Assembly: GCA_963169875.1 (NCBI GenBank)
Contig: CAUJEL010000041.1
Location: 1 to 64,000 of the forward strand
Direction: 5' to 3'
Origin: Candidatus Zhuqueibacterota bacterium
Lineage (GTDB): Bacteria; Zhuqueibacterota; Zhuqueibacteria; Residuimicrobiales; Residuimicrobiaceae
DNA: 64,000 bases
How positions within the stretch are numbered: the stretch's first letter is position 1; the number at the start of each line of letters is the position of its first letter. Below the pieces are notes generated by a model that was not told the origin of the DNA, searched no databases, and was given only the letters and a program-made list of their open reading frames with translations. Below are positions 1 to 64,000 of the stretch, in pieces. The position numbers were made by a program, and so were the translations under genes.

Positions 1-23
1 TAAGCGATAAATCGTAAATTAAT

Positions 24-234
24 GTAGTCAGTTTTGTAGTCATCGTATATAGGGTATGTTTAATTAATTAAAATAATATAGTTATAACTCCTAGAATGAT
101 ATAATATGTAAGGGTAGGTATAGGGATCGTTATCAATTCCACCTACCCCATAATAATAATGAATTCATATTAGTTAACTATTTATCATTATTAGCCATAG
201 GTGGGCACCTAATAATGACTACAATTTTGACTAC
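24..234. repeat. Inverted pair of doubled GTAGTCA motifs
   Basis: GTAGTCA occurs at 24-30 and 36-42, and its reverse complement TGACTAC at 216-222 and 228-234. Each pair has a 12-base period, so two 19-bp blocks face each other across about 170 bp, with three mismatches in the spacers. The right block overlaps the stop codon of the leftward ATPase gene. The layout resembles recombinase or replication-initiator binding sites, but no such gene lies in the window to test this. Confidence 0.5.
138..205. repeat. Imperfect inverted repeat, CCACCTA...TAATAATGA
   Basis: CCACCTA followed by a TAATAATGA-like stretch (138-162) faces TCATTATTA followed by TAGGTGGG (185-205) around an AT-rich centre. CACCTAATAATGA recurs directly at 206-218. 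The elements lie just downstream of the leftward ATPase gene. They may be a terminator, iteron-like sites or part of an attachment region; the sequence does not decide. Confidence 0.4.
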
Positions 235-1418
235 ATTTTTACCAGCAAATACTCTTTACTTTTCTTATCGAAACAAACCTCTTCAGACTCTACGAGACTT
301 CTCAATGCTGTTTTGAAAATATAAATGCCAACACGTTTATAGTTTGTCTTCTGTTTTAACTCCCTTTCCTTCAAGGGTGTTTTTTCTAATTGACGTCGTA
401 TGCTTTCCTCCATGCGTGCCATCATTGTATCCGCGTCAATTGGGTCGTAAAGCTTTCTCATCAGCAATTGCCAGTCTGCTATAGAAATTGCTCGTTCAGC
501 AATCACCTCATCGATTTCTCTTCTACATGTATCTGCGGCCATTAACATCATCAGGCGAAGAGCCAAGCCTTCCAATCTCACAGCATGTAGGCTATCCTCA
601 CGATTAAGGTACCAATGTTCATATATTTTATAGGCAGCAGCAGTCATTTTCAATTCCAAGCCGCTACCAACATTTTCTAGCACTTTTCGCAAGCAATCAT
701 GCAGCATCTCTTTCTCATTTAATGGTATTTTCGGGGGAAGTGGAAAGCGCGCAGAGGCATTGCCAGGCACGATAAGTAATCTATTTAAAAATCCGATGTC
801 CAAAGAATTGCGGTCAAAGAGAGTCTCATAGGTAGCTGTTGTCGAGGCAGCCAGAATGGATAAATGCGCACCATCAATCTTCACCTGACTCGTTTTAGTA
901 ATGTTGTGATAGTCGTTAGATTCATATAAAGTATTCACACAGGGCAATAGAACGCTTCCCTCAATTTTCGTCTTTGAGGTAAATTGCTTAAACTCATCAA
1001 ATACCAAGACCAAATTGGGATTTGCTGCAAGGCTTTTCTGTAATCCCTCTGCGCTGCCCACCCCAAGTAATTCCGTGAAGCCAACTCCAGCGGATCGGTA
1101 GAATTCTACAACTTTATCTATTGCCGTTGATTTCCTGGCGTTCCCAGTATTTCCAAGCAATGCAGTATATAATCGTGGTTCAATTTTTAATTCTGTATCC
1201 ATTGATAATTTGCCAGCTAAAACATTCCCCAGACATGTTAATGACGCACAATAAAAATATTGGAATGGAGCCTCCATGTACCGCGTATAACAGTCAGCTA
1301 GTTGGCCGGAAAACCCCTCATTTATTAAAGGAAACTGAGATCGGGCATCGGGGCTTAAATGAGGCAGGTCCCGTTCAAAGTCTATTCCCATTTTTTCGGC
1401 AATCCATGAATTATTCAT
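231..1418 (-). CDS. DUF3987-like ATPase/helicase of a mobile element
   Basis: The 395-residue protein carries a Walker A-like loop at 89-98 (GNTGNARKST) and a Walker B strand at 137-143 (VLVFDEF). A helical C-terminal half rich in Arg and Glu follows. This layout matches the DUF3987/primase-helicase proteins found beside CHC2 primases in mobilisable elements and satellites of FCB bacteria. It overlaps the upstream zinc-finger gene by four bases (ATGA), so the two are probably translationally coupled and act together in element replication. The Walker A loop is atypical, with Asn and Ala where Gly is common. The family assignment is from memory of the architecture and not from a search. Confidence 0.6.
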   Translation of the reverse strand: MNNSWIAEKMGIDFERDLPHLSPDARSQFPLINEGFSGQLADCYTRYMEAPFQYFYCASLTCLGNVLAGKLSMDTELKIEPRLYTALLGNTGNARKSTAIDKVVEFYRSAGVGFTELLGVGSAEGLQKSLAANPNLVLVFDEFKQFTSKTKIEGSVLLPCVNTLYESNDYHNITKTSQVKIDGAHLSILAASTTATYETLFDRNSLDIGFLNRLLIVPGNASARFPLPPKIPLNEKEMLHDCLRKVLENVGSGLELKMTAAAYKIYEHWYLNREDSLHAVRLEGLALRLMMLMAADTCRREIDEVIAERAISIADWQLLMRKLYDPIDADTMMARMEESIRRQLEKTPLKERELKQKTNYKRVGIYIFKTALRSLVESEEVCFDKKSKEYLLVKM

Positions 1419-2008
1419 CTCATTACGCTCAAGAATTTTGCTCTTTGTCTTCGATGCTCAGAAATTTTGTGCTCAAGTGAACAACAGTCTTGGTCCAAAT
1501 GGATAAGTATGTCTTCATAATAATGATCATTCGTATAATAGATCGTTGGTTCTATCTTACCCTGCTCGAATTCAATCCAATTATCATAGAGCTTTTTGCC
1601 ATAGTATGATGCAAGGTTACGGTTTATATTCTTCAAAACTATATCTGTCCCTAGTAGTTGCTGTAAATGTTGATTTTCACCGGCAAACTTTTTATTATCA
1701 ATAGAGTGCGTCTCGGTACGCCCGCCGAAATCAGCCTTATTGCCTTCCAAAAAATCTAATGCTTTACTGAAGCTCAAACCTTTTCTCAAGTGGAGCCAAT
1801 CGAATATATCCCCTGCTGCGCCACAACCCCAGCAACGGTAACGATTATATTCTTTCTGCACGAAGAAACTAGGAGTTTTTTCCTCATGGAATGGACAAAG
1901 TCCACGCCAACTCTGTCCTAAGTCTATTAATTCAACACCATCAGCCAGAATAAACGCAGCAAGGTCGCATTGTTGTTTCAGTATTTCAATATTCTGCCGT
2001 ATCATCAA
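1415..2008 (-). CDS. CHC2 zinc-finger protein, primase N-terminal domain only
   Basis: Residues 38-70 carry the DnaG-type zinc ribbon: C38, H41, then C59 and C62 within 'CPFHEEKTPSF' and 'CWGCGAAGD'. The protein has 197 residues and no recognisable TOPRIM catalytic domain, so it is not a complete primase. It probably binds template DNA for a split primase or loads the ATPase encoded immediately downstream (4-base overlap). Its start lies inside the 3' end of the XRE gene (23-base overlap), making a three-gene leftward operon. Zinc-finger-only CHC2 proteins are typical of mobilisable elements. Confidence 0.75.
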   Translation of the reverse strand: MMIRQNIEILKQQCDLAAFILADGVELIDLGQSWRGLCPFHEEKTPSFFVQKEYNRYRCWGCGAAGDIFDWLHLRKGLSFSKALDFLEGNKADFGGRTETHSIDNKKFAGENQHLQQLLGTDIVLKNINRNLASYYGKKLYDNWIEFEQGKIEPTIYYTNDHYYEDILIHLDQDCCSLEHKISEHRRQRAKFLSVMR

Positions 2009-2198
2009 TTATCTCAGAGAATAGTTCAACGGCGGGTAAGTCCAAAGCTGCAGCTATTCGAACCTTGTACTTCCTTTTTGCGATGATGTCACCTCTTTCA
2101 ATTCCGCTATAATAGGCTTGGGACATCCCACATTTTTTTGCCAGCTGATATTGGTTCAACAAAGCTCTCCTTCTGGCATTTCTCAACAGTATATTCAT
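1986..2198 (-). CDS. XRE-family DNA-binding regulator
   Basis: This 70-residue protein is a single Cro/CI-type helix-turn-helix. The pattern 'NQYQLAKKCGMSQAYYSGIERG' (about residues 15-36) is the canonical helix 2-turn-helix 3 followed by the conserved Ile-Glu-Arg-Gly. It is the first gene of the leftward operon with the CHC2 protein and the ATPase and overlaps the CHC2 gene by 23 bases. It could be an element repressor or an excisionase-like factor; nothing here distinguishes these. Confidence 0.8.
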   Translation of the reverse strand: MNILLRNARRRALLNQYQLAKKCGMSQAYYSGIERGDIIAKRKYKVRIAAALDLPAVELFSEIIDDTAEY

Positions 2199-2244
2199 AA
2201 ATATACTCCCTAATTAAAACTGATTTAATTTAACTCAATCTTGA

Positions 2245-2299
2245 TTTTAAAAAAATAGTGGCGAACGTGAATATGAAAATCATCATTTCGTTCGCCACC
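2245..2299 (-). terminator. Rho-independent terminator downstream of the HEPN-like gene
   Basis: A perfect 10-bp stem pairs GTGGCGAACG (2258-2267) with CGTTCGCCAC (2289-2298) across a 21-base loop. On the minus strand the stem is followed by TATTTTTTT. It lies between the leftward HEPN-like gene and the leftward XRE operon, which suggests these are separate transcripts. The palindrome sits 60-100 bases upstream of the XRE start, so an operator role is also possible. Confidence 0.65.
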
Positions 2300-2370
2300 T
2301 TCGCAGCAATAAAAAGGGCATATCAGATAAACTAATATGCCTAGTTTTAATTAAGACAGATATTTTTGTG

Positions 2371-3312
2371 TTACATTCGTCGTAGATACTCTGGGTTTAT
2401 TTTCACTCCATACAAATCTAATAATTCTTTTAGCAGTTTTGATGCAGCCCGGTAATTTTTTCCCCTTTTGGATTTATTCAAATTTATTTTGCATTCTGAT
2501 AAGTGAGTTAATTTATTTCTTAAAGCTTTGAGCATATTACAACCGCTTCGGGTAAAATGTCTATTTGGGCGTGACGTATTTTTTACAATCGCCCGATCTA
2601 TTTCATCATTCTCTAAACCGCTATAACGATGAACTTGTTTTTTCAGTTTTTCTATATCACTTATTAAATTTTGATAAAATGAATGTTTGTTTCTGAACTC
2701 CCAAAACTCTGGTTCAAGAATTGACTTTATCATTCCTTCTTTTTTAGAATAACGGTCCTGATCCAATACTGGGGAAAGCTCATTTACTAATATGGTCAAT
2801 ATTTCCTCAAGATGCTGATAGATTCTAATTTCGGCACTATTAATAATTTTATTTATCTTAAACTTTTTTATTTTTTCCCTGCGTGAAAGCAAAGAAATAT
2901 TGTTAAATGCTATCCACATAGAATTGAGAAGAATTGAAGCACATCCGAAAAAGAGGTCATGTTTTAAATCTAAAGTAAACTCGGTGTTTTTTTCTCGTTT
3001 TGATAGCCAAGAGAGTATTTGGGGACCATTAATTTTAGCATCATATAAACCGAGTCGCTGCTGTAAAATAAATGAAACAGAATCTCTTGTTAAATAATAA
3101 TTTTTCTCAAAAATAATCTTACTGTAGTTATTCGTATGCTCCTTTTTATAAATATGTGGATACCATGAATCAACTACATCATTCGGGCCAAATAAAGTTT
3201 CTGCTTCTTCCCATCTATATTCTAAATTATCGCCATATATGGTTTTCAGAGTCTTATAACCGGAAACTGGATCCGGCAGTTGACGTAGTGCCTCTAATGT
3301 ATTTATTTTCAT
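2371..3312 (-). CDS. HEPN-like protein, putative RNase
   Basis: The start is placed at 3312, where GAGGAAT lies six bases upstream. A longer reading frame to 3441 begins with an AT-rich, unlikely N-terminus. The 313-residue, mostly helical and basic protein contains R265-N-x3-H270 ('RNKLTH') in a C-terminal helical region, the R-x4-6-H signature of HEPN nucleases. The rest of the sequence is not recognised. HEPN RNases are common in defence islands and toxin-antitoxin pairs, but no nucleotidyltransferase (MNT) partner is intact next to it. Assignment as an RNase is an inference from one motif plus context. Confidence 0.4.
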   Translation of the reverse strand: MKINTLEALRQLPDPVSGYKTLKTIYGDNLEYRWEEAETLFGPNDVVDSWYPHIYKKEHTNNYSKIIFEKNYYLTRDSVSFILQQRLGLYDAKINGPQILSWLSKREKNTEFTLDLKHDLFFGCASILLNSMWIAFNNISLLSRREKIKKFKINKIINSAEIRIYQHLEEILTILVNELSPVLDQDRYSKKEGMIKSILEPEFWEFRNKHSFYQNLISDIEKLKKQVHRYSGLENDEIDRAIVKNTSRPNRHFTRSGCNMLKALRNKLTHLSECKINLNKSKRGKNYRAASKLLKELLDLYGVKINPEYLRRM

Positions 3313-4335
3313 AATTCCTCGAATGGTTATATAGTTAAATACTGGAGTGATTCTATTTACTGATTGTTGGATTATATTAAATTTGAAGTATTCAAATATA
3401 TATAAATAAAACCATTTGATGAAAAATAATTTAAAAGCCAATCAAAATAATCATCCTTAAAAGTTAGTCTGCCATATAGTTATTAGCAATTGTATTTTGT
3501 CCTGCTGATGACCAAAAATTTTTCCCAATGATCGCGCAATCACAACGTGGGATACATTACCAATATATCTGATAATATTAGTATAACTTATAGTAATATT
3601 CGAGTCAAGTATTACTGTTTTTATATCACTATATACGCTCAAACAATATATTTCCCCAATATTTGGGAAAAATGCTTGTATGCCATTTCATGCAAAAAGG
3701 ATCATATCACACCCATTTTCGATAATTTTCAGCCAGATGAACTTCCGATTAAATTGAAGGAACATGCCGGATATCAGTTATAAGATATTGATACTTTTCT
3801 AAAACGAATTCAAGAAATACAGAAAGAATACAGAATGAGGCTCAATGGTTCAGCAGATTAAGGATTAGTTCAGAAATAATAAATTGTAATCCCGTTATAT
3901 GGTTCTTACTTTTTATATCCAATTCTTTGAAAAAAATCGGAAAGTCATAACGGGGATATTCCTCCTTCCTTTTCACAGTTTTTGCCTACATTTTTTCCAA
4001 GCTGCACTCCGCGAAGAATTCTGCAAAACGATGCAAAACAGTGTATTATATGCATATCAGTAATTCGAATATTGCACCTGATTCTCTTGATTTTTATGTA
4101 TTTTTGATTAAATTAGTACAATTGATTTAAAAATTGTGTAGCAGCATGTCTTTTCTGGTTGATGAAAAAAAGTGCCACGAGGGGATTGGGGTAGCAGACC
4201 AAAAGAATTTTGTGCCAATTTTTTAAGTCAAAAATCCTTTTATTGACCTCCCTGCATTTCCCACCAAAGCACCTTGTTTGCCAGAAGGCCATTTTTGCTT
4301 ATTGCAGTATACCAGTCTGACAATAAGGCCTTGCA
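3313..4335. other. AT-rich intergenic region upstream of the defence block
   Basis: About 1 kb has no convincing gene. Short open frames at 3457-3642 (minus) and 3547-3783 (plus) lack supporting features and look like decay. A candidate promoter for the rightward block has TTGCAC (4072-4077), 17 bases, then TATGTA (4095-4100), some 235 bases before the first start codon. The untranslated leader would be long, and nothing else regulatory is evident. Confidence 0.4.
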
Positions 4336-7300
4336 ATGAATCGTTTCGATATTCTCAACATTCATAAAGATGTGCTCCGGGATTACCAGGAATTCGTTGA
4401 AAGCTTTATCAACATCCAGGATGACGAAATTAAAAAGGTTGTCGCGCAGGAAATGCAGGATGGCAAATTTTGGCCGGAGCCTTTACTGCAATTCAACCCC
4501 TCTTTTGAAAGCGGCCACCCCCTCCAGACACTCTGCAATGAGGGAATCCTCCACCCCGATATTTTAACTGTCTTCAAAGGTTACTCCCTGTATAAACATC
4601 AGGAGAAAGCAATCCGGTTGGGGTGCGCGGGGTCGGATTTTATCGTCACCTCAGGCACCGGTTCCGGCAAATCGCTCACCTATATCGGCACTATTTTTAA
4701 CGATTTGCTTGCCGATAAGAATCCACAGGGCATAAAAGCCATCATCGTCTATCCGATGAATGCGCTGATCAATTCACAGACCGTCGAACTCAACAAATAC
4801 AAACAGAACTATGAAGCCGCCACAGGCGCGACTTTTCCTGTCACCTTTGCCCAGTATACCGGACAGGAAAAACAGGACGAACGCGAGCGCATCATTCGAG
4901 AACTCCCGCATATCATCTTGACCAACTACATGATGCTTGAATTGATTATCACTCGATCAAAAGAGGATAAACTCAGAAAAGCAATATACGAGAATTTGAA
5001 ATATCTCGTTTTCGATGAATTGCACACCTACCGCGGCCGGCAGGGCGCGGACGTGTCCATGCTCATCCGCAGGATCCGCGGCAGATGCAAGAACAAGCTG
5101 GTCAGCATCGGCACTTCAGCTACCATGGTCTCACAAGGCACAATCATTGAACAAAAACAGGCCGTGGCCGATGTCGCGGAAACCATTTTCGGTACAAAAT
5201 TCACCAACGATCAGATTGTCGTCGAGTTTTTGAAACCCTGTTTCTCGGCCTTTGCAATTCCAGAAAAACAACTCTTGCAGGACGCACTTTCCAAGCCAAT
5301 CTCCCCGGACGATGCCAAAGCGGTATTACAGCAGCATCCTCTCAGTCATTGGCTTGAAAACCGCGTCGCTTTATTGGACCTCGACGGCGTTCTGGTTCGC
5401 AATAAACCCATGAGCATCACAGAGATAGCAAATCTCCTGGTGGAAGACTCCGGCACGCCGTTGCAGGCATGTGTCGATCAATTGATCGTCTACTTGAAAT
5501 GGCTGGCTAACGTAAACGGCCAAGAAACAACTCCTCATGCATCGGTTCTTCCATACAAAATACATCAATTTATTTCACAAACCGGCGCTGTCTATGTTTC
5601 ATTGCCGACTGATGAATCACGAATTATAAGCCTTGATCCCGCAAACCATAAAATGGAGGACGGCAACCGCATACCGCTCTATCCGGCTGTCTTCAGCCGG
5701 GCTTCCGGCCACGAATTCATCTGTGTGTTTCTGGACAAGGAGGAAATGCAGCTCCTGCCCAGGGAGTTTCAGGATTTCACGGATGAAGAGGAGGACAACC
5801 GCAAAGGGTATCTGGTCACCGGCGAGAATCTCTGGAATCCTGAAGAGGATTTTGATCTTTTGCCGGAGGCGTGGGGCAAGATCGATAAAGAGGGACAATT
5901 CAAACCCGCCAAAAAATACAAAGACCGTTTGCCGCAAAAGATCTATTACGACAAGTTTGGCGCCTTTTCATTTGATGAAGCAAAGGAGTACTGGGGCTGG
6001 TATATGCCTGCCAAGCTCCTGTTCGACCCTTCCAGCGGCACCGTTTATCACGGCACCACCAGTGAAGCGACAAAACTGGCCAGGCTGGGCAGCGAAGGGC
6101 GCAGCTCCTCGACGACCGTGCTCTCGCTTGCCATAATCAAACATCTTGAACTGCACGGCTATCCGCGTGAAGACCAAAAAATTCTGAGTTTTACCGATAA
6201 CCGCCAGGATGCGGCTCTTCAATCCGGCCATTTTAATGATTTCATTCACGTCATTGAATTTCGCTCCGCTCTGTGCAGAGCGCTGGATCAAAATCATCAA
6301 CTTGATTACAAGAATATCGATCAGGCGATCTTTGATGCCTTTGCATTGGACATTAAAGAATACGCCACTATCGACAATCCCTTTCCGGGCGTGCGCCGGG
6401 GCATCGAGAATGCCTTGAAAAAATATTTCATGTACCTGGCGTTATATGATCTGAGGTACGGCTGGCGGGTCAATCTGCCCAACCTCGAACAATGCGCCAT
6501 CCTGAAAATCGGCTATCGCTATCTGGATGAAAATTGTGAGGCTTCTGAATTTTGGGAAAAGCTCCCCCTTTTAAATAAACTGGACGCCAGCGGACGCAAG
6601 GAGTTCATTTTCCAGGTACTCGATTTTTTCCGCAAAAGCTATGCGATCGCGAATGAGGAGTATTTGACCGAGCGTTCAATCAGAGAAAACAGCCGTGAAA
6701 TTCGCGAACATCTAAAAGCCCCCTGGAAGTTCGAAGAGAAGGAACGGATCACCGAACCATTTTTTGTCCGCTATGAAACGCTTAAACCTTTCTCAGGCCG
6801 CCAATATACCACGAGTATTGGACCGGGCAGCACATTAGGCCGTTTCATTAAAAGATACGCGAAACAACTGGGCATGAACTGGAAAAATGCGGATTATCTG
6901 GAGTTCATTCCCCTGCTTTTGAGCACCCTTGAAAACGCCGGTTGGCTGTCGAGCGCCGACGCAAAGAACGCCCAGGACAAAAACACCAAATTATATCAAC
7001 TCCGTCTCGACACGGTCCTGTGGCTGCAAGGCGACAGATTGCATATCCTGCCCGATCTGGTCAGAGACCGTTCCTATAAAGAAGTGGAGAAACGTCCCAA
7101 TCTCTTTTATCAAAAACTTTATCAAACGGATTTTGGCGCGCTCAAGCGTCTGATAAGCAAGGAACACACAGGCGCCTTGAACTCTGAGGACCGGCAGAAA
7201 TTTGAAGACCTGTTCCGCCACGGGGAGTACTCGGCATTATTCTGTTCCCCGACCATGGAACTAGGCATCGATATTGCTAACTTGAATGTCGTGCATATGC

Positions 7301-9405
7301 GCAACGTTCCGCCCAATCCCTCCAATTATGCGCAACGCAGTGGACGCGCCGGACGTAGTGGACAGACCGCTCTCATAATCACAGGCTGCTCCAATTTCTC
7401 ACCGCACGATCGTCATTATTTCAAATACAATCGCGAGATGGTTTCCGGCATTGTCAAGCCGCCCAAGATTGATCTGACCAACCAGGAGTTGATCGAAACA
7501 CACCTGAACGCGGTTTTCCTGGCTTATATTGGTCTGTCAGAGCTGAACAGCTCCATTATCGATTTATTGGATAAAGGCCAATCTGAACTTCTTCCACTGT
7601 CAAAGACAGTTTTGGAAAAGCTTGAAATTTCACAGAATGATAAACAGGCTATAAAACAGGAATTTTTAAAAATACTATCGTTCCTTAATAGAATGCCCGA
7701 TTGGTATACACCGGACTGGCTTGATGCCCATCTCTCCGGCATACCGCATAACTTTGATGAATCCTTGAATCGCTGGCGCCGTCTGTACAAATCCGCAAAT
7801 CAGCAATTGACAGAGGCGAGAAATGTCATCGACAGCGGCCTGCACAAGCCGGATTCGCCGGAAATGTACAATGCCTTCAAGAGCGAAAAGCAGGCCATTC
7901 GCCAAAGAGAATTGCTGTGCAATCCGCTGCAATCCGGCAATCTCTCCGAGTTTTATCCCTATCGTTATCTGGCCTCGGAAGGATTTTTGCCGGGCTACAA
8001 TTTTACGCGTCTGCCGTTGCGAACCTTTATTCCCATTGGCGATTCCGGGGAATATATCTCGCGACCTCGATTCATTGCTCTTTCAGAATTTGGTCCGCGC
8101 AACATGATCTACCACAATGGCGGCAGATTCCAGGTTGAGCAGTTATTGTTTCCAGATTTGGAAAAACAACTTACAAAAGCAAAAATCAGCAGGAACTCGG
8201 GCTATATATTGATGGGCGATGAATATAATTGCAATGTATGCCCGCTGACCCAGGTACCCTTGACCTCGGATGCGGAAAGAGAGATCGTGACAGATTTGAT
8301 GGAAATGGCCGAAACACGCACCAGAGAGGAAGCGCGGATCTCCTGCGAAGAAGAGGAACGGCTGCGGCAGGGGTACGATATCGGCACTTATTTTTCGGTT
8401 CCGGCAGGTGTTTCAACCATCAAAATGGCTCATGTGAAACACGATGGCGAACTCTATTTGCGCATTCGCTATATCCAGGCCGCGCGTCTGGTCAAGATCA
8501 ATAAACGATGGAGAGCCTCCACGGAAAAAGGCTTTCATTTGGGCATGCACTCCGGCCGGTGGAAATCGATCACGCGCATGCAAGAACGGCAACCCGAAGA
8601 ACCTGTCCGGCCGGTAAAACTCTACACCTGGGATACGGCTGATGCTCTCTACATCGAACCCATCAAGGCCCTGGGATTGCAGCCCGACGGCGTCATTACC
8701 CTGCAATACGCTCTCAAACGAGCCATCGAGGAACTCTTTCAAGTGGAGTCCGGTGAGATCGGCGCTGAATTGATGGGAGAATCAGGCACGCCAAACATCT
8801 TTATTTATGAAGCCGCTGAAGGCAGCCTTGGCGTGCTTTCCCAATTCATCAGCAATCCACATGCCTTTACATCAGTCGTTCTGAAGGCTTATGAGATATG
8901 CCGATTCGATGATGCCACTTATAAAGAGCTGGCCTCCTACGACGACCTGCTCAGTTATTACAACCAACGGGACCATAACAAAATTAATCGCTTCCTCATC
9001 AAAGATGCGTTGCGGACTCTCGCGCAATGTGAGATTGAATTGCTGACAACGGACCCGGAACACACCTACGACGAACAATATCAGTCCCTGCTGAACAGCT
9101 ATGACAAGACGTCGGTTACGGAGAAAAATTTTCTTGATTATCTCTATGCCAACAATCTGCGCTTGCCTGATGAGGCACAAAAAAGAGTCAAAGAGTTGTA
9201 CTCCCAACCTGACTTTTATTATCATCCGGACATTTACATTTTTTGCGATGGCACTCCGCACGACAATCCCGAGGTCAAACTGCGCGATCAACAGGTTCGC
9301 GATGAGCTGCGCAGGCAAGGAGCACAAGTTCTAACCTATCATTATAGAGACGATCTTGCAGAATGGATTGCCAAACGGCCTGACATTTTTATAAAGGTAC
9401 GCTGA
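4336..9405 (+). CDS. DISARM-like helicase with DUF1998 region (DrmA/DrmB-like fusion)
   Basis: This 1689-residue superfamily 2 helicase has a Q-motif-like 'YKHQ' at 86-89, Walker A TSGTGSGKS at 105-113, DELH at 227-230, motif III GTSAT near 259, and an unusually distant second RecA lobe (SPTMELGID near 970, QRSGRAGRSG near 1000). About 1450-1500 matches the DUF1998/MrfA C-terminal domain ('TLQYALKRAIEELF', 'IYEAAEGSLGV'). The end (about 1625-1689) has a D-G-x-x-H motif in 'YIFCDGTPHDNPE', like Vsr/DUF559-type domains. In class 1 DISARM the helicase (DrmA) and DUF1998 (DrmB) parts are separate genes; here one chain carries both. It overlaps the next gene by one base (TGATG). It may be a DNA translocase sensing incoming DNA. 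Druantia DruE is an alternative relative. Confidence 0.7.
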   Translation: MNRFDILNIHKDVLRDYQEFVESFINIQDDEIKKVVAQEMQDGKFWPEPLLQFNPSFESGHPLQTLCNEGILHPDILTVFKGYSLYKHQEKAIRLGCAGSDFIVTSGTGSGKSLTYIGTIFNDLLADKNPQGIKAIIVYPMNALINSQTVELNKYKQNYEAATGATFPVTFAQYTGQEKQDERERIIRELPHIILTNYMMLELIITRSKEDKLRKAIYENLKYLVFDELHTYRGRQGADVSMLIRRIRGRCKNKLVSIGTSATMVSQGTIIEQKQAVADVAETIFGTKFTNDQIVVEFLKPCFSAFAIPEKQLLQDALSKPISPDDAKAVLQQHPLSHWLENRVALLDLDGVLVRNKPMSITEIANLLVEDSGTPLQACVDQLIVYLKWLANVNGQETTPHASVLPYKIHQFISQTGAVYVSLPTDESRIISLDPANHKMEDGNRIPLYPAVFSRASGHEFICVFLDKEEMQLLPREFQDFTDEEEDNRKGYLVTGENLWNPEEDFDLLPEAWGKIDKEGQFKPAKKYKDRLPQKIYYDKFGAFSFDEAKEYWGWYMPAKLLFDPSSGTVYHGTTSEATKLARLGSEGRSSSTTVLSLAIIKHLELHGYPREDQKILSFTDNRQDAALQSGHFNDFIHVIEFRSALCRALDQNHQLDYKNIDQAIFDAFALDIKEYATIDNPFPGVRRGIENALKKYFMYLALYDLRYGWRVNLPNLEQCAILKIGYRYLDENCEASEFWEKLPLLNKLDASGRKEFIFQVLDFFRKSYAIANEEYLTERSIRENSREIREHLKAPWKFEEKERITEPFFVRYETLKPFSGRQYTTSIGPGSTLGRFIKRYAKQLGMNWKNADYLEFIPLLLSTLENAGWLSSADAKNAQDKNTKLYQLRLDTVLWLQGDRLHILPDLVRDRSYKEVEKRPNLFYQKLYQTDFGALKRLISKEHTGALNSEDRQKFEDLFRHGEYSALFCSPTMELGIDIANLNVVHMRNVPPNPSNYAQRSGRAGRSGQTALIITGCSNFSPHDRHYFKYNREMVSGIVKPPKIDLTNQELIETHLNAVFLAYIGLSELNSSIIDLLDKGQSELLPLSKTVLEKLEISQNDKQAIKQEFLKILSFLNRMPDWYTPDWLDAHLSGIPHNFDESLNRWRRLYKSANQQLTEARNVIDSGLHKPDSPEMYNAFKSEKQAIRQRELLCNPLQSGNLSEFYPYRYLASEGFLPGYNFTRLPLRTFIPIGDSGEYISRPRFIALSEFGPRNMIYHNGGRFQVEQLLFPDLEKQLTKAKISRNSGYILMGDEYNCNVCPLTQVPLTSDAEREIVTDLMEMAETRTREEARISCEEEERLRQGYDIGTYFSVPAGVSTIKMAHVKHDGELYLRIRYIQAARLVKINKRWRASTEKGFHLGMHSGRWKSITRMQERQPEEPVRPVKLYTWDTADALYIEPIKALGLQPDGVITLQYALKRAIEELFQVESGEIGAELMGESGTPNIFIYEAAEGSLGVLSQFISNPHAFTSVVLKAYEICRFDDATYKELASYDDLLSYYNQRDHNKINRFLIKDALRTLAQCEIELLTTDPEHTYDEQYQSLLNSYDKTSVTEKNFLDYLYANNLRLPDEAQKRVKELYSQPDFYYHPDIYIFCDGTPHDNPEVKLRDQQVRDELRRQGAQVLTYHYRDDLAEWIAKRPDIFIKVR

Positions 9406-12245
9406 TGGATTTCCAAACGGGTTCGCTGGTTCATGTTCATGGCCGGGATTGGGTGGTACAACCATCCGCCGAAAAGGAACTTTTGCTGCTAAAACCCCTC
9501 GGCGGCACTGATCAGGAAATTAAGGGAATCTATCTTCCCCTTCATTTCCCTGAAGATATGATTCAGTCATCCAGTTTCCCCTATCCTTCCAGCACAGACA
9601 TCGGCGATATCTCTTCCGCCCGATTGCTTTTCAATGCAGCCCGTTTGGCCATCAGGAACGGCGCCGGCCCTTTTCGCTGTCTGGGCAAGCTGTCCTTCAG
9701 GCCCAGATCCTATCAAATGGTTCCTCTGATCATGGCGCTCAAGCAGGAAGAAACGCCTGTTCGCCTCTTGATCGCCGATGACGTTGGCGTGGGCAAAACC
9801 ATAGAAGGCTTGCTGATACTGAAAGAGTTGCTGGACCGGAAGCACATTGAACGATTCGCCGTCATTTGTCTGCCCCATCTCTGCGACCAGTGGCAAGCTG
9901 AATTGCAGGACAAATTTGGCATTCAGAGCGTCGTCATCCGTTCAAACACCCAGGCGCGTCTCGACCGGGAAATCATCGGCGACACCAGCGTATTCCGTTA
10001 TTATCCGCATCAGGTTATATCCGTCGATTACATCAAATCTGAACAGAGGCGGCAGGTCTTTGTCAACGATTGTCCGGAATTGATCATCGTCGATGAAGCG
10101 CATACCTGTTCCCGGCCAGGCGGTCTGGGTTCCTCCGTCCAACAGCAGCGCTATGCCTTGATACGCGACATTGCCGCCAAACCAAATCAGCATGTGATCC
10201 TGATGACGGCGACGCCGCACAGCGGCAAGCAGGAGCAATTCCAGTCCCTGCTGGGCCTTCTTCACCCTGACTTTTTAACCATGGATGTGCCGTCGGCCTC
10301 CAAATCGCAGCGCGAGCGCTTGGCAAAACATTTCATTCAGCGCCGGCGCAAGGATGTGCAAACCTGGCTTGGTGAGGACACCCATTTCCCGCATCGCGAT
10401 TCCGGCGAATGCGCCTACGATCTTTCTCTAAAGTACGCCGATTTCTATGATCAGGTATTTGATTTTGCCTTGGGATTGACCAAAGCCGATGAAATCCACG
10501 AGGGCAAAAAACGTATGCGCTATTGGTCGGCCCTGGCGCTGTTGCGCGGGGTGATGTCCAGTCCCGCGGCAGGTATCGATATGCTGACCAACCGGTTGAA
10601 TAATTTGAAAACCGATGAGACCGAGATCGAGCCGGAGACCAATCCCATCCTGGATGAAGATTTTGATCTGGAAAAAGATTTTCCATCATCCGGCGTCATC
10701 ACCAAAACCGACTGGAGCAGCACGGAGGTCCGTAAGCTCCAATTCCTTTCGAAGCAACTGGAAGAACTGTCCAATCTCGATCAGGATCACAAGGCCCATA
10801 CCGCTTTAAAAGTGATAAAGGATTGGTTGAAACAGGGATTCAATCCCATCGTCTTCTGCCGCTATATTGCCACGGCAAATTATCTCGGCGAACTTGCAAA
10901 ACAAGAATTTGCCGGAGAGGATGACATCGATGTGCAGGTAGTCACCAGCGAAGATCCGGATGAAGTCCGCAAAGCCCGCATCGATGAAATGAAAGACAGT
11001 CCGCGGCGGCTCCTGATCGCCACCGATTGTCTATCCGAAGGCATCAACTTGCAGGACCTGTTCACCGCGGTATTGCACTATGACCTGCCCTGGAATCCCA
11101 ACCGGCTCGAACAGCGCGAAGGCCGCATTGACCGCTTCGGCCAGCAGGCAGATTCAGTGAAATGTTACCTGCTCTACGGCAAGGACAATCCCATCGATGG
11201 GGTGGTGTTGAAAGTGCTTTTGGAAAAAGTACGCCAGATTCGCCAGGAGATCGGCATCAGCATACCTTTTCCGGAGGACAGCCGTTCGCTGATGGATTCC
11301 GTCCTGCAGGCGGTCATTTTAAAAGGTCGAGCCCAATTACGCGACCAGCAGGTCAGTTTTGATTTTTTTGATAAAGCTTTTGAAGATTATAAAGGCCTGG
11401 AGATCACCAAAGAGTTTGAGAAAGCGGCCGAGCGGGAGAAACAATCGCGCAGTATTTTTGCCCAACATGGCATCATGGCTGAAGAGATCGAACAGGATTT
11501 GCACCAGTCCGATGATGCCATCGGCGATCCCGCGGCTGTTGAAAAATTTATGACTGAAGTGCTGAGTACGATGCTGAATACCCAGATAACACGCGATAAA
11601 CAAGGATATGTCCTTTATATCGGCCACCTGCCAGGTTCATTGCAATGTTTGTTGCCCGATTTTGCCAAACTCAAGGTCAGCTTTTATTCGCCGGTGCCTG
11701 ACGGCTATTACTATCTGGGCAGGAACCATCCATTGGTGGAACAGCTTTGCAGAAGTCTGATGTCGCATGCGATGCAGCGTAACAAAAAGCACGGCCCTGC
11801 ACGCGCGGCCGTGATCAAATGCCGCGACGTCGACGTTAAAACGACGTTGTTGTTGTACCGGGTACGGAACGTCATCGAGGAGAAAGAGAGCGGACGCCAG
11901 CTCGTTGCTGAAGAGGTCATGCCATTGGGCTATCAGGGCCTGGCCAAAGATTTTCATTTATTGGAAAACAAAGAGGCGGTTGAGCTGATGTTTACGGCCA
12001 TCCCGACGGACAATGTGACCGATCAAGCCGCCGCAGGCTATCTGAATTCTGAATTGACTGATTTGCAGGAAATTAAAGAGAATCTGGATCTTGTGGCCTA
12101 TACCCGCGCCGAATCATTGGTCGAATCCCACGAAAGATATCGAAAAATACTGGGAGGGAGCCGTTTCAAGACGGTGGAGCCGGTCCTGCCGATGGATCTG
12201 CTGGGAATCTATATTTTACTGCCCGATGGCGGGAGGCAAAATTGA
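9405..12245 (+). CDS. SNF2/RapA-like DEAD helicase, DrmD-like
   Basis: The 946-residue protein has Walker A 'DDVGVGKT' at 125-132, DEAH at 230-233, motif III TATPHSG at 268-274, and motif VI 'NRLEQREGRIDRFGQ' near 566-580. These are characteristic of RapA/HepA-type SNF2 ATPases. An N-terminal ~90-residue beta-rich region precedes the motor, and an ~350-residue C-terminal extension follows it. Size, motifs and position directly before a large adenine methyltransferase match DrmD of class 1 DISARM. It overlaps the upstream gene by one base and the downstream gene by four (TTGA), so the three are almost certainly one translation-coupled unit. SNF2 proteins translocate on duplex DNA; the role in restriction is inferred from DISARM. 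Confidence 0.8.
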   Translation: MDFQTGSLVHVHGRDWVVQPSAEKELLLLKPLGGTDQEIKGIYLPLHFPEDMIQSSSFPYPSSTDIGDISSARLLFNAARLAIRNGAGPFRCLGKLSFRPRSYQMVPLIMALKQEETPVRLLIADDVGVGKTIEGLLILKELLDRKHIERFAVICLPHLCDQWQAELQDKFGIQSVVIRSNTQARLDREIIGDTSVFRYYPHQVISVDYIKSEQRRQVFVNDCPELIIVDEAHTCSRPGGLGSSVQQQRYALIRDIAAKPNQHVILMTATPHSGKQEQFQSLLGLLHPDFLTMDVPSASKSQRERLAKHFIQRRRKDVQTWLGEDTHFPHRDSGECAYDLSLKYADFYDQVFDFALGLTKADEIHEGKKRMRYWSALALLRGVMSSPAAGIDMLTNRLNNLKTDETEIEPETNPILDEDFDLEKDFPSSGVITKTDWSSTEVRKLQFLSKQLEELSNLDQDHKAHTALKVIKDWLKQGFNPIVFCRYIATANYLGELAKQEFAGEDDIDVQVVTSEDPDEVRKARIDEMKDSPRRLLIATDCLSEGINLQDLFTAVLHYDLPWNPNRLEQREGRIDRFGQQADSVKCYLLYGKDNPIDGVVLKVLLEKVRQIRQEIGISIPFPEDSRSLMDSVLQAVILKGRAQLRDQQVSFDFFDKAFEDYKGLEITKEFEKAAEREKQSRSIFAQHGIMAEEIEQDLHQSDDAIGDPAAVEKFMTEVLSTMLNTQITRDKQGYVLYIGHLPGSLQCLLPDFAKLKVSFYSPVPDGYYYLGRNHPLVEQLCRSLMSHAMQRNKKHGPARAAVIKCRDVDVKTTLLLYRVRNVIEEKESGRQLVAEEVMPLGYQGLAKDFHLLENKEAVELMFTAIPTDNVTDQAAAGYLNSELTDLQEIKENLDLVAYTRAESLVESHERYRKILGGSRFKTVEPVLPMDLLGIYILLPDGGRQN

Positions 12246-15200
12246 AATTCCCGACCATCACCATTGAAGGCATGATCATCTCTGCCGATATTCTCGATAA
12301 AATCGAAACCGGCGAGGCGGACGGCCAATCACCCAAACATTTTGGATTGGAAGGTTCGCAAAAAGTTAAAGATGAAATCGCACGCATCTGGGCGGATTGT
12401 CAGGATCTGTGGCAAGTTTATTCACGGCAAATGTATAAAATAGGGAATTCTGCCAGTGGAGCCGCAGAAACCCGTCGCTATTGGATGTTGCCCCTTCTTG
12501 GGCTTCTCGGATATGATGCCCAGAATGCCAAAGCCGAAATTGTAAATGAAAAGACTTATGCGATCAGTCATCGTGCAATAAACCTGGACGGCTTACCAAT
12601 CCACATCATGGGATTTAATGACAAGCTGGGGGAAAAACGTCAGGACGGGGGCCCACGTCTGTCTCCCCATTCTCTGGTGCAGGAATATATTAATATAACC
12701 GAGCATCTTTATGCTCTTGTGACCAACGGCTTGCGTCTGCGTTTATTGCGGGATAACAGCCGCTTGATCAAGCAATCCTATATTGAGTTTGATCTCCAGG
12801 CCATGATGGAAGAAAACCACTATGCCGACTTTGCGGTCATGGTGCGTTTGCTCCACGCAACGCGTATGCCTAAGAGCATAGAAACAGGCGATGAAAGCCT
12901 GATCGAACAATATCATCAGGAAAGCCTGGATTCTGGTTCGCGTATCAGAGAAAAGTTGAGTGAAGCAGTTGAAAAATCTATCATTCTGCTTGGCACAGGA
13001 TTTTTGCAGCACCCGGCAAACGATGATCTGCGTGGCGAAATCGAGACCAAGAGAATCCCGGCAGATCAATTTTATCAACTGCAATTGCGGTTAATTTACC
13101 GTTTGCTTTTTCTCCTGGTTATTGAAGAAAGGCAACTGGTTTTTCCGGACAAAACGGATCAACAGAAGCGTCAAATATATTACAAATATTATGGTCTCTC
13201 CCGTTTGCGCGATCTTTCTGAAAGCCGCAGCTTGGAAGAGGGCAAGTACAGCGATCTGTGGATTTCTTTGCGGCAAACTTTTAGACTCTATGAGGATGAA
13301 GCTTTCGGCGCCAAGCTGGGTGTGCAGCCGCTGAACGGAGAACTTTTTGGGCTGGGGGGGTTGGGAATATTGGAATCCTGCAGTCTTGACAACACCGCGT
13401 TATTAGCCTGCATAGCTCATCTCAGTCGCTATAGCGATGAGGCCGGCAGGCACATGATTCGCGTAAATTATGCTGGATTGAATGTTGAAGAGTTCGGCTC
13501 TGTCTATGAAGGGCTTCTGGAATATGCGCCCAAAATCGAGCAGCAAAATAGCGGATGGACTTTCCGCTTTGTCAAAGGGACGGAGCGCTCATCATCCGGC
13601 ACTCATTACACCCCTGATGAACTGGTGCTTCCTCTGATCAAGCATTCCCTGGATCATATTATTCAGGATAAATTAAAAACACCGCTGAATAAAGATCCAA
13701 AGAAGTCTTATGATGGCAAAGGTGTTGGAAAAGTAAAACCAACTGAAGATATAGCGTCCATCAAAAGTGAGCAAGAAGCAGGACTGCTCTCAATTAAAGT
13801 GTGCGATGTTGCCTGTGGCAGCGGTCATATACTTTTAAATGCTGCGCGACGTATCGCCCAGGCACTTGCCACAGTACGCTCTGGAGAAGACCAGCCATCA
13901 CCGGAAGTACTGAGGCCTGCGATAAGGGATGTCATCTCACGTTGCATTTATGGTGTGGACAAAAACCCGTTGGCCGTTGAATTATGCAAAGTGGCGTTGT
14001 GGCTGGAAGCGCATAATCCGGGCGAGCCGCTCAGTTTTCTTGACCACCGTATCAAATGCGGCGATGCCATCGTCGGTCTGGCGCACATGCAGGAATTGCA
14101 GAATGGCATCAGTGAGGAGGCATTCAAGTCGTTGTCGGGCGATGATAAAACCGTTTGCCGTATTCTGCGCGACAAAAACAAAGCCGAACGGGCGGAACAA
14201 AAACGGCGTGAAGAGTACGCCAAGGTCCTGTACAAAGGCGTTGACAGTTTAGCTCAAGCCTTTTCACAATTGGATGCCATGCCCGACCGCAATCCCAGGC
14301 ACGTGTGCGATAAAAGCGAGGCCTATCTTGCGCTCATATCAGGCACTGAATATATGCGTCTGAAAACGCTGGCCGATATCCAGACCGCCCAGTTTTTTCT
14401 CCCCAAAGAAAAAGCCGGCGATTGTATTACGGATGGCACGTTTCGTGAGTATCTGGCCGGCCGGGCCATGCAGGGGCAAGCAGTTGCCAAAGCCATGGCG
14501 CTTGCCGTTGAAAAACGATTTTTCCACTGGTTTCTGGAATTCCCCGAGGTAATGGCAAATGGCGGATTTGATTGTATACTCGGGAATCCGCCGTTTCTGG
14601 GCGGCAAACGTATTAGCGGACGCTTTGGCGATCATTATTTGTCATATATAAAATTGAATTATGCTCCGGCAGTTGGTGGCCTTGATTTCGTAACTTATTT
14701 TTTTAGAAGAATATTCACACTTATAAAAGAAAACGGCTTTCTTTCACTTATTGCCACTAATACCATTTCTCAGGGAGATACCCGTGCTGGTGGACTAGAT
14801 GTGATTATTCGATCAGGTGGTACCATCAATCACGCAGTTCGTTCCATGCGTTGGCCGGGCGCAGCCGCGGTTGAGGTTGCATTAGTGACGATATATAAAG
14901 GGAAATGGGCTGGAACACTAACGTTAAACCGCAAATCGGTGCAACAAATTACCTCCTATTTGGACGATGCGGAACAATTGGGGAAACCGTTCCCGCTAAA
15001 ACAAAATGAGGGTAAGAGTTTTATTGGCTCATACGTTCTGGGTATGGGTTTTATTCTGGAACCGGAGGAAGCACAAAGGCTTATTGAACTGGATCCCAAG
15101 AATAAGGAAGTGCTCTTTCCCTATCTGAATGGCGAGGATCTCAACAGCCGGCCGAACCAGAGTCCGAGCCGCTGGGTGATCAATTTTCATGACTGGGATT

Positions 15201-16180
15201 TGGAAAAAGCCAAACAATACAAAGAACCTTTTGAAATAATAGAAAGACTGGTCAAACCCGAGCGTACTCGAAAAAAGTCTAATGGTGAGTTTATCTTGCG
15301 AAAGCCGTTGCCACAGAAATGGTGGATTTATGCAGACAAACGTCCCAAACTTTACCGCACCATCGTCCCGCTGGAGCGGGTCATGGTTGTAGCACAAGTA
15401 GCAAAATACCCCACATTTTTCTTTGTACCAAAGGGATATGTTTATTCAATGATGACAATTGTATTATCTATTTCAGATTTGGGTTATTATGCAGTTCTCT
15501 CTTCAACGATCCACGAAATTTGGATTAGAAAATATGGATCTTCATTAGAAACAAGGCAACGTTACACTCCGACCGATTGCTTTGAAACATTTCCCTTATT
15601 TATTTTTTCTGATGTATTCTTATCTTCATTAAGAAATATCGGTCAAGAATTAGATTCATTTCGTTCAAAATTGATGACATCCTTAATATGGGGTCTGACG
15701 AATATAATTAATCAATTCCATAATCCAAAACTGCCTATCATTGAAGTGCTACTCAAGTGCTCGGCCTATACAGTTGAGGATATAACCAAACATTACGGAA
15801 AAGAAACCTCTATTCTGTGGAATCACCTTAATACTAAGCCAGACACCTGTTCCTTTGCGGAAGCTGTGGCTGGCATCCACGAACTTCGTCGTTTGCACGT
15901 GCAAATGGATCAAGCCGTTCTTTCTGCCTACGGTTGGGACAAAGATGGTCCCGATGGTCCAGTCATCGATCTTCGTCATGACTTTTACGAGGTCGATTAT
16001 TTGCCCGAAAATGATCGCATTCGTTTCACCATTCATCCAGATGCACGAAGAGAGGTACTTAAAAGATTATTGCTGCTTAATCATAGAATTCATGCGGAGG
16101 AAGTAAAAGCTGGCCTCTGGGAAAAACCTGCAGTAAAAAGTAAGGGCACCAATAACAATCAAATTGCTTTTGATGTATAA
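12242..16180 (+). CDS. N6-adenine DNA methyltransferase, DrmMI-like
   Basis: It starts with TTG, four bases inside the preceding gene, with GGGAGG five bases upstream. Motif I is 'DVACGSGHILL' near 521-531 and motif IV is NPPF near 781-784, the arrangement of large Eco57I/PglX-type N6-adenine methyltransferases. A target-recognition region probably occupies about 900-1200. At 1312 residues it is the usual size of DrmMI and of PglX. No separate nuclease motif is seen at the N-terminus, so a type IIG enzyme is less likely. It probably marks host DNA to protect it from the system. BREX PglX is the main alternative, but no other BREX gene (pglZ, brxC, brxL) is present. Confidence 0.8.
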   Translation: MKFPTITIEGMIISADILDKIETGEADGQSPKHFGLEGSQKVKDEIARIWADCQDLWQVYSRQMYKIGNSASGAAETRRYWMLPLLGLLGYDAQNAKAEIVNEKTYAISHRAINLDGLPIHIMGFNDKLGEKRQDGGPRLSPHSLVQEYINITEHLYALVTNGLRLRLLRDNSRLIKQSYIEFDLQAMMEENHYADFAVMVRLLHATRMPKSIETGDESLIEQYHQESLDSGSRIREKLSEAVEKSIILLGTGFLQHPANDDLRGEIETKRIPADQFYQLQLRLIYRLLFLLVIEERQLVFPDKTDQQKRQIYYKYYGLSRLRDLSESRSLEEGKYSDLWISLRQTFRLYEDEAFGAKLGVQPLNGELFGLGGLGILESCSLDNTALLACIAHLSRYSDEAGRHMIRVNYAGLNVEEFGSVYEGLLEYAPKIEQQNSGWTFRFVKGTERSSSGTHYTPDELVLPLIKHSLDHIIQDKLKTPLNKDPKKSYDGKGVGKVKPTEDIASIKSEQEAGLLSIKVCDVACGSGHILLNAARRIAQALATVRSGEDQPSPEVLRPAIRDVISRCIYGVDKNPLAVELCKVALWLEAHNPGEPLSFLDHRIKCGDAIVGLAHMQELQNGISEEAFKSLSGDDKTVCRILRDKNKAERAEQKRREEYAKVLYKGVDSLAQAFSQLDAMPDRNPRHVCDKSEAYLALISGTEYMRLKTLADIQTAQFFLPKEKAGDCITDGTFREYLAGRAMQGQAVAKAMALAVEKRFFHWFLEFPEVMANGGFDCILGNPPFLGGKRISGRFGDHYLSYIKLNYAPAVGGLDFVTYFFRRIFTLIKENGFLSLIATNTISQGDTRAGGLDVIIRSGGTINHAVRSMRWPGAAAVEVALVTIYKGKWAGTLTLNRKSVQQITSYLDDAEQLGKPFPLKQNEGKSFIGSYVLGMGFILEPEEAQRLIELDPKNKEVLFPYLNGEDLNSRPNQSPSRWVINFHDWDLEKAKQYKEPFEIIERLVKPERTRKKSNGEFILRKPLPQKWWIYADKRPKLYRTIVPLERVMVVAQVAKYPTFFFVPKGYVYSMMTIVLSISDLGYYAVLSSTIHEIWIRKYGSSLETRQRYTPTDCFETFPLFIFSDVFLSSLRNIGQELDSFRSKLMTSLIWGLTNIINQFHNPKLPIIEVLLKCSAYTVEDITKHYGKETSILWNHLNTKPDTCSFAEAVAGIHELRRLHVQMDQAVLSAYGWDKDGPDGPVIDLRHDFYEVDYLPENDRIRFTIHPDARREVLKRLLLLNHRIHAEEVKAGLWEKPAVKSKGTNNNQIAFDV

Positions 16181-16251
16181 ATGGCGAGCGATCAATAATA
16201 TAACATGAAGTAGTTGCATCGCTGCCAGGTGTTTTACAAAGAGGGCGAAAC

Positions 16252-16971
16252 ATGGCAACTTATGAAGTCCAATCGTTTGAAGACCTGCATAATATCTTTC
16301 AAAAATATGACTATATGTTTGATATTTTTCGCGGCGTAAAGGATGCGGAAAATCACAATCTTGTTCCTAAAATTGGCAGACCAGGTGAACACCCCGCATA
16401 TAATCTATTAAAATACGAAAAATGGATTCTTGAAAAATTCAAAAAGGAAAGCCTTCCATATTTAGGTAACAGCATTCCTTTGCAATATTCAGATTGGATA
16501 TGGTTGTCTCTAGCGCAACATCATGGGTTGCCAACACGATTACTGGATTGGACGAGAAACCCACTTGTAGCGACATATTTTGCAATTGAAGACTATCCAA
16601 AATGCGATGCCGCAATATACGTTTTAAAGGGGGAAATCGCTCAGTCAATTGAAAAATTTGAAAAGAATCCTTTCAAAATTACAAAAGTATGTAAATTTAT
16701 ACCACCGCAAATTAGTCCACGGATAAAAGCTCAAGCAGGTCTATTTACCATTCACCCATCTCCTGAGGAAGATTTCGGTAAAATAGCAAATATAGACAAA
16801 ATTATAATCAAAACAGCAAGCGATGATTATCTGGCGCGCGATTTAAGGCGTTATTTAAATCGATATGGAATTCATAAAAGCTCTCTGTTCCCCGATCTTG
16901 ATGGCCTTGCCAGCCATATAAGATGGCTTGGATTTGAACATTTTAATGCAACGAAATATTGGAAAAAATAG
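16252..16971 (+). CDS. FRG-domain protein
   Basis: The 239-residue protein has the eponymous F-R-G at 26-28 and the second family signature 'QHHGLPTRLLDW' at 89-100, followed by 'NPLVATYFA'. FRG proteins recur in phage and defence islands; their biochemical activity is not settled. The gene starts 71 bases after the methyltransferase stop, with GAGGGCG upstream of the ATG, and base composition drops to AT-rich from here. It may be an accessory effector of the DISARM-like core or an unrelated passenger. Confidence 0.8.
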   Translation: MATYEVQSFEDLHNIFQKYDYMFDIFRGVKDAENHNLVPKIGRPGEHPAYNLLKYEKWILEKFKKESLPYLGNSIPLQYSDWIWLSLAQHHGLPTRLLDWTRNPLVATYFAIEDYPKCDAAIYVLKGEIAQSIEKFEKNPFKITKVCKFIPPQISPRIKAQAGLFTIHPSPEEDFGKIANIDKIIIKTASDDYLARDLRRYLNRYGIHKSSLFPDLDGLASHIRWLGFEHFNATKYWKK

Positions 16972-17113
16972 CACTTATAGAATTATGCTATTTACAAATA
17001 ATACTGTTTTTGATCGATCGAAGTGATGGCCATTTGGAATTGGCCATATCTCAGCCAGCCGATCTAAATGCAAAAAAAGCATGAGAAGAGAATACCTAGC
17101 AGGCAGGTGAAAT

Positions 17114-17449
17114 ATGAGTCGGATTTACTTTTCTGATTTCTTTGAAATTACTCCAAATATTGTGGAGGAGTATGGTGCGTTTGATATTTCCCTGATCAAT
17201 GATCTTCCGCTTTTTATTGATCCGTTTCTATTATTCAATAGTAATAATCCAATTTACCAGGAATTGCATCATCGATTCATCAATTATATGTGCTTTCTGA
17301 AGGATGTTTCTGTATCAGGAGATATTTCAACCTCATTAATGAAGGAATGGTTCACCTTTCATGAAGTTAAGCAAACTTGGCTGGATTTAAGTAAAGAGGA
17401 AAATAAAGGACGAGGCTTAGGATTGGATTTTGCTACTGCACTAAAATAA
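17114..17449 (+). pseudogene. Truncated defence-island protein (N-terminal fragment)
   Basis: The 111-residue frame begins after a plausible AGGCAGGTG site and reads 'YFSDFFEITPNIVEEYGAF' and 'LINDLPLFIDPFLLF'. I recognise this as the start of a recurrent, much longer protein of unknown function in defence islands. It stops abruptly after 'GLGLDFATALK', and the next 75 bases before the following gene contain no continuation in any frame. The 3' part therefore seems deleted. The comparison to longer relatives is from memory. Confidence 0.5.
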
Positions 17450-17525
17450 GAATTGTACTACCATATATTTTGCCTATTCGGCGTTAGAGGAAAAAAATAA
17501 TTACCAAAATGGAGAAAAAAATTAA

Positions 17526-18296
17526 ATGAAAAAACTCCTTAAATATACATGGATACCTTTTGTAGGTGTATTCGTGCTATATTTTCTTTTTTGGGTTTTG
17601 ACTTGCTGGTTATTCGATAATTTCCAGGACCGTGCGAATTTTGGCGATATGTTTGGTGCAGTTAATGCACTTTTCACTGGCCTAGCCTTTGCTGGAGTAA
17701 TTATTACGATACTGCAGCAAAAAGAAGAACTATCGCTTCAAAGAAAAGAAATGCAAGATTCGAGGCATGAGTTAAAGGGTCAAAAGGAACAACTGGAGAA
17801 GCAAGCATTTCAAAATGATTATTTTCGACTTTTAGAATATACTAATAACTATATCAGTCTTTTAAAATACAATAATACTGTTGGGAATGATGCTATTCGC
17901 CATCTATTTGATGAATTTAGGAGAAAATATCACGAGGGTCGTGGAGGTCCACAAGATTTGCAATTTTTACGGAATATCTATCATAATTTTTATTTGGGCT
18001 TTAAACATCACTACCTGCCATATATTGACAATATATTGTTTTCATTAGAGCTTATCAACAACTCCGCAATAAAAAATCCAATTATTTATGCAAATATTCT
18101 TAAGTCACAAATTCCAGCTAAAGCAATAGCCTTAGTATTTTATCATGTTATATGTGGATATGCGAATGAATATCAAATGGATTTAATAAAAAAATATGAT
18201 CTCTTTTCCAATATATCACTCGATGATCTCATTGTTAAGGAGCATTTAAATTTTGGATCGCCTTTTTCTCAGTCAGAAGACAATGAAAATGTGTGA
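17526..18296 (+). CDS. Putative phage abortive-infection membrane protein (putAbiC-like)
   Basis: Two N-terminal membrane segments (about 8-30 and 43-63) bracket 'NFGDMFGAVNALFTGLAFAG', the family signature of putAbiC (PF16872-type) proteins. A charged coiled coil at about 65-98 leads into a soluble helical domain up to residue 256. The protein probably sits in the inner membrane with a cytoplasmic effector domain. Abortive infection is the family's presumed role and is not shown here. The AT-rich composition matches the FRG gene before it. The 183 bases after it hold no gene. Confidence 0.65.
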   Translation: MKKLLKYTWIPFVGVFVLYFLFWVLTCWLFDNFQDRANFGDMFGAVNALFTGLAFAGVIITILQQKEELSLQRKEMQDSRHELKGQKEQLEKQAFQNDYFRLLEYTNNYISLLKYNNTVGNDAIRHLFDEFRRKYHEGRGGPQDLQFLRNIYHNFYLGFKHHYLPYIDNILFSLELINNSAIKNPIIYANILKSQIPAKAIALVFYHVICGYANEYQMDLIKKYDLFSNISLDDLIVKEHLNFGSPFSQSEDNENV

Positions 18297-18479
18297 AAAC
18301 ATGTTTTTTCCTACTCACCAAGTTTTGAAAAGTGGGCGAAAACGCTCGCAGAATACCTGTAAGAATAGAAATATCAGATGGAAACCCAAACGGCATTATA
18401 CTTATCTTCTAAATGACACTTTTTGTGAAGCTACTAAAATATTGTTTTAAAGGCAGAGGGCAATATTATATCGGGTTAG

Positions 18480-19169
18480 ATGATGAATGACTATTTAACT
18501 CCGCAGAGGATAAAATTAATTGAATGGCTATCCAAGGAAGCACCTTCTTTAGGGCAGGTATATGAGGGTTGCCTAAGAATCCTATTTTCTGAGGAAGAAA
18601 TTCCAGGATGGGCCAGATTTGTAGCACATGGTGTCCGAGAGATTCGTAACCAATTACCGTTTCAAGTTGCTGGCCTTGCAAAATCAACGAAGCTAGAATA
18701 TTCAGATAAAATTAATCAAATTGCAAAATTATGGGAAGAAGAGGCGTTACCGATAAATGGCTCTTTGCCACTTAGGTCGATGAATGAGGGAGAGGTATTA
18801 CCACCTAACAGTCGAATCGAAATACCAGTCCAAATTTATATTAGTATCTCAGTATTAATTGGTGAACATATTGGTGTTAATCTAAACAATAGAGAAAGAG
18901 CTAGCAAATTTATTAATTTTATGTTATCCGAAGAAAATGCCACAGATAAAAATGATCCAATAGTCCAATACTGGTGGGATACCACCGAATATTTTATGCA
19001 TTATACACATGAGAACGGTGTCGCTGACGAATTACTAAATAAACGGCCAGAATTCATCGGCAAGTTTGAGACCTTTGAACTGATCTTATCCAATCTGATA
19101 CAAGAATTCTATGCTACAACGGAGATTCTGGATGCAATCTTGGACTCAACCAACACAAGAACAAATTGA
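18480..19169 (+). CDS. Unrecognised 229-aa helical protein, partner of the 951-aa gene
   Basis: I do not recognise a named family. The protein is helical and acidic, with 'ARFVAHGVREIRNQLP' at about residues 40-55; the A-H-x-x-R-E-I-R-N core resembles small proteins paired with large repeat proteins in defence islands. The last 38 bases overlap the start of the 951-aa gene, so the two are probably translated together and act as a pair. The first codons read ATGATG, so the start may be one codon later. No catalytic motif is visible. Confidence 0.6.
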   Translation: MMNDYLTPQRIKLIEWLSKEAPSLGQVYEGCLRILFSEEEIPGWARFVAHGVREIRNQLPFQVAGLAKSTKLEYSDKINQIAKLWEEEALPINGSLPLRSMNEGEVLPPNSRIEIPVQIYISISVLIGEHIGVNLNNRERASKFINFMLSEENATDKNDPIVQYWWDTTEYFMHYTHENGVADELLNKRPEFIGKFETFELILSNLIQEFYATTEILDAILDSTNTRTN

Positions 19170-21987
19170 GCAAGTCATTGTTGCTCTTGCGCATCCTGCA
19201 CAGCGCAGATACTTTTTTGATAAATTGGATAATCCAGAGTGGATTACCCCGCTCACAAATGCAGGTTTTTTTAAAAATACTCCCGCAGCAGGTGTGGATG
19301 CATCAGGCAATATAATTCAATGCCCACCCTGGCCCGAATCAAAGTATCTTGCAAAAGTGGCAGCTGAAAGCCCGCAAAAAATATATGATATTTTTATGGC
19401 CTTGGACATAAAAAACAACACTACTGTATTTGCCGATCTTATAGAATCGGCCGCTAAAATCCCTCAGGATTTGACCATCAGAATGATGAACCAAAAGGTA
19501 ATTCCCTGGATAGAAAAATGTGACCAAATACCCTTTAACATTTGTGAAAATATTTTGCAGCTTTTTGAGCACTTAATTGCTGGACAAAAATCAAGTGAAG
19601 CATTTAAGCTGTTTCAAATTGTATTTGAAGTTTTGCCTGATAAAAAAGAATTCTCAGATAATTTCTTGGGAACCTTTTCGCAACCACGAGCAAGACTGGA
19701 TCCTTGGCAGTATGAGGTATATATTAACAAAGCTATCGAACTGTTGCATGTTACTGAATATAAAGAACTGATAGCTATTCTCGTGTCTATGTTGAATAAG
19801 GCGTTACATCTGGCTGCTTACGAAAAGCCCCATGATAATTCATATATTTGGCGCCCAGCAATTGAGGAACATAAACAAAATATTCGAACGGATATTATAA
19901 ATGTCCTAATTACTGTAATCAGGAATTCCACAGAAAAACTAATTCAAATAAACAACGATGTTTATACCCCAATATCTTCTCATCTGCTATCGAAGGAATG
20001 GCATATCTTTATCCGCTTGGCAATTCATCTAGCGAGAAAAAATCCAAAGAGAAATTCCGATTCGGTAGCAACATTTTTAACCAACCGGTCATACTTTGAG
20101 TCGGCTGAACTGCGTCATGAATTCGGACTCCTCCTTGACGAATGCTTCAATTTACTAGCCGAGGCGGACAAAGATACAATTCTAAATTGGATGAAAGAGG
20201 GCCCAAGCGAAGATTATAAACAAAAATTTGGCGATGAAGCTGGTAATCAAGAAGAAAAAGAACGGTTTAAAAGAAAGTGGCAGCTGAAGCAACTTGCCCT
20301 ATTTCACGCAAATCTTCCACAAGAATGGCAAAATATCTACAGGAAACTGGTTGAGGAGTTTGGTGAACCGAAGCATCCGGATTTTGCATTTTATTCAACA
20401 ACGACCATAGGTGATGAGAGCCCCAAAATCCAAGAATCATTAAAAGAAATGAGTATCTCGGAACTTGTTGATTACCTGGCTTCCTGGCAACCCAAAAACG
20501 AATTTGATGAGCCTAGTAAAGAAGGGTTGTCCCGCACTTTACAAGGGCTCATAGCCAACGAACCAGACCGATACTATGACTTACTAAAAAAGTGTACTTT
20601 GCTGGAGCCAATTTATACTCGAGCACTTTTTTCAGGATACCACGGTGCCATTAAACAAAATAAAATGATCAATTGGGACATTCTGTTTGCAGCATGCCTG
20701 GAAATGGTTTTAGTACTTCGAGAATTTGGTCAGAAAGAGACTTTAACTGGTGAAAGGGACCCTGGTCGGCGGCAAGCTGACATGAGAATAGCGGATATTG
20801 TCGATGCTGCATTTGAAAAGGAAACTGATCTGGATCAAAAATTTCGCGACATAATCTGGCAAATTATCGAGCTATTGACAGATGATCCTGATCCCTCTGC
20901 TGATTCAGAAATTTATGGCTCGACCAGTATGGATCCTTCAAATCGCTCTCTTAATGTGGTACGTGGCCAGGCTCTTCACGCTGCTATAAAATATGCTTTG
21001 TGGGTAAGGCGACATCTTGAAAGCCGTCCTGATTCGGCAGAACAACTCGGCAAGGGCTTTGACACTATGCCTGAGGTAAGGCGCGTCCTTGAAATACATT
21101 TAGATATCAATAATGACCCCGCCCTCGCCATCCGCAGTGTATATGGACAATGGTTTCCATGGTTGGTATTAATAGACGAAGCCTGGGCCACAAAATATGC
21201 CGATCAAATATTTCCAGAAACTGAGGAATTGGAAAAATACTTTCTCGCCGCATGGTATGCTTTTATTTCTTTTTCAAAGGCTTATAAAAGTTCATTTATC
21301 ATTTTGAGCCAAAAATATCGTAAAGCAATCAGTTTAATAGGAAATCAAAAGGCTTTCAAGAATTTCATGGCAAACCCAGATGAGGAATTGGCAAAACATT
21401 TGATGCAACTCTACTGGGAGGGACAGCTGGAAAATGGTTTAAATAATGATCTTTTGCAGTCTTTTTGGCAGAAAGCTGACGCAAAGCTTACTGCTTTTGC
21501 CGTACAATTTGTAGGTTTAACCTTAGGCAGAACAGAAGGCACAATCGAAACGGCGATTTTAAATAGGTTAACTGCTTTTTGGCAGGATAGGTTAGACATC
21601 AATAGCCCGGCAGAAACACGTAATATCGATGAACTATCAAATTTCTGTTATTGGTTTGCAAGCGAAAAATTTGATGCAAAATGGAGCATCGAAATGCTTC
21701 AGAAGTGTCTTGACCTCGGTGCTTTGATGATACCGCAAATGCATGCGATTGAGAGATTGACTGAGCTTTCAACTGGATTTCCCGCAGATGCATTAAAATG
21801 TCTTGATCGATTAATTAGAAATGATCTTCAGCCGATGTTGATCTCGTTTTGGACAAAACAAATACGGACAATTATAACAAATGCTTTTAATTTAATGGAT
21901 GCTGACATTTCAAATATCGCAGAAAAGTTAGTGCATCATCTCGGTAGTAAACAGTTTTATGAATTTAGGGATTTGCTGCCGGAATAG
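19132..21987 (+). CDS. Unrecognised 951-aa helical-repeat protein
   Basis: The start is set at 19132 because GGAG lies seven bases upstream, inside the preceding gene; an upstream ATG at 19111 has no such site. The protein looks entirely alpha-helical, resembling HEAT/ARM-type scaffolds. A conserved-looking segment near the N-terminus, 'PPWPESKYLAKVAAESP', is followed by many amphipathic helices, and no Walker, nuclease or membrane motif is evident. With the overlapping 229-aa gene it forms a two-gene module of unknown function inside the defence block. It may be a sensor or scaffold; this is speculation from shape alone. Confidence 0.6.
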   Translation: MQSWTQPTQEQIEQVIVALAHPAQRRYFFDKLDNPEWITPLTNAGFFKNTPAAGVDASGNIIQCPPWPESKYLAKVAAESPQKIYDIFMALDIKNNTTVFADLIESAAKIPQDLTIRMMNQKVIPWIEKCDQIPFNICENILQLFEHLIAGQKSSEAFKLFQIVFEVLPDKKEFSDNFLGTFSQPRARLDPWQYEVYINKAIELLHVTEYKELIAILVSMLNKALHLAAYEKPHDNSYIWRPAIEEHKQNIRTDIINVLITVIRNSTEKLIQINNDVYTPISSHLLSKEWHIFIRLAIHLARKNPKRNSDSVATFLTNRSYFESAELRHEFGLLLDECFNLLAEADKDTILNWMKEGPSEDYKQKFGDEAGNQEEKERFKRKWQLKQLALFHANLPQEWQNIYRKLVEEFGEPKHPDFAFYSTTTIGDESPKIQESLKEMSISELVDYLASWQPKNEFDEPSKEGLSRTLQGLIANEPDRYYDLLKKCTLLEPIYTRALFSGYHGAIKQNKMINWDILFAACLEMVLVLREFGQKETLTGERDPGRRQADMRIADIVDAAFEKETDLDQKFRDIIWQIIELLTDDPDPSADSEIYGSTSMDPSNRSLNVVRGQALHAAIKYALWVRRHLESRPDSAEQLGKGFDTMPEVRRVLEIHLDINNDPALAIRSVYGQWFPWLVLIDEAWATKYADQIFPETEELEKYFLAAWYAFISFSKAYKSSFIILSQKYRKAISLIGNQKAFKNFMANPDEELAKHLMQLYWEGQLENGLNNDLLQSFWQKADAKLTAFAVQFVGLTLGRTEGTIETAILNRLTAFWQDRLDINSPAETRNIDELSNFCYWFASEKFDAKWSIEMLQKCLDLGALMIPQMHAIERLTELSTGFPADALKCLDRLIRNDLQPMLISFWTKQIRTIITNAFNLMDADISNIAEKLVHHLGSKQFYEFRDLLPE

Positions 21988-22018
21988 GAACGATTTAAAA
22001 AATTATATAAAATAGAAA

Positions 22019-22064
22019 CGCCCCTGCTTGCGCAGAGGCGTCAAACGAATGATGCTATCATTCG
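22019..22064. other. Two adjacent hairpins after the 951-aa gene
   Basis: CGCCCCTGC/GCAGAGGCG (22019-22040, one mismatch, loop of four) is followed by a perfect 8-bp stem CGAATGAT/ATCATTCG (22046-22064, loop of three). No T-run follows either stem. They lie between the helical-repeat gene and the NYN nuclease gene, so may reduce read-through, protect mRNA ends or bind a protein. Confidence 0.45.
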
Positions 22065-22116
22065 CGCTGTTATCTGATTAAATTTAAACATTTACTCTAA
22101 ACAAGTCAAGGAAATT

Positions 22117-22728
22117 ATGCAGAGAGTGATCGTTTATGTCGACGGTTTTAATCTGTACTTTGGATTGCGCTCAAAAGGCTGGAAAAGGTTTTACTGGCTT
22201 GACATCAGAAAACTTGCTCAAAGTCTATTGAAGCAGGGCCAAAAATTAATCCGGACAAAATATTTCACCTCACGTGTCACCAAGCCGCCGGACAAGGCGG
22301 CGCGGCAAAATACCTTCATGGAGGCCTTGCAAACATTACCGGATGTTGACATTTTTTTCGGACATTATTTGATCAACACTATTGAGTGCAAACGTTGTGG
22401 CAACATCCTTCCACGGCCGAATGAAAAGATGACTGATGTCAATATTGCGGTTGAATTATTAACCGATGCTTTTCAGGATATATTCGACACCGCTATTTTG
22501 ATTTCCGCCGATAGCGATCTTGTCGGTCCAATACGGAAGGTAAAGTTGCTGACGCCCGATAAAAGAATCATCATTGCTTTTCCGCCGGACCGGCATTCCT
22601 TTGCACTGGAGCAGGTCGCAGATGCCAGTTTTACCATTGGCCGGAAGAAATTCGCCGAAAGCCTATTTCCTGATTCACTACAAAAAGCGGATGGATATAC
22701 ATTGACTAGACCAGCACAGTGGAAATGA
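22117..22728 (+). CDS. NYN-domain (LabA/DUF88-type) nuclease
   Basis: The 203-residue protein is a single NYN domain of the PIN-like fold. Acidic and polar active-site candidates are D9 and N12 in 'YVDGFNLY', D107 in 'MTDVNIAVELL', and D132/D134 in 'ISADSDLVGPI'. An insertion with C91-x2-C94 could bind zinc. NYN proteins are metal-dependent RNases or structure-specific nucleases. It is preceded by paired hairpins and followed by 173 bases before the next gene, so it may be separately expressed. It could supply nuclease activity to the block or be an independent module. Confidence 0.8.
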   Translation: MQRVIVYVDGFNLYFGLRSKGWKRFYWLDIRKLAQSLLKQGQKLIRTKYFTSRVTKPPDKAARQNTFMEALQTLPDVDIFFGHYLINTIECKRCGNILPRPNEKMTDVNIAVELLTDAFQDIFDTAILISADSDLVGPIRKVKLLTPDKRIIIAFPPDRHSFALEQVADASFTIGRKKFAESLFPDSLQKADGYTLTRPAQWK

Positions 22729-22901
22729 CAATCACTCATCATGAGTATTTTGGGAATTTACTGAGGAATGCGATATTGCTTGTAGCTTTTATTTTGAAGA
22801 CATAGAATATGGCCCGACAAGGATTGCGTCCGTTTCACCATTAATCAAGTGGCCAGAAAAGATACTCTTAAAACAATTTTGATGCTGATAGAAAGCCCAA
22901 T

Positions 22902-24449
22902 ATGGATATTTTCTGGAACACCGGTCAAAAAGATACCACTCAAGGCCTTGACATTCTTGGTTTGCGGCAAATCGACCAGAGCATCGAAAAACGCTGGGTC
23001 GCCGGGATCACAACAATCTCTTATCGTGCCCGCTACCTCTCTCTGCTGCCCTGGATCATTGGTGAATTCTATACCATGAAATTGAATCCTGAGACAAAAG
23101 ATGGGGAATTTATTTATGATCAATTCAGGGATGTACTTCGCAGACTGGAATTTGTTATATTGGCAGCCACACGGTTGCAGCAGGATGAGACTGGAGCAGG
23201 CACGACAATCGGGATATTGGGCGCAGATAATTTTTATGAAGATATGCAGGTTTTACTATCAGATGGGTGTTTTCAGGCTGAGCTGTTAAAAGGAGGCAGT
23301 AGCCTTGGCGTGTATTTCATGCCCTGCGCCGGATTTGGGCTGTTAGAGCGCAGTCCTTTCAATGATCGCATACCTGTCAGAACGACATCTCGCGGCAAAG
23401 AAATATTCACCGCTAAACCCCAGCAGATGGCTGGATCACCCGTTCTTGAATATATTCTGAACGGTGGCACGCTCAATTTGCAGGATTTGCATGCCTGCAA
23501 AAACCAATTTTCACTAAATGCACTAAATACGGTCGAATGCCAACAAGAAGTGCAACTTCTCGCGTCCGCCTTTTTGGGATCGTATAGAGATCCAAACAAT
23601 GATACTTACCAGCGCTTTATCTCTACGCTGCTTTGGATTTTCAGGCACAGCGAAAATCCAATAACCCCACGAACACTCCTTCTCGAAAATTATCGCAAGA
23701 TGATTGATGCTTCCGGCACCCCACAGGATTCAGTGGAATTATCGTTCATGGCATACGAACTCTACCGCCGCTACCACTTTTCCTTTGAGCTATTATTGAA
23801 AAGTTTTGTCGAAACGCTGCAGACTTTTGAAAAAGGCTCTGTCGGGACCATTGTTTCTGAATGGAAGAACCACTCTGAGATATCACCCGAATTGAAAGAA
23901 ATAATCAATCTTGATGAAATAGATTTTAATGAGCCTGTTGAAACACTTGTGTCACATATTCCCCGCAGTGCTTTTCTTGCCCATAACATGGACACCAGTA
24001 AGGCACAGCATCAGTCATTACACTGTCAGGTGCTGTATGCGCTTGCTATTCTGGTCGCATGTCAAAAACAAATCTCCAACAAAGAGCGCCTATTCGAGCT
24101 ATACCCCGATGATATGATCAAGCTGGCATTCGAAATACTTTCTTCGCAAAAAGAATCAATAGCGAGCCTGCTTTCTCAGGTCCTGGAACGCATCGTACTG
24201 GTTTCGCATTTGTCCACGACCTGGAGAAAGATCAGCCAGGGGCAAAAAAGTTCGCTGCGATTCCATACGGAAGGTACTTATTATTATCCCACCGGTATCG
24301 GCGTGCAGGCTGGATATAGCGGGGATCGGTTGAGCAATGTCATGCTCATGCTCTCGGATTTGGGGTATTTACATCGCGATGCTGCAGGAAAATATTCAAT
24401 CACTGAGAAAGGCATTGTGCAAAAGCAAAACTTGGAGACCCGACTTTGA
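22902..24449 (+). CDS. Unrecognised 515-aa protein with C-terminal winged helix, partner of PLD nuclease
   Basis: The N-terminus reads 'FWNTGQKDTTQGLDILGLR' and 'WVAGITTISYRARYLSLLPW', which I recall from proteins encoded next to phospholipase-D nucleases in defence islands, but I cannot name a family. The last ~45 residues ('RLSNVMLMLSDLGYL', 'GKYSITEKG') fit a winged-helix DNA-binding fold. The stop overlaps the TTG start of the PLD gene by four bases, so the two products are probably made in fixed ratio. It may guide the nuclease to DNA. ATG at 22902 has only a weak upstream purine stretch, so the start is uncertain. Confidence 0.65.
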   Translation: MDIFWNTGQKDTTQGLDILGLRQIDQSIEKRWVAGITTISYRARYLSLLPWIIGEFYTMKLNPETKDGEFIYDQFRDVLRRLEFVILAATRLQQDETGAGTTIGILGADNFYEDMQVLLSDGCFQAELLKGGSSLGVYFMPCAGFGLLERSPFNDRIPVRTTSRGKEIFTAKPQQMAGSPVLEYILNGGTLNLQDLHACKNQFSLNALNTVECQQEVQLLASAFLGSYRDPNNDTYQRFISTLLWIFRHSENPITPRTLLLENYRKMIDASGTPQDSVELSFMAYELYRRYHFSFELLLKSFVETLQTFEKGSVGTIVSEWKNHSEISPELKEIINLDEIDFNEPVETLVSHIPRSAFLAHNMDTSKAQHQSLHCQVLYALAILVACQKQISNKERLFELYPDDMIKLAFEILSSQKESIASLLSQVLERIVLVSHLSTTWRKISQGQKSSLRFHTEGTYYYPTGIGVQAGYSGDRLSNVMLMLSDLGYLHRDAAGKYSITEKGIVQKQNLETRL

Positions 24450-27082
24450 AGCGAGACATTCTGGATGAAATCAGACAAGCCAAAGAAGCGACTCAGATAA
24501 TTATCTTGACTCATAATATTGATTTCTTTTTTATACAATCCATGCTGCTGCCTGTTCTGCGCAAGTGCGGAAATCCTGGTCTCACCATTTTTGCCGATTC
24601 CAATTGCGCCAGCGCCTCTTTTCAAGAACAATCCCGCTGGTTGGACAGCATCGGCAGCCGTTATCGCGTCGTGCCCGTTCATATGGATACTCCATGGCGA
24701 TTCCATCCAAAAGCAGTTATTATCTCCTCCCCGGAGCGCGGTCTCTTATTTATTGGCAGCGGCAACTTGAGCTATGGAGGGTGGCGGGAAAATGCAGAGG
24801 TCTGGCTGCAATTTAGCAGTGATGATGAAAACAATCCCATCTATGATTTTCGTAGTTATTTGAACTTCCTTTGTAAAGCCGTTCCCAATAATGACAGCAT
24901 TCAACTTGAAATTGACAAGGCATTTGATAAAGTTCGGCACCCCTGGGTTGAAGCATTGAAACCGTCTTCAATATTTCTGGGAACATCGCAAGACGCTGAG
25001 AGTTTGTCAGCCCGAATGTTATCGCAGATCCAACGGCCGGTTGATCGGCTCATCATCTGTGCTCCTTACTTTGACAGCAAGGGTGAAATGATTCGCAGGC
25101 TGACCGCGGAATCGGGCGCTGCCAATGTGACTGTACTCGTTCAAGAAAATCGAACGAATCTGGTGCAGGAGGCGATTGTCGATCTGCCATCGCATATTGA
25201 GCTCGACACCATTCTGAGAGATTGCGACAAAAGAGGATTCTATCATGCCAAGTTCTATGCCTTTGAAAGTGCTGCTGGGGTAACGGTTTTTACCGGGAGC
25301 GCGAATTGTTCTATTGCTGCATTAGGCATGACTGGGAATCGGGGTAACACAGAAATATTATGCAGGACCCAATTATCAAAAAACGATTTTGAAGAACTTT
25401 TCATGAGTGAATTGGCGCTTTCCGGACAACCGCCAAATTTAAAGTCTGTACAGGAGCTGGAAGATTCTGAGTGGAAAGATTTTGCCATCAAGATTATATC
25501 TTGTCAAAGAAAACTTCAAGTCATTGAGATTGCCTATGTCACTAACCAGGAAGTGAAAATAACGGAATGTTCTGTAGATGGGAAGATAACCGGATTTCAA
25601 ATAAACGCCCCGGGACATCTCTCTGTAAAGACTCTTGGCAAACCGGCGCGCGTCAAGCTGACCGGTGAGGTGAATGGAATCCAAGTTATATCTCCGGAAC
25701 ATTGGATAGATGATGAAATCCAGCTAAGCCTTGATGCAAAACATCGTTCTTTGGTCGATAGCATAATGGAGCAGCAGGCTGCGGGCAATCCGTTTTCGCC
25801 TGATAATATGCAGGGTTTTCTAGATATTATGCTAAAGCAAACGGATAAACGGGCGAGCTACCTTTCCATATTCAGAGAAAAAGCTGGACCCGGTGCGGAT
25901 GCTGCAAATGAACCCGTTAAATTCACCGAAAGTGATGTTTTCGGCGATGATTATGCTGCAAAATTTCAAAGGGGCCGTGTGGGTGGTAACCGCAAGACTT
26001 CTAATGGCGATATGTTCAGTCTTTTGCTAAAGTTCCTGGGAAACGAGCCTGGCAAAAATCCTGCGAAGGAAAGTATGGAGGAGGAACAAGAGGAAATTGA
26101 TTTTGACGCGGAGCGCCGGAAGCATGAAACCAAAGAAAAACAGGATATCCCTTCCGAAACTGACGATTTGGAAGCTAAACAGAGCCGGGCGAGGAGGGCT
26201 TTCAGCCGAGCTGCAAGGCGGATGTCCAGTGAGGATTACTTAAATTCTCGCCCTCTGGAGCACATCTTTCTAGATCTGAAAATCATTCCAGCTTTTCTGC
26301 TCAAATCGCTGAATGAGGGTTGGATCACCGGGCAAGAATATGTGCAATGGACCCACCAGATATGGTCGAAATTATTCTTTGAAAAATACCAGGATGATAC
26401 AACTGGTCCAGAAGGAGGCATCGGCTGGTTGGGTAAATTATATGGTCCCGCAATGAACACCATGGACAAAAAAGATTTTGTGGATCATCAGCTTTCGGCC
26501 TCACTGGTCGCATGGCTGTTATCTTTGCCAGCTTCTGTCGAATCCAGTGAAATGGCTTTTCTGGAACTTGCCTGTATGAAATCAATGGCATATTATCCGC
26601 GTTTGTGGAGCCGCCATGAACCGGAAAAAGTACAGGATGAACTTGAAGAACTCTATTCCAACCCAGACCTTAAATTTGGCGAGGACTGGGATTGTAGCAA
26701 AATCTATGATAGTTGGCTGCTGGAAATACGCCGGGCCGATGCTTTACAACAATTCGAACAAGTGATAGCAAAATATAGTCTTGTCGATGTCGTCAACAGA
26801 ATCCCGGCAAAAAAAGAAGTAAAAAAGGGAGAGTTGTTGTGGCAGGGCAATTTTGGATTATGTGTTGTTGAAAACATGAATGAACAAAAGAAAGGAAAAA
26901 TTGCGGTGCGAATCCTGCACACGCATGATGTGAAAAATATTGGGATAGGAAGCATTTCCCCGCTTTGTGACATCCTGCATTCCAGTCTGATTTCATCGAG
27001 TGAGCTATCATCTGAAATGAGGCAAATTTTAATTGCTTTTACTCTAGAGTTGAATGCTGGGTTGGCAAAAGTGAAAAAATAA
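24446..27082 (+). CDS. Phospholipase D-family nuclease, large DrmC-like protein
   Basis: It starts at TTG with GGAG eight bases upstream, overlapping the previous stop (TTGA). Two HKD half-sites are clear: H87-x-K89 with 'GSGN' near 104-107, and H267-x-K269 with 'GSAN' near 287-290. Both lie in the first ~350 residues, so the catalytic PLD dimer is intrachain. The remaining ~520 residues include an acidic/basic charged linker (about 535-600) and a helical C-terminus of unknown function. DrmC of DISARM is a PLD protein, usually far shorter, so this 878-residue form is either an expanded DrmC or part of a separate module with the 515-aa partner. Confidence 0.75.
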   Translation: MKRDILDEIRQAKEATQIIILTHNIDFFFIQSMLLPVLRKCGNPGLTIFADSNCASASFQEQSRWLDSIGSRYRVVPVHMDTPWRFHPKAVIISSPERGLLFIGSGNLSYGGWRENAEVWLQFSSDDENNPIYDFRSYLNFLCKAVPNNDSIQLEIDKAFDKVRHPWVEALKPSSIFLGTSQDAESLSARMLSQIQRPVDRLIICAPYFDSKGEMIRRLTAESGAANVTVLVQENRTNLVQEAIVDLPSHIELDTILRDCDKRGFYHAKFYAFESAAGVTVFTGSANCSIAALGMTGNRGNTEILCRTQLSKNDFEELFMSELALSGQPPNLKSVQELEDSEWKDFAIKIISCQRKLQVIEIAYVTNQEVKITECSVDGKITGFQINAPGHLSVKTLGKPARVKLTGEVNGIQVISPEHWIDDEIQLSLDAKHRSLVDSIMEQQAAGNPFSPDNMQGFLDIMLKQTDKRASYLSIFREKAGPGADAANEPVKFTESDVFGDDYAAKFQRGRVGGNRKTSNGDMFSLLLKFLGNEPGKNPAKESMEEEQEEIDFDAERRKHETKEKQDIPSETDDLEAKQSRARRAFSRAARRMSSEDYLNSRPLEHIFLDLKIIPAFLLKSLNEGWITGQEYVQWTHQIWSKLFFEKYQDDTTGPEGGIGWLGKLYGPAMNTMDKKDFVDHQLSASLVAWLLSLPASVESSEMAFLELACMKSMAYYPRLWSRHEPEKVQDELEELYSNPDLKFGEDWDCSKIYDSWLLEIRRADALQQFEQVIAKYSLVDVVNRIPAKKEVKKGELLWQGNFGLCVVENMNEQKKGKIAVRILHTHDVKNIGIGSISPLCDILHSSLISSSELSSEMRQILIAFTLELNAGLAKVKK

Positions 27083-27133
27083 AAATGCAATCTGGCTTCT
27101 AATGATTTAGCATTTTAAATTCCTGGGGACTCT

Positions 27134-29263
27134 ATGGCAACACGTGAGAGTTTTTTGCTGGTCCTCATCTTGTTTTTAAGTGTTCCGACATTGCAGAGCG
27201 CGGAATACCGTGTAAGTGACATCTGCTTCGCAAAAGAAAATCCTGAGCAGGATGCGTTGATTGTGTTTGTGCTTGAACCAGGAATGCGAGTTACTTCTCT
27301 ACGCGAAAACAGCAATTGGTTACTTGTCACAAGCCCAAAAAATAACAGATTAAGCGGCTGGGTTCAGAAAGAAGCGTTAATACGTACATCGAAAGAGACA
27401 GCAGTCAGCCATAAAACTGATTCAATTCAGGTTTTAACTTCGAATCCTCCCGGTTCTCCTGCAAAAACTGAAATTCAGAATCCCCGGCAATTTCACATCC
27501 GCCAGGCAAAAGAAATAGCTCAGAGAAGAATTATTATAGCCTCTGCAGTGATGGCTTTACTTGTATTGACATTACTGTTTATGGTTCGTTTAGTAATTCG
27601 AAACTTAAATGAAAATAAAATCTTACAGGCACAAAAGAAGCCGCATTATCCGCAGCCAACTGTTATTCATACAACGCCTCCAGAAACACAAATACAGCGG
27701 CCCGTAGCGCCCCCAGGTACCAGCTCCGGACCACCGGCCCCTGCAAAACCACCAGTTGAAAGCCCACAACCACCTACGGGTGCAGAGCCTATATCTCCAA
27801 AGCCGGAACCTGTCGTAAAAACTACACCTTCTCCGCAAGAAACACCAGGCCCAGTAAGCCCGACAATACCCAAAGTTGAAATCCCGAAACCGGCACCTAC
27901 GGGTAAAGCGCCTGTATCTCCAAAGCCGGAACCCAGAGTCACTACTCCCCCTCCTCCTGAGCCAGAAAAACCCACTATCGTAGATGGTATTGAGATAAAT
28001 GAGGACTTTCAGCGAGCGTTGGATTTAATGGAAAACAGCAATCATTGTCTCTTTATCACAGGCAAAGCCGGAACCGGCAAATCGACCTTGTTAAAGTTAT
28101 TCGTACAAGAAACCCAGAAAAAGGTAGCCTTGCTGGCGTATACTGGAATCGCGGCTTTAAACATAGGTGGCAGAACCATACACTCGTTTTTTAAATTTCC
28201 TCCGCACAAGATCACCGATGATGACATTAAAGATTCATACGAGAAATCACTGTATCAGTCTTTCGATGCCATAATTATTGATGAAATCTCAATGGTGCGA
28301 GCGGACATGCTTGATGCCATTGACAAGTTCTTGCGAAAAAACGGCCGTGATAGAACCAAAGCATTTGGTGGAATTCAGGTAATCTTTTTTGGCGATTTGT
28401 TTCAACTCCCACCGATCGCAAAAAAGGATGAGCTTGCTTATCTCGAGGATAATTTTGGGGGCGTCTATTTTTTCGACGCGCCTGTGATAAAGACTGTCAA
28501 GCCCGTAACGATTCAACTGCAAAAAGTATATCGTCAAAAAGACCAAAATTTCATCTACATTTTAGATGCGATACGAACGGGAAATCATAATCAATATATC
28601 CTTGACGCGTTGAACGAACGTCTTGATGGCAATTTTCAATCTGTTAATGACCAAGCCATCACCTTGACACCGAAAAATGCGAAAGCATTCGAAATAAATA
28701 AGGCCAAACTGGATGCCATTGACTCCAAGCAATTTATTTTTCGGGGTTTTCTTGAAGGCAAGTTTCCTGATGACAATCTGCCAACAGACATGGAATTACC
28801 ACTAAAAGCAGGTGCACAGGTCATGTTTGTCAAAAACGACTCGCAAAAACGCTGGGTTAATGGTACGCTCGGAAAAGTGATTGATCTATCAGAAAGAAGC
28901 ATCAAAGTACGTATTACAGCGAACGGCGGTGGAACTTTTGAAGTCTTGAAAGAAAAATGGGAGATATACGAACATAAATATGATCCGGAAACAAAGAAAA
29001 TCAAAATCAACGTTATTGGCAGCTTTAGCCAGATTCCTCTCAAACTTGCCTGGGCGATCACAATTAACAAGAGTCAGGGGCTTACTTTTGATCGAGTTAT
29101 AATTGATCTTGATACAGGCGCCTTTGCTTGTGGCCAAACTTATGTTGCTCTGAGTCGCTGTCGCTCCCTCGGCGGGATTATTCTGCGCAAAAGAGTGACT
29201 GATGGTGATATTCGCGTTGATCCAAGGGTTGTGCGGTTTATGGAAAATCCACACGCGGAGTAA
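27134..29263 (+). CDS. Membrane-anchored SH3-domain / Pif1-like helicase
   Basis: The domain order is unusual. A signal-like hydrophobic segment (5-22) is followed by an SH3b-like domain (about 24-88, 'GMRVTSLRENSNWLLV', 'LSGWVQKEAL'), a transmembrane helix (133-153), a Pro-rich linker (169-282) with an internal duplication of 'SPKPEP', and a full Pif1/RecD-type helicase. The helicase shows Walker A GKAGTGKS (310-317), IIIDEISM (about 379-386) and C-terminal 'INKSQGLTFDRV' with 'YVALSRC'. The predicted topology puts SH3b in the periplasm and the helicase in the cytoplasm. The gene follows the PLD gene by 51 bases and closes the rightward block. A sensor that couples the envelope to DNA unwinding is an inference. 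Confidence 0.75.
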   Translation: MATRESFLLVLILFLSVPTLQSAEYRVSDICFAKENPEQDALIVFVLEPGMRVTSLRENSNWLLVTSPKNNRLSGWVQKEALIRTSKETAVSHKTDSIQVLTSNPPGSPAKTEIQNPRQFHIRQAKEIAQRRIIIASAVMALLVLTLLFMVRLVIRNLNENKILQAQKKPHYPQPTVIHTTPPETQIQRPVAPPGTSSGPPAPAKPPVESPQPPTGAEPISPKPEPVVKTTPSPQETPGPVSPTIPKVEIPKPAPTGKAPVSPKPEPRVTTPPPPEPEKPTIVDGIEINEDFQRALDLMENSNHCLFITGKAGTGKSTLLKLFVQETQKKVALLAYTGIAALNIGGRTIHSFFKFPPHKITDDDIKDSYEKSLYQSFDAIIIDEISMVRADMLDAIDKFLRKNGRDRTKAFGGIQVIFFGDLFQLPPIAKKDELAYLEDNFGGVYFFDAPVIKTVKPVTIQLQKVYRQKDQNFIYILDAIRTGNHNQYILDALNERLDGNFQSVNDQAITLTPKNAKAFEINKAKLDAIDSKQFIFRGFLEGKFPDDNLPTDMELPLKAGAQVMFVKNDSQKRWVNGTLGKVIDLSERSIKVRITANGGGTFEVLKEKWEIYEHKYDPETKKIKINVIGSFSQIPLKLAWAITINKSQGLTFDRVIIDLDTGAFACGQTYVALSRCRSLGGIILRKRVTDGDIRVDPRVVRFMENPHAE

Positions 29264-29376
29264 TATTAACATCTTTGGTGCAAAATGAGTAGAATGTATT
29301 AAAGAATCGGTTGTACTTATTCTGCCCAACTTTTATACTTGATGGACTGGTGGAAAACTATTTAGATGTGTAAGCA

Positions 29377-30405
29377 CTATTTGAGTAGAGTGAGCTTCTT
29401 TGTCTGATAAACTTGTCCATTAATTTGGATGCGATATAAGTAGATTCCGCTCGGAAAATCAGCAGCATCCCATTGCCGAGAATGGCTGCCAGCAGACAGA
29501 TTCCCTGAAATCAGTACAGCTACCTCTCTCCCAGTGCGATCCAATATTTGCAGTGACACAAAAGATTTGCGAGGCAAAGTGAACGAAATATTGGTAACTG
29601 GATTGAAGGGATTAGGATAATTTTGTAGAAGAGTATAACTATTATCCTGATGCAGTAACTCTCTTTCAATATTGGTGGGATAACCTTTGTTCCATGTTTC
29701 GCCGGCATCATAAGAGAAATATGTTTCAGACGGTTGATATTCGATAGCGAAGGATATTGTATCTCCGTTTACTTTTAGGGACCTTTGGTCTATTTGCTTG
29801 TTCATATCAAAAATCTCTTTGTATCCCGTTTGGTTTATCCTTCCTAGCTTGGCCGAAAAATGCGCAAAAAGTAATATGAATGAGGGAGACCTATAACCCC
29901 ATGGCACGTCATCTATTATATACCATTCGTCTCTCATCGCAATGCGGTGCCATGACACACCATAATCTAATGAATACCACGCGTCTTCTTTTTGAAGAGA
30001 AGAATGCATCTTTGCAGGAGCTGCTACAATATTCCTGGTTGCATATAAGGGATAAACTTCCGCTATGAGCGAGTCATCAAGTGATGAACGAGTTTTCAGG
30101 CCATCGGTATATAGAGACCACGCTTCACCATGATTTGTTGACCTTAGAACCCCGCCGAAAACCCCACCGGCATAAATCGTGTCTTTTAAATTCGTGGTTA
30201 TTGAATTTACATAAACGTCTCCAGTGGGAATCGTTAATTTCTGCCAGTTAACATTGTCTGAAGTACGGTAAATCCCCGCTGAGGTTGCTGCATATTTATA
30301 GCCTAAAGAATCAACGCATGTGCTGCGCACTTTAAGACCAGTAGGGATCGGTTGTGACTGGCATGCTATCGCATAGAATAGAACCAAGATTAGGAATTTT
30401 CTCAA
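29377..30405 (-). CDS. Secreted BNR-repeat protein with C-terminal sorting domain
   Basis: The start is set at TTG 30405, which has GGGGAGG upstream; the longer frame from 30447 would put charged residues before the signal peptide. A signal sequence (about 1-20, ending near 'AIAC') may be lipidated. Residues ~30-110 hold BNR/photosystem-like repeats ('GVLRSTNHGEAWS'). The C-terminus carries 'YPNPFNPVTNISF' and 'GIYLYRIQ', a Por/type 9-like sorting domain that identifies the FCB lineage. It is convergent with the helicase gene and probably marks the edge of the defence block. Lipobox and sorting domain together are unusual, so the lipobox may be fortuitous. Confidence 0.75.
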   Translation of the reverse strand: MRKFLILVLFYAIACQSQPIPTGLKVRSTCVDSLGYKYAATSAGIYRTSDNVNWQKLTIPTGDVYVNSITTNLKDTIYAGGVFGGVLRSTNHGEAWSLYTDGLKTRSSLDDSLIAEVYPLYATRNIVAAPAKMHSSLQKEDAWYSLDYGVSWHRIAMRDEWYIIDDVPWGYRSPSFILLFAHFSAKLGRINQTGYKEIFDMNKQIDQRSLKVNGDTISFAIEYQPSETYFSYDAGETWNKGYPTNIERELLHQDNSYTLLQNYPNPFNPVTNISFTLPRKSFVSLQILDRTGREVAVLISGNLSAGSHSRQWDAADFPSGIYLYRIQINGQVYQTKKLTLLK

Positions 30406-31010
30406 GGTTTCCTCCCCTAATATTTTGTTATTATCTTGATTTGACAATTGGTTCCATCATTTGACATGTCTGCAACGCAATGTTTTTCAACTTATAAATG
30501 TCTAGTGGCTAAATTACCATTATCAAATCATTTTAACAAAGACGAATCATTATTACAAGTGAAATCGTAAAATGATCGACTCTGTGATATTGCATTCCTA
30601 GAGTACGTATGTCGTAAATATTTTAGCGAATTGCTTGCAGGAAGCTTTGCCAGTCTTTGATATTTTCTATTATTTTCGATGGTTTTGATTTTTCGTGATT
30701 TTTATAAAATACTTTATCATTTGCCGCAACAGAATACATCTGCTGTAAATGTGCAATAAAAATAGGACTCAGGAGTTCGCCACGCTCCAACGCGATATTG
30801 ATCAATGATGTGGATGTATGTGCTTCGCTCGAGATGACAGTCCGGTGTTAAATATTCTTCTTCACGGAGTATCATCTTATATTTGCACCTTGCCTCCTGT
30901 CACTGTCACAATTAAAAATCATGTAATCATTTGTAAAACGGTCCCAATTTGTACTTGCACTTCTCTTTCAACTAAAATTATTAATTTCTAACCATTTGAA
31001 GATTGAAATA
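30406..31010. other. Gene-poor island edge
   Basis: AT-rich DNA between the BNR-repeat gene and the terminator near tRNA-Asp. Apart from a small leftward frame (next entry) I see no gene, RNA or strong repeat. Weak TTTGACA-like strings just upstream of the BNR-repeat gene could be its promoter. Confidence 0.5.
30623..30805 (-). CDS. Small hypothetical protein or 3' gene fragment
   Basis: The frame encodes about 60 residues from a TTG codon; the same frame stays open upstream to a stop near 30848 and would add ~14 residues. The sequence ('ALERGELLSPIFIAHLQQMY') looks protein-like rather than random, but I cannot name a family. It has no clear ribosome site and may be the remnant of a longer gene lost when the island edge decayed. 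Confidence 0.3.
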   Translation of the reverse strand: MINIALERGELLSPIFIAHLQQMYSVAANDKVFYKNHEKSKPSKIIENIKDWQSFLQAIR

Positions 31011-31048
31011 AAAAAAGCCTTTACAAATTTCTCTGTAAAGGCTTTTGT
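31011..31048. terminator. Strong bidirectional terminator
   Basis: A perfect 13-bp stem pairs AAAAGCCTTTACA (31013-31025) with TGTAAAGGCTTTT (31034-31046) around an eight-base loop. It ends in T-runs on both strands. It isolates the leftward tRNA transcript from the island. Confidence 0.85.
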
Positions 31049-31049
31049 G

Positions 31050-31093
31050 TTTGTGCCATATTTGTGTCAAAAAGAGAAACAAAATGGTACAAA
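31050..31093. repeat. Inverted repeat next to tRNA-Asp, possible recombinase site
   Basis: TTTGTGCCATATTTGT (31050-31065) faces ACAAAATGGTACAAA (31079-31093), an imperfect inverted repeat with a 13-base centre. It lies about 60 bases beyond the tRNA-Asp 3' end, on the island side. The size and spacing resemble a tyrosine-recombinase core site, but no integrase gene is present in the window. Confidence 0.4.
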
Positions 31094-31155
31094 TTCGTGC
31101 AAATTGACAGCCTGAGATGTTTCTTGTAAATGATTATTTTTGCTGTTTTTGCTTG

Positions 31156-31229
31156 CGGGGCCGACGGGGCTCGAACCCGCGACCTCTGGCTTGACAGGCC
31201 AGTGTGCTAACCAGCTGCACCACGACCCC
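31156..31229 (-). tRNA. tRNA-Asp (GTC)
   Basis: The acceptor stem pairs GGGGTCG (31229-31223) with CGGCCCC, including one G-U pair, followed by G73 as expected for tRNA-Asp. The anticodon loop reads CTGTCAA, giving anticodon GTC, and the T arm has GGTTCGAGCC. CCA is not encoded. The 3' end faces the island, the typical orientation when a tRNA serves as an integration site. Confidence 0.95.
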
Positions 31230-31238
31230 AATATTTTA

Positions 31239-31264
31239 CCACCTGAAGGTGGAACTACGAACAA
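31239..31264. repeat. REP-like hairpin between the tRNA genes
   Basis: CCACC-TGAA-GGTGG followed by AACTACGAACAA is a variant of the hairpin-plus-AACTACGAACG element found at 34227, 34396 and 61407. Confidence 0.6.
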
Positions 31265-31269
31265 CCTTG

Positions 31270-31344
31270 TGGGCAGTACTGGGTTCGAACCAGTGACCTC
31301 CTGCTTGTAAGGCAGGCGCTCTAAACCTGCTGAGCTAACCGCCC
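31270..31344 (-). tRNA. tRNA-Val (TAC)
   Basis: The acceptor stem pairs GGGCGGT (31344-31338) with ACTGCCC, followed by A73. The D arm begins TAGCTCAG, the anticodon loop reads CTTACAA (anticodon TAC), and the T arm has GGTTCGAACCC. CCA is not encoded. It lies 40 bases upstream of tRNA-Asp and is probably co-transcribed with it. Confidence 0.95.
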
Positions 31345-31412
31345 AGTTTCTTTTTTCCAGCAGGATTGGCAACTCGTATCGCCAAAACCAGTCGAGCCCA
31401 ACTGCAAAAAAC

Positions 31413-31664
31413 CTATTCGCTCTTTTGCTGCCTGGGCTTCCAGAATAATGCCCACGGTACCAAAACACAGTAACCCACTATGAGCAGAAGCGGCGCCAGT
31501 GTCAAGGTCATGAATCCATTCACCGGCGGCTGCGCCAGCGCAACGTACCCCAAGATCAAGACCAGTAACGCCAATCCAAAAATCCGGTAATTGGTGGCCT
31601 GGAATCCAAACATGTCCTTTTCACCGGACTGTTTCTTGAGTATTTTATTGCGCTTTTCTTTCAT
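31413..31664 (-). CDS. Small two-helix membrane protein (DUF3098-like)
   Basis: The 83-residue protein has a Lys-rich N-terminus and two hydrophobic segments (about 28-45 and 52-73) joined by a short 'QPPVNGFMTLTLAP' turn. This pattern resembles DUF3098 proteins of FCB bacteria, whose function is unknown. The start is uncertain: ATG at 31613 has GGTGAAAAGGA just upstream and would give 66 residues. It lies directly upstream of the tRNA pair on the same strand. Confidence 0.6.
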   Translation of the reverse strand: MKEKRNKILKKQSGEKDMFGFQATNYRIFGLALLVLILGYVALAQPPVNGFMTLTLAPLLLIVGYCVLVPWALFWKPRQQKSE

Positions 31665-31717
31665 AGCAGAAAAATATACATAAATTTCTTTTCACAGTCA
31701 AGCAATTTTTCTGAGGG

Positions 31718-31746
31718 TTGCTTTTCCCCCGAAAATTACGTATCTT
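31718..31746 (+). promoter_or_regulatory. Promoter of the glycosylasparaginase gene
   Basis: TTGCTT (31718-31723), 17 bases, TATCTT (31741-31746). The ATG lies 44 bases after the -10 box. The same -10 and spacing recur upstream of pheA and ksgA. Confidence 0.5.
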
Positions 31747-31789
31747 CTTTTCATGTGAATCTGATGGGACCCGCTTGACAGGAGATGCT

Positions 31790-32800
31790 ATGAATGAACA
31801 ATGGTCTCGCCGCGATTTGTTGCGACTCGGTGCTCTCACCGCTTTGACCGCTCCGGTTATAGCTCACGGCCGCTCATCTCAGATAGGTCCGGCTGCCACA
31901 ATCATCTGCAGCCGCGGCGAAGCCTGGGGACGCAAAGTCCTGGAACCCGCCTGGCAAACCTGGCTCTCTTCCGGCAGCATGCTGGATGCCGTCGAAAAAG
32001 GCGCCAATGTGGTTGAATTGGATCCCGAGGACACCAGTGTTGGTTACGGCGGTCTGCCCAATGAGGATGGCGTGGTGGAGCTGGATGCCTCAATCATGGC
32101 CGGACCGTTTCATCAATGCGGCTCGGTGGCAAGTCTGCAGAGCATCAAAACGCCATGCTCGGTGGCGCGGCTGGTAATGGAACGGACCGATCATATCATG
32201 CTGGTGGGCGAAGGCGCCAAACAGTTCGCCTTGGCGCATGGGTTCAAAGAGGAAAATCTTTTGACAGACAAGGCGCGTGAAGCGTGGCTGAAATGGAAAG
32301 CGGGCCTAAGTACCAATGACGACTGGCTGCCTGCGGGCGAGAAACCGGTGCAGCGGCCGACCGGTACCATCAACGTCCTCGGTGTAGATGACCTCGGCGA
32401 TCTCTTTGGCATCACCACCACCAGCGGACTGGCTTATAAAATTCCCGGGCGCGTCGGAGATTCACCGATCATCGGCGCCGGTTTGTATCTGGACAATGAA
32501 ATTGGCGCGGCGGGCGCGACCGGCAGGGGGGAAGAGGTGATCCGTACCTGCGGCAGTTTTTACACGGTGTCCAGGATGGCGCAGGGAATGTCGCCGCAGG
32601 CCGCGTGCGAAGCGGCGTGCCGCCGCATCATCGAAATCAATCGCGGCGTAGTGGATTTCAATGTCAAGGTGATCGCCCTGAACAAGGCCGGCGAGGTGGG
32701 ATGCGCGCAGCTGCAGGGCAGGGCCGGCACCCATGTTTCGTTCATCAATGGGAAGGGATTCACTGCGCTGGAAGGCGCGATCCAGATGGCGAAAAAATGA
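31790..32800 (+). CDS. Tat-exported glycosylasparaginase / isoaspartyl peptidase family
   Basis: AGGAG lies just upstream of ATG 31790; the longer open frame starts inside the promoter. Residues 6-26 ('SRRDLLRLGALTALTAPVIA') form a twin-arginine signal, so the enzyme folds in the cytoplasm before export. It belongs to the Ntn-hydrolase family that cleaves the GlcNAc-Asn bond. The predicted autocleavage exposes Thr193 in 'TGTINVLGVD', and substrate-side motifs 'GITTTSGL' and 'GAAGATGRGEEVIR' follow. At 336 residues it is normal length. The likely role is degrading extracellular N-linked glycopeptides. Confidence 0.9.
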   Translation: MNEQWSRRDLLRLGALTALTAPVIAHGRSSQIGPAATIICSRGEAWGRKVLEPAWQTWLSSGSMLDAVEKGANVVELDPEDTSVGYGGLPNEDGVVELDASIMAGPFHQCGSVASLQSIKTPCSVARLVMERTDHIMLVGEGAKQFALAHGFKEENLLTDKAREAWLKWKAGLSTNDDWLPAGEKPVQRPTGTINVLGVDDLGDLFGITTTSGLAYKIPGRVGDSPIIGAGLYLDNEIGAAGATGRGEEVIRTCGSFYTVSRMAQGMSPQAACEAACRRIIEINRGVVDFNVKVIALNKAGEVGCAQLQGRAGTHVSFINGKGFTALEGAIQMAKK

Positions 32801-32824
32801 AGTTTGGAGACACGACACGTTGCG

Positions 32825-33000
32825 AGGTGTGTCCCACCAAAATCAGGTGGAGCCCATCGTAGGCATCAGAAGACACAAGAAGCATTCAGAGGTGTGACCC
32901 ACCAAAAACAGGTGGAGCCCACCGAAAGCCTCACGGCATGCCGTATCCTGCAAGCACTGCTAGGTGTGCCCCACTAGAAACAGGTGGAGCCCACCGTCGG
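32825..33000. repeat. Three copies of a CCACC/GGTGG hairpin element
   Basis: An element of about 35 bp beginning AGGTGTG starts at 32825, 32890 and 32962. Each copy has CCCACC, a short A-rich loop, and CAGGTGGAGCCCA, and can fold into one hairpin. The spacing is 65 and 72 bases. They fill the 358-base gap between the asparaginase gene and selD, which otherwise holds no gene. Confidence 0.7.
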
Positions 33001-33158
33001 CCTCTTGAGAGGCCTCCTACAGGAGTGTTTTGGGATTTGATTGTAGGAGCGCTCTCCAGAGCGCGACCAGTCGGCCTCAAAAGAGACAGCCGACAACAGT
33101 GGAATTTTTATACTAAGGGATTTGCAGAGAACCGTTTCACATCAAAACAGGATTTTTA

Positions 33159-34208
33159 ATGACTGACCGTCCTTACAAGCGCTTGACCGAAACAGTCAAG
33201 TGCGCGGGGTGAGCCTCCAAACTGGCGCCAAGCGAATTGGCCGCGGCTTTGGAAAAGCTGCCTAAACTCAACGACCCCCGCGTTCTCGTGGGATATAATA
33301 CCGCCGACGATGCCGGCGTCATCAAGGTGAATGACGAACTGGCCCTGGTGCAGACCGTCGATTTTTTCACGCCCATCGTCGACGATCCTTACACCTACGG
33401 TCAGATCGCCGCGGCCAACGCCCTCAGCGATGTTTATGCCATGGGCGGGACGCCCTTCAGTGCGCTGAATATCGTCGGATTTCCCAAGGACTTGTTTCCG
33501 CTGGAGGTGCTCGCCGCCATTTTGAAGGGCGGGCAGGACAAGGCGTCCGAAGCGGGCGTGCCCATCCTCGGCGGGCATACCATCAGTGATCAGGAGCTGA
33601 AGTATGGCATGGCTGTGACGGGATTGGTGCATCCACAGCGCATCCTCACCAATGCCGGTGCGCACCCCGGTGATGCTCTGGTGCTGACTAAACCTATTGG
33701 CACAGGCACGATTACTACCGCGCTGAAAGTTGGCAAGGGTACTGCGGAGATGGAAAAAAGGGTATGCACCTGGATGGCGCTGCTGAACAAGGGGGCGGCT
33801 GAAGCTTGTATACGTGTGGGTGTGCACGCGGTGACGGATATCACCGGTTTCGGTTTGCTGGGACATGCGCTGGAGATGGCTGAAGCCAGCGGCGTTGGTT
33901 TGCTGCTGCGCTTTGCGGATATTCCTTTCATGGAGGACGCCCGGCAGACGACGGTTGCTGGATTTATCCCAGGCGGCACACGCGCGAATTTGCTGCACGT
34001 GCAGCCGCAGGTCGATTTCCCGGCGCAGATGGAGCACGACGACAAGCTATTATTGAATGATCCGCAGACGTCGGGCGGATTGCTGATTGCCGTTGCCTCT
34101 GATAAACTTGATGAACTGCTGCGAGTCGGAAATGAGTCGGGTGTGTTTATGAAGGTGATTGGAGAGGTTATGGCAGCAGGGATTGGGCGGATACGAGTAG
34201 TGGGGTGA
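33159..34208 (+). CDS. selD: Selenide, water dikinase, a selenoprotein (UGA = Sec18)
   Basis: SelD makes selenophosphate from selenide and ATP. The true start is ATG 33159, with AGGA seven bases upstream. Codon 18 (33210-33212) is TGA, in 'KCAGUASKLAP', exactly where SelD proteins have catalytic Cys or Sec, followed by the conserved Lys21. Downstream 'GYNTADDAGV' and 'VDFFTPIVDDPYTYGQIAAANALSDVYAMGG' (given in two parts in family alignments) are unmistakable SelD. Reading through TGA gives 349 residues, the normal length; starting after it would remove the catalytic loop. The organism must therefore have selA, selB and selC elsewhere. Confidence 0.93.
33210..33253 (+). promoter_or_regulatory. 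Bacterial SECIS hairpin in selD
   Basis: Directly after the TGA an outer stem TCCAAA/TTTGGA (33216-33221, 33248-33253) encloses an apical stem GCCAA/TTGGC (33227-33231, 33237-33241) with loop GCGAA. The loop starts 20 bases after the UGA and begins with G, as bacterial SelB-binding SECIS elements do. Confidence 0.7.
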
Positions 34209-34226
34209 GTTATTGATGCTAATTCT

Positions 34227-34421
34227 GCCGGCTAAAGCCGGAACTACGAACGCTTGCTGTTCAAGATGTGACTTGAAATGTCAGATTCATTGCGATTTTA
34301 GCCCCCTCACCCTGGCCCTCTCCCGCCAGGGGAGAGGGAATTGTCTATGACAAATCCATCGCGAATGTTGGCTCTTAGCGTATGACGATATTCCTGCCGG
34401 CTAAAGCCGGAACTACGAACG
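34227..34421. repeat. REP-like composite element, two hairpin copies
   Basis: GCCGGCTAAAGCCGGAAC continuing with TACGAACG occurs at 34227-34252 and 34396-34421. Between them (34302-34341) is CCCTCACCCTGGCCCTCTC facing GGGGAGAGGG, a second palindromic family. The same order (hairpin, TTGCTGTT, then the CCCTC/GAGGG palindrome) recurs at 61407-61532. This ~300-base gap holds no gene. Confidence 0.75.
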
Positions 34422-34506
34422 ATAAGCGTAACCAGCAAAGCGGTGGTTGGGAAAGGACGGGCAAGCTGCGTCTGGTTAACGCATTGGTTGGGCTATCGAT
34501 ATAGAA

Positions 34507-34953
34507 TTACTCGGCACCAAGCGCCTCCAAATCTGCTAAATCTTTTTTCCTTCCCGAGGCTTTTTTGTTTTGGATAAATTCCGAACGTCCGATATATTTT
34601 ACAGGTACATCTCCATAATATCCATCTACACTCCCATTAAAAGCTGTTTTCCAATCAACCCCACTGATTGATGTAATAATATCGATGCGCACTGGAGATA
34701 CGCCGAGCTGAACAACCTTATCCTCGCTCACAAAATCCGATACATCAAGGCCAATTGAACCAAACCCAAAATCCGTGAGAGCTTTTATTATTTTGTTTGC
34801 ATTTTCTTTGTCAGGTTTAACATAAACATCAATGTCCCCAGTGTATCTTGGAACACCATGGAATGCTAATGCATAAGAGCCAACAATTAGATATTGAACT
34901 TTATGTGCGTTGAAGAACTCGAACAACTCTCTGAAGTCTGTTTGAATTTCCAT
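34507..34953 (-). CDS. MNT-type nucleotidyltransferase
   Basis: The 148-residue protein has the minimal nucleotidyltransferase signature 'VGSYALAFHG' with 'TGDIDVYV' (G-S then D-x-D, about residues 24-43), and a third acidic position in 'RIDIIT'. Such enzymes often act as antitoxins or modify tRNA or a partner protein. Its 5' end overlaps the small upstream gene by 53 bases, a recurring pairing in bacterial genomes. Target and partner role are unknown. Confidence 0.75.
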   Translation of the reverse strand: MEIQTDFRELFEFFNAHKVQYLIVGSYALAFHGVPRYTGDIDVYVKPDKENANKIIKALTDFGFGSIGLDVSDFVSEDKVVQLGVSPVRIDIITSISGVDWKTAFNGSVDGYYGDVPVKYIGRSEFIQNKKASGRKKDLADLEALGAE

Positions 34954-35083
34954 GATATTGCCTTCTCAAATGTTCAACAGCTTCTATCCTTTCGGATCTT
35001 GATTTTGATTCCCAAAATAGCAAATTTTCTTGTATTTCATTGTGTACAGATAGTTGTGATTTTTTTACTATTTTTTTAATCAT
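34901..35083 (-). CDS. Small partner of the nucleotidyltransferase
   Basis: The start is chosen at ATG 35083, giving 60 residues; an upstream frame to 35137 runs into poorly conserved sequence. The 'SRSERIEAVEHLRRQYHG' core with a following 'LQRVVRVLQR' helix is typical of small proteins encoded before MNT nucleotidyltransferases. The 3' end overlaps that gene by 53 bases. It may be the regulated partner or an antitoxin-like component; no catalytic motif is visible. Confidence 0.65.
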   Translation of the reverse strand: MIKKIVKKSQLSVHNEIQENLLFWESKSRSERIEAVEHLRRQYHGNSNRLQRVVRVLQRT

Positions 35084-35225
35084 AAAATATTCCTTCTGTT
35101 TGCCAAACGACAGGCCGCTCACCCGCGGATCTCGCAAACGTATATCAATATTATAAAAAATGAATCGAATGTCAAGAGGTATGATGTTTACTGTTTGAGC
35201 AGGGACTGGAATTGGCGAAGTTCAA

Positions 35226-35250
35226 TGGTGGGCTAACGCCCACCCTACGG
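35226..35250. repeat. REP-like hairpin GGTGGGC-TAAC-GCCCACC
   Basis: A perfect 7-bp stem with a four-base loop followed by CTACGG, just downstream of the antiporter gene. It may serve as its transcript end, although no T-run follows. Confidence 0.5.
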
Positions 35251-35267
35251 CTTATTCCCCCATTTCC

Positions 35268-36740
35268 CTATTCCTCTTTCGCTTCCTGCCGTTCGGCAAG
35301 GATGGCCCTGGCGATGGCCAGGTTCTCCTGATTGGTCAACAGCAATAACACATCCCCCTCCTGCAAAACCGTGGCGCCGCCGGGCATGACGAACTTGTCG
35401 CCGCGCGCAATCAGCGTGATGAGACAATCCTTGGGAAAATTGAGTTCGAAAATCGGCTTGCCCGCGGCCCTGGAACCATACGGCACGATGAGATCGATCA
35501 GCTGCAGATCCATGGCCTCGGAATTGTCAAAGTCGATGGGATAACGGCGCTGCCGGATCAGGGGCGCATCCACTCTGGCCAGACGCGCCATCAGCGGGAT
35601 GGTCGTTCCCTGCAGCAGCACCGAGGTGATGACGATGAAGAAAACGAGATTGAAAATATAAGGCGCTTTATCCAGTCCGGCCAGCAGCGGAAATGTGGCC
35701 AGCACAATCGGCGCGGAGCCGCGCAAGCCGACCCAGGAGATTAGATGTTTCTCGCGGAAGCCAAAACGCGAAAAGGCCAGGCTGATGAACACACCCAACG
35801 GCCGCGATATCATGATCAAAACGATGGAGAACAAGAGTCCCTGCCACGCGACCGAGATGAGCTGCGTCGGAAAGACCAGCAACCCCAGCGTGGTGAACAT
35901 GGCGATCTGCATGAGCCAGGCGATGCCGTCATGGAATCGTATCAGACTCTTTTTGTGCGAGAACGAGCCGTTCCCCAGCACAAGTCCTGTAATATAGACG
36001 GCGAGAAAGCCACTGCCCTGCAGCCACGCCGTCAGGCCATAGGTGAACAGCACCCAGCCGAGACAAAGAACGGGATAGAGTCCCTCATAGTCGAGATTGA
36101 TGCGGTTGATTAGATGAATGAAGAGTTTGGCCATAACATAGCCGAGGGCGACGCCGAGGATCATCTGCTGAAAAAAGAACGGAATGAGGGTCAGCGGCGA
36201 CTGCCCGGGATTTTTGATGAGCTCGATGAGGCCGATGGTCATGAACACCGCCATGGGATCGTTGCTGCCCGATTCCAGTTCCAGCAGCGGCCGCAGCGGT
36301 TCCTTGAGTCCCACGCTCCTGGAGCGCAGCACGGCAAACACCGCCGCCGCATCCGTGGAGGAGACGATGGCACCGATGAGGAGGCTTTCGAGCCAGCTGA
36401 AATGCAACAGATAACGGGCACAAGTCCCTGTCACCACTGCGGTGATCAACACGCCCAGCGTGGCCAGCGAGAGGGCGGGTTTGAAAACCTTGCGCACCGC
36501 CGCGATGTCGGTCTCCAGACCGCCGGCAAAGAGAATATAGGCCAGCGCCACAACGCCGAGGGTCTGGCTGAGGAGGGCATTGTCAAAATAGATACCGCCC
36601 GGACCATCATAACCAGCCAGCATGCCGATGCCGAGAAAAAGCAGCAGCGCGGGCACGCCAAAGCGCTCCGAGACCTTGCTCATGGTGACGCTGAGCACCA
36701 CGATGGCTGAGACCGTGATGAGTAAAAGCTCGATGGTCAT
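35268..36740 (-). CDS. K+/H+ antiporter, CPA1 type with TrkA-C domain
   Basis: The 490-residue protein has about twelve hydrophobic helices forming the CPA1 exchanger core, with 'GAIVSSTDAAAVFAVL' (the Asp-bearing helix 5 motif) near 125-140 and 'ESGSNDPMAV' near 155-165. A C-terminal cytosolic TrkA-C ligand-binding domain (about 405-480) follows. This architecture is that of NhaP2/CvrA antiporters, which export K+ or Na+ for protons. It ends close to the next gene upstream (21 bases), so may be co-transcribed with the kelch protein. Confidence 0.88.
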   Translation of the reverse strand: MTIELLLITVSAIVVLSVTMSKVSERFGVPALLLFLGIGMLAGYDGPGGIYFDNALLSQTLGVVALAYILFAGGLETDIAAVRKVFKPALSLATLGVLITAVVTGTCARYLLHFSWLESLLIGAIVSSTDAAAVFAVLRSRSVGLKEPLRPLLELESGSNDPMAVFMTIGLIELIKNPGQSPLTLIPFFFQQMILGVALGYVMAKLFIHLINRINLDYEGLYPVLCLGWVLFTYGLTAWLQGSGFLAVYITGLVLGNGSFSHKKSLIRFHDGIAWLMQIAMFTTLGLLVFPTQLISVAWQGLLFSIVLIMISRPLGVFISLAFSRFGFREKHLISWVGLRGSAPIVLATFPLLAGLDKAPYIFNLVFFIVITSVLLQGTTIPLMARLARVDAPLIRQRRYPIDFDNSEAMDLQLIDLIVPYGSRAAGKPIFELNFPKDCLITLIARGDKFVMPGGATVLQEGDVLLLLTNQENLAIARAILAERQEAKEE

Positions 36741-36761
36741 GGCGCGGTCTTTTCCGATCCG

Positions 36762-38219
36762 TTATTTTTTGATGAGCCTGGCGAAACAGGGTTTCACGTT
36801 GGTGTCGACGCGCAGGAAATACAATCCCGCGGCCAGGCGGCTGAGATCGATTTGATACGAACGAGGCTTCTGTATTTGCATCACCATCTGGCCGAGCTCA
36901 TTATAGAGCTTGAGCGATTCGGCGGTGAGTCCGTCCTGCAGCGCAAAGGTGACCATGCCCTGCGATGGATTGGGGTAGACCGGGACGTCGATTTTCAACT
37001 CGGGCGAAACCGGGAAGCGGTTTTCCGCCACGGTGGTCTGGATGCTGCCCCACTGCGATGTGGTGGTGTCATACTGCTGCACGGTGTTCTGGTTGATGTT
37101 GCAGCGATAAAAGTTGTCGCTGATGGAGGTGTCGCCTTCGCTCCAGATGGTGGAGATGCCGCCGTAGACGTAGAACAGGGTGTCGCCGTTGCTGATCTCC
37201 ATGGAGAGGGGGGCGTGGGAGACCGGCGGCAGGCCGGTGGCGATGATGCGGCTGTAGAGCTGGCCATCGCGCGCGGTGATGGCGACGAGATCGGTGCGGA
37301 TCTCCTCGCCGGCCGGGGCGTTGCCCTTGCCGAGAAAGGAGTAGCCCTTGCCGCCCCAGGCGAAGAGGGTCGAGCCCTCGAGGAGCGTGGCGGCGGAAGC
37401 GCGCGGCATGACAAACGGTCCCTGGATGGGCGGACCCCAGCCGAATCCGGTTTTGGGATTATATTGATAGTTCTCGAAATTCTGGCCGGTTTCGGTCATG
37501 CCGCCCCAGAAATGCCAGGTGTCGCTGCTGTTATCGTAGATGGCCGAGTGCCCGTACAGGGCGCGCGGCGTCTCTTTTTCCGTGAACTGGATCTCATCCC
37601 CGCTGAAATCGGCCTGAAACAGTTTGTTGGAGAGGATGCCGTTGTTGTCGATGCCGCCGTGAAACACCGCCCGCCCGGTCAGCTCCTTGCCGCCCTCGGT
37701 AAAGGGCGTGAATTTGGCGGCGGCAGCCATTTTTTCGAGATCAAAGTTGGGATGAAATGCGAGCTGGCGCCACTCCCGCTTTTGCATATTGAGCATATAG
37801 ACCGCGCTGTCGCCGTTGGCGCTGCGGCCGCCGAAACAATAGATATAGCCGTCCAGTTTGTTCTGCAGGGCCTGGTGGCCGGCCATGGGCGGTACTTTCA
37901 ACCAGGATTCATCGTAGGGTTTGAGCTGGACCCATTCGCCGGTGTCACGATTCCATTTCCAGATTTCGTCGGAGCGGTCTATTTTGGTGATTTTATAATG
38001 GGTGATTCCATCTCTGTCGATGTAGCTGAATTCCCTGGTCTTGAATCCGCCGATATAGATGTCCACATCATCCCCGCCCTCCTTAAAACGCGAGATGCTG
38101 TATTCCCAGAAATTTTCGGGCTTTCTGTCGATCTGAGCAAAACTTTCATGGGTGAAAAACAATGAGGTGAGAAGAAATAGCAAAGCGACAGCGTATGAGT
38201 AGTTTTTTTCCCGTTTCAT
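36762..38219 (-). CDS. Secreted kelch-repeat protein with sorting domain
   Basis: A signal peptide (about 5-29, ending SFAQ) precedes kelch-type beta-propeller repeats ('YIYCFGGRSANGDSAVYMLN', 'TWHFWGGMTETGQ', 'TLFAWGGKGYSF', 'TLFYVYGGIST'). The C-terminus carries 'VYPNPSQGMVTFAL' and 'LAAGLYFLRVDT', the Por/T9SS-like sorting domain, so the protein is probably delivered to the cell surface. Ligand and role are unknown. The 485-residue length fits a five- or six-blade propeller plus the sorting domain. Confidence 0.8.
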   Translation of the reverse strand: MKREKNYSYAVALLFLLTSLFFTHESFAQIDRKPENFWEYSISRFKEGGDDVDIYIGGFKTREFSYIDRDGITHYKITKIDRSDEIWKWNRDTGEWVQLKPYDESWLKVPPMAGHQALQNKLDGYIYCFGGRSANGDSAVYMLNMQKREWRQLAFHPNFDLEKMAAAAKFTPFTEGGKELTGRAVFHGGIDNNGILSNKLFQADFSGDEIQFTEKETPRALYGHSAIYDNSSDTWHFWGGMTETGQNFENYQYNPKTGFGWGPPIQGPFVMPRASAATLLEGSTLFAWGGKGYSFLGKGNAPAGEEIRTDLVAITARDGQLYSRIIATGLPPVSHAPLSMEISNGDTLFYVYGGISTIWSEGDTSISDNFYRCNINQNTVQQYDTTTSQWGSIQTTVAENRFPVSPELKIDVPVYPNPSQGMVTFALQDGLTAESLKLYNELGQMVMQIQKPRSYQIDLSRLAAGLYFLRVDTNVKPCFARLIKK

Positions 38220-38250
38220 CGCATCTCCTGTGTACGATTTGTTATCCAGC

Positions 38251-38415
38251 CTGTTCTATTCGTAAACCGCCGGGCGCGCCGAGGCCGCCGGCCCATTTTT
38301 AATAATTATCGAAAATTTTTGATTAAAATTTCATCTCAGCCAACAAAGTGGTTATCAATGCCATTTTTATGTTTGTCTTTTCTTTGCGTACCTCTGCGTC
38401 CTTGCGGTGTGTAAT
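38251..38415. repeat. Dispersed ~165-bp intergenic repeat, copy 1
   Basis: From CTGTTCTATTCGTAAACCGC to CTCTGCGTCCTTGCGGTG it aligns along its length with 53793-53960. A more diverged relative is at 41470-41611. The two ends (AACCGC...CGCCGAG and CTCTGCGTCCTTGCGG) are loosely complementary, as in a miniature inverted-repeat element. No coding capacity. The remaining gap to 38574 holds only a short GTGCCAGG/CCTGGCAC palindrome (38511-38533). Confidence 0.7.
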
Positions 38416-38574
38416 TCTGGCTGGAGATAACCGGCAGATCAGCGCGCATCAGCGGCGGTTGTCTGTTTTTGCTGTGGTTTTACCAGAGTGTCAAGCCGAA
38501 ACTTCGTACCCGTGCCAGGTACGTGCCTGGCACGCACGCTGAAAAAAGCGCGCGCATCAACGGTCTTGCGCTTA

Positions 38575-39354
38575 TTACAGTTCCGGCAGACCAAAAAGTT
38601 CCCGCGCATTGGCCGTGGTCTGTTCCGCCACGGCAGTGAACGAGCACCCCTTGACTTCGGCGATTTTTTGCGCCACCAGTTGCACATACGCGGGCTCGTT
38701 GCGCTTGCCGCGGTGCGGCACCGGCGCCATGAAGGGACAGTCGGTTTCCACCATCAAGCGCTCCAACGGCACCTCGCGCATCACCGCCACGGACGTTGAG
38801 TTTTTAAAGGTGATGTTCCCCGTGAACGAAATATGAAAACCCATCTCCAGGACTTTTTCCGCCATGAGCGCATCGCCGGAGAAGCAGTGAAACACCCCGC
38901 GCCAGCCGGCACGGCTGCGTTCGCGCAAAATCGACAATATGGCGGCATCGGCGTCGCGGGTGTGTATGATGAGCGGCCGGTTATCCGCCAAAGACCATTC
39001 GAGAAAAATTTTCAGATATTTGCGCTGCACTTCTTCGGGCGAATAGTGATAATAAAAATCCAGTCCCACCTCGCCGAGGGCCACGACTTTGGGGTGCTGC
39101 AACAGGGCCTTGATCTCATCGAGGTCATCCGGCCCGGCTTTGGCGACGTCGTGGGGATGGATGCCCACGGCCGCATGGACCATGGGATATTTCTCCGCCA
39201 GTTCGATGCTCTTGCGGCTGGTGGCGAGATCGATGCCGATGGTTATGATCTGGCGCACGCCGTTCTCTTCGGCGCGATAGAGCACCATGTCGCGATCGGC
39301 ATCGAACTGGTTGAAATCCAGATGCGCGTGGGTGTCGATGAGATAGTCGTTCAT
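38575..39354 (-). CDS. tatD: TatD-family metal-dependent DNase
   Basis: The 259-residue TIM-barrel hydrolase has the metal-binding D-T-H9-A-H11 at its start, Glu in 'ALGEVGLDFY', His in 'LIIHTRDAD' and 'GVFHCFSG', and Asp in 'LMVETDCPF'. TatD proteins are 3'-5' exonucleases or AP-site processing enzymes. The gene follows metG with a four-base ATGA overlap, a pairing common across bacteria. Confidence 0.93.
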   Translation of the reverse strand: MNDYLIDTHAHLDFNQFDADRDMVLYRAEENGVRQIITIGIDLATSRKSIELAEKYPMVHAAVGIHPHDVAKAGPDDLDEIKALLQHPKVVALGEVGLDFYYHYSPEEVQRKYLKIFLEWSLADNRPLIIHTRDADAAILSILRERSRAGWRGVFHCFSGDALMAEKVLEMGFHISFTGNITFKNSTSVAVMREVPLERLMVETDCPFMAPVPHRGKRNEPAYVQLVAQKIAEVKGCSFTAVAEQTTANARELFGLPEL

Positions 39355-41432
39355 TTCACCTTGGCGCCGGAATCGATGGGTCCCTGCGGCGACAGGATCG
39401 CCATGCGGCCTTGGCCGTCTTCGGCGGCCAGCAGCATGCCGTTGGACTCGACGCCGCGGATTTTCGCGGGCTCGAGATTGGCGACGATGACGATCATCTT
39501 GCCGACCAGCTCTTCCGGCTGGTAGTGTTTGGCGACGCCGGCGATGATGGTGCGCGGTTCGCCCGCCACTTCCAGTTCCAGTTTCAGCAGCTTGTCGGCT
39601 TTTTCAACTTTTTCCGCTTTCACAACCCTGGCCAAACGCAGATCCACCTTGGCGAACTCGTCGTAGGAAATGCGCGGTTTAGTTTCCAGTGCCGGCGGCT
39701 TGGGCTCTTCGATGGGCTCGCCGCGCATGGCGGCCAGGGCCTTGCGCAGGCGTTCCAGCTCGGGTTCGATCTGGCTGTCCTCAATCTTGGTGAAGAGAAT
39801 CTGCTCCTGCCCGAGAGCGTGTCCGGCGGGCAGAACGCGTGCGCCGCAGCCGTCCCAGGGCTGGTCGTGGACGCTGTCGCTGTGGCCGAGCATGGCCCAG
39901 AGTTTTTCCGCGGAGAAGGGCAGCAGCGGCGCCATGAGCACCGCCAGGGTGCGGGCGGCGTGGATGCAGAGGTTGATGGTGGTGGCGCATTTTTCGCGGT
40001 TATCGCGGCTGCTGCGCCACGGCTCCTGATCGTTGAAATATTTATTGGCAAAGCGCGCCACATCGATGATGGCGGCGGTTGCTTTACGCAGCTCATAGCC
40101 TTCCAAAAGATCGCCGATTTTAGCGGGTGCTTCAGCCAGCAGGCGCACCATCTCCTGGTCGAGGGCATCAAGCGGTCCCCGCTGCGGCACTTGCGCATCG
40201 AACTGCTTGCGCGCAAAGGTCAGGGTGCGGTTGATGAGATTGCCGAGGATGTCGGCCAGTTCGCTGTTGTTGCGGCCCTGGAAATCCTGCCAATTGAAAT
40301 CCGAATCTTTGGTCTCGGGCGCCACCGAGGCGAGATAATAACGCAAGGGATCGGCGGGGAATCTGGAAAGGTATTCGCCGAGCCAGACCGCATAGTTGCG
40401 GCTGGTGCTGAGTTTTTCGCCCTGGAGGTTGAGGAATTCGTTGGCCGGGATGTCCGCGGGCAAGACGAATTCGCCGTGGCCCATGAGCATGGCCGGCCAG
40501 ATGACGGCATGAAACACGATGTTGTCCTTGCCTATAAAATGGACCAGTTTGGTGTCGTCACTGAGCCAGTACTCTTTCCAGAGATCGGGTTGGCCTTTTT
40601 TATCCGCCCACTCCTTGGTGGCGGAGACGTAGCCGATGGGCGCCTCGAACCAGACATAGATCACCTTGTCTTCATAACCCTCGACCGGCACATTGATGCC
40701 CCAACTGAGGTCGCGGGTGACGGCGCGTTCGCCGAGGCCTTCGTTGAACCAGCCGCGGCAGTAATTGAGGACGTTCTCTTTCCATTCCTTCTTGCCGTCC
40801 AGCCAGTTGACCAGTTTTTCCTGGAACTCGTTCAGTTTGAGGAAGAGGTGTTTGGTCTGGCGCAGCACCGGTGTATGGCCGCACACTTTACAATAGGGTT
40901 TGATCAATTCGGTCTGTTCCAGCGAGCTGCCGCAGGATTCGCATTGATCGCCGCGCGCACCGGCGTGGTGACAGCGCGGGCACTCGCCCTCGACGAAACG
41001 GTCGGCGAGAAAGCGGTTGCAGGATTCGCAGTAGAACTGCTGAATGGTGCGTTCCACCAGAAAATCGCGATCGTAAATGACCTTGAAAAAGGCGCGCGCC
41101 GTCTCATGGTGGATCGGGGCGGAGGTGCGGGAAAAATTATCGAAACTCACGCCAAAGCGGGTGAAGGTGTCGAGATGATCAGCCCAATAACGGTCGACGA
41201 GTTGCTGGGGGGTGATGCCCTCTTTTTCAGCAGCGATGGCGATGGGCACGCCGTGTTCGTCGGTGCCGCAGATGAAAAGGACGTCACGTTTTTTCAGACG
41301 CTGATAGCGGACATAGACATCCGCGGGCAGGTAGGCGCCGGCCAGATGGCCGAGGTGGATGGGGCCGTTGGCGTAGGGCAGGGCGCCGGTGACCAGGATG
41401 CGTTTATAATTCTTGTTAGGGTTATCTTTCAT
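39351..41432 (-). CDS. metG: Methionyl-tRNA synthetase with C-terminal tRNA-binding domain
   Basis: The class I synthetase charges tRNA-Met. Class motifs are HLGH in 'GPIHLGHLAGA' and KLSTS near residue 345 (the KMSKS equivalent). A four-cysteine zinc knuckle region lies at about 135-170 ('CESC', 'CPRC', 'CESC'). The last ~105 residues are the EMAP/Arc1p-like tRNA-binding domain ('DLRLARVVKAEKVEKADKLL'). At 693 residues it is full length, and is followed by tatD with a four-base overlap. Confidence 0.97.
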   Translation of the reverse strand: MKDNPNKNYKRILVTGALPYANGPIHLGHLAGAYLPADVYVRYQRLKKRDVLFICGTDEHGVPIAIAAEKEGITPQQLVDRYWADHLDTFTRFGVSFDNFSRTSAPIHHETARAFFKVIYDRDFLVERTIQQFYCESCNRFLADRFVEGECPRCHHAGARGDQCESCGSSLEQTELIKPYCKVCGHTPVLRQTKHLFLKLNEFQEKLVNWLDGKKEWKENVLNYCRGWFNEGLGERAVTRDLSWGINVPVEGYEDKVIYVWFEAPIGYVSATKEWADKKGQPDLWKEYWLSDDTKLVHFIGKDNIVFHAVIWPAMLMGHGEFVLPADIPANEFLNLQGEKLSTSRNYAVWLGEYLSRFPADPLRYYLASVAPETKDSDFNWQDFQGRNNSELADILGNLINRTLTFARKQFDAQVPQRGPLDALDQEMVRLLAEAPAKIGDLLEGYELRKATAAIIDVARFANKYFNDQEPWRSSRDNREKCATTINLCIHAARTLAVLMAPLLPFSAEKLWAMLGHSDSVHDQPWDGCGARVLPAGHALGQEQILFTKIEDSQIEPELERLRKALAAMRGEPIEEPKPPALETKPRISYDEFAKVDLRLARVVKAEKVEKADKLLKLELEVAGEPRTIIAGVAKHYQPEELVGKMIVIVANLEPAKIRGVESNGMLLAAEDGQGRMAILSPQGPIDSGAKVK

Positions 41433-41469
41433 GGTGTGGTCGAGTCTTTCTTTTAAACTGTTTTTTTGA

Positions 41470-41611
41470 ATGTTATTTTAACCGCAAAGGACGCCGAGTG
41501 TCGCCGAGAGAAACTTTAGTAATGTTTTATCTCATTCAGAAATCATATCCATATTCTGCTACGAAAAGGCTGTTTTCCCTCTGTGCACCTTTGCGCCCTT
41601 GGCAGTTAATT
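41470..41611. repeat. Diverged relative of the dispersed intergenic repeat
   Basis: The left end AACCGCAAAGGACGCCGAG and right end CTCTGTGCACCTTTGCGCCC correspond to the ends of the repeats at 38251 and 53793, but the middle is diverged. It fills the gap between metG and the PSP1 gene. Confidence 0.45.
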
Positions 41612-42460
41612 TCATTTCCCCGCTGTTTTCTCTTCTTCCGCGGCTTCATCCTCGGGGGTCGAAATCACCGTGAATGTTTTGACTTCTTCCAGATCATAGA
41701 TCTCCTGTTTCTCCGGGGAATAGGAGAGGGTGACCCGTTCGTTGAACACGTCCACATGGACGACGCGGGCGTTACCCTGCGGGGTCTGGTAGACCGTTTC
41801 GACCCGCGGCAGTTTTTGCATCTGCTGGCGGTAGAAATCGCGTTCGTACATCAGACAGCAGAGCAGGCGGCCGCACAGGCCCGAGAGTTTTTGCGGATTG
41901 AGCGGCAGGTTCTGTTCCTTGGCGCACTGGGTGGTGATGGGCTCGAACTCTTTCAGGAACGTGGTGCAGCAGAGCTTGCGGCCGCAGGTGCCATAACCGC
42001 CGACGCGTTTGGCTTCGTCGCGCACACCGATCTGGCGCAGCTCGATGCGCACCTTGAAGACATTGGCGAGGTATTTGACCAGCTCGCGAAAATCGACGCG
42101 TTTTTCGGCGGTGAAATAAAACGTCACCTTGTTGCCATCGAATTGATATTCCACATCCACCAGTTTCATCTCCAGGCCGGTCTCGGCCACGCGTTTGCGG
42201 CAGAGCTGATAGGCGTCGAATTCCTTGACGCGGTTCTGGCGGTAATGATCGAGGTCGCGTGGTGTGGGTTTGCGGATGATGTTGCGCATTTCGCCTTCGC
42301 TCTTTTTGCGCTCCAAAACCGATCCCATCTGGTTGACGATGCCCAAATCCTCGCCCTTTTCAGCCTCGACGATCGCGTAATCGCCCAGCTTGAAAGGAAA
42401 CTGCTGCGGATTGAGATATATCTCTTTGCGTTCCCCCTTGAATACTATTTCTACCATCAT
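41612..42460 (-). CDS. PSP1-domain protein (RicT/YaaT-like)
   Basis: The 282-residue protein carries the diagnostic Cys-rich block 'GTCGRKLCCTTFLKEF' and 'KLSGLCGRLLCCLMYE' (about residues 140-190). In Bacillus the RicT member, with RicA and RicF, forms an Fe-S complex that promotes RNase Y-dependent mRNA maturation. Such partners are not adjacent here. It overlaps holB by four bases, the usual neighbourhood for this family. Confidence 0.9.
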   Translation of the reverse strand: MMVEIVFKGERKEIYLNPQQFPFKLGDYAIVEAEKGEDLGIVNQMGSVLERKKSEGEMRNIIRKPTPRDLDHYRQNRVKEFDAYQLCRKRVAETGLEMKLVDVEYQFDGNKVTFYFTAEKRVDFRELVKYLANVFKVRIELRQIGVRDEAKRVGGYGTCGRKLCCTTFLKEFEPITTQCAKEQNLPLNPQKLSGLCGRLLCCLMYERDFYRQQMQKLPRVETVYQTPQGNARVVHVDVFNERVTLSYSPEKQEIYDLEEVKTFTVISTPEDEAAEEEKTAGK

Positions 42461-43560
42461 GTGATGCTACCCTTTATGATGAGGCTCTCTTGCAGACGTG
42501 CAAGGAGCACGATGAGTATGAGATTGACTTGAACATTGCGATCCAGCAATTCGATGGCGCGTTCCAGTTCGCTGAAAATCGAGTCGAAGCGGATATCGCC
42601 GAATGCTTGGGTGAACTTTTCCAGTACGTCGAGTTTGTCGACATTGACAAGCTGATCCGATGAAAAGCCGTCCGGTTTTTCGAACAGGAGCAGGACATCG
42701 CGAAACCAGATCAGCATCAGCGTGATGAGATCGCGGATTTCCCGCTTGTCCAGTTCCGCGGTGACGGTCTCGATCCATTCGAGTTGGGTGAGGTCGTCAC
42801 GCAGGCAAATGCGCAGGGCTTCGACCGCCAGGTCGCGCCGCGCCTGCAGATCTTCGTCCAGCAGGGCGAGGGCACGCGTGTAGCTGCCCTGGGCAATGCG
42901 CGCCAGCAACTGCGCCCGGTCCGCCGGGATCTGCCGGCGTTCCTCGAGCGCGGCGATGATCTCGGCATCGCTGAGCAGGTGAAAATCGACCTCCTGACAG
43001 CGCGAGAGGATGGTCGGCAGCAAGGCATTGACGCGCGAGGTCGTCAGGATCAGATGCATGGCTGGCGGCGGTTCCTCGAGAATCTTCAACAGTGCATTGG
43101 CCGCTTCGGTGGTCATTTTTTCCGCCTCGGCGATGATGACCACGCGGTGGCCTTCCAAAGGCTTGAGGCTGCTGACGCGGCGCAGTTCGCGGATGCGTTC
43201 AATGCTGATCCCCGGCGCGGCCCAGGGTTGCAGCCTGGCGTAGGGTTCCTGCACCATGCTATCCAGCACTTGCCGTTCTTCTTCCACCTCTGCGCTTTTG
43301 GGCATGGGGAAGATAAAGATGAAATCGGGATGGCTGAAATGGGCAACGCGGCGGCAGTTGTCGCAGGTGTCGCATGGTTTCTCGCCTTCACTGCGGCAAA
43401 AGATGGCTTTGGCCAGCTCGATGGCCATGGCTTGTTTGCCAACGCCATCCGGGCCGGAGAAGAGATAGGCATGAGGCAGCCGGTTATGTTCGATGGCGCG
43501 GCGGATGATATCCTTGGGCCGGTTCTGGCCGATGATCTGGGTGTAACTCATGCCAGCCAC
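42457..43560 (-). CDS. holB: DNA polymerase III delta' subunit
   Basis: The 367-residue clamp-loader subunit has a Walker A-like loop 'GPDGVGKQ' near 36-43, the zinc module 'CRSEGEKPCDTCDNC', and the AAA+ sensor region 'LLKILEEPPPAMHLIL' followed by 'ILSRCQ'. It works with tau and delta to load the sliding clamp. It overlaps the PSP1 gene by four bases and the envC-like gene by thirteen, so the three share a transcript. Confidence 0.92.
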   Translation of the reverse strand: MAGMSYTQIIGQNRPKDIIRRAIEHNRLPHAYLFSGPDGVGKQAMAIELAKAIFCRSEGEKPCDTCDNCRRVAHFSHPDFIFIFPMPKSAEVEEERQVLDSMVQEPYARLQPWAAPGISIERIRELRRVSSLKPLEGHRVVIIAEAEKMTTEAANALLKILEEPPPAMHLILTTSRVNALLPTILSRCQEVDFHLLSDAEIIAALEERRQIPADRAQLLARIAQGSYTRALALLDEDLQARRDLAVEALRICLRDDLTQLEWIETVTAELDKREIRDLITLMLIWFRDVLLLFEKPDGFSSDQLVNVDKLDVLEKFTQAFGDIRFDSIFSELERAIELLDRNVQVNLILIVLLARLQESLIIKGSIT

Positions 43561-44750
43561 TCTTCCGGATCGAGGTTGCGGGTGTTCTTCCAGATCTGAA
43601 AATGCAGCACCGGGCCGTTGATCGAACCCGAATCGCCGACCGTGCCGATGATCTGTCCCTGGTGTACCGATTGGCTTTGATCGACGCGTATTTCCTGGAG
43701 ATGGGTATAGACGGTATAATAGCCGTCCTCATGGCTGATGATGACGATGTTGCCGCTGCCGCGCTGCCAGGTGATGGTCTGCACCGTGCCGTCGCCCACG
43801 GTGATGACGGGACTGCCCAGCGCGGCCCTGATTTCGATGCCGAGATTTTCGGTGATGGTATTCAGTTCGGGATGGCGCTGCCGGCCATAACGGCTCACGA
43901 CTTCCCCCCGCGCCGGCCAGGTTAATCTGCCTTTGAGCGCGGCAAATTTGGAAACGCTTTTGCTCTGGGATTTTTTGGCTGCCGCGGGCTGGGTCTTGCG
44001 CGCACTCTGGGTCAAGCGCGCCTCTTCGGCTTTGGCGATCAGCGCCAGTATCTGCTTTTCAGATTCGCGGCTGTCCCGCAATCTCTGCTGCAACAGTTTT
44101 TTATCTTTGCGCACGTCCGCCAGAAAACTGGAGCGTTTGTTGCGGCTGCCGCGCAGCTGCGTCTCTTCAATCTGCCGTTCAGTCAATTTTTGCGACTTTT
44201 CCGCGCGTTCCAATCGTAAATAGTTTTGTTGCTTCTCCAGGTCGCGCTGGCGCTGCTGCAACGCCAGGAGATTGCGGCGGTCATTATCCGCGATCATCTT
44301 CTGATAGCGCAGCCAGACGCGGAATTGCTGCATGGAACTCACACTGAGCAAAAGATCGATATCATGGGCGCGGCGGTGTTTGTAAAACTGCACCATGCGT
44401 TTCTTGATCAACGCCGTCAGCTGGTCTCTTTCCCGCGACAGATCGTGAATGCGCTTGTCCCGGGTGGCCAGCTGCGATTCCAGACGCTCGACGTCGCGGG
44501 TGAGAGAACGCAGATAGGAGGCCGTCACATCGATTTCGTGATCCAGTTTGGAAAGCAGTTCAATGGTCTGCTTTTCATCCGTTTGCCGTTTGGATAGAGC
44601 GGATTCATATTTGCGAATTTCATCGCGAATGCCCTGCAGCTGTTGTTTCTGTCCCGGATTTCCTTCAAAACCCAGCACGTTCCAGCCCGGCAGCAGAGCG
44701 GCGATGGCAAATCCACTGAGAAGCAAACTATGTGCAAGCCAGCGGCGCAT
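43548..44750 (-). CDS. EnvC-like murein hydrolase activator (degenerate LytM)
   Basis: A signal/anchor segment (about 7-25) is followed by long coiled coils (about 30-250) and a C-terminal LytM/M23 fold. Metal ligands are missing: the usual H-x-GID motif reads 'ENLGIEI', and the final H-x-H reads 'LHFQI'. This matches EnvC and NlpD proteins, which lack peptidase activity and instead activate N-acetylmuramyl-L-alanine amidases during division. The 400-residue length fits. Its 3' end runs 13 bases into holB. Confidence 0.85.
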   Translation of the reverse strand: MRRWLAHSLLLSGFAIAALLPGWNVLGFEGNPGQKQQLQGIRDEIRKYESALSKRQTDEKQTIELLSKLDHEIDVTASYLRSLTRDVERLESQLATRDKRIHDLSRERDQLTALIKKRMVQFYKHRRAHDIDLLLSVSSMQQFRVWLRYQKMIADNDRRNLLALQQRQRDLEKQQNYLRLERAEKSQKLTERQIEETQLRGSRNKRSSFLADVRKDKKLLQQRLRDSRESEKQILALIAKAEEARLTQSARKTQPAAAKKSQSKSVSKFAALKGRLTWPARGEVVSRYGRQRHPELNTITENLGIEIRAALGSPVITVGDGTVQTITWQRGSGNIVIISHEDGYYTVYTHLQEIRVDQSQSVHQGQIIGTVGDSGSINGPVLHFQIWKNTRNLDPEEWLA

Positions 44751-44924
44751 TATTTCTGTGAGACCTTGATATGATATGAAATATGATTGACTTTAGCGGT
44801 CATGGATGTAATTTCTTTTTGAAACGAAGCATAGTATTCGATAGAAAATAATGTTTTATGAAGAAATATGCAACAGAAAACAGCCGGGCCAGCGGCCCAA
44901 CTGCCGGAGGTTCTGAATATTCGC

Positions 44925-44953
44925 TTGCTTCGCGGATGAGGGAGTATTATATT
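44925..44953 (+). promoter_or_regulatory. Promoter of the cNMP-fold gene
   Basis: TTGCTT (44925-44930), 17 bases, TATATT (44948-44953); the ATG is 18 bases further on. It sits in the divergent gap with the envC-like gene. Confidence 0.5.
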
Positions 44954-44970
44954 AAATCTTTGAGGCCTCT

Positions 44971-45489
44971 ATGAACCGAAGACAAAACAAATTTTCACCC
45001 GACATTCCTGAACAAGTCCGTTCAGATTATCTGACGACGATTGCTGCCTTTGCCCGTCTGGCGCCGCACCGGCTCAACCGCTTGCTGCCGTATCTTCATA
45101 TACGAGCTTTTGCGGCGGATGAAACCATTTATAATCAGGGTGACCCGCCGGGCGCGGCCTTTTTTCTGCTCAGCGGCTCGGTGAATCTCTTCCATGAGGA
45201 GAGCGCCTCACGCCGGGACCGCATACGCGTGGTTGCAGCCGGTGCGAGCCTCGGACATGCCGCGCTGCTGCCCGCTGCGCCGCAGCTGGAAAGCGCCATT
45301 GCGGTTGAGCCGGTCAGAGTGTTGGTCCTGTTACGGGCGGATTTCGATACGCTGATTATCAAGGAACCTCTCATGGCAACGGCCATTCTGCAAGGCGTTT
45401 TGGAGGAAGTACTGGAGAATGCACGCGTGGCTTTTACCGCCTATTGGGGATTGACCAATCAATTGACAGCCGCCAATATCATTGTGTAG
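44971..45489 (+). CDS. Cyclic-nucleotide-binding-fold protein without DNA-binding domain
   Basis: Residues ~35-140 form the cNMP-binding beta-roll ('AADETIYNQGDPPGAAFFLLSG' in family style). The phosphate-binding cassette reads 'LGHAALLPAAPQLESAIA' and lacks the usual Glu and Arg, so cAMP binding is doubtful. At 172 residues there is no helix-turn-helix. The final residues 'LTAANIIV' are encoded by DNA that also forms the first, partial unit of the downstream 41-bp array. Confidence 0.7.
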   Translation: MNRRQNKFSPDIPEQVRSDYLTTIAAFARLAPHRLNRLLPYLHIRAFAADETIYNQGDPPGAAFFLLSGSVNLFHEESASRRDRIRVVAAGASLGHAALLPAAPQLESAIAVEPVRVLVLLRADFDTLIIKEPLMATAILQGVLEEVLENARVAFTAYWGLTNQLTAANIIV

Positions 45490-45773
45490 GGCTGTCCCAA
45501 AAACTGACAGCCGCTGATATCATTGTCCAGGGCTGTCCCAAAAAGTGACAGCCGCCATTATTATTGTCCAGGGTTGTCGCAAAAAATGACAGCTGCTGAT
45601 ATCATTGTCCAGGGCTGTCCTAATAGCTGACAGCCGATAATATAATTATCCAGGGCTGTCCCAAAAACTGACAGCCGCTGATATCATTGTCCAGGGCTGT
45701 CCCAAAGACTGACAGCTGTTGATATTATTGTCCAGGGTTGTCGCAAAAAATGACAGCTGCTGATAGTATATGC
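45487..45773 (+). repeat. 41-bp tandem array, seven units
   Basis: Seven units of about 41 bp start at 45487, 45528, 45569 and so on. Each reads CAGGGCTGTCCCAAAAACTG then ACAGCC and a TGATATCATTGTC-like tail. GGCTGTC and GACAGCC pair as a hairpin in every unit. An eighth, partial unit is the end of the upstream coding sequence (GACAGCCGCCAATATCATT), so the array grew from a gene's 3' end. The last unit runs into the next gene's ATG. Confidence 0.9.
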
Positions 45774-46741
45774 CTTTTAAAATTACCCTGACATATTCAG
45801 CGCAGCGGGATATGCTGCATACCGCCGCAGTCACCGCTCTGCTGGCTGCCACGATCTATGGATTGGCGCGGTCTCAGCCGGCTATTTTACGCATGATCCT
45901 GTTATGGATGGTTTTTTCTGCGTGGATGAGTTGGCCCCTGCGCAAGCCCTCGTTGCAGCGGCTGTACTGGTTCTCGTTGACGGGCATCCTGATTGTGCTC
46001 TTTTCGCTGTTCGAGGGGCCGGCGCAGCGCTTCATGACGGCGTCCTTTGATGCCGTTGCCGTGCAAACGGGCGCTCGCAGCAATGCCGATATGATCAATG
46101 ATCATTTGTATCTGGTGCAGAGGCACCTGCTGCAACCTCTGCAGGAGCTGGCCTCTGTTTTGTGGCCCGGGCGGGTGGAGTTCCATGTCAGCCTGGTTCT
46201 GGCGCTGGTCACGGGAGCAGGATGGAGCCGGCTGCGGCGATGGCTTTTGCGGCGCACGCCCAATCACTTGTTTCAGCGCGCAGCCTGGGTGTGCGATTAT
46301 CTGCCTCATAAAATCGCCCGGTACCTTTGGCTGATCAGCCTCAATGGCCTGATCTATCTCATAGTTTGGGGGATTGGATTGTATCTGCTGGGATTTTCAA
46401 CGCCCGCTGCACCGGCTCTGCTTATGGCAGCCGCCAGTGCGACGCCATTCTGGGGTCCGCTCTTTGCCGCCCTGTTGTCGCTGTTTTTCGCGAGCGACAT
46501 CCGCCAGGCGCCTTTTCAGTTCATCGGTGCCGCGATCGCATTCGCCGTCACCTGGCTGGCTTCCTATCTGCTCTTGCTTCAGTACATGCCCCATGATCGT
46601 CCCTCCTTACCCAAGGGCGTTCTTCTTCTGCTGATGCTCTGTGCTACGGGTTTGCTGGGGTACGGCGGATTTTTCTTCGCCGTGCCTCTGATTTCCATGG
46701 TGCTTATCAGCAAGACCCCCCTTGCGCCTGCAAAACGGTAA
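45770..46741 (+). CDS. AI-2E/PerM-family-like membrane protein
   Basis: The 323-residue protein has about seven or eight hydrophobic helices. The C-terminal half contains 'LLMAAASATPFWGPLFAALLS', which matches the conserved helix pair of AI-2E/PerM transporters. The N-terminal region is weakly conserved, so the assignment is tentative. ATG 45770 lies in the final tandem-repeat unit without a clear ribosome site; ATG 45812 is an alternative. Substrate unknown. Confidence 0.6.
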   Translation: MPFKITLTYSAQRDMLHTAAVTALLAATIYGLARSQPAILRMILLWMVFSAWMSWPLRKPSLQRLYWFSLTGILIVLFSLFEGPAQRFMTASFDAVAVQTGARSNADMINDHLYLVQRHLLQPLQELASVLWPGRVEFHVSLVLALVTGAGWSRLRRWLLRRTPNHLFQRAAWVCDYLPHKIARYLWLISLNGLIYLIVWGIGLYLLGFSTPAAPALLMAAASATPFWGPLFAALLSLFFASDIRQAPFQFIGAAIAFAVTWLASYLLLLQYMPHDRPSLPKGVLLLLMLCATGLLGYGGFFFAVPLISMVLISKTPLAPAKR

Positions 46742-46816
46742 AGAGTAACTTTTCTCGCCGCCTGCCCGCCGCACCGAAATAAATCTTCGGGGCATCCCCG
46801 GAATTGTTAAAAAATC

Positions 46817-46846
46817 TTGATTTTTTTGACAAAAAAAACTATCTTG
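46817..46846 (+). promoter_or_regulatory. Promoter of pheA
   Basis: TTGATT (46817-46822), 17 bases, TATCTT (46840-46845), with the ATG 25 bases further on. A second overlapping TTGACA (46826-46831) is too close to the -10 to pair with it. Confidence 0.5.
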
Positions 46847-46870
46847 TAGTTTAATTTATAAGACGAAAAA

Positions 46871-47725
<855 letters not shown>

Positions 47726-47801
47726 CGGCCATTCAAGTCTTTGTAAGGGGCGTCTTCAGCGGCGCCAATAGAATAATTAAACTGAACAGGAGTATGATCT
47801 T

Positions 47802-49097
47802 ATGGCGAAGAGTGAATCTGCGTCCCGGGGAAATATTGGTATTCTCGTCGGCGGCGGTCCAGCGCCCGGTTTGAATGGCGTCATTGCGGCGGTGACAATT
47901 GAAGCACGGCGCAGCAAATTGAACGTCTATGGCATTATGGATGGATACAAGTGGCTGGTCAAGGGCGATGAGGCCGAATTCATGCAGAATGTGCGCGAAC
48001 TGCGCATCAGCGATGTCTCCCGCATCCATTACGATGGCGGTTCGATCCTGCGCACCTCGCGAACCAATCCGGCCAAGACGCCCAACGGTGTCGAGAACAG
48101 CGTCAAGTTGCTGCGCAAGCTCGGCATCAAGTATATGGTCACCATCGGCGGCGATGACACCGCCTTCGGCGCCATGGAGATCGCACGGGCCACCAATGGT
48201 GAGATCAAATTCGCCCACGTTCCGAAAACCATTGACAATGATTTGCCGCTGCCGGATAACCTTCCCACATTCGGTTATCAGACCGCCCGCGATCTCGGCG
48301 CCACCCTGGTGAAAAACCTGATGGAAGACGCGCGCACCACCGATCGCTGGTACATCGCTGTGGCCATGGGGCGTCACGCCGGCCACCTCGCCCTGGGCAT
48401 TGCCAAATCATCCGGCGCCACGCTGGCCATCATCGCCGAGGAGTTCGGCAATGAAGGCAACATCCCCCTGGATCATGTCTGCGACATCGTGGAAACGGCG
48501 ATTCTCAAACGCCGCGCCATGGGGCATCGCCACGGTGTGGTCGTGATCGCCGAGGGCGTGGCCGAACGCCTCAGCCCCGAAGAGCTCAAGCAAATCCCGG
48601 GCGTTATCGTCGATTATGATGCCTTCGGAAACATCCTGCTCTCGGAAATCGAGTTGGGAAAAATTATCAAACTGAAGATTGAAGGACGCTTTGCCGCGCG
48701 CAACGAAAAGATGACGCTGGTGGAAATCAACATCGGGTATGTGCTGCGCTGCGCCGACCCCATTCCCTTTGACCAGGAATATACGCGCGATCTTGGCTAT
48801 CAGGCCGTGCGTTATCTGCTCAGCGATAATCCGAAACACAAGGGAAATGCAATGATCTCGGTGGACAATGGCAAGCTGCATCCACTGCTGTTCGAAAATA
48901 TCATCGATCCGGAGACCAAAAAAACCGCCATCCGCTACGTCGACATCAACAGCGATGCCTATATCGTTGGACGCAGCTACATGGTTCGGCTTGACAAGCT
49001 CGATTTCAGCGATGCGGAGATGCTGCCCAAATTGGCGGCATCCGCCAAAATGACTGAGAAGGATTTCAAGGCGCGTTACGGTTACATGGTAGAGTAA
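47802..49097 (+). CDS. Phosphofructokinase, PPi-dependent type
   Basis: The 431-residue protein has the PFK nucleotide loop 'GGGPAPGLNGVI' (17-28), GGDD at 116-119, and P-K-T-I-D-N-D at 141-147 with catalytic Asp. Asp as the second residue of the GGDD pair and Lys in PKTIDND indicate use of pyrophosphate rather than ATP. The reaction, fructose 6-phosphate to the 1,6-bisphosphate, would then be reversible. 'AMGRHAGHLAL' supplies the substrate-binding M-G-R. A strong terminator follows the stop. Confidence 0.9.
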   Translation: MAKSESASRGNIGILVGGGPAPGLNGVIAAVTIEARRSKLNVYGIMDGYKWLVKGDEAEFMQNVRELRISDVSRIHYDGGSILRTSRTNPAKTPNGVENSVKLLRKLGIKYMVTIGGDDTAFGAMEIARATNGEIKFAHVPKTIDNDLPLPDNLPTFGYQTARDLGATLVKNLMEDARTTDRWYIAVAMGRHAGHLALGIAKSSGATLAIIAEEFGNEGNIPLDHVCDIVETAILKRRAMGHRHGVVVIAEGVAERLSPEELKQIPGVIVDYDAFGNILLSEIELGKIIKLKIEGRFAARNEKMTLVEINIGYVLRCADPIPFDQEYTRDLGYQAVRYLLSDNPKHKGNAMISVDNGKLHPLLFENIIDPETKKTAIRYVDINSDAYIVGRSYMVRLDKLDFSDAEMLPKLAASAKMTEKDFKARYGYMVE

Positions 49098-49113
49098 GGA
49101 AAATCGTAAACAC

Positions 49114-49152
49114 AAAGGCCGCCCCGTCTGTTGATGAGGCGGCTTTTTTTTT
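49114..49152 (+). terminator. Rho-independent terminator after phosphofructokinase
   Basis: GCCGCC (49118-49123) pairs with GGCGGC (49138-49143) and nine T residues follow. Flanking AAAG/CTTT can extend the stem. Confidence 0.85.
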
Positions 49153-49192
49153 CAACGTCAGATAGTCTGACGGCAACGCCGGCACCGCTGCA

Positions 49193-49500
49193 ATCCGCAG
49201 GAAAAACTGGAGGCGAATCCGGCGCCGCGACAGGAGAGAAGGCTGCTGCTGTCATCCGCAGGAAAAACTGGAGGTGCATCAGGCGCCGCGCCAGGAGGAG
49301 GGGCAACAGGCCGTCGGGGCTGCTACAATCCGCAGGAAAAACTGGAGGCGAATCCGGCGCCGCGCCAAGAGAGAAGGCTGCTGCTGTCATCCGCAGGAAA
49401 AACTGGAGACGCATCCGGCGCCGTGCCAGGATAGGGCAACAGGCCGTCGGGGCTGCTACAATCCGCAGGAAAAACTGGAGGCGAAACCGCCACCGCGCCA
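49193..49500. repeat. 61/74-bp alternating tandem array at the 3' end of the barrel gene
   Basis: The core ATCCGCAGGAAAAACTGGAG begins at 49193, 49254, 49328, 49389 and 49461. Intervals are 61, 74, 61 and 72 bases, so a ~135-bp dimer was duplicated. The last unit encodes the C-terminal 'GGGFASSFSCGL' and stop of the leftward barrel gene; other units carry the same coding-like text in shifted frames. Nothing else is encoded here; long open frames across it arise from the GC-rich repeat. Confidence 0.9.
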
Positions 49501-50733
49501 GGAAGGCGGAAGAATCCCCCCAAGGCCCTGCCAGCCGAAATCCCAACGAAAACTCTTGCCGCCCAATCCCCAACCCCAGGAAGATCCCCATCCGAGATCT
49601 CCTTTGTACCCAAAGCCTGCGCGCAGCCACAGAAACGGCCACACCTGGTACGCTCCGGCACAGACAAATCGCGATCGCGCCAGCGCGAGATCCGCTTCTT
49701 TCGGAAGGATGGTGCCTTGCAGAGCCAGCTGGTAACGCTCCTCATGCAAGGAGGCTGCCACGGTCCAGATGGCTGGCAATGTGGTCGAGAACGAGGGGCT
49801 CGCCAGGGTGGTGTCCGAATGCAGAACCACCTCGTCGATGGTCAGATCGTTTTCGAGGATGTGGTCGACGTTGGTTGCGTAGAGCTGAAAATCAGCGTGG
49901 ATGGTTTCTGTGTTTTTCTTCCAGTTCAATCTGGAGGAGAGATTCTCAGCGGCGATCGAAAAGTAGAGCTGCGGTGCGGCCTGGAGGGTCATGCCGAGAT
50001 CGACGCCACAGCCGCTTCCACCCCGTGCCGTGCGCAGCTGCGCGACGCCGGCGGCGCGGATGGTGGAAAAACCGGTCAACGCTTCAGCATGGCTTTTTTC
50101 AACCTGAGCGTAGCCGGATCCGATATAATAGTGCATATTGACGCCGAGACTGATGCGGTTGGCGCCGCCGATGAGCAACGGCAAGGTATGGCCGTATGAG
50201 ACGGTGCAGGATGTGAACAACGCCGATTCTCCGGCGAGGGGCTCAAAATCATATGTGACATCCAGCTCATTTCCATTGAGAAGCAATCCCACCACATCCT
50301 CCGCGAGCCGCGCAGATCCCAGGGCCTGGGTGCGCGTGGAAAAAGCCCAGGAGCCCCAGGTGGCGGCGAACGGCCGGATGTCGAGTTTGAAAGCGCTCAA
50401 CAGACCTGTGCCGGAAAGGGCATCCAGAATATCCTGCTTGGCAGCTGCGTCCAGGTAGGCGCCGTTGTAGCGATTATAATCGGACAGGGAAAAAGCGCTG
50501 TTGCTGCCGGCGCCGGAGATGCCCAGAAAGGAACATGAGAAGGACCGGGGTTTCTGGAAGGCGAGATTGGCGGGGTTATGATAAGGGCTCTCGGCGCCGC
50601 GGGCCAGGCTTGCTCCTGCGCCGAACAGGCTGTAGCTGCGGCCCTGGCCATGAACCGTGCTCAACGAGATGAAGATCATGGCAACGGCCAGGAAAATGGC
50701 CGGTCGCCTGTTTACATTCTGGTAGCCTGACAT
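49456..50733 (-). CDS. Outer-membrane beta-barrel protein (DUF5723/TraF-like)
   Basis: ATG 50733 is chosen because it is followed by a signal peptide ending 'STVHGQ' (about residue 30); the longer frame adds an implausible Arg-rich leader. Mature sequence 'SLARGAESPYHNPANLAF' and 'FSLSDYNRYNGAYLDAAAKQ' resemble DUF5723 proteins of FCB bacteria, predicted outer-membrane barrels. The C-terminus 'SWRGGGFASSFSCGL' is encoded by a tandem-repeat unit and lacks a terminal aromatic residue, so the native last strand may have been replaced. It follows the lipoprotein gene, downstream of ahcY. Confidence 0.75.
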   Translation of the reverse strand: MSGYQNVNRRPAIFLAVAMIFISLSTVHGQGRSYSLFGAGASLARGAESPYHNPANLAFQKPRSFSCSFLGISGAGSNSAFSLSDYNRYNGAYLDAAAKQDILDALSGTGLLSAFKLDIRPFAATWGSWAFSTRTQALGSARLAEDVVGLLLNGNELDVTYDFEPLAGESALFTSCTVSYGHTLPLLIGGANRISLGVNMHYYIGSGYAQVEKSHAEALTGFSTIRAAGVAQLRTARGGSGCGVDLGMTLQAAPQLYFSIAAENLSSRLNWKKNTETIHADFQLYATNVDHILENDLTIDEVVLHSDTTLASPSFSTTLPAIWTVAASLHEERYQLALQGTILPKEADLALARSRFVCAGAYQVWPFLWLRAGFGYKGDLGWGSSWGWGLGGKSFRWDFGWQGLGGILPPSWRGGGFASSFSCGL

Positions 50734-50797
50734 AGGTTGTCTTCCCTTCACACAACGTCCACACACCACCTGATCAGTTCTTTGACGCACTTCGGGA

Positions 50798-52581
<1,784 letters not shown>

Positions 52582-52617
52582 TCAGATTCAGGTTAAATCC
52601 ATTATGACAGTGTGAAC

Positions 52618-53754
52618 TCAGCCCCGGCTCAGGACAGACGCTTTGTCCTTGCGTTCCCAGGGAAAGTCCTGGTCATCGCGGCCAAAGTGGCCGTAACTGG
52701 CCGTGGGTGTGTAAATGGGCCGGCGCAGATCGAGCATTTCGATGATGCCGCGCGGCGTCAGGTTGAAATTCTTGCGAATGAGTTTGACGATCTCTTCATC
52801 GGGCAGTTGTCCGGTGCCGAAACTGTCGACCATGACGGAAACGGGTTCGGCGACTCCGATGGCATAGGCGAGCTGGATTTCGCACTTTTTCGCCAATCCG
52901 GCCGCCACCACATTCTTGGCGATATAGCGCGCGGCATAAGAGGCGGAGCGGTCCACTTTGGTGGGATCTTTGCCCGAAAAAGCGCCGCCGCCGTGGCGGG
53001 CATAACCGCCATAGGTGTCGACGATAATTTTGCGGCCGGTGAGGCCGGTATCGCCCTGGGGACCGCCGATGACGAAGCGGCCGGTCGGATTGACGTGATA
53101 GATCACACCATGATCCGGCATCATCGCTTTGGGAACCACTGGTTCAATTACCTTCTTGATGATATCTTCGCGAATCTGGGCGTTGCTGACATCCGGATCG
53201 TGCTGGCTGGAGATCACGACCGTCTCGACCCAGGCGGGTTTGCCATCGATATATTTGACGGTGACCTGGGACTTGCCGTCCGGGCGCAGATAGGGGATAA
53301 CGCCCTGTTTGCGTACTTTAGCCAGTTGCTGCGTCAGCTTGTGGGCCAGGACGATGGGCAGTGGCATCAATTCCGGCGTTTCATCGATGGCAAAACCGAA
53401 CATCATGCCCTGATCGCCGGCGCCTTCGCGGTCGACGCCCATGGCGATGTCCGCGGATTGTTGATCGATGGTGGTGATCACGGCGCAGGTTTTATAGTCA
53501 AAGCCGAATTCGGCGCTGGTATAGCCGATCTGTTTGATGGTTTCACGCGCAATCGCGGGAATATCCACGTAGGTAGTGGTGGTTATTTCACCGCCCACCA
53601 GGCACAACCCTGTGGTGACATAGGTTTCACAGGCCACACGACCCGTGGGATCATCTTTAAAAACCGCATCCAAAACGGCGTCGGATATTTGATCAGCTAA
53701 CTTATCCGGGTGACCTTCTGTGACGGATTCAGAGGTGAAGAGTGTTTCCGACAT
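52618..53754 (-). CDS. metK: S-adenosylmethionine synthetase
   Basis: It makes SAM from methionine and ATP. '[18 protein letters not shown]' opens the first domain, '[12 protein letters not shown]' is the ATP/Met motif near 117-128, and '[19 protein letters not shown]' is the second phosphate-binding signature. At 378 residues it is full length. It is the first gene of the run metK, ahcY, lipoprotein, barrel. The upstream gap contains a dispersed repeat; no SAM riboswitch fold is evident. Confidence 0.97.
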
Positions 53755-53792
53755 GTGGTGAATCTCCTTGAAATAAATGATATGTAATTAAT

Positions 53793-53960
53793 CTGTTCTA
53801 TTCATAAACCGCCGGGCGCGCCGAGGCCGCCGAGCTATTTTTATTATAATTATCGAAAATTATTGTTTTGATTTTGATCTCAGTCATCAAAGCTGTTATC
53901 AATGCCATCTTTATGTTTTTCTATTCTTTGCGTACCTCTGCGTCCATGGCGGTGAATAAT
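53793..53960. repeat. Dispersed ~165-bp intergenic repeat, copy 2
   Basis: It aligns with 38251-38415 from CTGTTCTATTC through CCGCCGGGCGCGCCGAGG to CGTACCTCTGCGTCC. It lies in the leader of metK. The remainder of the 285-base gap holds nothing recognisable. Confidence 0.7.
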
Positions 53961-54039
53961 TCAGGTTAATAGATAATTCGTCTCGATAGAATATAATAAC
54001 GTACAAACAACGGCGGATCGCTGCGGACGCCGAATCTGC

Positions 54040-55842
54040 TTAATTCGAATGGCCTCGTGGTTTGCCGGTTTCATAAAAAAGCAGATCTTTGAATTTGCGC
54101 CGGAATACACTGCTCAAATAGGTCTCGACTTCATCCGGTGTAGAATAGCTGAGGACGCGGTCGGCAAGATTCTCGCATTCGTCAAAGTTGACCCGGCGGA
54201 TGATTTCCTTGATGACTGTCAGGGATACGGGGCTGACACTGAATTCATCCAGTCCCAAGCCGATGAGCGCCATGGTGGCCAGAGGATCGCTGGCCATCTC
54301 CCCGCACATGCCCACCCAAACACCCTGTTCGTGGCCGTGGCGAATGGTGTCCTTGATGAGACGCAACACGCCGGGATTGAAGACGCGATACAATTGATCC
54401 ACATATTTGTTGCCGCGGTCCACCGCCAGAGAGTATTGCACGAGATCGTTGGTGCCGATGCTGAGAAAATCGCACTCTTTGGCGATGAGGTCAGCTGTAA
54501 CCGCCGCCGATGGCACTTCGATCATGGCGCCGAGCGGGACATCAGGGTTATAAGCGATGTTCTGCGCGGTCAATTCTGCCTTGATGTCTTCCAGCACCGA
54601 GCGGCAGTAGCGCATTTCCGAGACACAGGCGACCATCGGAATCATAATACGGACGCGGCCGAAGGCGCTGACGCGCAGGATGGCGCGCAGCTGGGTGCGA
54701 AAGACATCTTCCCGTTCCCTGTAGAGGCGCACGCCGCGGAATCCCAAAAAGGGGTTGGCTTCCTGATGTACATGGAAATGGCGCTGGGCCTTGTCGCCGC
54801 CCAGATCGAAGGTGCGGAATATTATGGGGTGTTCGCCAGCGGCACGGATGAAACGAACATATTCATTGAATTGATCTTCCTCACTGGGAAGATCGTCCTG
54901 CATCAGGTAGAGGTATTCGGTGCGATAGAGTCCGATGCCCATGGCGCCATCCTCCAGGGCGGGCCGGACTTCTTCAAAAAATTCAATATTGCCGGCCAGA
55001 TCGATGTCTTTGCCGTCTTTGGTGCGCGAAGGCAGGCGGCGGCCATGTTCCAGTTTGCGGCTGTACTCCAGAAACCGCTGCTGCAACAGCTGGTAATGTT
55101 GCAGCGTTCCCGGAGCAGGATGGATGATGATCTCGCCGGCATTGCCATCCAGGATGATGGGATCGCCGCTGTTGAGAAAGCGGCAGACATCGCCCAGACC
55201 CACCACGGAGGGCACCTTGAGGGAACGGGCCATGATGGCCGCGTGGGAGGTGCGGCTGCCCATTTCAGTGGCAAAACCAAGGACAAATTCACGGCGCTGA
55301 TGCATCGTGTCCGAGGGCATCAGGTCGGTGGCAATGACGACGCCCGGCTGCGTCAGAGAGGCGGAGGCCGCGTGCTGTGTGCCCAGCAAATGGCGGATGA
55401 CGCGGCGCTTGACATCGCGCAAATCAGCAACCCGGGCGCGGAGATATTCATCATCCAGGTGACTGAATGTCTGTTCATGTTGCTCAATCACCTGTAAAAA
55501 AACCGATTCAGCATTCTGTTTGAACGCGCGGATGCGGCGCACGGTTTCACCGACGAGTTCAGGATCTTCGAGCAAGAGCTGATGCACGTCAAAGATGGCG
55601 GCGTTTTTTTCGCCCAGCAGGCGGCGGGTCTCTTCACCGATGATGGCCAGCTCTTTTTTGGCCTTGTCAATGGCGGCATGAAAGCGAACGATTTCCGCTT
55701 CGGCTTCTTCTTCGTTCACCGAGCGCAGGACGATCTCGGCATGATCAACACCCAGCACAAAAGCCGGGCCAATCGCTATGCCTTGCGAGACTGCGACGCC
55801 CTTGATGCGAATTTCGCTGTGCCCTGTATTGTCATGTTCCAT
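54040..55842 (-). CDS. ptsI: PTS enzyme I
   Basis: Enzyme I transfers phosphate from phosphoenolpyruvate to HPr. The phosphohistidine is His200 in 'GSRTSHAAIMARSL', and the PEP-binding barrel has 'VRLYRER', 'MIPMVACVSEMR' and 'DFLSIGTNDLVQYSLAVDR' in consecutive stretches. At 600 residues it is slightly longer than the typical 570-575 because of the N- and C-terminal ends. It follows ptsH by 67 bases and ends the leftward IIC-IID-HPr-EI run. Confidence 0.96.
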   Translation of the reverse strand: MEHDNTGHSEIRIKGVAVSQGIAIGPAFVLGVDHAEIVLRSVNEEEAEAEIVRFHAAIDKAKKELAIIGEETRRLLGEKNAAIFDVHQLLLEDPELVGETVRRIRAFKQNAESVFLQVIEQHEQTFSHLDDEYLRARVADLRDVKRRVIRHLLGTQHAASASLTQPGVVIATDLMPSDTMHQRREFVLGFATEMGSRTSHAAIMARSLKVPSVVGLGDVCRFLNSGDPIILDGNAGEIIIHPAPGTLQHYQLLQQRFLEYSRKLEHGRRLPSRTKDGKDIDLAGNIEFFEEVRPALEDGAMGIGLYRTEYLYLMQDDLPSEEDQFNEYVRFIRAAGEHPIIFRTFDLGGDKAQRHFHVHQEANPFLGFRGVRLYREREDVFRTQLRAILRVSAFGRVRIMIPMVACVSEMRYCRSVLEDIKAELTAQNIAYNPDVPLGAMIEVPSAAVTADLIAKECDFLSIGTNDLVQYSLAVDRGNKYVDQLYRVFNPGVLRLIKDTIRHGHEQGVWVGMCGEMASDPLATMALIGLGLDEFSVSPVSLTVIKEIIRRVNFDECENLADRVLSYSTPDEVETYLSSVFRRKFKDLLFYETGKPRGHSN

Positions 55843-55909
55843 TGTGCTTTACGGCTCCCATGAATCACAAAATCGAACGCCCCGGCTCGAGATATATCTG
55901 CAGCGGGTC

Positions 55910-56179
55910 TTACTCTTCGTTAAATTTTTCAACTTCTATGAGGTGCTGCAGCGCTTCCACGGCGGAGAATTCGTCTTCGCCATCCACTCGCACCACCACT
56001 TCACTGCCATATCCGGCTTCCAGCATCAAAACGCCCATGATGCTTTTCGCGTTTACTTCATTGCCATTTTTTGAGATATAAATGGATGACTTGAAGCGCG
56101 ATGCGATTTTAACCAGCTGCCCTGCAGGGCGAGCATGGATGCCGTGCTGGTTGCCAATGCGAAATGTTTTTTTGATCAT
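55910..56179 (-). CDS. ptsH: HPr phosphocarrier
   Basis: The 89-residue protein has His15 in 'GIHARPA' (accepts phosphate from enzyme I) and Ser46 in 'AKSIMGVLML', the site phosphorylated by HPr kinase in organisms that have it. It sits between the IID gene and ptsI. The Ser46 context suggests regulatory phosphorylation, but no hprK is in the window. Confidence 0.96.
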   Translation of the reverse strand: MIKKTFRIGNQHGIHARPAGQLVKIASRFKSSIYISKNGNEVNAKSIMGVLMLEAGYGSEVVVRVDGEDEFSAVEALQHLIEVEKFNEE

Positions 56180-56235
56180 GATCTAATGCTCTGAAAAATG
56201 GAAGACCATCCTGTTCAGCCCCCCACAACCGTCCC

Positions 56236-57036
56236 TTAGCGAACTAGTGTAAAAAGCAGCACCACAAAGGCTGCAAACATCAATATAACATTCACGGATT
56301 TACGATAATGCAACAGAATTAGACTTGATACAATTCCGAGAACGAAAAACGGAACCCCATACTTGTCGTCCGCGGCACTCCACTGCAAAGCCGCCATGAT
56401 GCAAAGACCTGTTATGACAGAACCACTGATAACGATGACATCGACCCATTTCTGGAATTTGCGCATGGATAAATCGGATACGATATCGAAACCTTTGCGG
56501 TATCCATCGCGAAGGCCGCGGAAGCGGATCAGGAGATGCGGCACGTTGTAAACGACCAGAAAGATGGGTATCGCCATCCAGCCGATGGTTAATGCCAGCC
56601 ATACACCCAGCCCCGCCGCTGCGGGCTTGATGCCATTCCAGAACAATTGATCGCCGATGGCGCCCAGGGGGCCCATGAGCCGTTCTTTAAAAACCTCAAT
56701 CGGCCGCCGGTCGGTCCATTTCTTTCTTCCGGCCTCTTCTTCCAGTTTTGCCACGGCGCCGAGACACCAGCTGGCAAAATAGGGATGGGCGTTAAAAAAG
56801 TTGAGATGGCGCCGCAGTCCTTCCTGCAAATCATGAGGATTTCTGAAAAAGCGCTGAATGAACGGCAGCGCGCTGAAACAGAATCCCAGTCCCAGCATCG
56901 ATTGGTAATTCCAGGACCCCTGCACCAGGAAGCAGCGCCAGAACATGCCGAACAGGTCTTTGCGACGCATGCGTTTTTTCATCGCCGGCCTGCTCTCGTC
57001 AAGCGGCGCGGTAACAGGTTGTTCACCATACGCCAC
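56236..57036 (-). CDS. PTS mannose-family IID component
   Basis: The 266-residue protein matches ManZ/IID: 'RKDLFGMFWRCFLVQGSWNYQSMLGLGF' is the family opening, 'FFNAHPYFASWCLGAVAKLEE' the second signature and 'LMGPLGAIGDQLFWNG' the third (each recognised in shorter pieces). One or more C-terminal membrane helices follow. It overlaps the IIC gene by 14 bases. With IIC it forms the sugar channel; the IIA and IIB phosphotransfer parts are not encoded nearby. Confidence 0.92.
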   Translation of the reverse strand: MAYGEQPVTAPLDESRPAMKKRMRRKDLFGMFWRCFLVQGSWNYQSMLGLGFCFSALPFIQRFFRNPHDLQEGLRRHLNFFNAHPYFASWCLGAVAKLEEEAGRKKWTDRRPIEVFKERLMGPLGAIGDQLFWNGIKPAAAGLGVWLALTIGWMAIPIFLVVYNVPHLLIRFRGLRDGYRKGFDIVSDLSMRKFQKWVDVIVISGSVITGLCIMAALQWSAADDKYGVPFFVLGIVSSLILLHYRKSVNVILMFAAFVVLLFTLVR

Positions 57037-57715
57037 CTGCGATCCAGATCACAGCGCCGATGCCGAGGCCGATCGCCAGATAGGGCCATTTTTTTTGACT
57101 GAAGAACAGATGAATCAAAACCCCGACCCCAACCCCCATGAACGCGTGCATCATGCGGTTCAGAGGCTGGTCGTATCGAATCGGAATGTGATCCGCCAAC
57201 AGGGTAAAGGAATATGTGAAAAACAAGACCGAAGCCAGTGTCACGATCGTACCGGCGATAAACATCAAAATCAGACAGGCGAGATGGTATCTGGTGACCT
57301 GGCCAGGATCGATGTGTTCTTTCGAGATCAGCTTCATATAGATGAGCCCGTTGACCCGGCGCATCCAGGCGACCAATTGTCCGCCGAGAATGCCCACCAG
57401 CACACCGGCGATGAGTGCCAGAGATAAAGCCAGCACCGGCCGCCCGACGGCTTGATGAAGCAGGATGGCCACACCCGCAGCGACTGTGGCGCCGATGTTG
57501 CCTTCGGAGAAAAGCGCACCGCCTACGGGAAGCTCATGCAAATAAAGCAGTTCAAAGATCAGTCCAATCAGCAGGCCCATGGGAAATTGTCCCAAAAACA
57601 GACCCACTACGGAACAAGAAACCAACGGATGGGATATGAGTATCTGCATGGCTGCGGTGGTATCCAGAGCAACCACCCCACCCCACGCACTCACCACCAA
57701 CAGGTTCTGCCACAT
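57023..57715 (-). CDS. PTS mannose-family IIC component
   Basis: ATG 57715 with GGGAAAAG upstream gives 230 residues; the longer frame would cross a probable promoter. Six or so hydrophobic helices and 'ALDTTAAMQILISHPLVSCSVVG' with 'IFELLYLHELPVGGA' are typical of ManY-type IIC. It translocates sugars, coupled to phosphorylation by IIAB, which is absent from this cluster. The gene overlaps IID by 14 bases. Confidence 0.85.
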   Translation of the reverse strand: MWQNLLVVSAWGGVVALDTTAAMQILISHPLVSCSVVGLFLGQFPMGLLIGLIFELLYLHELPVGGALFSEGNIGATVAAGVAILLHQAVGRPVLALSLALIAGVLVGILGGQLVAWMRRVNGLIYMKLISKEHIDPGQVTRYHLACLILMFIAGTIVTLASVLFFTYSFTLLADHIPIRYDQPLNRMMHAFMGVGVGVLIHLFFSQKKWPYLAIGLGIGAVIWIAGGVW

Positions 57716-57770
57716 AGATGCTTTTCCCGGAAATGGATGCAAATAGCCATCTGTCCGATGTGTTACGTAG

Positions 57771-57808
57771 ATTATGACATTAGAGTAAAAATTACACAAT
57801 TTTATCTT
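57771..57808. promoter_or_regulatory. Divergent promoter pair, PTS and NifS-like genes
   Basis: Rightward: TTAGAG (57780-57785), 17 bases, TATCTT (57803-57808). Leftward: TTGTGT (complement of 57794-57799), 17 bases, CATAAT (complement of 57771-57776). The two overlap, so expression of the PTS and NifS-like genes may be mutually exclusive. Confidence 0.35.
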
Positions 57809-57971
57809 GAAATACAACAAAAAAGCTTGTCCCGGGACAGGCTGGTGGTTGGAATGGCGGATGCCCAGATTTTGTTCTGCAAGTGTCGCACTCCTCATTC
57901 CTGCTGAAATTGATAAAAGAAAGCATTTCCAGGTGTCCGACACTTTTCAGCCAACATTATGGAGAGATTTT

Positions 57972-59105
57972 ATGCTTCCCATTTATCTGGATTACAATGC
58001 CACCACACCCATTGATCCCGAAGTAGCAGCGGCGATGTTGCCCTATCTGTCTGATGTATTTGGCAACCCGTCGAGTACGCATTGGTACGGTATGCGGGCC
58101 AAACAGTCTGTTGAGAGTGCGCGGCGGCGGGTTGCTGAACTGCTGGGGTGCAGCGCCGATGAAATCATCTTCACCAGCGGCGGCAGCGAGGCCAATAATC
58201 TTGCCATCAAAGGCTATTGCCTGGCGCACCGCGACCGTGGCGATCATCTCATCATTTCGGCCGTTGAGCATCCGGCCGTCATGGAAGTGGCCGATTTTCT
58301 CCGCAACCAGGGATTTCGAATCACCGTTTTGCCGGTGGATGGACAAGGCTTTGTTTCGCCCCGGGACCTCGAGGCGGCACTGGATGCCGGAACGCTCCTG
58401 GTCAGCGTTATGCACGCCAACAACGAAGTCGGCACCATCGAACCCATAGCCGAACTGGCGGCCATCGCCCGCGCCCGTCAGGTTGCTTTCCACACGGATG
58501 CGGCGCAATCGGTGGGCAAGATCGGGGTGCGGGTGGATGAATTGAAGGTTGATTTGCTCTCGCTGGCTGGACATAAACTGTATGCGCCCAAAGGTATCGG
58601 CGCCCTTTACATCCGCCGCGGCATTTCCCTGCAAAAGCAGATACATGGCGCGGGGCATGAGCGCGGTTTGCGCGCCGGTACCGAAAATGTCCTGGAAATT
58701 GTCGGCCTCGGGAAGGCATGTGAAATCGCAGCGCGGGATCTTGTTGATAATCAGGTGCATATGCGCCGGATGCGCGACCGCTTGTTCAGCGGTTTGGCTG
58801 CTCGGCTTGCAGCGATACAATGGAATGGACACCCGGAGCTCTGTTTACCCAACACCCTCAATCTCAGTTTTCGCCATCTCGAAGCCAATGCCATTCTTTC
58901 AGGACTCCATGAAGTGGCGGCTTCGGCCGGAGCCGCCTGCCATAGCGATGCCATCATGATCTCGCCGGTTTTGCAGGCCATGGCGGTGCCCATGGAATGG
59001 GCGATGGGCACCATCCGTTTTTCAGTCGGCCGGATGACCACTGCAGAAGAAATCGACCGGGCTGTTACCGCGATTTGCCGGGTTGTCACCGCATTGAGAG
59101 GGTGA
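57972..59105 (+). CDS. NifS-family cysteine desulfurase / selenocysteine lyase-like
   Basis: GGAG lies seven bases before ATG 57972; the longer frame crosses the promoter. The PLP lysine is Lys202 in 'AGHKLYAPKG' and the active-site cysteine is Cys323 in 'SAGAACHSD'. That cysteine context, followed by 'SPVLQAMAVP' and 'IRFSVGRMTT', is closer to animal-type selenocysteine lyases than to IscS ('SGSACTS'-like). With selD in the same window it may recycle selenium from selenocysteine; a generic cysteine desulfurase role remains possible. It has 377 residues and no isc or suf neighbours. Confidence 0.85.
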   Translation: MLPIYLDYNATTPIDPEVAAAMLPYLSDVFGNPSSTHWYGMRAKQSVESARRRVAELLGCSADEIIFTSGGSEANNLAIKGYCLAHRDRGDHLIISAVEHPAVMEVADFLRNQGFRITVLPVDGQGFVSPRDLEAALDAGTLLVSVMHANNEVGTIEPIAELAAIARARQVAFHTDAAQSVGKIGVRVDELKVDLLSLAGHKLYAPKGIGALYIRRGISLQKQIHGAGHERGLRAGTENVLEIVGLGKACEIAARDLVDNQVHMRRMRDRLFSGLAARLAAIQWNGHPELCLPNTLNLSFRHLEANAILSGLHEVAASAGAACHSDAIMISPVLQAMAVPMEWAMGTIRFSVGRMTTAEEIDRAVTAICRVVTALRG

Positions 59106-59130
59106 TCCGGTCAGCAGCACAATGCAAAAC

Positions 59131-59219
59131 TGTCATCTTGTAAGGGCCTTGCAGGCTGCGCGGGACAATCCCTCAAAAATGTCATCTTGTAAAGAACTTG
59201 CAGGCTGCGCGGGACAATC
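59131..59219. repeat. Two 40-bp direct repeats
   Basis: TGTCATCTTGTAAGGGCCTT at 59131 and TGTCATCTTGTAAAGAACTT at 59180 each continue with GCAGGCTGCGCGGGACAATC. An inverted partial copy (CTACAAGATGCTTCCAGCA) lies near 59250. The rest of this 253-base gap holds nothing recognisable. Confidence 0.8.
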
Positions 59220-59358
59220 TGCCGCTGCTACAGTCCCCTGCCGCTGGACCTACAAGATGCTTCCAGCATGACAGGAGTGGGATGGTGATTGTATCGGCAG
59301 CAATAGCCGCATTTCTATCTACGACGAAAGAGGTCTTTTAGCGCGGTAATAAAACAGG

Positions 59359-60222
59359 TCACCGCTGTCTCAGCAGACGCATCTGCCCCAAGACCTTTCC
59401 CGACTGAACGATACGCCCCAAATAGATCCCCGAGGACACCGGCATGCCTTGTTCATTCCGGCCGTCCCACAGCAGCCTGCCCGAGCCACGCGGCCAGCAC
59501 GGCCATGAACGCACCTGACGTCCGAGTACATCCACAATCTGCACAGAAACAGCGCCCGGACCTGGCGACCATGCGAAGATCATAATTCCTGTCGACGGAT
59601 TGGGAAAGATGCTGCAAAATTTATGCGGCAAGGCAGGAGAGGATACGCTTTGCGCAGAAAGCGACAAATCAAAGACGCTGTTGAGCTGCCGCGGTGTTCC
59701 GTAGACGGGGTTCCCTTTTGCATCCACTCCATTGCGGAGCAGAGAATCATGGTCCGCCCAGTTGGCCGGATCGCTGCCCGGCAGCAGGGGATTGCGGCGT
59801 TCCATGCTGCGTTTCGGTGCATTGCTGCCCGCGTACCATCCCAGGGAATCGCATTTGACGGCGTCGATCAGAGAAGAATCCGCGTCAAATAGCAGCAGCC
59901 ACTCGCCGCTGTTTTTGAGATCGCCCGTATAGATTTGATCCGCCGGGATGTCGGCAATGGTCATGTCATCCGTCCGCTCCAGCAATAAGAATCCGTGTCC
60001 GCTGATGGTTCCGGAGAGCAGGATGCCGGGACTGCCGTCAGCGGTTTCCACTCGCCATCCCGTCAAGTCCTGGGCCAGATCTTGTGTATTCATCAGTTCG
60101 ATCCACTCGTCGGTGGCGGAGGCGGCCGTTCCCATCCAGGCTACTTCATTGATGACCACAGCCTGGCCGCGGCCAAGAACCGGCAAGCAGATCATCAGCA
60201 TAAAAACATAGAATTTTATCAT
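59359..60222 (-). CDS. Secreted lamin-tail-domain protein with sorting domain
   Basis: ATG 60222 has GGGAGTGCGG upstream. A signal peptide (about 1-20, 'FYVFMLMICLPVLGRGQA') precedes a lamin-tail domain ('VINEVAWMG', 'DEWIELMNTQ', 'LTGWRVE'), typical of secreted FCB proteins and nucleases. The C-terminal part has 'IFPNPSTGIMIFAW' and 'SSGIYLGRI', a Por/T9SS-like sorting domain. No catalytic domain is visible in its 287 residues. It is probably a surface or matrix protein. Confidence 0.8.
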   Translation of the reverse strand: MIKFYVFMLMICLPVLGRGQAVVINEVAWMGTAASATDEWIELMNTQDLAQDLTGWRVETADGSPGILLSGTISGHGFLLLERTDDMTIADIPADQIYTGDLKNSGEWLLLFDADSSLIDAVKCDSLGWYAGSNAPKRSMERRNPLLPGSDPANWADHDSLLRNGVDAKGNPVYGTPRQLNSVFDLSLSAQSVSSPALPHKFCSIFPNPSTGIMIFAWSPGPGAVSVQIVDVLGRQVRSWPCWPRGSGRLLWDGRNEQGMPVSSGIYLGRIVQSGKVLGQMRLLRQR

Positions 60223-60583
60223 GCCGCACTCCCTTGTTTTATATTCCCCCATTCGCTGCGAAGCCCAAGGAATACAACCGATCGGCTGGAGTTGATGTTT
60301 ACTGCAAAAAAATGAAAATTATAAAGCCCTAAACTGCTTGATTGCCTTAACCTTGCGATGGTTCCCAAGCTTTGCAAGGTTGCCTTTTGTGCACCAATCG
60401 CTCATTTTAGGTAAGAAATAAATCGTTTGATTCTGCAGACACGGAATCCTTTTATATTTCAATGTCTAAAACAGATCGACACGAAACAAGAGTAAAAATC
60501 GCCACTCCATTTGATATAAAAAGAGTGGCATTTTTCCTGCATTTCTGCTATCTTGATTCAGATAAAACAATACAAAGGCGATT
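60223..60583. other. Intergenic region upstream of ksgA
   Basis: Apart from the ksgA promoter (next entry) I see no gene, RNA or repeat. Confidence 0.5.
60526..60554 (+). promoter_or_regulatory. Promoter of ksgA
   Basis: TGGCAT (60526-60531), 17 bases, TATCTT (60549-60554); the ATG is 29 bases after. The spacer shares TTTTCCTG with the recO promoter. Confidence 0.45.
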
Positions 60584-61360
60584 ATGCACTATCCGATAAA
60601 AGCAAAAAAAAGTCTGGGACAGAATTTTCTGGTGGACGGCAATGTGCTGCGCAACCTGGCGGGCGCTCTGGATCTGGGGCCTGAGGATACCGTTTTGGAG
60701 ATCGGGCCGGGAACCGGGATGCTCACGGAATTGATACAGCCTGTGGTGGGCCGGCTCATTGCGGTTGAACTGGACCGCAACCTCGCCGGCATCCTGCGCG
60801 TGAAATTTTTCAACTGCCCCAATTTTACGCTGATCGAGGGAGATATCCTCGATCAGGACCCCACAACTTTGTCGCCCGGCATCCCTTTGCGCGTTGTCGG
60901 CAACATTCCCTATTATATCACCAGTCCGATCATTTTTCACTTTTTTGATCACCGCACCTGCGCCCGTGACATGGCGCTGTTGATGCAAAAGGAAGTGGCC
61001 GAGCGCATGGTGGCGCAGCCGGGTGATAAGGCGTATGGCATTCTTTCGGTTTTCAGTCAGACTTTTTCCGACGCCGCCATCCTGATGCAGGTGCCGCGGA
61101 CGGTTTTTCATCCCCGGCCCAAGGTCGATTCCGCACTGGTGCGCTGGACCTTCACCACCGCCCGCAGCTGCCAGATCAACGACGAGGCCCTTTTCCGCCG
61201 GCTGGTGCGCACCGCGTTCAATCAACGCCGCAAAATGCTGCGCAAATCGCTGCGCGAGGCATTTCCGCTGGAAAGGCTAAACGATATCGATCTGACGCGG
61301 CGGCCCGAGGACCTCGGCGTCATGGATTGGATCGATCTGGCGAACCGGTTTGTCGAATAG
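60584..61360 (+). CDS. rsmA: 16S rRNA dimethyladenosine transferase
   Basis: It dimethylates two adjacent adenines near the 3' end of 16S rRNA (A1518/A1519 in E. coli numbering). 'KSLGQNFLVD' opens the protein, 'EIGPGTGMLTELI' is SAM motif I (about 40-52), and 'NIPYYITSPI' is the catalytic motif IV (about 108-117). The C-terminal helical domain has 'RTAFNQRRKMLRKSL'. The 258 residues are typical. The gene is also called ksgA. Confidence 0.96.
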   Translation: MHYPIKAKKSLGQNFLVDGNVLRNLAGALDLGPEDTVLEIGPGTGMLTELIQPVVGRLIAVELDRNLAGILRVKFFNCPNFTLIEGDILDQDPTTLSPGIPLRVVGNIPYYITSPIIFHFFDHRTCARDMALLMQKEVAERMVAQPGDKAYGILSVFSQTFSDAAILMQVPRTVFHPRPKVDSALVRWTFTTARSCQINDEALFRRLVRTAFNQRRKMLRKSLREAFPLERLNDIDLTRRPEDLGVMDWIDLANRFVE

Positions 61361-61406
61361 ATCCCGGACACCGCGTACGCGGCTTTTGTCCGCTGCCGGC
61401 ATTATC

Positions 61407-61532
61407 GCCGGCTAAAGCCGGAACTGCGAACGTTTGCTGTTGAAAAGGGGTGTGGAGTTGGCAGATTTGTCGCGTATGATCCCCCCGCTCACGCTGTGTC
61501 CCTCTCACAGAGGAGAGGGAGTTTGCCAGTCT
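61407..61532. repeat. Composite REP-like element, second locus
   Basis: GCCGGCTAAAGCCGGAAC continuing TGCGAACG (61407-61432), then TTTGCTGTTG, then CCCCGCTCAC...GTCCCTCTC facing GAGGAGAGGGA (about 61482-61532). The order of parts matches 34227-34345. It fills the gap between rsmA and the recO promoter. Confidence 0.75.
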
Positions 61533-61575
61533 GATTTTAATAGTTTTTGTAGATCTTGGTACCCTGAGCTTTCGC

Positions 61576-61604
61576 TTGCGTTTTTCCTGAAAATAAGCTA
61601 CATT
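61576..61604 (+). promoter_or_regulatory. Promoter of recO
   Basis: TTGCGT (61576-61581), 17 bases, TACATT (61599-61604); the ATG lies 46 bases after. Confidence 0.45.
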
Positions 61605-61649
61605 TATGGATAACTCTATCATTTCCATATCCATCTTTGGAACGCCATC

Positions 61650-62465
61650 ATGGCGCTGAGTAAAACCGAAGCGATCGTGCTGCGCACCCGCCGCCAGGGA
61701 GAGACCAGCAAGATTCTCTCGCTCTACACCCAGCATTATGGCCGCATCAGTGTCATGGCCAAAGGCGCGCGCAGCATAAAGTCCAGATATGGCGGGGTTC
61801 TTGAGCCCCAGACGCACATCGGACTGGTATTCTATCGTTATGAAACGCGTGAGCTGCAGTATCTCAGCCAGGCGGAAATTATCTCCCCATTTGCAAAACT
61901 GCATGAACAGTTGGGCCGGATGGCGATGGCGGCCATTCCTTGTGAGATGGTCGAACGCAATGAAGCCAATGGTCATGTCAATCCCGCTCTTTTCCATTTG
62001 CTCCTGAGCACGCTCACGGTCATCGACGGGGCGGAAAAGGGTTACCGCAATGCCGTGCGCGCTTTTATGGTGCGCTATATGGAGCATTCCGGGTTCAAAC
62101 CGGAGTTTGCGCATTGCCGCGGATGCGGCCAGAAACAGCGCAGCGATGGTGCTTTTTTCGATTTCAGCAAAGGCGGGTTTGTCTGCGACGCTTGCAGCGG
62201 AACGCTGGGCGAAGGCCAAAAACTCAGTGCGGCGGTTCTTGAACGCCTGCACTATTTTCTCCAGGCACCATTGGAAAAATCGGTGCAGGTTAGCGTGGAT
62301 GCCGCGCAGGGCCGGGAGATGGACCGCTTTTTATTGTCGTACATGCAGTATCATATAGAGACATTGCATCATCTCAACTCGATCATTTATTTGGATAAAA
62401 TACAATCCACTCTACGAATAGTGAAACCAGATGAACAGAGGAAGCAGTATGGCGACTCAGAGTAA
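61650..62465 (+). CDS. recO: DNA repair protein RecO
   Basis: RecO helps RecR load RecA at gaps. The N-terminal OB fold has 'EAIVLRTRRQGETSKILSLYT' style family residues, with 'YGRISVMAKGAR' following. A zinc finger is formed by C-x2-C in 'CRGCGQ' and C-x2-C in 'CDACSG' (about 150-190). Its 271 residues are typical. The 3' end overlaps the glycyl-tRNA synthetase start by 17 bases, so the two are coupled. Confidence 0.93.
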   Translation: MALSKTEAIVLRTRRQGETSKILSLYTQHYGRISVMAKGARSIKSRYGGVLEPQTHIGLVFYRYETRELQYLSQAEIISPFAKLHEQLGRMAMAAIPCEMVERNEANGHVNPALFHLLLSTLTVIDGAEKGYRNAVRAFMVRYMEHSGFKPEFAHCRGCGQKQRSDGAFFDFSKGGFVCDACSGTLGEGQKLSAAVLERLHYFLQAPLEKSVQVSVDAAQGREMDRFLLSYMQYHIETLHHLNSIIYLDKIQSTLRIVKPDEQRKQYGDSE

Positions 62466-63762
62466 TGCCACCATGGATAAATTAATTTCTTTATGCCGTC
62501 GTCGCGGCTTTATTTTCCAGTCCAGCGAAATCTACGGCGGGTTGAATGCCTGTTATGATTACGGTCCCTTGGGCGTGGAATTGAAAAGGAATATCAAGGA
62601 TTTCTGGTGGAATTGGATGGTCAGCCGCCGCAGCGACATCGTTGGTCTGGATGCCTCCATCCTCATGGCGCCGCGCGTCTGGGAAGCCTCCGGCCACGTC
62701 GCCGGGTTCACCGACCCTCTGGTGGACTGCAAGGTGTGCAAGCACCGCTTTCGCGCGGACATGATCGCCGAAGCGGGCAAATGCCCCGATTGTGGTGGTG
62801 CCCTCACCGACATCCGCCAATTCAATCTCATGTTCAAGACTTTTATGGGGCCGGTGGAAGACAGCGCCAGCGTCGTCTATCTGCGTCCGGAAACGGCCCA
62901 GGGCATTTATGTCAATTACAAAAATGTGCTGGATTCGAGCCGCCTCAAGGTGCCCTTTGGCATCGGCCAGATCGGCAAGGCTTTCCGCAACGAAATAACC
63001 ACCGAGAATTTCATTTTCCGCACCCGTGAATTCGAACAGATGGAGATGCAGTATTTTGTCCAGCCCGGCAGCGACATGGAGTGGTTCGAATACTGGAAAA
63101 CGGACCGTCAGGCCTATTACATGGCGCTGGGCATCAATCCGGACAAAGTGCGTTTCCATGAGCATGGCAAGGACGAACTGGCCCATTATGCCACAGCGGC
63201 TTTTGATATTCAATACGAGTTCCCCTTCGGCTGGAAAGAGCTGGAAGGCATTCACAACCGCACCGATTTCGATCTCAAGCGACACCAGGAACATTCCGGC
63301 AAGGATATGGCCTATTTCGACGAAGTGACGCGCGAGCGCTATATACCTTACATCATCGAAGCCTCGGCGGGCGCGGATCGCACCCTGCTCTGCGTTTTAA
63401 GCGATGCGTTTGAGGAGCAGGAACTGGAGAAGGATACGCGCACGGTGCTGCATTTTCATCCGGCCATCGCGCCGATCAAGGTGGGTATCTTTCCGCTGGT
63501 GAAAAAAGACGGCATGCCCGAGATGGCCCACAAGATCGAGGCCACGCTCAAACCCCATTTTCCGGTCTTTTATGATGAAAGCGGTGCCGTGGGGCGCCGT
63601 TATCGCCGTCAGGATGAAATCGGCACACCCTTCTGCGTCACTGTCGATACGGAGTCATTGCAGAACGAAACCGTGACCATCCGCGACCGCGACAGCATGC
63701 AGCAGGAACGGCTCAAGATCGATGAACTCTTCCATTTTGTCTATCGCAAAATGCAAGTCTGA
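62449..63762 (+). CDS. glyS: Glycyl-tRNA synthetase, alpha2 type
   Basis: ATG 62449 is preferred because GAGGAA lies five bases upstream; ATG 62431 lies inside recO without such a site. The class II synthetase has motif 1 'YGPLGVELKRNI', a zinc-ribbon 'CKVCKHRF' with 'CPDCGG', motif 2 'FRNEITTENFIFRTREFEQ' and motif 3 'GADRTLLCVL'. At 437 residues it is the homodimeric form (as in Thermus), not the two-subunit alpha2beta2 enzyme. It is followed by a strong terminator. Confidence 0.94.
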   Translation: MATQSNATMDKLISLCRRRGFIFQSSEIYGGLNACYDYGPLGVELKRNIKDFWWNWMVSRRSDIVGLDASILMAPRVWEASGHVAGFTDPLVDCKVCKHRFRADMIAEAGKCPDCGGALTDIRQFNLMFKTFMGPVEDSASVVYLRPETAQGIYVNYKNVLDSSRLKVPFGIGQIGKAFRNEITTENFIFRTREFEQMEMQYFVQPGSDMEWFEYWKTDRQAYYMALGINPDKVRFHEHGKDELAHYATAAFDIQYEFPFGWKELEGIHNRTDFDLKRHQEHSGKDMAYFDEVTRERYIPYIIEASAGADRTLLCVLSDAFEEQELEKDTRTVLHFHPAIAPIKVGIFPLVKKDGMPEMAHKIEATLKPHFPVFYDESGAVGRRYRRQDEIGTPFCVTVDTESLQNETVTIRDRDSMQQERLKIDELFHFVYRKMQV

Positions 63763-63770
63763 AAATGAGA

Positions 63771-63801
63771 GGCGCCGCAGCTAACGCGGCGCCTTTTTTT
63801 A
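63771..63801 (+). terminator. Rho-independent terminator after glyS
   Basis: GGCGCCGC (63771-63778) pairs with GCGGCGCC (63786-63793), loop of seven, then seven T residues. Confidence 0.92.
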
Positions 63802-63835
63802 AATGACCGCTTGTCACCCCCTTCAAGGAGGCTTG

Positions 63836-64000
63836 ATGTCGGCAACCCCTGTGGCCGAGTTGGGCTGGCTTTCGATCCTGCCGCCGCTCCTGGCCATTAT
63901 TCTGGCGATTCGAAGCAAACAAGTCTTCATCTCCTTATTTGCCGGTTTATGGCTGGGCTGGACCATCCTGGCGCACGGCAATCCGGTCCTGGGACTGGTT
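63836..64000 (+). CDS. NhaC-like Na+/H+ antiporter family protein, 5' end
   Basis: AAGGAG lies five bases before ATG 63836; an in-frame ATG at 63803 has no such site. The 55 residues present ('LGWLSILPPLLAIILAI', 'ISLFAGLWLGW') match the N-terminal helices of NhaC-family antiporters. The gene runs off the window. Confidence 0.75.
   Translation, partial: MSATPVAELGWLSILPPLLAIILAIRSKQVFISLFAGLWLGWTILAHGNPVLGLV

Follow-up and report, generated by a model that had tools for sequence, protein, structure and literature searches.

Helicases of the Pif1 family act in genome maintenance. Solved SF1B members such as those of Sulfurihydrogenibium (PDB 8bns), Deferribacter (8bnv/8bnx) and Bacteroides (5ftb) are soluble cores with short N-termini, and the two thermophile proteins carry a C-terminal WYL domain (PMC9964779). 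Among described defence systems, ARMADA type I comprises, in this order, genes for YprA, a BrxHII-like helicase and a PglX-like methyltransferase, and Pif1 is unmentioned in the text of the paper describing it (PMC12458937). Zorya (ZorAB, ZorD and ZorE) couples contact with the envelope or peptidoglycan to DNA-acting enzymes (PMC11890865), while Shield ShdA is a membrane-bound RmuC defence protein that seems toxic without its anchor (PMC10270631). Here, we describe a gene on the 3' side of an island resembling ARMADA type I, whose product joins a complete Pif1 helicase to a putative envelope anchor, and for which membrane tethering is our preferred, though tentative, reading.

Domain layout of the fused helicase

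The window analysed is a stretch of 64,000 nucleotides from a Candidatus Zhuqueibacterota genome (contig CAUJEL010000041.1, positions 1 to 64,000). Its gene of interest reads open from ATG to TAA and occurs in a single copy in the source genome (5.0 Mb, 215 contigs). The original prediction, exact in coordinates and length, gave the domain order as signal segment, SH3b-like domain, transmembrane (TM) helix, Pro-rich linker and complete Pif1 helicase; this order holds in one intact chain, with the SH3b domain likely but below the Pfam cut-off. The features are as follows:

27134 to 29263, + strand: SH3b-TM-Pif1 gene, 709 aa, one intact chain
27134 to 27202, + strand: signal-peptide-like segment, residues 1-23, hydrophobic at 6-24 (Kyte-Doolittle 1.65), with an equivalent in the homologue
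27203 to 27391, + strand: SH3b-like domain, residues 24-86, Pfam SH3_3 E = 2.6e-5, five strands in a low-confidence model
27392 to 27529, + strand: spacer before the membrane, residues 87-132, 17% identical to the homologue, mostly low pLDDT
27530 to 27598, + strand: TM helix, residues 133-155, Kyte-Doolittle 2.93, within AlphaFold2 helix 117-167
27599 to 27979, + strand: Pro-rich disordered linker, residues 156-282, 39 Pro in 117 residues, pLDDT below 50 at 168-268, dissimilar to the homologue's linker
27771 to 27834, + strand: linker repeat copy 1, 64 nt, direct repeat
27894 to 27957, + strand: linker repeat copy 2, 78% identical to copy 1, 41 codons downstream
27980 to 29260, + strand: Pif1 helicase core, residues 283-709, motifs intact

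The Pfam PIF1 profile matched the protein with E = 1.4e-31. The closest solved relative, the Sulfurihydrogenibium Pif1 (8bns), was recovered by sequence at E = 8.5e-118 and by fold at a Foldseek E of 1.3e-44 with 45% identity. SF1B motifs I, II, III, V and VI are all intact, including Walker A (GKAGTGKS), Walker B (IIIDEISM) and motif III (GDLFQLPP), and the Pif1 signature SMVRADMLDAIDKFLRKNGRD lies between motifs II and III, as confirmed by the homologue alignment. By sequence, the protein is a complete Pif1-family helicase, predicted to be 5'-3' and ATP-dependent. It shares its complete core with the solved SF1B proteins, to which it adds the signal segment, SH3b-like domain, TM helix and linker, and unlike the two thermophile proteins it has no WYL domain.

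The hydrophobic N-terminal segment (residues 6-24) is followed by QSA-E. Residues 24-86 matched Pfam SH3_3 (PF08239) at 24.7 bits (E = 2.6e-5), below the gathering score of 27, and this piece is likely an SH3b-like domain, because the equivalent piece of a homologue gives the same profile match (SH3_3, 4.1e-5; SH3_4, 4.0e-5; both likewise below the Pfam curated cut-offs). Modelled alone from the single sequence, the N-terminal part showed five strands in SH3b-barrel order at a pLDDT of about 50; the best Foldseek matches of this low-confidence model were SH3 domains, at an E of 1.5 that proves nothing on its own, and a sequence search of the SH3b piece against the PDB gave no match. SH3b domains often bind cell-wall material. 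The protein also matched TIGR04211 weakly (E = 0.0045, 16.6 bits against a cut-off of 65 bits, thus outside the family). TIGR04211 comprises SH3-and-anchor proteins of the E. coli YgiM type; these likewise run from signal peptide through SH3b to a membrane anchor, and lack the helicase of the window protein.

The strongest hydrophobic 19-mer spans residues 133-151 (Kyte-Doolittle 2.93), and AlphaFold2 with 15 sequences placed a confident long helix (117-167, block pLDDT mostly 81-91) across it, in agreement with the original proposal of a TM segment near 133-153. In the same model residues 168-268 have no structure (pLDDT below 50), and 39 of the 117 residues from 166 to 282 are proline. Structure prediction, suggested earlier as a check, returned a confident helix over the TM segment, a confident helicase and a disordered linker, and, for the N-terminal part modelled alone, five strands at a pLDDT of about 50. 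The linker contains a 64-nt direct repeat at a spacing of 123 nt (41 codons; 27771 to 27957), an in-frame duplication, and we conclude from the sequence that the linker of the window copy grew by internal duplication.

The SH3b-like domain had also been predicted to lie outside and the helicase inside. Because of the N-terminal signal segment this topology is plausible and likely; the Lys/Arg counts at the TM flanks favour it in the homologue (2 outer, 5 inner) but not in the window copy (5 outer, 3 inner).

Among 388 genomes of relatives, the SH3b-TM-Pif1 layout occurs in two, plus one broken remnant. The second intact copy, in a genome of the same order and a different family (G013), is an independently assembled 692-aa protein with signal segment, SH3b, TM helix (165-183), linker and Pif1. 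The two proteins are 38% identical in the signal segment, 35% in the SH3b and about 54-55% in Pif1; the alignment of their SH3b segments scores 25.7 SD above that of shuffled sequences, the window protein has its TM segment opposite a gap, and the linkers share no detectable similarity (alignment z about 0). What the linkers retain is softness and hydrophilicity rather than sequence. The remnant, in a genome of the same family as the source (G005), retains a broken C-terminal part beside DrmD and an actin-like gene. Among the plasmid-record matches listed, only the Pif1 core was matched and nothing carried the N-terminal part.

An artefact of mis-joined genes, a wrong start or a decaying pseudogene could be suspected from the weak SH3b score and from the composition of the linker, whose GC content is 0.55 against 0.41 on either side. 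However, the GC shift tracks the Pro codons, to which it is attributed, the frame has no stops and all motifs are intact, and the same fusion at 35% (SH3b) and 55% (Pif1) identity stands in an independently assembled genome, leaving an artefact extremely improbable. Since the G013 homologue keeps the layout, the N-terminal part is neither a mis-joined gene, a prospect raised with the original prediction, nor a chance join; a mis-joined gene or pseudogene is ruled out by this homologue, and the fusion, as read from both sequences, is real.

On another reading, in line with the original proposal of a sensor, the SH3b domain detects wall or membrane damage at phage entry and a signal through the TM helix switches the helicase on. 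The predicted topology fits such an envelope sensor, the binding of SH3b domains to cell-wall material would suit it, and Zorya offers a case in which infection can be sensed by a periplasmic domain that binds peptidoglycan and is coupled to effectors in the cytoplasm (PMC11890865). Against this, it is not evident how a conformational signal would travel through a single TM helix and the about 125 disordered, unconserved residues behind it; the linker, moreover, has grown by duplication, and neither oligomerisation, a motor partner nor a conserved adjoining partner gene was seen. We therefore regard a sensor as unlikely: the signalling part of the original prediction found no support in a short SH3b-like domain, a single TM helix and linkers whose similarity has a z of about 0. 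A linker that is kept long and disordered, with its sequence unconserved, argues for localisation by a leash rather than for signalling.

The surrounding island and its counterpart in G013

The gene had been placed at the end of a defence block, and PADLOC and Pfam assignments of the upstream genes bear this out:

4336 to 9405, + strand: ARMADA-type YprA-family helicase, DruE-like, with MZB domain (PADLOC and Pfam)
9405 to 12245, + strand: ARMADA-type SNF2 helicase, BrxHII/DrmD/DpdE-like (PADLOC and Pfam)
12242 to 16180, + strand: ARMADA-type methyltransferase, DrmMI/PglX-like (PADLOC and Pfam)
16252 (start): FRG protein
17114 (start): small ORF
17526 (start): putative AbiC protein
18480 to 19169, + strand: 229-aa protein of unknown family, overlapping the Dsr1-like gene, 48-50% identical in G006 and G013
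19111 to 21987, + strand: Dsr1-like protein without the profile's N-terminal ~300 positions, a conserved island gene
22117 to 22728, + strand: NYN-domain protein (PADLOC HEC-09, E = 3.7e-89)
22902 to 24449, + strand: weakly ZacA-like protein, 4-bp overlap with the PLD gene
24446 to 27082, + strand: PLD-nuclease-like protein (PLDc_2, ZacB-like), ending 51 bp before the helicase gene

No terminator-like site was found on the + strand between the PLD and helicase genes. The first genes of the island are the ARMADA type I trio, in the published order of YprA, the BrxHII-like SNF2 helicase and the PglX-like methyltransferase (4336 to 16180). The trio recurs in G006 and G013; the Pif1 helicase gene is an additional neighbour and does not belong to the system as described. 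The genes for YprA, SNF2, the methyltransferase, the 229-aa protein and the Dsr1-like protein are ordered alike in G006 and G013, where they are 41-70% identical to those of the window. In G013 the Dsr1-like gene leaves one contig at residue 862 and resumes at 862 on the next, the contig ends sharing 10 bases, from which we infer that the two contigs join within this gene. On the second contig, the Dsr1-like gene is followed by DrmD, an actin-like gene and an insertion sequence, and then by SH3b-TM-Pif1, DarT and a DarG-like gene. The search for homologues and their neighbours thus returned a full-layout homologue in the same kind of island and, given this contig join, the helicase gene is at the 3' side of the same ARMADA type I-like island in both genomes.

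The directly upstream genes differ, being NYN, ZacA-like and PLD in the window and DrmD with an actin-like gene in G013 and G005. The same island with differing genes in between points to a tie to the island rather than to a fixed operon partner. Candidate partners were considered and rejected. The DrmD/actin-like pair accompanies Pif1 in two relatives, stands without it in five other genomes that were read, and is lacking in the source genome, and three other genomes have a Dsr1-like gene with no Pif1 nearby. No close relatives of the PLD gene were found in 156 genomes.

Two further gene associations were observed. The 229-aa gene and the Dsr1-like gene without the profile's N-terminal part (window 18480 to 21987; L163, L164) travel with the ARMADA trio in three genomes. 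In G071 (L166, 8497 to 12369), what precedes the Dsr1-like gene is a separate SIR2-like gene, as though the 229-aa protein took the place of SIR2. Furthermore, a DrmD-type SNF2 helicase followed directly by an actin-like ATPase (no Pfam match) forms a conserved two-gene module, found alone or beside ARMADA or defence genes, and is a candidate defence module. Its loci are:

L092, 526 to 4946
L093, 252 to 4760
L144, 5249 to 9749
L145, 8277 to 12777
L146, 1167 to 5677
L147, 8287 to 12871
L148, 7828 to 12314

At the right side, G005 and G003 are syntenic with the window over tRNA-Asp and tRNA-Val (31155 to 31344, - strand) and the glycosylasparaginase and SelD-like genes downstream of them. The left side is different, and the island therefore probably ends between 29263 and 31155. 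A duplicated tRNA-Asp 3' end was sought at the left edge as an attachment site, and no such repeat lies within the window, whose contig begins at base 1. A DnaG-type primase fragment and a phage primase/helicase-like gene occupy the left edge (231 to 2008, - strand), which suggests that the island belongs, or once belonged, to a satellite-like element.

Membrane-anchored Pif1 helicases elsewhere

Roughly 130 Pif1 proteins were surveyed (the 80 best loci of a species-level scan, the matches in the 388 genomes, and viral and phage loci), and a strong TM helix in the N-terminal part was seen in only six of them: the window protein, the G013 homologue, L009 from a Chloroflexota MAG, and the viral L172, L176 and L188. 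The earlier statement that Pif1 helicases are normally soluble is mostly true, then, with TM-anchored exceptions in the Chloroflexota MAG and three viral contigs. These four proteins also consist of N-terminal TM helix, linker and Pif1, and lack the SH3b and the signal peptide. In L009, the TM helix (residues 3-21) leads into a charged, Pro-containing linker. The anchored viral genes are located as follows:

L176, 5677 to 7452: TM-anchored Pif1
L172, 5803 to 7335: TM-anchored Pif1
L193, 3935 to 5545: TM-anchored Pif1

In L176 and L188/L193 the gene is just upstream of the small and large terminase genes, and these contigs are assigned to tailed phages because of this. A maximum-likelihood tree built from 78 Pif1 cores pairs the window protein with that of G013 (99/93), with L009 the next to join (96/91); the phage TM-Pif1s sit on two other branches, indicating three anchor-state changes on the tree. 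A separate variant, L123 (G206), has Pif1 fused to N-terminal ankyrin and TPR-like repeats without a membrane anchor. No description of a membrane-anchored Pif1, phage proteins included, was found in the open-access literature searched, and the original remark that no described system has this layout likewise stands for that literature.

These relatives bear on two other readings of the window gene. It may be a passenger, that is, a membrane-associated helicase for DNA maintenance, replication or DNA uptake merely riding in the island. The known maintenance roles of Pif1 would agree with this, and so would the same-clade L009, whose neighbours are ParAB, ABC-transporter and weakly prepilin-peptidase-like genes with no defence genes among them; anchored Pif1 occurs in only one of the 396 genomes of its class, namely its own. 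However, the two intact SH3b-TM-Pif1 genes, like the remnant, have defence genes around them, their rare and patchy distribution (2 of 388 genomes plus the remnant) is unlike that of a housekeeping gene, and housekeeping-type Pif1s in related groups are soluble, so that a passenger appears rather doubtful.

Alternatively, the anchored Pif1 may first have served a mobile element in DNA entry, replication or packaging and have come in with the island. Viral contigs do carry TM-anchored Pif1, two of them just upstream of terminase, the left-edge primase genes of the window resemble those of phages and satellites, and ARMADA islands have been reported on satellite-like elements (PMC12458937). Such an origin is nonetheless improbable, as the phage TM-Pif1s fall on other branches and none has an SH3b; the left end of the element, moreover, is cut off by the contig start. 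Since TM-Pif1s also occur in a Chloroflexota MAG and on viral contigs, anchoring alone does not imply a sensor or defence.

A putative membrane tether and its described parallels

Our preferred reading, held tentatively and at somewhat less than an even chance, is that the protein is a 5'-3' helicase of the Pif1 family held at the cytoplasmic membrane, on its inner face, where it would probably aid defence. The N-terminal signal would place the SH3b-like domain in the periplasm and the helicase in the cytoplasm, and the SH3b would hold the protein to the cell wall or to an envelope partner. The linker of ~125 residues may act as a leash that gives the motor access to DNA up to roughly 10 nm from the membrane. 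The motor could load there on foreign DNA that is single-stranded or gapped while it enters or is replicated at the membrane, and unwind it, exposing it to nuclease; putative partners are the upstream PLD-type nuclease, or else the ARMADA enzymes of the island (helicases and methyltransferase).

For the tether, the layout is kept in G013, the motifs are intact and the fold model matches solved Pif1s. A putative use in defence would fit the position of the gene at the 3' side of the shared five-gene island in both genomes and the remnant beside DrmD and the actin-like gene, and also the close soluble Pif1 relatives, which lie in non-defence contexts wherever their flanks were read. The linker, kept in length but not in sequence and with an internal duplication, is as expected of a leash, and the recurrence of TM-anchored Pif1s in cells and phages further supports tethering. 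Against these points, only two intact examples and one remnant are available, and defence islands collect unrelated genes; there is no fixed operon partner, the upstream gene sets being different; the same-clade Chloroflexota protein stands outside a defence context; and the SH3b is below the Pfam cut-off with a low-confidence model, while the TM-flank charges of the window copy are unfavourable.

If the tether is correct, one compact protein would keep a DNA motor at the membrane beside restriction-type enzymes, and a single gene would allow a test of where in the cell defence meets incoming DNA. That phage Pif1s have TM anchors of independent origin suggests that membrane placement is useful to both sides. 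By a broader conjecture, to which we give little weight, an anchored Pif1 is a recurrent device at DNA entry, wall-linked through SH3b in ARMADA-type islands to catch incoming DNA and adopted independently by some tailed phages for the opposite purpose. Were the protein only a passenger, it would still be a rare Pif1 architecture that standard helicase-domain searches overlook.

As for described systems, Zorya is not a relative. It is an ion-driven motor of several proteins, MotAB-like and with a Pal-like domain, and its parts are missing here: the island genes scanned include no ZorA/ZorB MotAB-like pair with an OmpA/Pal-like domain, and their ZorD-type matches are SNF2 helicase cores only. 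Shield ShdA is a nuclease of another fold with neither SH3b nor helicase, and no RmuC match is among the families listed for the window protein, to which it is unrelated. It nevertheless works alike, as a protein of defence islands with an N-terminal TM helix and a cytoplasmic DNA-acting domain, and provides a precedent for tethering. The Pif1 family itself is already known, and what is new here is the envelope anchor on it.
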